Positions 1 through 20,690 of a DNA stretch of 20,690 nt are shown here, in pieces. Source of the DNA: Planctomycetota bacterium. GTDB taxonomy: Bacteria > Planctomycetota > Phycisphaerae > Sedimentisphaerales > Anaerobacaceae. The stretch covers positions 1-20,690 of the forward strand of contig JAGLTN010000213.1 of assembly GCA_023135255.1 (NCBI GenBank), read 5' to 3'. Below the pieces are notes generated by a model. The model ran no database searches. It was given only the letters and a program-made list of their open reading frames with translations, and was not told the origin of the DNA. The position numbers and the translations under genes are program-made. Every line of letters begins with the position of its first letter. Position 1 is the first letter of the stretch.

Positions 1-21
1 TTAAATATAGAAATATAGAAA

Positions 22-1311
22 TTACTTGCTTAACAACCAGTTATCCACAAATACTTGTAGGTCTTTTTCATCAATCAGACCATCAATAGGAAGACTAATG
101 TCACAATCAGGATTGTATCCGGCATGCTGGTCATCAAGAAGCCAGGTTAAACCAAAGACAACAAAGTCCTGAAAGTTCACATCACAGCCTCCTGCAAAAT
201 CACCAAGAGATACATATGAAAATTCATAAGCACCCAGGTCGACAATTTCAGTACCATTACAATCGCCATCAACAATTCTCTCCCTGCCGTCAAGATCTTC
301 CGTCAACTCAATTGGTATTAAGCTATTATGACCTGCATCTATAAATGGAGAGTTTCTTAATAAGCGAAAATTATCTGAGTTAGGATCGGCAAAACACGGA
401 TCAATATCGATCCCACTAGGAAACGGCCAGCCCCCCTGGATGTAGCTGAAGGGTATAGCGACATACCCATAGGCCGTATTATTATAGATTTGGTCAGGTG
501 AATTACCCCAGATAATACTGTTACCAATAATTCTCAGAGGTGATTCTTTGTATGAGTAAAAATAAATACCTCCACCGCCATCAGTTGCATGATTATCCAC
601 GATTGTGCAGTTGGACACATTTAAAGCACTTTCATAATCACAGTAAATTCCGCCTCCGCTACTATCATATCCAAGGGCTGTGTTATTCGCAATCAGACAG
701 TCCCGCAGCGTAATATCGGTTTCGGAGTAATCACAATAAATACCACCTCCCATCCCCCAATCACCGACCGAGTTTTCACTGATAATGCAATTAGTAATTA
801 CTGGACTACTCCCTGCACCTATATAGATCCCGCCTCCACAGCAAAAGCATAAAGACATAGGCTCCAATTCTGCATGGTTATTAATTATGATGCAATTGTC
901 TATAGTCGGGGAAGCATTTCTTATATAGATGCCAGCTCCTCCTTCGCACATAACCGCAACGAAAGCATTAGCAATAGTAAGACCTTCCAAAACCGAATCA
1001 GCCCCTTCATCGTTGATAAAATAAAATCCGCGATGATTTTCATCACAACTCCCATTGCAATCAATTATACAACTTCCCGGACCACTTTCACTTTTCACTG
1101 TTATAGCTTTACCCAAAAAATCGATATCGCAATTACCATTGCCAGTATAAATACCTGGTTGCAAGATAATTACATCACCATCATTGGCATCATCAATTGC
1201 AGCTTGGATGGTTGGATAGTCTCCTGTACCATTGGCATCAATACAAATAACATCTGCCGATGCAGAAAAGGACCAAAGGACTAAAATTAGAACTGAAAGT
1301 AAATTTTTCAT
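22..1311 (-). CDS. Secreted right-handed beta-helix protein with C-terminal dockerin-like repeat
   Basis: The 429-residue product begins with a clear signal peptide (MKNLLSVLILVLWSFSASA, cleavage near residue 19). It continues with a 'GDYPTIQAAIDDANDGDVI' segment typical of pectin-lyase-fold proteins. Residues about 60-290 hold repeated rungs of the form 'C-I-I-x-N-x(n)-GGGIY' (GGGIY or GGIY at about 159, 188, 219 and 246), the pattern of a parallel beta-helix. It is rich in Cys, including a CFCC cluster near 155. Residues 368-429 hold two dockerin-like segments (CDVNFQDFVVF and DGLIDEKDLQVFVDNWL) of the kind common on secreted Phycisphaerae proteins. The ATG is preceded by GGGAG at a suitable distance and by a good promoter. 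No catalytic residues of a named polysaccharide lyase family could be identified, so the substrate is unknown; a binding or surface role is equally possible. Confidence 0.88.
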   Translation of the reverse strand: MKNLLSVLILVLWSFSASADVICIDANGTGDYPTIQAAIDDANDGDVIILQPGIYTGNGNCDIDFLGKAITVKSESGPGSCIIDCNGSCDENHRGFYFINDEGADSVLEGLTIANAFVAVMCEGGAGIYIRNASPTIDNCIIINNHAELEPMSLCFCCGGGIYIGAGSSPVITNCIISENSVGDWGMGGGIYCDYSETDITLRDCLIANNTALGYDSSGGGIYCDYESALNVSNCTIVDNHATDGGGGIYFYSYKESPLRIIGNSIIWGNSPDQIYNNTAYGYVAIPFSYIQGGWPFPSGIDIDPCFADPNSDNFRLLRNSPFIDAGHNSLIPIELTEDLDGRERIVDGDCNGTEIVDLGAYEFSYVSLGDFAGGCDVNFQDFVVFGLTWLLDDQHAGYNPDCDISLPIDGLIDEKDLQVFVDNWLLSK

Positions 1312-1396
1312 TACTTATCTCCCAACAATCGCGTTATAAACGAACATCCCTTATTTATACAGCCTCAGAATATAATTTTCCCTTTACACATCAACA

Positions 1397-1425
1397 ATAC
1401 TATAAAATAAACTTCAATTTGTCAA
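1397..1425 (-). promoter_or_regulatory. Sigma-70-type promoter for the beta-helix gene
   Basis: Reading the minus strand, a perfect -35 box TTGACA (1420-1425) is separated by 17 bases from a -10 box TAGTAT (1397-1402). Transcription would start near 1390 and leave an untranslated leader of about 79 bases before the ATG at 1311. Apart from this promoter and a 12-base tandem repeat (1588-1611), nothing recognisable is seen in the 350-base gap from 1312 to 1661. Confidence 0.72.
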
Positions 1426-1587
1426 GAAATATTATTGCGATCCAAGACAATTTAGATTTTCAAATAAATTGACTATCAGATTAATTTAGGAAGTTGAATT
1501 TATTGTACTGAGTAATAAACACCAGAATTGCTATATAATCGCAAAACAGACCTATTAAATTCAACTACTTTTAGACACTGGTTTTAT

Positions 1588-1611
1588 GATTAAATCCAGG
1601 ATTAAATCCAG
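1588..1611. repeat. 12-base direct repeat, two copies
   Basis: GATTAAATCCAG occurs twice, head to tail and without mismatch, at 1588-1599 and 1600-1611, about 50 bases past the 3' end of the tmRNA. No function is evident; it may be simple slippage. Confidence 0.7.
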
Positions 1612-1661
1612 AAGTGGGGTAGTGAAAACTTAAGTCATTGTAAAATAAGGGGATAAAAAAC

Positions 1662-2012
1662 TGGAGGCGGGGGGATTCGAACCCCCGTCCCGTGATACTT
1701 CAAAGCAGGCGTCTACATGTTTAGTCGCTTATTTAAATTTCGCATTATCAGACGTCAAACGACATACTTCCAAATCAGCTATTTCGTAAGTCTTACTGAG
1801 CAGGTCCGAAAAAATCCGCTCAGCCAGCCTGAAAAGTGACGCTCTATTCAAACCCACAGGCAAGGTCTGAGAGAACGGGTCGCCTATTTAGGCAGCCATA
1901 CGCAACTGTGAGTTGCCAATTAAAAATTAGTCGCCGGATGATTAACCAGGCCAACCGACATCCTGGACATGCAACCTGAGAATCGGCCATCCGGTCGAAG
2001 CCAGTCGCCCCC
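1662..2012 (-). ncRNA. ssrA: Transfer-messenger RNA (tmRNA)
   Basis: One-piece tmRNA of 351 bases that rescues stalled ribosomes by trans-translation with SmpB. The 5' end GGGGGCG (2012-2006) pairs with CGCCTCC next to the 3' end, giving a 7-bp acceptor stem with one G-U pair, as in other tmRNAs. The T arm is GGGGG-TTCGAAT-CCCCC. The conserved GACTAAACATGTAGA-type segment lies near the 3' side. The discriminator A is base 1662 and is followed by G-T-T, so CCA is not encoded and must be added after transcription. The tag frame most likely reads GNSQLRMAA then TAA (1917-1888), with GGC as resume codon; this is inferred from the Ala-Ala-stop ending and from in-frame stops upstream. Complementary segments GCAACT and AGTTGC form a small hairpin inside the tag frame. 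Confidence 0.95.
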
Positions 2013-2048
2013 TTCTTTACTTTTCAAAGGTAATTCCCTACCGCTTTC

Positions 2049-2077
2049 ATTATATACAGATAGTACGAAAATAACAA
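2049..2077 (-). promoter_or_regulatory. Promoter of the tmRNA gene
   Basis: On the minus strand, -35 TTGTTA (2072-2077) and a perfect -10 TATAAT (2049-2054) are 17 bases apart. The start point would be near 2042, so the precursor has a leader of about 30 bases that would be removed by RNase P to give the mature end at 2012. The promoter lies in the short gap after the DUF3616 gene, which has no visible terminator of its own. Confidence 0.75.
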
Positions 2078-2107
2078 TAAAAAGTTTTCACAAAGCTGTT
2101 AGTGGGT

Positions 2108-3184
2108 TCAAGGATTGATCCACATTGCTTTGAAGGTTTGTTTTTGAGGAAGAATAAGGTGTTTATTTAAGCATTTGCCGGGCGAAATATAGGTCCCTTC
2201 CATGCATTGTGCGGGGCTATCCACCTTAACTTCGATCGTGCCGTCATCGCTTAAAACCAGCATTTCCGGCTTATTATCGAAAACGATCAGGGCTTCGGGG
2301 GTAAAGTTTGCGGGGAAAATTTGTTTTAAAAGCTGTGGCGGCGAGCTTCTTTTGCCTGACCATTTATACAGACTAAATGTTGATCGCGAACCAGCTGGGC
2401 CTGCAATTATGAAATAAGCTTTATGGTAGTGATTGTATTCAAAGCTTCTTATGCCCCTGCTTTTAAAATCCCATAAGATTGGCTCACCAAATTCTGGATT
2501 CACCATTTTTTCTATAACTTCAGTCGGGTTCAATAACTGGATGACAATAGCTTTGTCCTGATACTGCGGATTACGAAGGCCTATATAAAGACTTTTGCCA
2601 TCAGCTGAACTGCAAAGCCCTTCGATGTTTAGCCCCTGCTTTTTTGGTGCTAATAATTTTCGTTGTTTTTTGCTTAGATTTAAATCGTAAAACCCGGTTG
2701 CCCTGTCAATGCCAAGAAACTTGAATTTTTTATCTTTAACTATTTTATGAACCAGATCGAAACAGCTGCTTCCGACAGGTTTCAATGTTATATCACTACC
2801 CTGCTTATTAATATCGGTGGCAAAGAACTGATATCTGCTCGCCCTTGGTTTGCCGTCTTTGTTTCGACCATGCGAGGTTATCCAGTAAATGCGATCGCCT
2901 ATTCTGGCAGCGCCTTCAATATCGGCTTCGGGGTGTTTGGGGGCTATGCCGAGAAATCTGTTGAAGTTAAAGCTATAAACAGGTTCAGCTTTGCCGGTAG
3001 TCTTATAAAACCTTAATATGTTGTTTTCATCATCGGCAACAACAAAGGTATCGGCGTCAATCGCAACGGCAGCTGAGGGATCACTGCTGCATCTTAACTT
3101 CAATATCTTATCAGATGAGTTTGACTTACCAGCACAAATTGTCATCACAAAGAGAACTATCAGGATTGTTACGCTTTTCTTCAT
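2108..3184 (-). CDS. Secreted DUF3616-family protein
   Basis: The product is about 358 residues with an N-terminal signal sequence (MKKSVTILIVLFVMTICAG), so it is likely exported. The segments 'ADIEGAARIGDRIYWITSHG' with RNKDG after it, and 'NIEGLCSSADGKSLYIGLRNP', are characteristic of DUF3616, a family of unknown function whose repeated strand pattern suggests a beta-propeller-like fold. A longer frame runs back to a GTG at 3280 overlapping the upstream gene, but the ATG at 3184 is chosen because the signal peptide begins there; no strong ribosome binding site is seen at either. It lies 89 bases after the outer-membrane channel gene on the same strand and could be the last gene of that transcript. 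Whether it functions with the channel system or is just a neighbour is open. Confidence 0.82.
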   Translation of the reverse strand: MKKSVTILIVLFVMTICAGKSNSSDKILKLRCSSDPSAAVAIDADTFVVADDENNILRFYKTTGKAEPVYSFNFNRFLGIAPKHPEADIEGAARIGDRIYWITSHGRNKDGKPRASRYQFFATDINKQGSDITLKPVGSSCFDLVHKIVKDKKFKFLGIDRATGFYDLNLSKKQRKLLAPKKQGLNIEGLCSSADGKSLYIGLRNPQYQDKAIVIQLLNPTEVIEKMVNPEFGEPILWDFKSRGIRSFEYNHYHKAYFIIAGPAGSRSTFSLYKWSGKRSSPPQLLKQIFPANFTPEALIVFDNKPEMLVLSDDGTIEVKVDSPAQCMEGTYISPGKCLNKHLILPQKQTFKAMWINP

Positions 3185-3273
3185 GGATATAAAGTACCAT
3201 ATGTCAGGTTTGCGCCAAGGGCAATGCTGAAAAACTATAATCAAACTTCGGTAAAAACAGCTTAGGAGAAACC

Positions 3274-4917
3274 CTACCACATGCCGTCTGGTTTTACCTG
3301 CATTACGCCTGTATCGCGATAGAAGTTCAGCATGGCGATAGCGTAATTAAGAGAAGCATCTGCTGCCTCATTTTGAGCTAACAAATAATCTCTCTGTGAA
3401 TCAAGAACCCTGCGGGTATTTGCTCGGCCATACTTTAGAAGCAGCATGGTATTACCAAAACGCTTCTTCGCTAATTCAAGATTTTCAACCTGGATGCTAT
3501 GACGCTGTGTTGCTTCGAGAAGGTCACGATAATCATTGCGAACTTCAAGTTTTACCTGGTCCTGAGTCTGCTGATAAAAACGTCGGGTCTGGTTAAGAAC
3601 AATCAAACTATTTCTGTATTCCCATTGAGCAAACGATTTATCAAGCCCAAGATCAAGCACAATACCTGCATTTATATCAGTATTAAGACTGTTAAGGCCC
3701 CTAAGGCGGTTCTTTCTGTTTACTGAACCTGAACTAACAAACCCTGCTCTTGGTTGGGTCTGTGTACTAACAACTAAATCCAGCTGAGCACGAAAAGCAT
3801 CTTCCGCTACCATTACTTTTCTGGCAGCATCATCTATCGCATCAAAAGAATTTAACAGATCAAGCCTGTTGTTCAATGCTGTCTCAACAGACTCCTGACT
3901 TAAAAAAGAAGGTTCAGGCATCTTCTTTGCTTTTAATATGATAAACTCTGTCTCATCAAGAGTAAATTCACTATCGGTAGGCAACGCCAAAACAAGCTTG
4001 AACTCATCCAGCATCTGACGGTATAACTTCTGTTCCTTGACAATAGTATTACGAGCTTGAATTTTTTTCTGTCTTATCTCGTCAAGCTCATATATCGGGA
4101 ACCTACCAACTTTTGCAAGCTTTTCAGCTTTTTCGCATACACTTATTAAAATAGCATAATTATCTTCAGCGTTTTTAAAACGGTCATATTGCTGAAGCAC
4201 CTCATAATATTGAGTTATAATACTGACGACAAAAGTTTTTCTGAAGCGCGAGAAAATTCTTATCTGGTAAAGGGTGTTTCTTTCTGCCTGTGTAAGATTT
4301 TCCATTACTATTTCACGCTGACTACCGCGTAATAATGGTTTGGTGATAGCAGCGTTGAATATGCCCGACAAGCCGCTGCGAAAATCACCTGTAAGAATAT
4401 TAACCCATGCAAGAGTAAGGTCGGTTGTTATCAAAGTACCATCCTGAAGCAACTTGCTAAAACCAACCATTGGGCTGGCGTTTATCTGCTGCATCCCAGA
4501 TACGTCATCATATTGATAACCGGCACTGCCGCCTCCAAAAAACTGGGTCTCAAAATCGTGCCTGGTTAAGTTCAGATCCAAAGCACTTATATAGAGGTTT
4601 TCTTTTTCAATCTGATATTCTCTGCTGTGAGCAGTTGCAATAGCAACAGCGTCAGAAAGAGTTAAAACACCTGATGCAGGAACCGCCCTTTCAATTTTTA
4701 TAGCCTGAGGATCAGGTTCGACATCGCTTATTTTGTAATTGGTTTTAACGCCATGGGTGTTTGGGTCCCATTTTTTGTCTAATATTTTATAGACCCTCTC
4801 ATCAGAATCTGCTTTATACTCTTTCACTTCTTTGCTGCATCCGGAAACCGCCAGAGCTATCAAAGTTAACCATAAAACAATGTTACTTAATTTTTTTTTG
4901 ATGAAATAATAAGTCAT
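3274..4917 (-). CDS. TolC-family outer-membrane channel lipoprotein
   Basis: The 547-residue protein belongs to the outer-membrane efflux (TolC/OEP) family: two alpha-helical halves (about 85-320 and 340-540) with long amphipathic stretches, motifs such as 'TLSDAVAIATAHSREYQIEKE' minus its last residues at about 86-105, and beta-strand-like segments between them. The N-terminus is a lipoprotein signal with lipobox LAVSGC, predicting lipidation of Cys27, as in many OprM-like channels. It would form a trimeric duct across the outer membrane and dock with the periplasmic adaptor encoded 75 bases upstream. The ATG at 4917 has only a distant AGGTGA, so initiation may depend on translation of the preceding gene. 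The last bases overlap a possible but unlikely GTG start of the DUF3616 frame. No pump gene lies nearby. Confidence 0.9.
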   Translation of the reverse strand: MTYYFIKKKLSNIVLWLTLIALAVSGCSKEVKEYKADSDERVYKILDKKWDPNTHGVKTNYKISDVEPDPQAIKIERAVPASGVLTLSDAVAIATAHSREYQIEKENLYISALDLNLTRHDFETQFFGGGSAGYQYDDVSGMQQINASPMVGFSKLLQDGTLITTDLTLAWVNILTGDFRSGLSGIFNAAITKPLLRGSQREIVMENLTQAERNTLYQIRIFSRFRKTFVVSIITQYYEVLQQYDRFKNAEDNYAILISVCEKAEKLAKVGRFPIYELDEIRQKKIQARNTIVKEQKLYRQMLDEFKLVLALPTDSEFTLDETEFIILKAKKMPEPSFLSQESVETALNNRLDLLNSFDAIDDAARKVMVAEDAFRAQLDLVVSTQTQPRAGFVSSGSVNRKNRLRGLNSLNTDINAGIVLDLGLDKSFAQWEYRNSLIVLNQTRRFYQQTQDQVKLEVRNDYRDLLEATQRHSIQVENLELAKKRFGNTMLLLKYGRANTRRVLDSQRDYLLAQNEAADASLNYAIAMLNFYRDTGVMQVKPDGMW

Positions 4918-4992
4918 AATAGTAGGATGTCACCTTGACGGCCAAAAGTCTCTTAAAAGAAGCTATACCATCATCAGATTGCTACCCCTCCT

Positions 4993-6147
4993 TTAGAGTC
5001 CTCTTATACCAACCGTTTCACCTGGAACAACTTCCATATTTGAAGGGATGCTGATAAGTATAGGCCTGCCCCACTGACGAATATTCTGATCTCTCAGCAA
5101 TTTAGCGGAAACCTCTTCCACAACCGGACCAACGTTGACAACTTTGGATTTTGCCACCTGGATTGGGAAACCTTCTTTTCTTATCTCAACCTGCATGTTA
5201 TTTTGCTTAAGTAAATCAAGCTGAGTTTCAGATGCATAAGCAACAATTGCGACAGTGTCTATCATACGAATGGTAAAAACCCTGTCACCAGGCATGATAA
5301 CTTCACCCGGCATAACATATATCTGGCTTACGATACCATCATCAGGAGCATATAATTCCAAAGGCTGACGCATAGCCACAAGCTCTTCCATTTCCTGTTC
5401 CTGAACTTTTATGGCTTTGTGAATTACTTCAAGCTCATTATCAACTGAAGGCTCATGAATCTGCTGCTTTGCATATTCTTTTGCTCTGATATCAGAGTGC
5501 TCTGCAGTTGCGCGGGTTTCGGTAAGCAATATTTGATTTTCCGCTATCTTCTTTGCAAGTGCATCATAAGCAACCTGAGCTTTTTGCACCTCATATTCAG
5601 CAATAGCATCTTCTTCTAAAAGCTCTTTAGCAACATTCAGATCCAGCTCAAGGTTCCATAATGTCACCTTGTCTGTTTCTATTTCTGCCCTGAGCTCAAG
5701 AACGCTCAGACGCGTCTGCTCAACATCAGTGGCAAATCTTCTGTATGTTGCCACCTTATCATTTTCTCTTTGCTGCTGGTCAGTCAGCATTTTATCCTGC
5801 GTCGGCACAAGCTGTGCCATCAGGTATTGTATCTCAGCTGAGATCGTGTTAAGCTGTTCCTGAATATGTTCATTATCACCTACCGTGTTTATCACTGCAA
5901 GAAGCTGACCTTTTTTAACAACATCAAACAAACCAACTTTGACGGTTTGCAGCCGACCTGTACACGTTGCAGCAACCTGACGTTTTTCCGCTTCAACAAC
6001 ACCTAAAGTCTCGAACTTAGCAGCCTTGCGAACAAACAGGCCATAAACACCCGCCAACGCCAACGCCCATATCAAAACCGGTACAACGTGCAGGCGTATG
6101 CTTCCACGGTTATTTTTTTTCGGATATATTCTTTTCAGATCCATCAT
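4993..6147 (-). CDS. HlyD-type periplasmic adaptor (membrane fusion protein)
   Basis: The 384-residue protein has a short basic N-terminus, one membrane helix at about 19-38, then a split lipoyl-like domain ('GRLQTVKVGLFDVVKKGQLL' near 64-83, and 'APDDGIVSQIYVMPGEVIM' near 267-285) flanking a long helical hairpin (about 95-260). A beta-barrel-like segment follows to the end. This is the layout of membrane fusion proteins that link an inner-membrane partner to a TolC channel. Such proteins normally accompany an ABC, MFS or RND pump; here the immediate upstream partner is the DUF4956 gene, whose stop is only 7 bases away, implying coupled translation. Two ATG codons are adjacent; GGAAAG precedes the first. 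The hairpin is of moderate length, compatible with reaching a TolC-like duct. Confidence 0.88.
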   Translation of the reverse strand: MMDLKRIYPKKNNRGSIRLHVVPVLIWALALAGVYGLFVRKAAKFETLGVVEAEKRQVAATCTGRLQTVKVGLFDVVKKGQLLAVINTVGDNEHIQEQLNTISAEIQYLMAQLVPTQDKMLTDQQQRENDKVATYRRFATDVEQTRLSVLELRAEIETDKVTLWNLELDLNVAKELLEEDAIAEYEVQKAQVAYDALAKKIAENQILLTETRATAEHSDIRAKEYAKQQIHEPSVDNELEVIHKAIKVQEQEMEELVAMRQPLELYAPDDGIVSQIYVMPGEVIMPGDRVFTIRMIDTVAIVAYASETQLDLLKQNNMQVEIRKEGFPIQVAKSKVVNVGPVVEEVSAKLLRDQNIRQWGRPILISIPSNMEVVPGETVGIRGL

Positions 6148-6154
6148 CTTTCCA

Positions 6155-6853
6155 CTAAACCTCTAACAGTTGTTCCTGCATCGTTAAACTAATATTTTCA
6201 ACACCTTCGATGTCTTGCAGCTCAGCCAGCATCTTTTCATTCTTCTTGGCGTTTTTAATCATAAGCTGGTAAGCATACTCAACAACCGGGTTACCAAAGC
6301 CGCTGTCCTGTGCAGATATCAAAGTAAAATTACCACAAAAACGTTTTAAAACTGACGGCACCGGGTGCTTAGCACCCATATGACCAGCCAAACTAAAACG
6401 TAAAAATCCATTATGAGGCTGATGTTTTCCAAAATCAGTAAAATACATATAAAGCGTAACAGCACTAAAGAAAATTGTCCCCATAATAGCTATATCATAA
6501 TTCTGTGTTCCAGTGGCCATTCCGATAATCAGCGAACTGAATATAAAAACGATGTCCTTGGTATCCTTGACAACATTACGAAAACGGATAATTGCCAATG
6601 CGCCCATAAGACCAAATGCGGTAATAATATTATTACCAATAATACCCATTATCATAGCAACAAGGATGGTTATCAGTATCAAAGACTGCACAAAAGACTT
6701 TGAATAAGACAGACCGCTGTGAGTGAAATAATAAACCCATGCCATCGTTTGACCTAAAACGAAAGCAAGCAGCAGAGACATCAAAACCGCCTCGGTACTG
6801 AAAGCCGAACCCACAGAGCCAGCACCATCTAATATACCCCAAATTTCTTCCAT
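6155..6853 (-). CDS. DUF4956 integral membrane protein
   Basis: The 232-residue product has about four or five membrane segments in its first 140 residues (near 22-42, 53-72, 75-90, 100-115 and 120-138). The motif 'GALAIIRFRNVVKDTKD' at 84-100, followed by a further hydrophobic helix, is the hallmark of DUF4956. Residues about 170-232 form a soluble tail with an alpha/beta pattern, probably cytoplasmic. DUF4956 genes are commonly found beside VTC-domain and CotH genes, and both are here. The family has no proven activity known to me. The conserved Arg and Lys residues inside the membrane-proximal motif would suit handling of an anionic substrate, but that is inference. An AGGGTG sequence lies 8 bases before the ATG; the gap to the VTC gene is 41 bases and to the adaptor gene 7, so these form an operon. 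Confidence 0.85.
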   Translation of the reverse strand: MEEIWGILDGAGSVGSAFSTEAVLMSLLLAFVLGQTMAWVYYFTHSGLSYSKSFVQSLILITILVAMIMGIIGNNIITAFGLMGALAIIRFRNVVKDTKDIVFIFSSLIIGMATGTQNYDIAIMGTIFFSAVTLYMYFTDFGKHQPHNGFLRFSLAGHMGAKHPVPSVLKRFCGNFTLISAQDSGFGNPVVEYAYQLMIKNAKKNEKMLAELQDIEGVENISLTMQEQLLEV

Positions 6854-6894
6854 AACTATAACACCCTGTCCACCAAAATCTAATTAATACATTC

Positions 6895-7791
6895 TCACGC
6901 TATCATCGGCAATTTTGGTGCACAAAACCTCAATATACATGCTTTTTTTATCGAACTTGCATATTTGGACATCGGACCTTGTTTCAGATTAAAACACTCA
7001 ACCATCTGACTTATCCACGCAGGATAACGTCCGGTAAACTTAATTTCCAATATAACACCTTCTAAATCCGTTGAAAAATTTCTCCAACCAATACCACCAA
7101 GTTTTACTATAGGACTATCATCAATATTACAACAAACATCACGGTCAAAAGTGATCCGTACCCTGTTTTCGCCATCACCCTCGTAAGCCTCGCGCATATA
7201 CCTGATCCTGGTTACCGGTTTTGCATTGAGACTAAACATATAAAGCTGAAATTGCCTTAATACATCTTCGTCAGTTTTGTAATTCTGAGTGGGAGGCAAA
7301 AACCTGCCTGCCAGCAAATCAACAAGATATTCCCTGCGAACTCTGGCTCTGCTTTTTAAAATAACAGTATTGATTCGTCGTTTTATCTCAAAAAATATTG
7401 GCGATTCAGGATCATCGCTGTAACCACGAACTCGCAACTTAAAACGATTTTTATGCCCTTCAAGTGTTTCTCTGCAAAGCTGAAAACCAGGTGAATCGAG
7501 ATAAGTGCTTACGATTGGATATTCACCATCAGGTTGAAGCTTGCTATAACGATCCATTTTCAAATATGGCCTCAGAAACCTTGCAATAGCAACAGCCTTC
7601 TCTTCGCTGATTATATATTTCATTTCATAACGATAACCAAGCGTACGATCTACGTACTCCTCTTGTTTCTGGGCAATACTTTTACCCAACTTAGAAGACG
7701 TAAAACCAACTCTACGTTTAGAAGGACTCCTTAACGCAGAATACGTTTTTTTGCCTTTATTTAAAACTTTTTTCTGTGTACCCACAAACAT
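6895..7791 (-). CDS. VTC-domain protein, polyphosphate-polymerase type (triphosphate tunnel fold)
   Basis: The product is about 298 residues. Residues 50-280 match the VTC domain, the catalytic part of the yeast polyphosphate polymerase, a member of the triphosphate tunnel metalloenzyme superfamily. Charged strand motifs that line such tunnels are present in order: YEMKY (E56, K58), FKLRVR (K118, R120, R122), FFEIK (E135, K137), K146 and R148, TRIRY (R195, R197), RVRITFD (R210, R212, D216), LEIK (E249, K251) and SKY (275-277). Nothing obvious is missing, so catalysis is likely. Residues 1-50 are a very basic, probably disordered extension rich in Lys and Arg. No membrane segment is present, so it would act in the cytoplasm, probably at the DUF4956 protein. 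The ATG at 7791 is preferred over an in-frame TTG at 7830; the ribosome site (GAAAG) is weak. Confidence 0.85.
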   Translation of the reverse strand: MFVGTQKKVLNKGKKTYSALRSPSKRRVGFTSSKLGKSIAQKQEEYVDRTLGYRYEMKYIISEEKAVAIARFLRPYLKMDRYSKLQPDGEYPIVSTYLDSPGFQLCRETLEGHKNRFKLRVRGYSDDPESPIFFEIKRRINTVILKSRARVRREYLVDLLAGRFLPPTQNYKTDEDVLRQFQLYMFSLNAKPVTRIRYMREAYEGDGENRVRITFDRDVCCNIDDSPIVKLGGIGWRNFSTDLEGVILEIKFTGRYPAWISQMVECFNLKQGPMSKYASSIKKACILRFCAPKLPMIA

Positions 7792-7839
7792 CTCTTTCGT
7801 TAAAAATAAAAACAGCTGTAACCCCAACAAGTGAACCTA

Positions 7840-7929
7840 TCAACAATAATTCCAAGCACAGGACGATGCTATAGTCCTCAACATCCCCAAAAAAAATACA
7901 TCTTCCCGCGACATAAAACCACCATCCAT
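7840..7929 (-). CDS. Possible 29-residue leader ORF ahead of the VTC gene
   Basis: A short frame begins with an ATG at 7929 that has an unusually good ribosome site (AGGGGTGG ending 5 bases before it) and ends at a TGA 48 bases before the VTC start. The product would begin MDGGFMSREDVFF and end CAWNYC; nothing similar is recognised. It lies wholly inside the predicted 5' leader of the VTC operon. It could be a regulatory leader peptide or chance; the ribosome site is the only positive evidence. Confidence 0.22.
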   Translation of the reverse strand: MDGGFMSREDVFFLGMLRTIASSCAWNYC

Positions 7930-7977
7930 GGGTACCACCCCTGGAAGTTAAAACTGCGACAACCAAGTCTTAACAGT

Positions 7978-8007
7978 ATTTTAACATAAAGGGGGTAGTT
8001 TAGTCAA
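7978..8007 (-). promoter_or_regulatory. Promoter of the VTC-DUF4956-adaptor-channel operon
   Basis: On the minus strand, -35 TTGACT (8002-8007) and -10 TAAAAT (7978-7983) are 18 bases apart. Transcription would start near 7971, leaving a leader of about 180 bases before the VTC ATG. The presence of a promoter here implies that the downstream operon can be expressed apart from the CotH gene, although no terminator separates them. The 307-base gap 7792-8098 also holds the short leader ORF and an inverted repeat. Confidence 0.6.
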
Positions 8008-8030
8008 GCCTAAATGCTTTAAATTAGGCT
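8007..8030. repeat. Inverted repeat abutting the -35 box (candidate operator or hairpin)
   Basis: AGCCTAA (8007-8013) and TTAGGCT (8024-8030) are perfect 7-base inverted arms around a 10-base spacer. One arm touches the -35 box of the VTC operon promoter. No T-run follows on either strand, so it is not a standard terminator. The position fits a site for a dimeric regulator, but a mild stem at the end of the CotH transcript is also possible. Confidence 0.5.
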
Positions 8031-8098
8031 AATTTGACAGTTTTTAATGCCCTAATATTTTCCCCCAAACCTGCTATTTACAATAAACTCACATTTGA

Positions 8099-11000
8099 TT
8101 AATTATTAACCTGGGCAGGTGAAGGTTGCGCAGCTGTCCAGTTATTGGGGTCATTGCCATAACAATCGATATACAAACGACTTATAGATGCTCCGCCGCC
8201 ATCAGGGTCCAAATGCCCCGGCACTAAATCCCATACAGGCCAGGGTGATTCCTCGTCATAATTGACCCTGTCAATACGGATGTAATTACCTCCATCTCCC
8301 GGCATTTCCAGATCAATTTTTTCACCCGCATTATTTAATTTTCCATCATAAGGGCCAAAAATCCTGCTTGAAGGCACTGTTGGGTACTGATTTGAAAATT
8401 TCCCGCAATCTTTTGCAATAACTATATATTCCCCCGCCGGTATCGATGCACCTGATGGAAATTGATAGTCAACAGCATCAGATATCCTCCAGGGCCAACC
8501 AACCATATAGTTGTAAAGATTGACAGTTAATGAACTTATATTATGTAATTCAATATACTCCAAATCCTGATCATCGCCGGGATTATACATTATCTCATTA
8601 ATTATAACCGGGCCAACTTTCGGATATGAATTTGCAAAACCTGGGGTTGAGCTTTCCATTGCAACAAAATTAAACGTACCTGTGCTTTTCTGATATCTGC
8701 CGAAAGAGATGCCGTATTCTGAAGGCCCGAAATCTTCCTGCTGACTATAGCCCGTCAATTGACCATCACAACCAGAATACAAATAAACAGTTTCGCCATT
8801 ACTACTCAAACCAAAAGGTTCATTACAACCGGGGTCACCGTAATTACCAAAATTCTGATCCCGTGAAAATACAACATAACCGTAAGCCCCTATAACTGTC
8901 CCCGAAGCTATTTCATATTTAGTAATATTTGGTTCGCCATTATCATTGTCGCTTAAGAACCATCCACCAATATTAATTGCGTTGTTAGTTGTGTTATGTA
9001 GTTCTATCCAGTCATAGCTGCCGCCGAGAGGATTAGACATCACTTCGTTTATTACTATCGCTCCATCTTCAGGAACATCACTATTGTCACTCTCGCCTGG
9101 GCTGCCGCCAACTGCTTCACTTGGTCGCCAACTGTCTTTTTCGCCCCAGCTTCCAAGGTTAGGATCCTGCGGATTTCTTATTGTCAGAGAAAAACCAACC
9201 CCATCAGTAGAATCGTACCAGCTGTCTTTGTACTCAAAATCAAGTATCGTACTATTTGTCGAATCTTCAATTTTAATTTTTTCACCGCTGTTGCTAAGAT
9301 TGGCAAAATACTGCCCCGGAGCAACATTGATTGCACTGATATTATATTTTAGTGCAAAAGCGGCACGATTTTTGACAATCACAATATACTCATCTGCGCC
9401 GAGGGTAATATTGTCTTCAGCAGTGAAACGATATTCAATGCCGTCAGTTAAACAAACATTACTCAGTGACAACGGTGCAGGGCCGATATTCTGCAATTCG
9501 ATATATTCAAACTCATCGCCATCTGTGCTATTAAAATCAGCGGGGTGATACATTAATTCTGTTATTCTTAAATACCGCTGGGCAGCGGTGGGATCCGGCG
9601 GGTAACTGCCCTGACTGACAAGATCATTATTTTCATCAAGCAGCTGTATCGTCTCACCCCAGTTTGAAAGATGACCTGTGTAATTGCCCTGAACAAAACA
9701 GCCCTGACCACCAGTCGGGCTTGTTGCCCTGTTTTTAAATGCAACCCTATCAGGTGAAACATAGATACTGTCATTCGAACATATAACAGTGCTTTTATCA
9801 AAAGTAAACTCTACTCCGCCCGTAAGCTTCCAGTCGCTGATATCAACCGCATAATCGTTTGAGTTAACAAGCTCAATGTATTCTTCGTCCTGATTGCCTG
9901 AAGCGGGATTGTATTCAATCGTCCCAAAACTAACATACGCATCCCCAGGCTGAGCATCAGGCAGATCTTCATGGTCATACAGAAGCTCTCTTCTGAAAGC
10001 AAGGTACTGCTCTTTGATGTGCGTCATACTTACACTAATCAAAACATCAGGGTAATCAACATAACCGGTATTCAGATAACCCCATACACTTCTATCGAAA
10101 TCTGCTTCAGTTCTTACATAGTCACGATATTCATCCAGCCTCTTTTCCAATACCAAATTCTCTTGAGCTGTTCCAGGCGGCTTGAAATATTGATCCATGA
10201 TCGAACGCAACCTTCTGAGAAACATCTCTTTGGTTTTAGGGTCAACAAAAACAGATTGCGGGTAAAGGTTATCTGAGGTTCCACCCCATCCGCCAAAATA
10301 AATGCTGTACATGTAATAGAGATCTCCACTGCCGGTGTATAAATACCCCCAGCTAAGGTCCCTGTCCCATGGGAAGACCGCCCACTGCTCTTTTGCTATG
10401 TCATAGTGAACGTAAAAATTCTTCTGTGTAAAATCCACTTCCTGGCAGATTGCATTTCCTACAACATAACTGACAGCCTGAGGAATATTCATATAATCAA
10501 ATATATAGTTGTGTCTTTCTTCTACCGGCAAATTGAGCCCCTCAACAAAATCTATCATGGGCTCATAGTCGCCATTTTTAACTTCGAAATCGTACGCATC
10601 ATCAAATACACAGCCCACATAGGCTTTGTAAAGCGGATTATCATCTTCATATCCGTTTCGCTCGAGGAACTTGGAATCAACCTGCTCTACATATATAGCC
10701 ATGCTGTGATATTGACCATTCTGGTGAATTCTTAAAGGGAAACACAAGCTTGCAGGACAACCTATCTTACGCTGCATTTCCATAGAGAGCAAGTCACGAA
10801 TGTAACTGGTATCAGCATAAGCTGAGCCCAGGTTAATTTCATCTACGCGAATCTGGTCCGGATCGATCAGGCAATGATGCTCGCGGTTGAACTCTATCTT
10901 ATGATTTTTCTTCGTCCAACCAGATGATGAGCCTCCCCTCATCCGGATGAATACATTGTCATAAAATTCATCGTTGTAAAAGACGCTGCATCTTGTCCCC

Positions 11001-13306
11001 GGATCTGTGTCAACGGCAACTGTATCTTCAGCATACCAGAAAAGTATCGGCAGATCGCTGGTTAAATACTGATCCTTTGCGATAGTGCCAAAATATTCAG
11101 AGGTGCTTAGCGGATTTGCAAACACTGGATGACGCGAACTGTATCCCTGGTTATCAGAAGCTGTTATGTACCAGCGCACCATATCGTTTGTAGCAAAATT
11201 ATTGCTGTCTATAACGCCGCCATATATTCCATCGCCTGCCCCGCCGTCGCCATGGGCACCATCATCAAACATAAAGCTAATAGATTCAGGCCCATACATG
11301 ACGCGCCAATGAAGCTGTATTGAAGTTGGATTTACCGGGTTGACAAGCTCCTCTACTTTAGCAGTCACTATTATGTCCTGATCTGCTATTGGTACAATCG
11401 GAGTATGTTCAGCATGGCTGATTTCAGGCCCAAGAATTGCAACACCTTCACTATTGTTACTACCAGGAGTAGGCTCTTTAAAATATACATATCTTTCGAC
11501 ATCAACACCTTCTGAAGCTGCAACAAGCTCAGGGAGAATTACAAAATTTGAATTAAAAATATCAGTATTAAGTCCATGGATCGCCAGCACATTACCGCCC
11601 GACCTGAGTATGCTGACAAATGAGCTGATATCAAATTCTTCAAATACAAAAGTCTGTGAGTCCATGTGCTCAATCGCACAATCGTCAAACTCAGGTGCCT
11701 GACCATCATCAACATCAACGTAAGCTCTGGCAATCTCTATCCCGTTTAGATAAGCAACAAAACCGTCATCATATTTCATTCTTAGAACCAGCGACTCTAT
11801 CGCCTGGGGATCTTCGACTTCAAATGGGATTCTGATATAGGCGGAAGTTTGTTTTCTATACATCTGCAACCTGATATTGGTTTCTATCAATGAGTCATAT
11901 GTGCCATGAGTATCAAATCCTATCCCGACGGCGGCCGAGGCCCACGAAAAATCATTAAACCCAAAAGCTGTCCATGAATCGCCCAACGAGCTATTTGTTG
12001 GAACAATATACTTTATCGCCTTGCCAGCTTCGATGAACTTTGTACTTTCCACTATTGCGGTTTTCAATCCATAAGAAATCTCCGGCATTTGCATAGGATA
12101 TGTATCTGAATATTCAAAACATATCTGACCATCAGGTTTTACAATAGCAAGATATTCACCTTCGAGGTCAAGAGTAAAATCGGTATGGCAATAGCCTTGA
12201 GGGCAAATATATGGGTCCCGCCTTTTAACTTTGTCTGATGCACAAACTATAAGATAGTCATTAGCTTTAATAGTAGTGCCAAGCGGAAATTTCCACTTAG
12301 TCAAATCTCCATCATTATCGGTAAGATACCAACCGCCAAGTTCAATATCATAACCGGTAGTATTAAAAATTTCTATCCAGTCCGGGCTGTCACCATCACC
12401 ATCAAAAAAAGTTTCCTCATTACTGGCCATGAATTCACTTATAACCAAAGGCTGGATTACCTGATCATTCCAGCTATCCGCCAAAATGGAAAAATCTTTC
12501 ATATCTACGGTTTCGGAATTATCAAGATCCGCTCTTTTGGCTACCGATGATGCACGGTTTCTAAGTGACCATATTTCTTCCAGGCTCAGCTTTCTGTTAT
12601 ATACACGAAAATCGTCAATAGTACCCTTAAAGTTGTAACTGACTGTCGAATGTCCTGCGCCGATCTGCTTAATATAAATATGAGGATCGATCTGCCTTTC
12701 GCCCTGCGGAACGCCATCGAGGAATAATTCGATCTCATCTTCGCCGGCAACAAGAGTAACAAACCGCCACCTATCCGCGAAATCAGTATCGAGATCCCAG
12801 ACTACCGCATCGCTGACAAAATTTCTAAACTTGGCTTCTCTCTCTTCGAGCATATAAAAATAATCTGCTGTCACGCTGTCATCACCAAAAACCATTGCTG
12901 AGGTCGGGTACAATGTCACATAAGCATTTGGCGTTTTCTTAGCCCAGAAGCTGATACTGTAATTAGAGATAAGCTCAATCTGCGGGATATTGATTTTGCT
13001 GCCCTGTTGTGTAAAATTCAAAGCTGAACCAAATTTTCCTTCAACCCACTGGGCTCCGTATATCATGACATAGTTACCGCCAACACTATCATACGCAACA
13101 TCACCACTATCAGCATCAAATTTCCAATGTGAAGATAAGCTAACCTCCCCGTCACCGATTTGCAACCATTGCTGAGACATCAAATCTAAATCTTCAAAAT
13201 CGACATTACAATTGCCGGTAATGTCACCTTCAAAACTCGCCAAACAACAGTTGCCTGAAAAGGTGAACAATATTAGAAATATTGTTTTAAAAATAGATAT
13301 TTTCAT
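8099..13306 (-). CDS. Giant secreted CotH-kinase protein with LamG-like, dockerin-like and lamin-tail domains
   Basis: The product is about 1735 residues from the ATG at 13306, which follows AAAGGTG; a TTG at 13318 is less likely. Order: signal peptide (1-24), dockerin-like repeat (30-50), LamG/concanavalin-like domain (60-250), second dockerin-like repeat (260-280), first lamin-tail-like domain (287-400, 'PLVISEFMASNEE'), a linker with beta-sandwich character (430-730), CotH kinase domain (about 755-1110), and four more lamin-tail-like segments (starting near 1124, 1246, 1416 and 1566). The kinase domain shows 'RMRGGSSSGWTKKNHKIEF' at 788-806 with R788, K799, K800 and K803, and 'KNFYVHYD' followed by 'VFPWDRDLSWG' with D981 and D983, matching the CotH pattern of a Lys/Arg-rich strand and a PWDxD metal-binding motif. 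CotH proteins are atypical kinases that phosphorylate secreted proteins. The substrate here is unknown. The adjacent VTC and DUF4956 genes fit the known neighbourhood of bacterial CotH genes. Confidence 0.9.
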   Translation of the reverse strand: MKISIFKTIFLILFTFSGNCCLASFEGDITGNCNVDFEDLDLMSQQWLQIGDGEVSLSSHWKFDADSGDVAYDSVGGNYVMIYGAQWVEGKFGSALNFTQQGSKINIPQIELISNYSISFWAKKTPNAYVTLYPTSAMVFGDDSVTADYFYMLEEREAKFRNFVSDAVVWDLDTDFADRWRFVTLVAGEDEIELFLDGVPQGERQIDPHIYIKQIGAGHSTVSYNFKGTIDDFRVYNRKLSLEEIWSLRNRASSVAKRADLDNSETVDMKDFSILADSWNDQVIQPLVISEFMASNEETFFDGDGDSPDWIEIFNTTGYDIELGGWYLTDNDGDLTKWKFPLGTTIKANDYLIVCASDKVKRRDPYICPQGYCHTDFTLDLEGEYLAIVKPDGQICFEYSDTYPMQMPEISYGLKTAIVESTKFIEAGKAIKYIVPTNSSLGDSWTAFGFNDFSWASAAVGIGFDTHGTYDSLIETNIRLQMYRKQTSAYIRIPFEVEDPQAIESLVLRMKYDDGFVAYLNGIEIARAYVDVDDGQAPEFDDCAIEHMDSQTFVFEEFDISSFVSILRSGGNVLAIHGLNTDIFNSNFVILPELVAASEGVDVERYVYFKEPTPGSNNSEGVAILGPEISHAEHTPIVPIADQDIIVTAKVEELVNPVNPTSIQLHWRVMYGPESISFMFDDGAHGDGGAGDGIYGGVIDSNNFATNDMVRWYITASDNQGYSSRHPVFANPLSTSEYFGTIAKDQYLTSDLPILFWYAEDTVAVDTDPGTRCSVFYNDEFYDNVFIRMRGGSSSGWTKKNHKIEFNREHHCLIDPDQIRVDEINLGSAYADTSYIRDLLSMEMQRKIGCPASLCFPLRIHQNGQYHSMAIYVEQVDSKFLERNGYEDDNPLYKAYVGCVFDDAYDFEVKNGDYEPMIDFVEGLNLPVEERHNYIFDYMNIPQAVSYVVGNAICQEVDFTQKNFYVHYDIAKEQWAVFPWDRDLSWGYLYTGSGDLYYMYSIYFGGWGGTSDNLYPQSVFVDPKTKEMFLRRLRSIMDQYFKPPGTAQENLVLEKRLDEYRDYVRTEADFDRSVWGYLNTGYVDYPDVLISVSMTHIKEQYLAFRRELLYDHEDLPDAQPGDAYVSFGTIEYNPASGNQDEEYIELVNSNDYAVDISDWKLTGGVEFTFDKSTVICSNDSIYVSPDRVAFKNRATSPTGGQGCFVQGNYTGHLSNWGETIQLLDENNDLVSQGSYPPDPTAAQRYLRITELMYHPADFNSTDGDEFEYIELQNIGPAPLSLSNVCLTDGIEYRFTAEDNITLGADEYIVIVKNRAAFALKYNISAINVAPGQYFANLSNSGEKIKIEDSTNSTILDFEYKDSWYDSTDGVGFSLTIRNPQDPNLGSWGEKDSWRPSEAVGGSPGESDNSDVPEDGAIVINEVMSNPLGGSYDWIELHNTTNNAINIGGWFLSDNDNGEPNITKYEIASGTVIGAYGYVVFSRDQNFGNYGDPGCNEPFGLSSNGETVYLYSGCDGQLTGYSQQEDFGPSEYGISFGRYQKSTGTFNFVAMESSTPGFANSYPKVGPVIINEIMYNPGDDQDLEYIELHNISSLTVNLYNYMVGWPWRISDAVDYQFPSGASIPAGEYIVIAKDCGKFSNQYPTVPSSRIFGPYDGKLNNAGEKIDLEMPGDGGNYIRIDRVNYDEESPWPVWDLVPGHLDPDGGGASISRLYIDCYGNDPNNWTAAQPSPAQVNN

Positions 13307-13369
13307 TAATACCAACACCTTTTAGACAATTGTATAAATAATTACACCATCAACACATCTACATCGACC

Positions 13370-13381
13370 TACCAATTGGTA
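13370..13381. repeat. 12-base palindrome in the CotH leader
   Basis: TACCAATTGGTA is a perfect 12-base palindrome, about 40-50 bases downstream of the predicted CotH transcription start and in the gap between the divergent CotH and GH130 genes. It could be an operator; only one copy is seen. The rest of the 300-base gap 13307-13606 holds only the two divergent promoters. Confidence 0.45.
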
Positions 13382-13428
13382 AAATAAGTAAACCTCAATA
13401 ATCGCCAATACACCAAGATAGACACCTT

Positions 13429-13437
13429 ATTATAGCA
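13429..13437 (-). promoter_or_regulatory. Extended -10 promoter of the CotH gene
   Basis: The minus strand reads TGCTATAAT (13437-13429): a perfect TATAAT with the TG of an extended -10 element. No good -35 box lies upstream, as is usual for extended -10 promoters. The start point would be near 13421, giving a leader of about 115 bases. Confidence 0.5.
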
Positions 13438-13520
13438 GATTTTACATTAAATTACTACCGCAAAAGCCTTTTTAGAAGATTAAGCCCTTTTTTGAGCTTT
13501 TGGCCTAACTTTTATAAAAA

Positions 13521-13549
13521 TTGATACAAACTGAATTTTCTTGCATAAA
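13521..13549 (+). promoter_or_regulatory. Probable promoter of the GH130 gene
   Basis: TTGATA (13521-13526) and CATAAA (13544-13549) are 17 bases apart. An alternative -10, TATACT at 13574-13579, is closer to consensus but lacks a good -35 box. The GH130 start codon is preceded by AGGAG with 8 bases of spacing. Confidence 0.4.
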
Positions 13550-13606
13550 CTTCTGCAAAAGCTAATATTACGTTATACTTTTCGACATTAATTAGGAGCG
13601 AATACA

Positions 13607-14647
13607 ATGGCAACATTAAGATGCCCTGAGAATCCTGTTATACGCCCCAAAGACATACCTCCTCTAAGAACAGATTTTGAAGTTATAGGTACGTTTAACC
13701 CTGCTGTAACACGTTTTAATGATGAAATAATATTGCTGTTGAGAGTCGCCCAAAGACCTATAAATCCGCATCCTGATTTTGAACTTGTGCCAATATACAA
13801 CGCTCAGAGCAATGAAATAGAAATAAAGGAAATTTCCAGAGACTGCCCGGACAGCAACTTCGATGACCCCCGGATTATCTATGCCGCAAACGAAGTGTTT
13901 CTCACGTCAATATCATATTTTCAGGTTGCACGCAGCAAAGACGGCATAAATTTTGATATCGATACATCCGAAGTGCTTTTCCCGGCAAACAATTATGAAA
14001 CTTTCGGCCTGGAAGATGCTAGAATAACGCGTATAGATAATGAATATTACATTACTTATGTCGCTGTTTCACCCATGGGGGTAATTACATGTTTGGCCAA
14101 AACGAATGATTTTAAGAATTTTGAAAGACTCGGCATAATTAGCTGTCCTGATAATAAAGATGTTGTATTATTCCCTGAAAAGATAAAAGGTAGCTATTAC
14201 GCCATTACCAGACCTGTAACGCCGCTCTTCAGTAAACATGACATGTGGATCGCAAAATCGCCTGACCTGCTGTTCTGGGGCCAACATAAACACCTGCTCG
14301 GCGCTGACCAGAAAAGCTGGGACAATCTCAAAGTCGGCGCAGGTGCAGTACCTTTCAAAACTGATCAGGGTTGGTTAGAAATATACCATGCCGCTGACAA
14401 GGAAAATTGCTATAGTCTGGGAGCACTTTTGCTGGACATTAACGATCCATCCAGAGTTCTCGCCAAAAGCAAAAAACCTATACTTAAACCACAAGCAGAC
14501 TATGAACTTGAGGGTTTTTTTGGAAATGCGGTCTTTAGTTGCGGCTGCCTGGAAGAAAAAGAAAAAATCATCATCTACTATGGGGCTGCTGATAAATACA
14601 CCGCACGTGCAGAAGTGCCTTTAAAAGACTGTTTTGATAGCTTCTAA
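13607..14647 (+). CDS. GH130 family enzyme (mannoside phosphorylase or mannosidase type)
   Basis: The 346-residue protein has no signal peptide and should be cytoplasmic. It has the five-bladed propeller pattern of GH130: 'GTFNPAVTRFNDEIILLLRV' near 28-47, 'DDPRI' near 86-90, 'ETFGLEDARITRI' near 131-143 with the putative catalytic acid D137, 'NKDVVLFPEKIKG' near 183-195 and 'YGAADKYTARAEV' at 325-337. GH130 enzymes act on beta-mannosides, mostly as phosphorylases that release mannose 1-phosphate from oligosaccharides taken into the cell, and in some subfamilies as beta-1,2-mannosidases. I cannot separate these from sequence alone. The length lies between typical short and long members. A good ribosome site (AGGAG) supports the ATG. 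The gene stands alone, with the CotH gene divergent and a 663-base gap downstream. Confidence 0.88.
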   Translation: MATLRCPENPVIRPKDIPPLRTDFEVIGTFNPAVTRFNDEIILLLRVAQRPINPHPDFELVPIYNAQSNEIEIKEISRDCPDSNFDDPRIIYAANEVFLTSISYFQVARSKDGINFDIDTSEVLFPANNYETFGLEDARITRIDNEYYITYVAVSPMGVITCLAKTNDFKNFERLGIISCPDNKDVVLFPEKIKGSYYAITRPVTPLFSKHDMWIAKSPDLLFWGQHKHLLGADQKSWDNLKVGAGAVPFKTDQGWLEIYHAADKENCYSLGALLLDINDPSRVLAKSKKPILKPQADYELEGFFGNAVFSCGCLEEKEKIIIYYGAADKYTARAEVPLKDCFDSF

Positions 14648-14980
14648 AACCAAGCGGTTAGCTAATTTCAAATCGTGCTTATAGCTATACACAGATAAGT
14701 TTTTTGCTGATTATTCATCGCTTTTGCCTTTTTACAGGACCATTGTAATCCTTTTTAAAATCCTTAAATGTGTTTATTTTTATCACAGGGCATGTTGCTT
14801 TTTATAAACATTGGCCAGAAATATCGTTTAAAGCAACTTTAACTACCCAAACAATGTAAAAATAGGGCAAAAGAAAGATAGCCATGTTTAAAAAAAACAA
14901 CATGCTGTTAAAATAAGACTTTTTGAAATATAAAAACTGCATCTTTTCATTGGTTGCGTAAATGGTTATGTTGAAAGCTC
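14648..14980. other. Non-coding gap after the GH130 gene
   Basis: No credible gene is seen in this AT-rich stretch. It contains a 10-base palindrome TATAGCTATA (14680-14689) and perfect 6-base inverted arms CATGTT and AACATG around an A-rich spacer (14883-14904). No clear intrinsic terminator for the GH130 gene was found. Confidence 0.5.
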
Positions 14981-15010
14981 TTGCCTGATATCAGATTTGT
15001 TTTTTTTAAT
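14981..15010 (+). promoter_or_regulatory. Possible promoter of the three-hairpin RNA
   Basis: TTGCCT (14981-14986) and TTTAAT (15005-15010) are 18 bases apart. A perfect 10-base palindrome, CTGATATCAG (14985-14994), overlaps the -35 box and could bind a regulator. Start near 15017 would give a transcript of about 195 bases ending at the terminator. A GATACT element at 15039-15044 is an alternative. Confidence 0.3.
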
Positions 15011-15068
15011 ATTACCAGAACATGGCATGGCCTTTGCTGATACTAAGTCCAGCCTAACAGGTGACGAC

Positions 15069-15211
15069 ATTGGGCGGACGTCCTAAAACTAATATTGGAG
15101 GAGGATGAGTCCGCCCGATTCCGTTAATAAGCAAAGTTGGCTCATGTCAGCTTTGATACAACTTTTGGACTGAGATTACGCCGGAGGATGGGTGATCTCG
15201 GTCTTTTTTTT
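15069..15211 (+). ncRNA. Candidate three-hairpin small RNA or leader RNA
   Basis: Three stems are visible. P1 pairs 15069-15079 with 15109-15119 (11 bp, one G-U), around a 29-base loop. P2 pairs 15132-15141 with 15146-15155 (10 bp, two G-U) around the tetraloop TCAT. P3 pairs 15168-15179 with 15192-15203 (12 bp with G-U pairs) and is followed by eight T. The octamer GGAGGATG lies in the P1 loop (15100-15107) and again in the P3 loop (15183-15190). Loop GGA motifs of the AGGATG type are known as CsrA/RsmA binding sites, and they also resemble Shine-Dalgarno sequence. It does not match tmRNA, SRP RNA, 6S RNA or a TPP riboswitch by eye. A free-standing sRNA and a cis leader of thiE are both possible; the transcript's 5' end is not fixed. 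Confidence 0.6.
15168..15211 (+). terminator. Strong intrinsic terminator (P3)
   Basis: A 12-bp stem GACTGAGATTAC / GTGATCTCGGTC with a 12-base loop is followed directly by eight T (15204-15211). It ends the RNA about 100 bases before the thiE start codon. Confidence 0.85.
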
Positions 15212-15272
15212 ATCAATTCTCCAACAGAAATCAATAAAACACTCACAAATGAACATAAAATAGTCTTTTAGC

Positions 15273-15301
15273 TTAAATTCAATCATTCTTTAGCGTATAA
15301 T
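15273..15301 (+). promoter_or_regulatory. Promoter of thiE, implying a leaderless mRNA
   Basis: A perfect -10 TATAAT (15296-15301) is preceded, 17 bases upstream, by a weak -35 TTAAAT (15273-15278). The start point would fall near 15307-15309, only 2-4 bases before the GTG start codon at 15311. Confidence 0.55.
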
Positions 15302-15310
15302 CTTACAGTT

Positions 15311-16372
15311 GTGGAAAAGAGTATTTACAGAATTATCGATGCTAATTTTAATCGTGGTCGCGAGGGACTGCGGGTAATTGAGGAATATTGCAGGTTTTAC
15401 TTAAATAACAGCCAATTATCGGCAACAGCAAAACAGCTTCGCCATTTACTCTGTGATGCTGTCGGCAAAATAGAACCAACCAGGCTGATAATCAGCAGAG
15501 ATACCACAAATGATGTGGGTGTTGGGCAGAAAATCGAAAAACAGCTCAATAGAAAAGGTCTGACTGATGCTTTAACCGCTGCCTGCAAAAGGGTGCCGGA
15601 AGCTTTAAGGGCAATATCAGAAATGACGCAAATTTTTGCCCCGAATATCGCTGAAAAAATCGAAATGATAAGGTACCAGTCATATACGCTTGAAAAAGAT
15701 ATTATTTTATATTGTGGGCCTTTTGAAAAATTCAAAGGTATCAAACTTTACGTTTTAATCACAAGCAATGACTTCGCTGAAGTTAAAAGACTTACGCAAC
15801 AGTGCGCTTGCGGCGGGGCCGACTGTATTCAGCTTAGGACAAAAGGGCTTGAAGACGATTTGCTTTTTGAACTTGCATCAAAATTTGTCAATCTCTGCAA
15901 AGACAATAATATCATGAGCATAATCAATGACCGGGTTGATATTGCAATTGCAAGCGATGCTGATGGAGTTCACCTGGGACAAAACGATCTGCCTATAGAC
16001 AAAGCAAGGCAGCTAATGCTAAAGCCTATGATAATCGGGTTAAGTACGCACAATATTAAAGAGCTTGAAAAGGCCTGCCAATTAAATCCAACTTACGTCG
16101 CTATCGGGCCTGCGTTTGCAACAACTACTAAGCCGGATATAAAAGTTGCGGGCTCTGAGTACATTAAGCAGGCGATAGAAAGACTCAAAGATGCAGGTAT
16201 TGCAAGTGTCGCTATAGGCGGGATCAACTTTGAAAATATAGAACAGCTGCTTCGGCTCGGCGTAACGGCGGTAGCGGTGTGTTCGGCAGTAACAGAAGAC
16301 AGTGACCCGCAAGCTAAATGCAGAGTTTTAAAAAATAAGATAGAAGCACATTTGCAAAGGGGTTGCACATGA
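15311..16372 (+). CDS. thiE: ThiD2-ThiE fusion, thiamine-phosphate synthase
   Basis: The 353-residue protein joins two domains. Residues 4-125 ('YRIIDANFNRGREGLRVIEE') match the ThiD2 domain, for which hydroxymethylpyrimidine-phosphate kinase activity has been shown. Residues 145-345 are a ThiE TIM barrel with its signature blocks: QLRTK (174-178), 'INDRVDIAIASDADGVHLGQ' (205-224), GLSTHN, 'AIGPAFATTTKPD' (264-276), AIGGIN (301-306) and the phosphate-binding end of the barrel. ThiE couples HMP-pyrophosphate with thiazole phosphate to give thiamine phosphate, so the fusion covers two consecutive steps. The start must be the GTG at 15311 because the ThiD2 motif begins at once and an in-frame TAG lies upstream with no other ATG, GTG or TTG start. 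No ribosome site is present. The stop overlaps the next start in an ATGA. Confidence 0.93.
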   Translation: MEKSIYRIIDANFNRGREGLRVIEEYCRFYLNNSQLSATAKQLRHLLCDAVGKIEPTRLIISRDTTNDVGVGQKIEKQLNRKGLTDALTAACKRVPEALRAISEMTQIFAPNIAEKIEMIRYQSYTLEKDIILYCGPFEKFKGIKLYVLITSNDFAEVKRLTQQCACGGADCIQLRTKGLEDDLLFELASKFVNLCKDNNIMSIINDRVDIAIASDADGVHLGQNDLPIDKARQLMLKPMIIGLSTHNIKELEKACQLNPTYVAIGPAFATTTKPDIKVAGSEYIKQAIERLKDAGIASVAIGGINFENIEQLLRLGVTAVAVCSAVTEDSDPQAKCRVLKNKIEAHLQRGCT

Positions 16373-17931
16373 GAAATTTATCAAGGTCAGGATTATTGCT
16401 GCTATCAGGTTTGATTGCAATGGCAAATGTTTCAATTTGTCGAGCTAAAGTTGTGAGCGTAGTGAACTTTGGGGCTTTCAAAGACGGCAAAACCGAGTGC
16501 AGCGAAGGAATTCAAAAAGCTATTGACAGTTGTTACGATAGTGGGGGTGGCACCGTCTATTTCCCTACTGGCGACTATCTTAGCGGAACAATTTTCCTCA
16601 AAGACAATATCATCTTAAAGCTTGAAGCAGGTGCAACGATCTGGGGCAGCAGAAAAATTGAGGACTATGAAGATATTAAGGTCTGCTACAGTGACGCTAA
16701 GCCTCATTTTCTGTTTTACGGCAATGAAGTTAAAAATGTCACCATCGAAGGACAGGGAACAATCAATGGCAACGGGGATGCGTACTGGGCAACGAATCTC
16801 AAGCCTGTCAGGCCTAAAACTATTCACATGAGAAAATCGAACAATATCACTATAAAGGATATTACGATAAAGGATTCCGCCTGTTATAACATCTGGCTTT
16901 TGGGTTGCGATAATGTGAATATCGAAGGGATCAGTATTATTAACCCGCACAATAGCCCGAACACTGATGGGATTGATATCGACTGTTGCAGCAATGTGAG
17001 AATTTCCAATTGTTATATAGACACCGGCGACGATGCGATCGCTTTGAAAAGTGATTCATATCGGCTTTGTGAAAAAAAGGCGTGCGAGAAGATCACGGTC
17101 ACAAATTGCAACTTAAGAACCTCCTGCTGTGCGATCCGTGTTGGGTATGAAGGTGACAGCCCAATACGGGATTGCACTTTTTCGAACCTGACGATCTTTG
17201 ATACGGATACCGGAATTGACATTGTCTCGATATTGCCAACAAAAAATTCGTTCGGTGTAAAGATAGATGAAGGTGCCAAGATAGAAAGGCTTAACTTTTC
17301 TGATATTGTAATGGATAAGGTTAATTATCCAATTTTTATGTGGCTTGGTAAGGCACGCCTGGGAGGGCACAAAGGGTTTATAAAAGATATTTCAATTAAT
17401 AATGTCACTGCCTATGGCAGGAATGCCTCTTATATAGGTGGCATGGGTAACAAGAAAATTGAAAACATTTCGCTTAATAATATTAGCCTGATCCTTTACG
17501 GCAAACAATGGCTTAAAAAACCTGATGCAACTTCATGGAGGCCCGGCTGGAGCGGGTGGACTCCGATCCCACATGCTGTTTACGCCCATGATGTGGATGG
17601 GTTACTAATGAATAATGTTAATGTAAAATGGGACGCCACCGCAGGTGGGGCGTGGAGAAGTGCTATCGCCTGTCAAAATGTCACCGGCCTTGAGGTGATG
17701 GGCTTTAGAGGGAGAAATTTTAACGAAAAGTATCCTGCGATAGAACTGACAGATGTAAGCAATGCCTATATTCATAACTGCAATCCGCAAAAAGGCTGTG
17801 GAACTTTCGTTGGTATAAATGGCAAAAATAATGAGAAAATTGTTGTTGATGATAATAACACGATTAATGTTAAAGAAAAAATCAAACTAAGCAACGAAGT
17901 TAACAAAGACGTTTTGGTTGATGATGATTAA
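16369..17931 (+). CDS. Secreted GH28-like (polygalacturonase-type) beta-helix protein
   Basis: The product is about 520 residues with a signal peptide (basic start then LLLLSGLIAMANVSICRA, cleavage near residue 26). It begins the mature part with 'VNFGAFKDGKTECSEGIQKAI', the N-terminal cap of GH28/pectate-lyase-3 proteins. The GH28 motifs NTDG (198-201) and GDDAIALK (220-227) are present and supply the catalytic Asp residues. The next canonical motif, GHG, is not recognisable; the equivalent region reads RTSCCAIRVGYEG, so the family's conserved His appears absent and AIRVG may stand for RIK. Activity on galacturonan is therefore likely but not certain. The ATG at 16369 lies in the stop of thiE (ATGA) and has AAGGGG six bases upstream; a TTG at 16363 is a worse start. 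Together with the esterase downstream it fits pectin or related polysaccharide use. Confidence 0.85.
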   Translation: MRNLSRSGLLLLSGLIAMANVSICRAKVVSVVNFGAFKDGKTECSEGIQKAIDSCYDSGGGTVYFPTGDYLSGTIFLKDNIILKLEAGATIWGSRKIEDYEDIKVCYSDAKPHFLFYGNEVKNVTIEGQGTINGNGDAYWATNLKPVRPKTIHMRKSNNITIKDITIKDSACYNIWLLGCDNVNIEGISIINPHNSPNTDGIDIDCCSNVRISNCYIDTGDDAIALKSDSYRLCEKKACEKITVTNCNLRTSCCAIRVGYEGDSPIRDCTFSNLTIFDTDTGIDIVSILPTKNSFGVKIDEGAKIERLNFSDIVMDKVNYPIFMWLGKARLGGHKGFIKDISINNVTAYGRNASYIGGMGNKKIENISLNNISLILYGKQWLKKPDATSWRPGWSGWTPIPHAVYAHDVDGLLMNNVNVKWDATAGGAWRSAIACQNVTGLEVMGFRGRNFNEKYPAIELTDVSNAYIHNCNPQKGCGTFVGINGKNNEKIVVDDNNTINVKEKIKLSNEVNKDVLVDDD

Positions 17932-17943
17932 GATTTGAGAATA

Positions 17944-18009
17944 ATGCCCTCAAAAATAATTACCTTATCATTTATGTTACTGTCAGCTGTAGTTGGATTT
18001 CCCATTTGA
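17944..18009 (+). CDS. Possible 21-residue signal-peptide-like mini-ORF
   Basis: An ATG at 17944 opens a frame reading MPSKIITLSFMLLSAVVG and ending FPI-stop. It has a Lys near the start and a hydrophobic core, exactly like a signal peptide or a single short membrane helix, but then stops. It may be a small membrane peptide, the leftover of a decayed secreted gene, or chance; the ribosome site (TTGAGAA) is weak. Confidence 0.25.
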   Translation: MPSKIITLSFMLLSAVVGFPI

Positions 18010-18044
18010 AAATACTGTGATTTTTTAGAATTAAGGAGTTCGAC

Positions 18045-20330
18045 ATGGTTTCAGGGAAAATCAAAACTTCTGTATGTATTTGTTTGCTGGTGCTGGTCTG
18101 CTTGGCAGCTGCGGATAATATTGAAAATCGAAAAGCCTTTTTGAAACAGCTTAAAGATGTTTTGCCCAAGGACAGGCAATCTGAGCGGAGAATTTCGCCG
18201 ATAGATAAGAACTGGACAAGCTGGCAAAAGCGAACTGGTGAGTTGCCTCCTGATTTTAATTCGATGCCTTCATTGCCATTTCTGCCCGAACCTTTGATAC
18301 TTGACGAAGGGGGTAAGAACATACCGATTGAAACCTCCCAGCAATGGCAGGAAAAACGGCAGTGGATAAAACAACAGGTAAAGCTCTGGATTTCAGGTAC
18401 TTTCCCCCCTGCTCCTGAAAACCTCAAAGCTGAAATAATCAGTGAAAAGATAATTGGGCAAGTAACAGAAAGGGTTGTACTTTTAAGTTTTGGTCCTGAG
18501 CATAAAGCTAAGCTGCATTTGAATTTGCTTATCCCTGCCAGCAATGGGCCTTTCCCTGTATTTTTAACACAATGGAAAAAAGAGCTTAACTGCTGGGCAC
18601 ATGCTGCGATAGCAAGAGGATATATGGTTTGCAGATATACCGCAACCGACCCGAAGTATGGCTATGAAGATGACGCTGAAAAATACCTCGACATCTGGTA
18701 TCCTCAATATGATTTCAGCTGTCTGATGAGATGGGCATGGGCGGCAAGCAGAGCGGTTGACCATATTTATACGCTTGAGATGGCAAATAAAAAGCAGATC
18801 GGCATTACCGGGCTATCGCGAAACGGCAAAGCTTCTCTGCTGGCGGCAGCGTTTGATGAAAGAATAACCGCAGCTGTTCCGGTCAGCGGCCTCACTGGTG
18901 AATCAAACCCTTACCGCTACACATCCGAGAAATATAACAATGAATCGATCGAAGCTATAACGAGAAATTTTCCGAACTGGTTTCATCCCAGATTGAGATT
19001 TTTTGTTGGTAGAGAGCATAAACTGCCGGTAGACCAGAATCTTGTGATGGCATTGGTGGCGCCGAGGCATTTGATGTTAGCTTCTTCATTCACAGAATCG
19101 CAGGGCAATCCGCTGGGAGTTGAGCTTGCATATAAATCAGCTAAGAAAGCTTACGATTTTCTGGGGGCAGGTAATAATATCGCAATTGATCTTAGGTTCG
19201 GATACCATAAGCCAGCAGCGAGGGATTATGAAAGATTTCTGGACTTTTTCGATTATGCTTTCAACAGGGGCAACATCAGGCCTGCAAATAAACTTTACTA
19301 TGACTACTCTTTTGAAAAATGGAAAGGCCTGAGCAAAGAAAACATTGAACCTGCAAAATTTCCCGCTAAAACAGCTGATGATCTTTTGAAAGACAGCCAA
19401 GGCAGACAAATAATTACCGCTGACCAGTGGCAGGAAAAAAGAAAGAAGATAAAAGAAAATATCAGTTTTATTCTTGGCAACAAGCCTGATTTGATATGTC
19501 CGGATATTCAGGCTGATGCGTTGAGAAGTGTCATTAACCTTAATTGGCCTGAGATAAAAGCGGCTCACATAACAAAAGATCTTCTTTTCGGCAGGCTTTA
19601 TATACCAAAAGGCAAGAAGAACTGCCCTGTTATAATTTATCTGCATGAGTATGCTCATACCACTGGCTGTGTCAGGGGCAAATCAGATATGATCGACAAG
19701 TTAGTCCGAAAAGGTTTTGCGGTTTATATATTCGACCAGATAGGTTATGGGACCAGAATGATCGAAGGCAGGGATTTTTACAACCGCTGGCCTAGGTGGT
19801 CTGAAATGGGACGGACGATATCGGACGTTAAGTTCGCTATTGATGAGCTTTCTAAGATAGAGTCTATCGACAGCAAAAAAATCTTTATAGCAGGTTACAG
19901 TCTGGGGGCAACAGTAGCTTTGTATTCAGCAGCGACCGATGAGAGAATCGCGGGGGTAATTTCGGTGTGCGGCTTTACCCCGCTCAGAACATCAGGAGAA
20001 AATAAAGACATTGAAGGCGTCAAGGCTTATTCCCACCTTCATGGCTTAATTCCTCGATTGGGATTTTTTATCGGACATGAAAAGCAAGTACCCGTAGATT
20101 TTGATGAGATAATTGCATCTATTGCACCAAGGCCTGTCGCTATTATCGCGCCAAAGCTGGATCGCGATGCTGACATTGCTGATATTAAAAAATGCTGCGA
20201 ATATGTTGGTAAGGTTTATCAGTTACTCGATGCTGATGAAAAATTTAAATTCTATTATCCTCATTATTATAATCGCTTTTACAATGTTGTGATGGAAGAT
20301 TTTTATAAGGCTTTGGATGAAATTTTTTAA
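18045..20330 (+). CDS. Secreted tandem esterase: CE15-like half plus second alpha/beta-hydrolase half
   Basis: The 761-residue product has a signal peptide (cleavage near residue 23) and two hydrolase domains. In the first (about 90-410), the nucleophile motif GLSRNGK puts Ser258 in the CE15-type GxSRxGK context; 'NFPNWFHP' (308-315), 'LPVDQNLVMALVAPR' (327-341), E351 and H388 complete a glucuronoyl-esterase-like triad. The second (about 440-761) has GYSLGA with Ser619, D706 or D708 and H740, resembling dienelactone-hydrolase or acetyl-xylan-esterase-like enzymes. Each half is preceded by a similar 'W-Q-E-K-R' helix (101-105 and 462-466), suggesting duplication of one module. Both triads look complete. 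Likely role: removing ester side groups from polysaccharide beside the GH28-like enzyme. AAGGAG lies six bases before the ATG. Exact substrates are uncertain. Confidence 0.83.
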   Translation: MVSGKIKTSVCICLLVLVCLAAADNIENRKAFLKQLKDVLPKDRQSERRISPIDKNWTSWQKRTGELPPDFNSMPSLPFLPEPLILDEGGKNIPIETSQQWQEKRQWIKQQVKLWISGTFPPAPENLKAEIISEKIIGQVTERVVLLSFGPEHKAKLHLNLLIPASNGPFPVFLTQWKKELNCWAHAAIARGYMVCRYTATDPKYGYEDDAEKYLDIWYPQYDFSCLMRWAWAASRAVDHIYTLEMANKKQIGITGLSRNGKASLLAAAFDERITAAVPVSGLTGESNPYRYTSEKYNNESIEAITRNFPNWFHPRLRFFVGREHKLPVDQNLVMALVAPRHLMLASSFTESQGNPLGVELAYKSAKKAYDFLGAGNNIAIDLRFGYHKPAARDYERFLDFFDYAFNRGNIRPANKLYYDYSFEKWKGLSKENIEPAKFPAKTADDLLKDSQGRQIITADQWQEKRKKIKENISFILGNKPDLICPDIQADALRSVINLNWPEIKAAHITKDLLFGRLYIPKGKKNCPVIIYLHEYAHTTGCVRGKSDMIDKLVRKGFAVYIFDQIGYGTRMIEGRDFYNRWPRWSEMGRTISDVKFAIDELSKIESIDSKKIFIAGYSLGATVALYSAATDERIAGVISVCGFTPLRTSGENKDIEGVKAYSHLHGLIPRLGFFIGHEKQVPVDFDEIIASIAPRPVAIIAPKLDRDADIADIKKCCEYVGKVYQLLDADEKFKFYYPHYYNRFYNVVMEDFYKALDEIF

Positions 20331-20342
20331 TCAAGAAACAGT

Positions 20343-20363
20343 AACGTCCTATAAGCTGACGTT
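20343..20363. repeat. Short hairpin after the tandem esterase gene
   Basis: AACGTC (20343-20348) and GACGTT (20358-20363) are perfect inverted arms, 12 bases after the esterase stop. No T-run follows, so it is at most a weak or factor-dependent end signal. Confidence 0.35.
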
Positions 20364-20396
20364 GGTCTTGGAACCTGGATTTGTGATTATAGGAAT

Positions 20397-20424
20397 AAAA
20401 AAAACTACGGGACTTCCCGTAGCT
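20397..20424 (-). terminator. Intrinsic terminator of the minus-strand gene at the right edge
   Basis: On the minus strand, a stem CTACGGG / CCCGTAG (7 bp, extendable to 9) with tetraloop AAGT is followed by eight T (20404-20397). It lies about 52 bases past the stop at 20477. The plus strand has no T-run here, so it serves the minus strand only. Confidence 0.85.
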
Positions 20425-20476
20425 AAGTTATGTAATGTTTTATTATTCCGTTAATGCATTTAATAGCAGTATTTTT

Positions 20477-20690
20477 TTACAAACCGCAAAGCTCGTAATA
20501 TTTTTCTACTGCTTCTCTCCTTGTAAGACCGAAGAACTCAACCTTCAAAATCATTTTCTGCTTTTTAGTTGAGTTATAGGCCTCTTTTGTGCCTTTAGAT
20601 TGCAGGTCACAAATAAGCTTGTCACCTTCCTCCAATTCAGCACTGCTGCAGCGTTTTACAATAGCATAACTGTCGCCGTTCTGCAGAATA
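20477..20690 (-). CDS. C-terminal part of a protein of unknown function
   Basis: An open minus-strand frame enters from the right edge and gives 70 residues, ending '...VEFFGLTRREAVEKYYELCGL' minus its first residue, then TAA. The visible part is charged, with a Lys-rich middle (STKKQKM), and reads like a folded soluble domain (strand 'YAIVKRC', helix 'TRREAVEKYYELC'). I do not recognise the family. The codon pattern and the strong terminator directly downstream support a real gene, whose start is outside the window. Confidence 0.6.
   Translation of the reverse strand, partial: ILQNGDSYAIVKRCSSAELEEGDKLICDLQSKGTKEAYNSTKKQKMILKVEFFGLTRREAVEKYYELCGL

Follow-up and report, generated by a model that had tools for sequence, protein, structure and literature searches.

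A VTC-DUF4956-adaptor gene block of planctomycetes suggests a possible machine for moving polymer from inside the cell out to its surface

To our knowledge, it has yet to be settled how phosphate polymers get to the surface of bacteria, and no molecular activity is agreed upon for the MgtC-like proteins. The stretch of DNA analyzed here (20,690 nucleotides, referred to as the window; it is an entire contig of a planctomycete genome that is 83% complete in 644 contigs) touches on both. It encodes a CotH kinase, a VTC-domain protein, a DUF4956 membrane protein, a periplasmic adaptor and a TolC-type outer-membrane protein. Do these genes specify a single apparatus that spans the envelope, as a sequence-only reading of the locus had proposed? 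The fixed gene order suggests, short of proof, a machine that passes polymer from the interior of the cell to its surface. A conserved operon in which a VTC polymerase and an MgtC-like protein precede an adaptor and an outer-membrane channel brings both questions within reach of experiments on four genes.

The five genes are all present on one strand, as that reading had it (here the minus strand), and each product exceeds its Pfam cut-off (Table 1). The intergenic gaps are 268 (CotH-VTC), 41 (VTC-DUF4956), 7 (DUF4956-adaptor) and 75 bases (adaptor-channel), the last three exactly as previously quoted. The further statement that the tightly spaced genes lie behind one promoter is weaker. A promoter-like site is found at 8007-7978 in the CotH-VTC gap, but such sites are no commoner than chance (28 between positions 2000 and 14000 against 30.7 expected), and a single promoter for the block thus has no support beyond chance. 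Immediately behind the channel gene, in the same orientation, is a DUF3616 gene that the earlier finding omitted. DUF3616 genes are also near or directly after the channel gene at L132:11954-13090, L142:14401-15540 and L174:13976-15139; by inspection, L212:10357-11457 is a further one near the block.

Table 1. Genes and features of the window
Feature	Positions	Strand	Evidence or remark
DUF3616 protein, likely signal peptide (read from sequence)	2108..3280	-	directly after channel gene
TolC-type outer-membrane efflux protein, predicted lipoprotein	3274..4917	-	Pfam OEP 73.1 bits (cut-off 22)
EmrA/HlyD-type periplasmic adaptor	4993..6147	-	HlyD_D23 49.9 (cut-off 30); HlyD_3 48.3 (cut-off 22.2)
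DUF4956 membrane protein (own family PF16316)	6155..6853	-	Pfam 44 bits (cut-off 30.6)
Conserved basic loop of DUF4956, residues 90-100	6554..6586	-	between predicted helices 3 and 4
VTC-domain protein (PF09359)	6895..7830	-	Pfam 147 bits (cut-off 23)
CotH-kinase protein, apparently secreted	8099..13318	-	Pfam CotH 102.2 bits (cut-off 23.8); 1739 aa
GH130-type phosphorylase	13607..14647	+	
ThiD2-thiamine-phosphate synthase	15311..16372	+	
GH28 polygalacturonase-like protein	16363..17931	+	
Protein with glucuronyl-esterase and dienelactone-hydrolase domains	18045..20330	+	

The VTC protein (147.5 bits in a search of its own genome) retains the residues expected of a polymerase. Yeast Vtc4 is matched at 5e-14 by a profile built from 34 sequences. 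Residues K71, K150, R213, R225, K264 and K289 (window numbering) are invariant in 34/34; all but K289, before which the alignment ends, pair with Vtc4 residues that we take to line the tunnel as well. R133, R135 and E262, likewise invariant in 34/34, face Vtc4 R264, R266 and E426, the tunnel residues named in the accessible text of PMC9911596. By alignment to yeast Vtc4, then, the tunnel is intact, as the sequence-only reading had asserted. The start codon of the window protein is uncertain and its N-terminal ~60 residues are variable; no hydrophobic segment was found in it, and when the window's VTC and DUF4956 proteins were scanned with Pfam (E up to 0.01), VTC and DUF4956 were the sole domains to appear, with neither an SPX nor a Vtc1-type transmembrane domain. 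Judged by its residues, the VTC protein would make polyphosphate or a similar phosphoanhydride polymer; biochemical work on a VTC protein from bacteria did not turn up in the open-licence literature searched. Neither PPK1 nor PPK2 was found in the window's genome, at its 83% completeness. Since PPK1 occurs in just 23/118 genomes of the order, VTC may be the sole long-chain polymerase in many of them. The idea that VTC replaces PPK1 was dropped, because PPK1 is present in 15/66 genomes with the adaptor and in 8/52 without it (Fisher p 0.36), which is no pattern of replacement.

Elsewhere in the survey described below, a thymidylate-kinase-like P-loop protein (about 540-625 aa) is encoded directly behind VTC, at L050:8993-10711, L086:6120-7916, L109:4028-5698 and L123:5908-7782, with the same pairing, from the sequence start only, in L052, L070, L092, L094, L118 and L126. 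PF02223 was checked with Pfam in four of these proteins, and DUF4956 and/or CotH come next in some of the loci.

The DUF4956 protein, whose closest named relatives belong to MAGs of Sedimentisphaerales and other Phycisphaerae, is modeled by AlphaFold (mean pLDDT 75) with five helices in its membrane part and an ACT-like C-terminal domain. Foldseek matches this tail to the solved MgtC C-terminal domains 7qa5 and 2lqj, with no match below 1e-3; the listed matches span only residues 145-232, so that the membrane part is hardly probed by them. Searching solved structures with the single sequence gives 0 matches, and with its profile nothing beyond faint similarity to ACT and protoglobin (best E 0.037). 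At the level of sequence families, 45/46 DUF4956 proteins have a sub-threshold match to MgtC (best 1.1e-5) and 3/46 a match to ACT, and a true MgtC ORF is picked up at E 2e-9 (with database size set to 1000) by a DUF4956 model made for this analysis. Profiles and model together indicate that DUF4956 is a divergent, remote relative of MgtC with a predicted ACT-like tail, and this domain is probably ligand-sensing. The loop between predicted helices 3 and 4, RFRNxxKDTxD, varies very little among the adaptor-linked proteins: R90, F91, R92, N93, D97, T98 and D100 are invariant in 46/46 sequences of A2, and just R90, F91, R92, D97 and D100 of the loop in the 15 more diverse sequences of A1. RFR is also present in 58/65 other DUF4956 ORFs of the surveyed loci. 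If the ACT tail is cytosolic, the helix 3-4 loop would face the cytosol too.

The adaptor has what is found in tripartite adaptors of the HlyD/EmrA/MFP type: a membrane anchor (one N-terminal transmembrane helix), a lipoyl-like domain in halves, a long helical hairpin and a beta-barrel. Its structure model is confident (88.5), and EmrA is nearest. RLS is the TolC-docking motif of the adaptor hairpin tip; the full motif was looked for here and is only partly there (R in 7/33 sequences, L in 30/33, S in 6/33). The channel protein begins with a lipobox and is therefore a predicted lipoprotein, which, with an OEP domain at 73.1 bits against 22, fits its earlier description as an outer-membrane lipoprotein channel. 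Its NCBIfam type I TolC score (37.1 against a cut-off of 225.15) puts it outside that subfamily.

How firmly are these genes bound to each other? VTC domains are present in 78/294 genomes drawn from the phylum. The surroundings of the VTC matches, taken as 99 loci and brought to 100 by the window, were scored with models built here, so that gene assignments are domain-based calls. Within 6 kb of VTC, DUF4956 is found in 85/100 loci, CotH in 66/100 and either one in 89/100. The order VTC-DUF4956-adaptor occurs in 23/100, with the channel gene next in six of these 23. The adaptor is absent from 62/85 VTC-DUF4956 loci, which makes the adaptor/channel part an add-on of one group. A second set was drawn through DUF4956 from 84,980 species genomes (one genome per species): in the best 80 of 518 relatives of the adaptor-linked DUF4956, the adaptor comes next and the trio is complete at 77/80 loci, a count biased by the way the set was drawn; at the remaining 3/80 the contig ends 28 to 161 bases past the DUF4956 domain. 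Record titles name planctomycetes for 77 of these best 80 loci, and Acidobacteria, Candidatus Sumerlaeota or "bacterium" for the others. The two sets pooled contain 100 adaptor-bearing loci, 95 of them distinct (5 exact duplicates left out). In 95/95 of these, all drawn through VTC or DUF4956, the VTC, DUF4956 and adaptor genes lie on one strand in this order. VTC is upstream of DUF4956 on the same strand in 95/95, the gap between domains having a median of 113 and a maximum of 1015 bases. No natural VTC-DUF4956 or DUF4956-adaptor fusion was seen among the surveyed loci; long ORFs such as those of L053 and L058 look like over-extended starts in GC-rich DNA.

The linkage can also be approached from the adaptor side. 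An adaptor profile, with up to 16 candidates scored in each of 118 genomes of the order, gives 69 matches with E 1e-30 or better, spread over 66 genomes (apart from two fragments, every one reaches 1e-90 or better); because it was built from the adaptors of DUF4956-drawn loci, the profile is tuned to this subfamily. DUF4956 and VTC are directly upstream of 63/69 of these matches, in the window's order. Most exceptions are those of assembly or partial matching: in G361 and G315 the match begins at most 4 bases from the contig start, in G357 it runs into the contig end, in G396 it is partial, and in G390 a run of N breaks the gene in two, the match being to the second part (at L212 7162-8502 a reading frame through the N stretch fuses an unrelated start with the adaptor's end, a scaffold artefact). 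The true exception is G378 (L211 1818-5193), with the adaptor directly behind a secretin-TPR gene and neither VTC nor DUF4956 adjoining. The linkage of VTC, DUF4956 and adaptor is well beyond chance. By the sequence-only reading's own criterion, the joint-machine idea would fail if adaptor and channel were absent beside VTC-DUF4956 in all relatives; they are not, for the trio recurs in fixed order (95/95, and 63/69 from the adaptor side), with a channel gene beside the adaptor in 56/95. The part of its joint-machine proposal that concerns gene linkage therefore stands, but the adaptor is not a constant partner of the VTC-DUF4956 pair (62/85 are without it).

The trio is kept at DUF4956 identities down to about 33%, and it also occurs in Acidobacteriota and Sumerlaeota records. 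At least 2/297 Acidobacteriota genomes have an adaptor match under 1e-40, a lower bound because only 6 candidates per genome were scored; of these two, G449 carries the trio. In the other, an Acidobacteria MAG record (G414; L217 / L219), a TolC-type gene is followed by a subfamily adaptor with a longer C-terminus, and VTC and DUF4956 were not found in the visible stretch, which stops at a contig end and in which gene picks are poor.

In a tree of 107 DUF4956 proteins (midpoint-rooted only, with a warning from the tool of long branches elsewhere in the tree; every fourth of L130-L193 kept; 6 duplicates and the loci without VTC or with <150 residues of DUF4956 left out), adaptor-linked proteins fall in one group, of whose 52 rows they make up 50 (support 96/99). 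The adaptor label changes 3 times on the tree, against 35.7 in shuffles. The two unlinked rows are L063, whose contig stops shortly after DUF4956, and L075. Three genomes (G157, G209, G261) hold both the adaptor-linked kind of DUF4956 and a CotH-VTC-DUF4956 kind without adaptor; the two kinds are therefore probably not interchangeable.

A channel gene is often, though not always, part of the block. In 50 of the 95 distinct loci an OEP gene lies <=4 kb downstream of the adaptor; 6 others have a secretin gene adjoining the adaptor, so that 56/95 have a channel gene next to it. Neither is present in 26/95 despite at least 1.8 kb of downstream sequence (L042, scored among these, has an OEP gene divergently upstream), and 13/95 are cut. 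The two kinds of channel gene are found together in 0/95 loci (Fisher p 0.0026 from the counts 50, 6 and 26, without correction for relatedness). The secretin-bearing blocks (L132, L140, L142, L143, L148, L174; 4/6 secretins on the same strand) have no adjacent TolC-type gene. Secretins are common in the order (59/59 genomes, 2-16 each), and the secretin model finds 7 genes in all in 180 loci; a rough density estimate puts about half a locus beside the adaptor by chance, against the six seen. Eleven genomes without an adjacent OEP gene were searched for a close OEP elsewhere: it was found in 6 at E 1e-124 or better (those of L132, L135, L155, L174, L202 and L203; in L135 the scaffold is broken, and the OEP sits on the other piece) and not in 5 (L136, L142, L143, L194, L198). 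Four of the searched genomes have secretin blocks, and the close OEP in two of them, those of L132 and L174 (not L142 or L143), counts against a simple swap; exchange of the channel for a secretin is suggestive only.

Clustering of the neighbours in the 100 loci leaves only VTC, DUF4956, the adaptor, OEP (48 loci) and CotH (46 loci) as widespread. Next comes leucyl-tRNA synthetase, downstream in 14/100 loci, which was set aside as a functional partner because it is plain synteny. The remaining clusters in at least 5 loci were identified from a single member apiece, or from several in the case of secretin: CYTH, diacylglycerol-kinase-like, DAHP synthase, secretin, histidyl-tRNA synthetase, histidine kinase, response regulator and alpha-L-fucosidase. 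A further two have no Pfam match. No ABC, MFS or RND pump is among the clusters in at least 5/100 adaptor-bearing loci (the two small ones without a Pfam match included in that number), and no polysaccharide synthase family recurs around the block among these clusters. Proteins with at least 5 hydrophobic segments are encoded within 3 kb of the trio in only 9/95 loci. In 8 loci the CYTH protein, of another triphosphate-tunnel family, is encoded ~6-8 kb past the downstream end of the block (directly after leucyl-tRNA synthetase at L150:10273-10830), probably as synteny.

CotH deserves separate consideration. The window protein, which by its signal peptide, read from the sequence, looks secreted, consists of a LamG-like domain, the CotH domain (residues 791-1085) and five lamin-tail domains. 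Aligned to 5jd9, it keeps two Asp of Bacillus subtilis CotH, D962 and D985, which we take to correspond to the active-site pair D228/D251. Among 47 loci that are fully visible (at least 5 kb on both sides), CotH is <=5 kb from the block in 25 and absent in 22. CotH is thus a frequent rather than obligatory neighbour, looser than the four downstream genes. Four adaptor-free loci (L031:4152-5258, L039:11537-12637, L038, L046) have a one-helix protein of about 368 aa, with a TPR match in L031 and none in L039, between DUF4956 and CotH; it may play the adaptor's part.

These facts suffice for a tentative composite scheme. VTC, DUF4956, adaptor and channel would form one envelope-spanning export unit driven by polymer synthesis, a reading to which we give somewhat less than an even chance. 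In it, cytosolic VTC would make polyphosphate or a similar phosphoanhydride polymer from nucleoside triphosphate; the chain would be fed through DUF4956, a small protein of MgtC type in the inner membrane, whose ACT-like domain would lie in the cytosol; from there an adaptor of EmrA type and the TolC-type channel (perhaps a secretin in some lineages) would take it past the outer membrane, and the secreted CotH kinase and lamin-tail proteins would act at the surface. In drawing it so, we infer the protein contacts, the conduit role of DUF4956, the cargo, the part of CotH and transport itself. A channel gene in 56/95 loci and the lack of a recurring pump fit an envelope-spanning unit with DUF4956 as its inner-membrane part. 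Together with the fixed gene order and the intact polymerase residues, they make this mechanism the best fit. Against it are the VTC-DUF4956 pairs without adaptor (62/85), the 26/95 blocks with no channel gene downstream, the 5/11 searched genomes with no close OEP elsewhere, the kinship of DUF4956 to MgtC, which is best known as a regulator, and the incomplete RLS motif at the adaptor hairpin tip. The bolder version, that this is a new class of machine in which synthesis is the motor, VTC pushing a phosphate polymer by way of an MgtC-like conduit, an EmrA-type adaptor and an interchangeable channel (TolC-type or secretin), is doubtful in our estimate. If true, no ABC, MFS or RND pump is needed to bring the polymer to the cell surface.

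The strongest competitor, unlikely as we judge it but to be taken seriously, makes VTC-DUF4956 a module that senses phosphate or a ligand and so governs how a surface matrix is synthesized or assembled; adaptor and channel would then export a different product with an unlinked pump, and CotH would phosphorylate surface proteins. The MgtC-like DUF4956 with its ACT-like tail, and the 62/85 pairs without adaptor, suit it well. The accessible text of PMC12345266 also cites MgtC as a regulator rather than a channel, and describes SIR_1592 of Streptococcus intermedius as an MgtC membrane part plus ACT. From this make-up, and from PMC7112168 as far as its accessible text goes, in which CotH, poly-phosphate polymerase (PPP) and DUF4956 genes go with pel exopolysaccharide operons, SIR_1592 is taken to be a DUF4956 protein. 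According to the accessible parts of PMC12345266, deletion of SIR_1592 or of the CotH gene SIR_1594 lowered aggregation and altered Pel, SIR_1592 deletion raising Pel while cutting aggregation; deletion of the VTC-type gene SIR_1593 alone is not reported there to reduce aggregation. That apparently silent deletion, which counts against the export unit, and the kinship to MgtC pull toward a regulatory role. On the other side, a regulator would need no adaptor gene directly behind DUF4956 in fixed order (63/69), neither a pump nor a polysaccharide synthase family recurs around the block, and VTC retains its full catalytic tunnel.

Improbable, in our view, is that the unit exports polyphosphate (or some other carrier of phosphate) to serve outside as phosphoryl donor for secreted CotH, a kinase with no ATP available beyond the cell. 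It accords with CotH <=6 kb from VTC in 66/100 loci and <=5 kb from 25/47 fully visible adaptor blocks, and with the apparent secretion and two retained Asp of the window CotH, but the other 22/47 blocks lack CotH at that distance, and we know of no CotH that uses polyphosphate. That the genes are neighbours with no joint function, VTC-DUF4956 and adaptor/channel being unlinked and a stable order inherited in one lineage, is very improbable: confinement of the adaptor linkage to one DUF4956 tree group and planctomycete titles for 77 of the best 80 loci speak for it, but the trio persists to about 33% DUF4956 identity and is present in records from Acidobacteriota and Sumerlaeota, few other flanking genes are retained (the cluster that comes next is in 14/100 loci), and neighbour clustering and the adaptor-first search make it unlikely.

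How does the proposed export unit compare with known systems? That VTC, DUF4956 and CotH genes co-occur was correctly stated in the sequence-only reading: the accessible text of PMC7112168 lists CotH, poly-phosphate polymerase, DUF4956 and DUF4832 as accessory genes of Gram-positive pel clusters. The planctomycete block resembles the pel accessory genes SIR_1592-1594 in having the same three families side by side and the MgtC-plus-ACT make-up; it differs in its EmrA-like adaptor and channel, its two-membrane hosts and its unfixed CotH. The authors of PMC12345266, in the text accessible, did not find CotH-VTC-DUF4956 synteny outside pel. The three are together in many planctomycete loci, as scored for these families and not for pel genes; in the window, neither a glycosyltransferase nor any further domain of pel type shows up in the 11 long ORFs scanned. 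The open-licence literature searched yielded no paper describing the VTC-DUF4956-adaptor-channel block, and its adaptor/channel extension looks new, CotH-VTC-DUF4956 being already in print. The core pair VTC-DUF4956, common to the Gram-positive pel clusters, is in this respect separable from an add-on that fits crossing of an outer membrane.

With the MgtC/SapB family, the window's DUF4956 shares the ACT-like C-terminal domain; it differs in falling under the Pfam MgtC cut-off (16.3 bits against 31.4), in having its own family, PF16316, and in its gene partners. Relative to EmrAB-TolC and other tripartite systems, the difference is that no ABC, MFS or RND pump recurs, DUF4956 being in the pump's place. 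In yeast VTC, as the accessible text of PMC9911596 has it, synthesis on the cytosolic side is coupled to passage through a basic channel. The likeness lies in a VTC tunnel domain with catalytic basic residues, accompanied by a membrane part. The yeast complex has SPX and a Vtc1-type domain, neither of which was found in the window's VTC and DUF4956 proteins; in the planctomycete block the membrane partner is the MgtC-like DUF4956, an adaptor and an outer-membrane channel are added, and the setting is a bacterial envelope.
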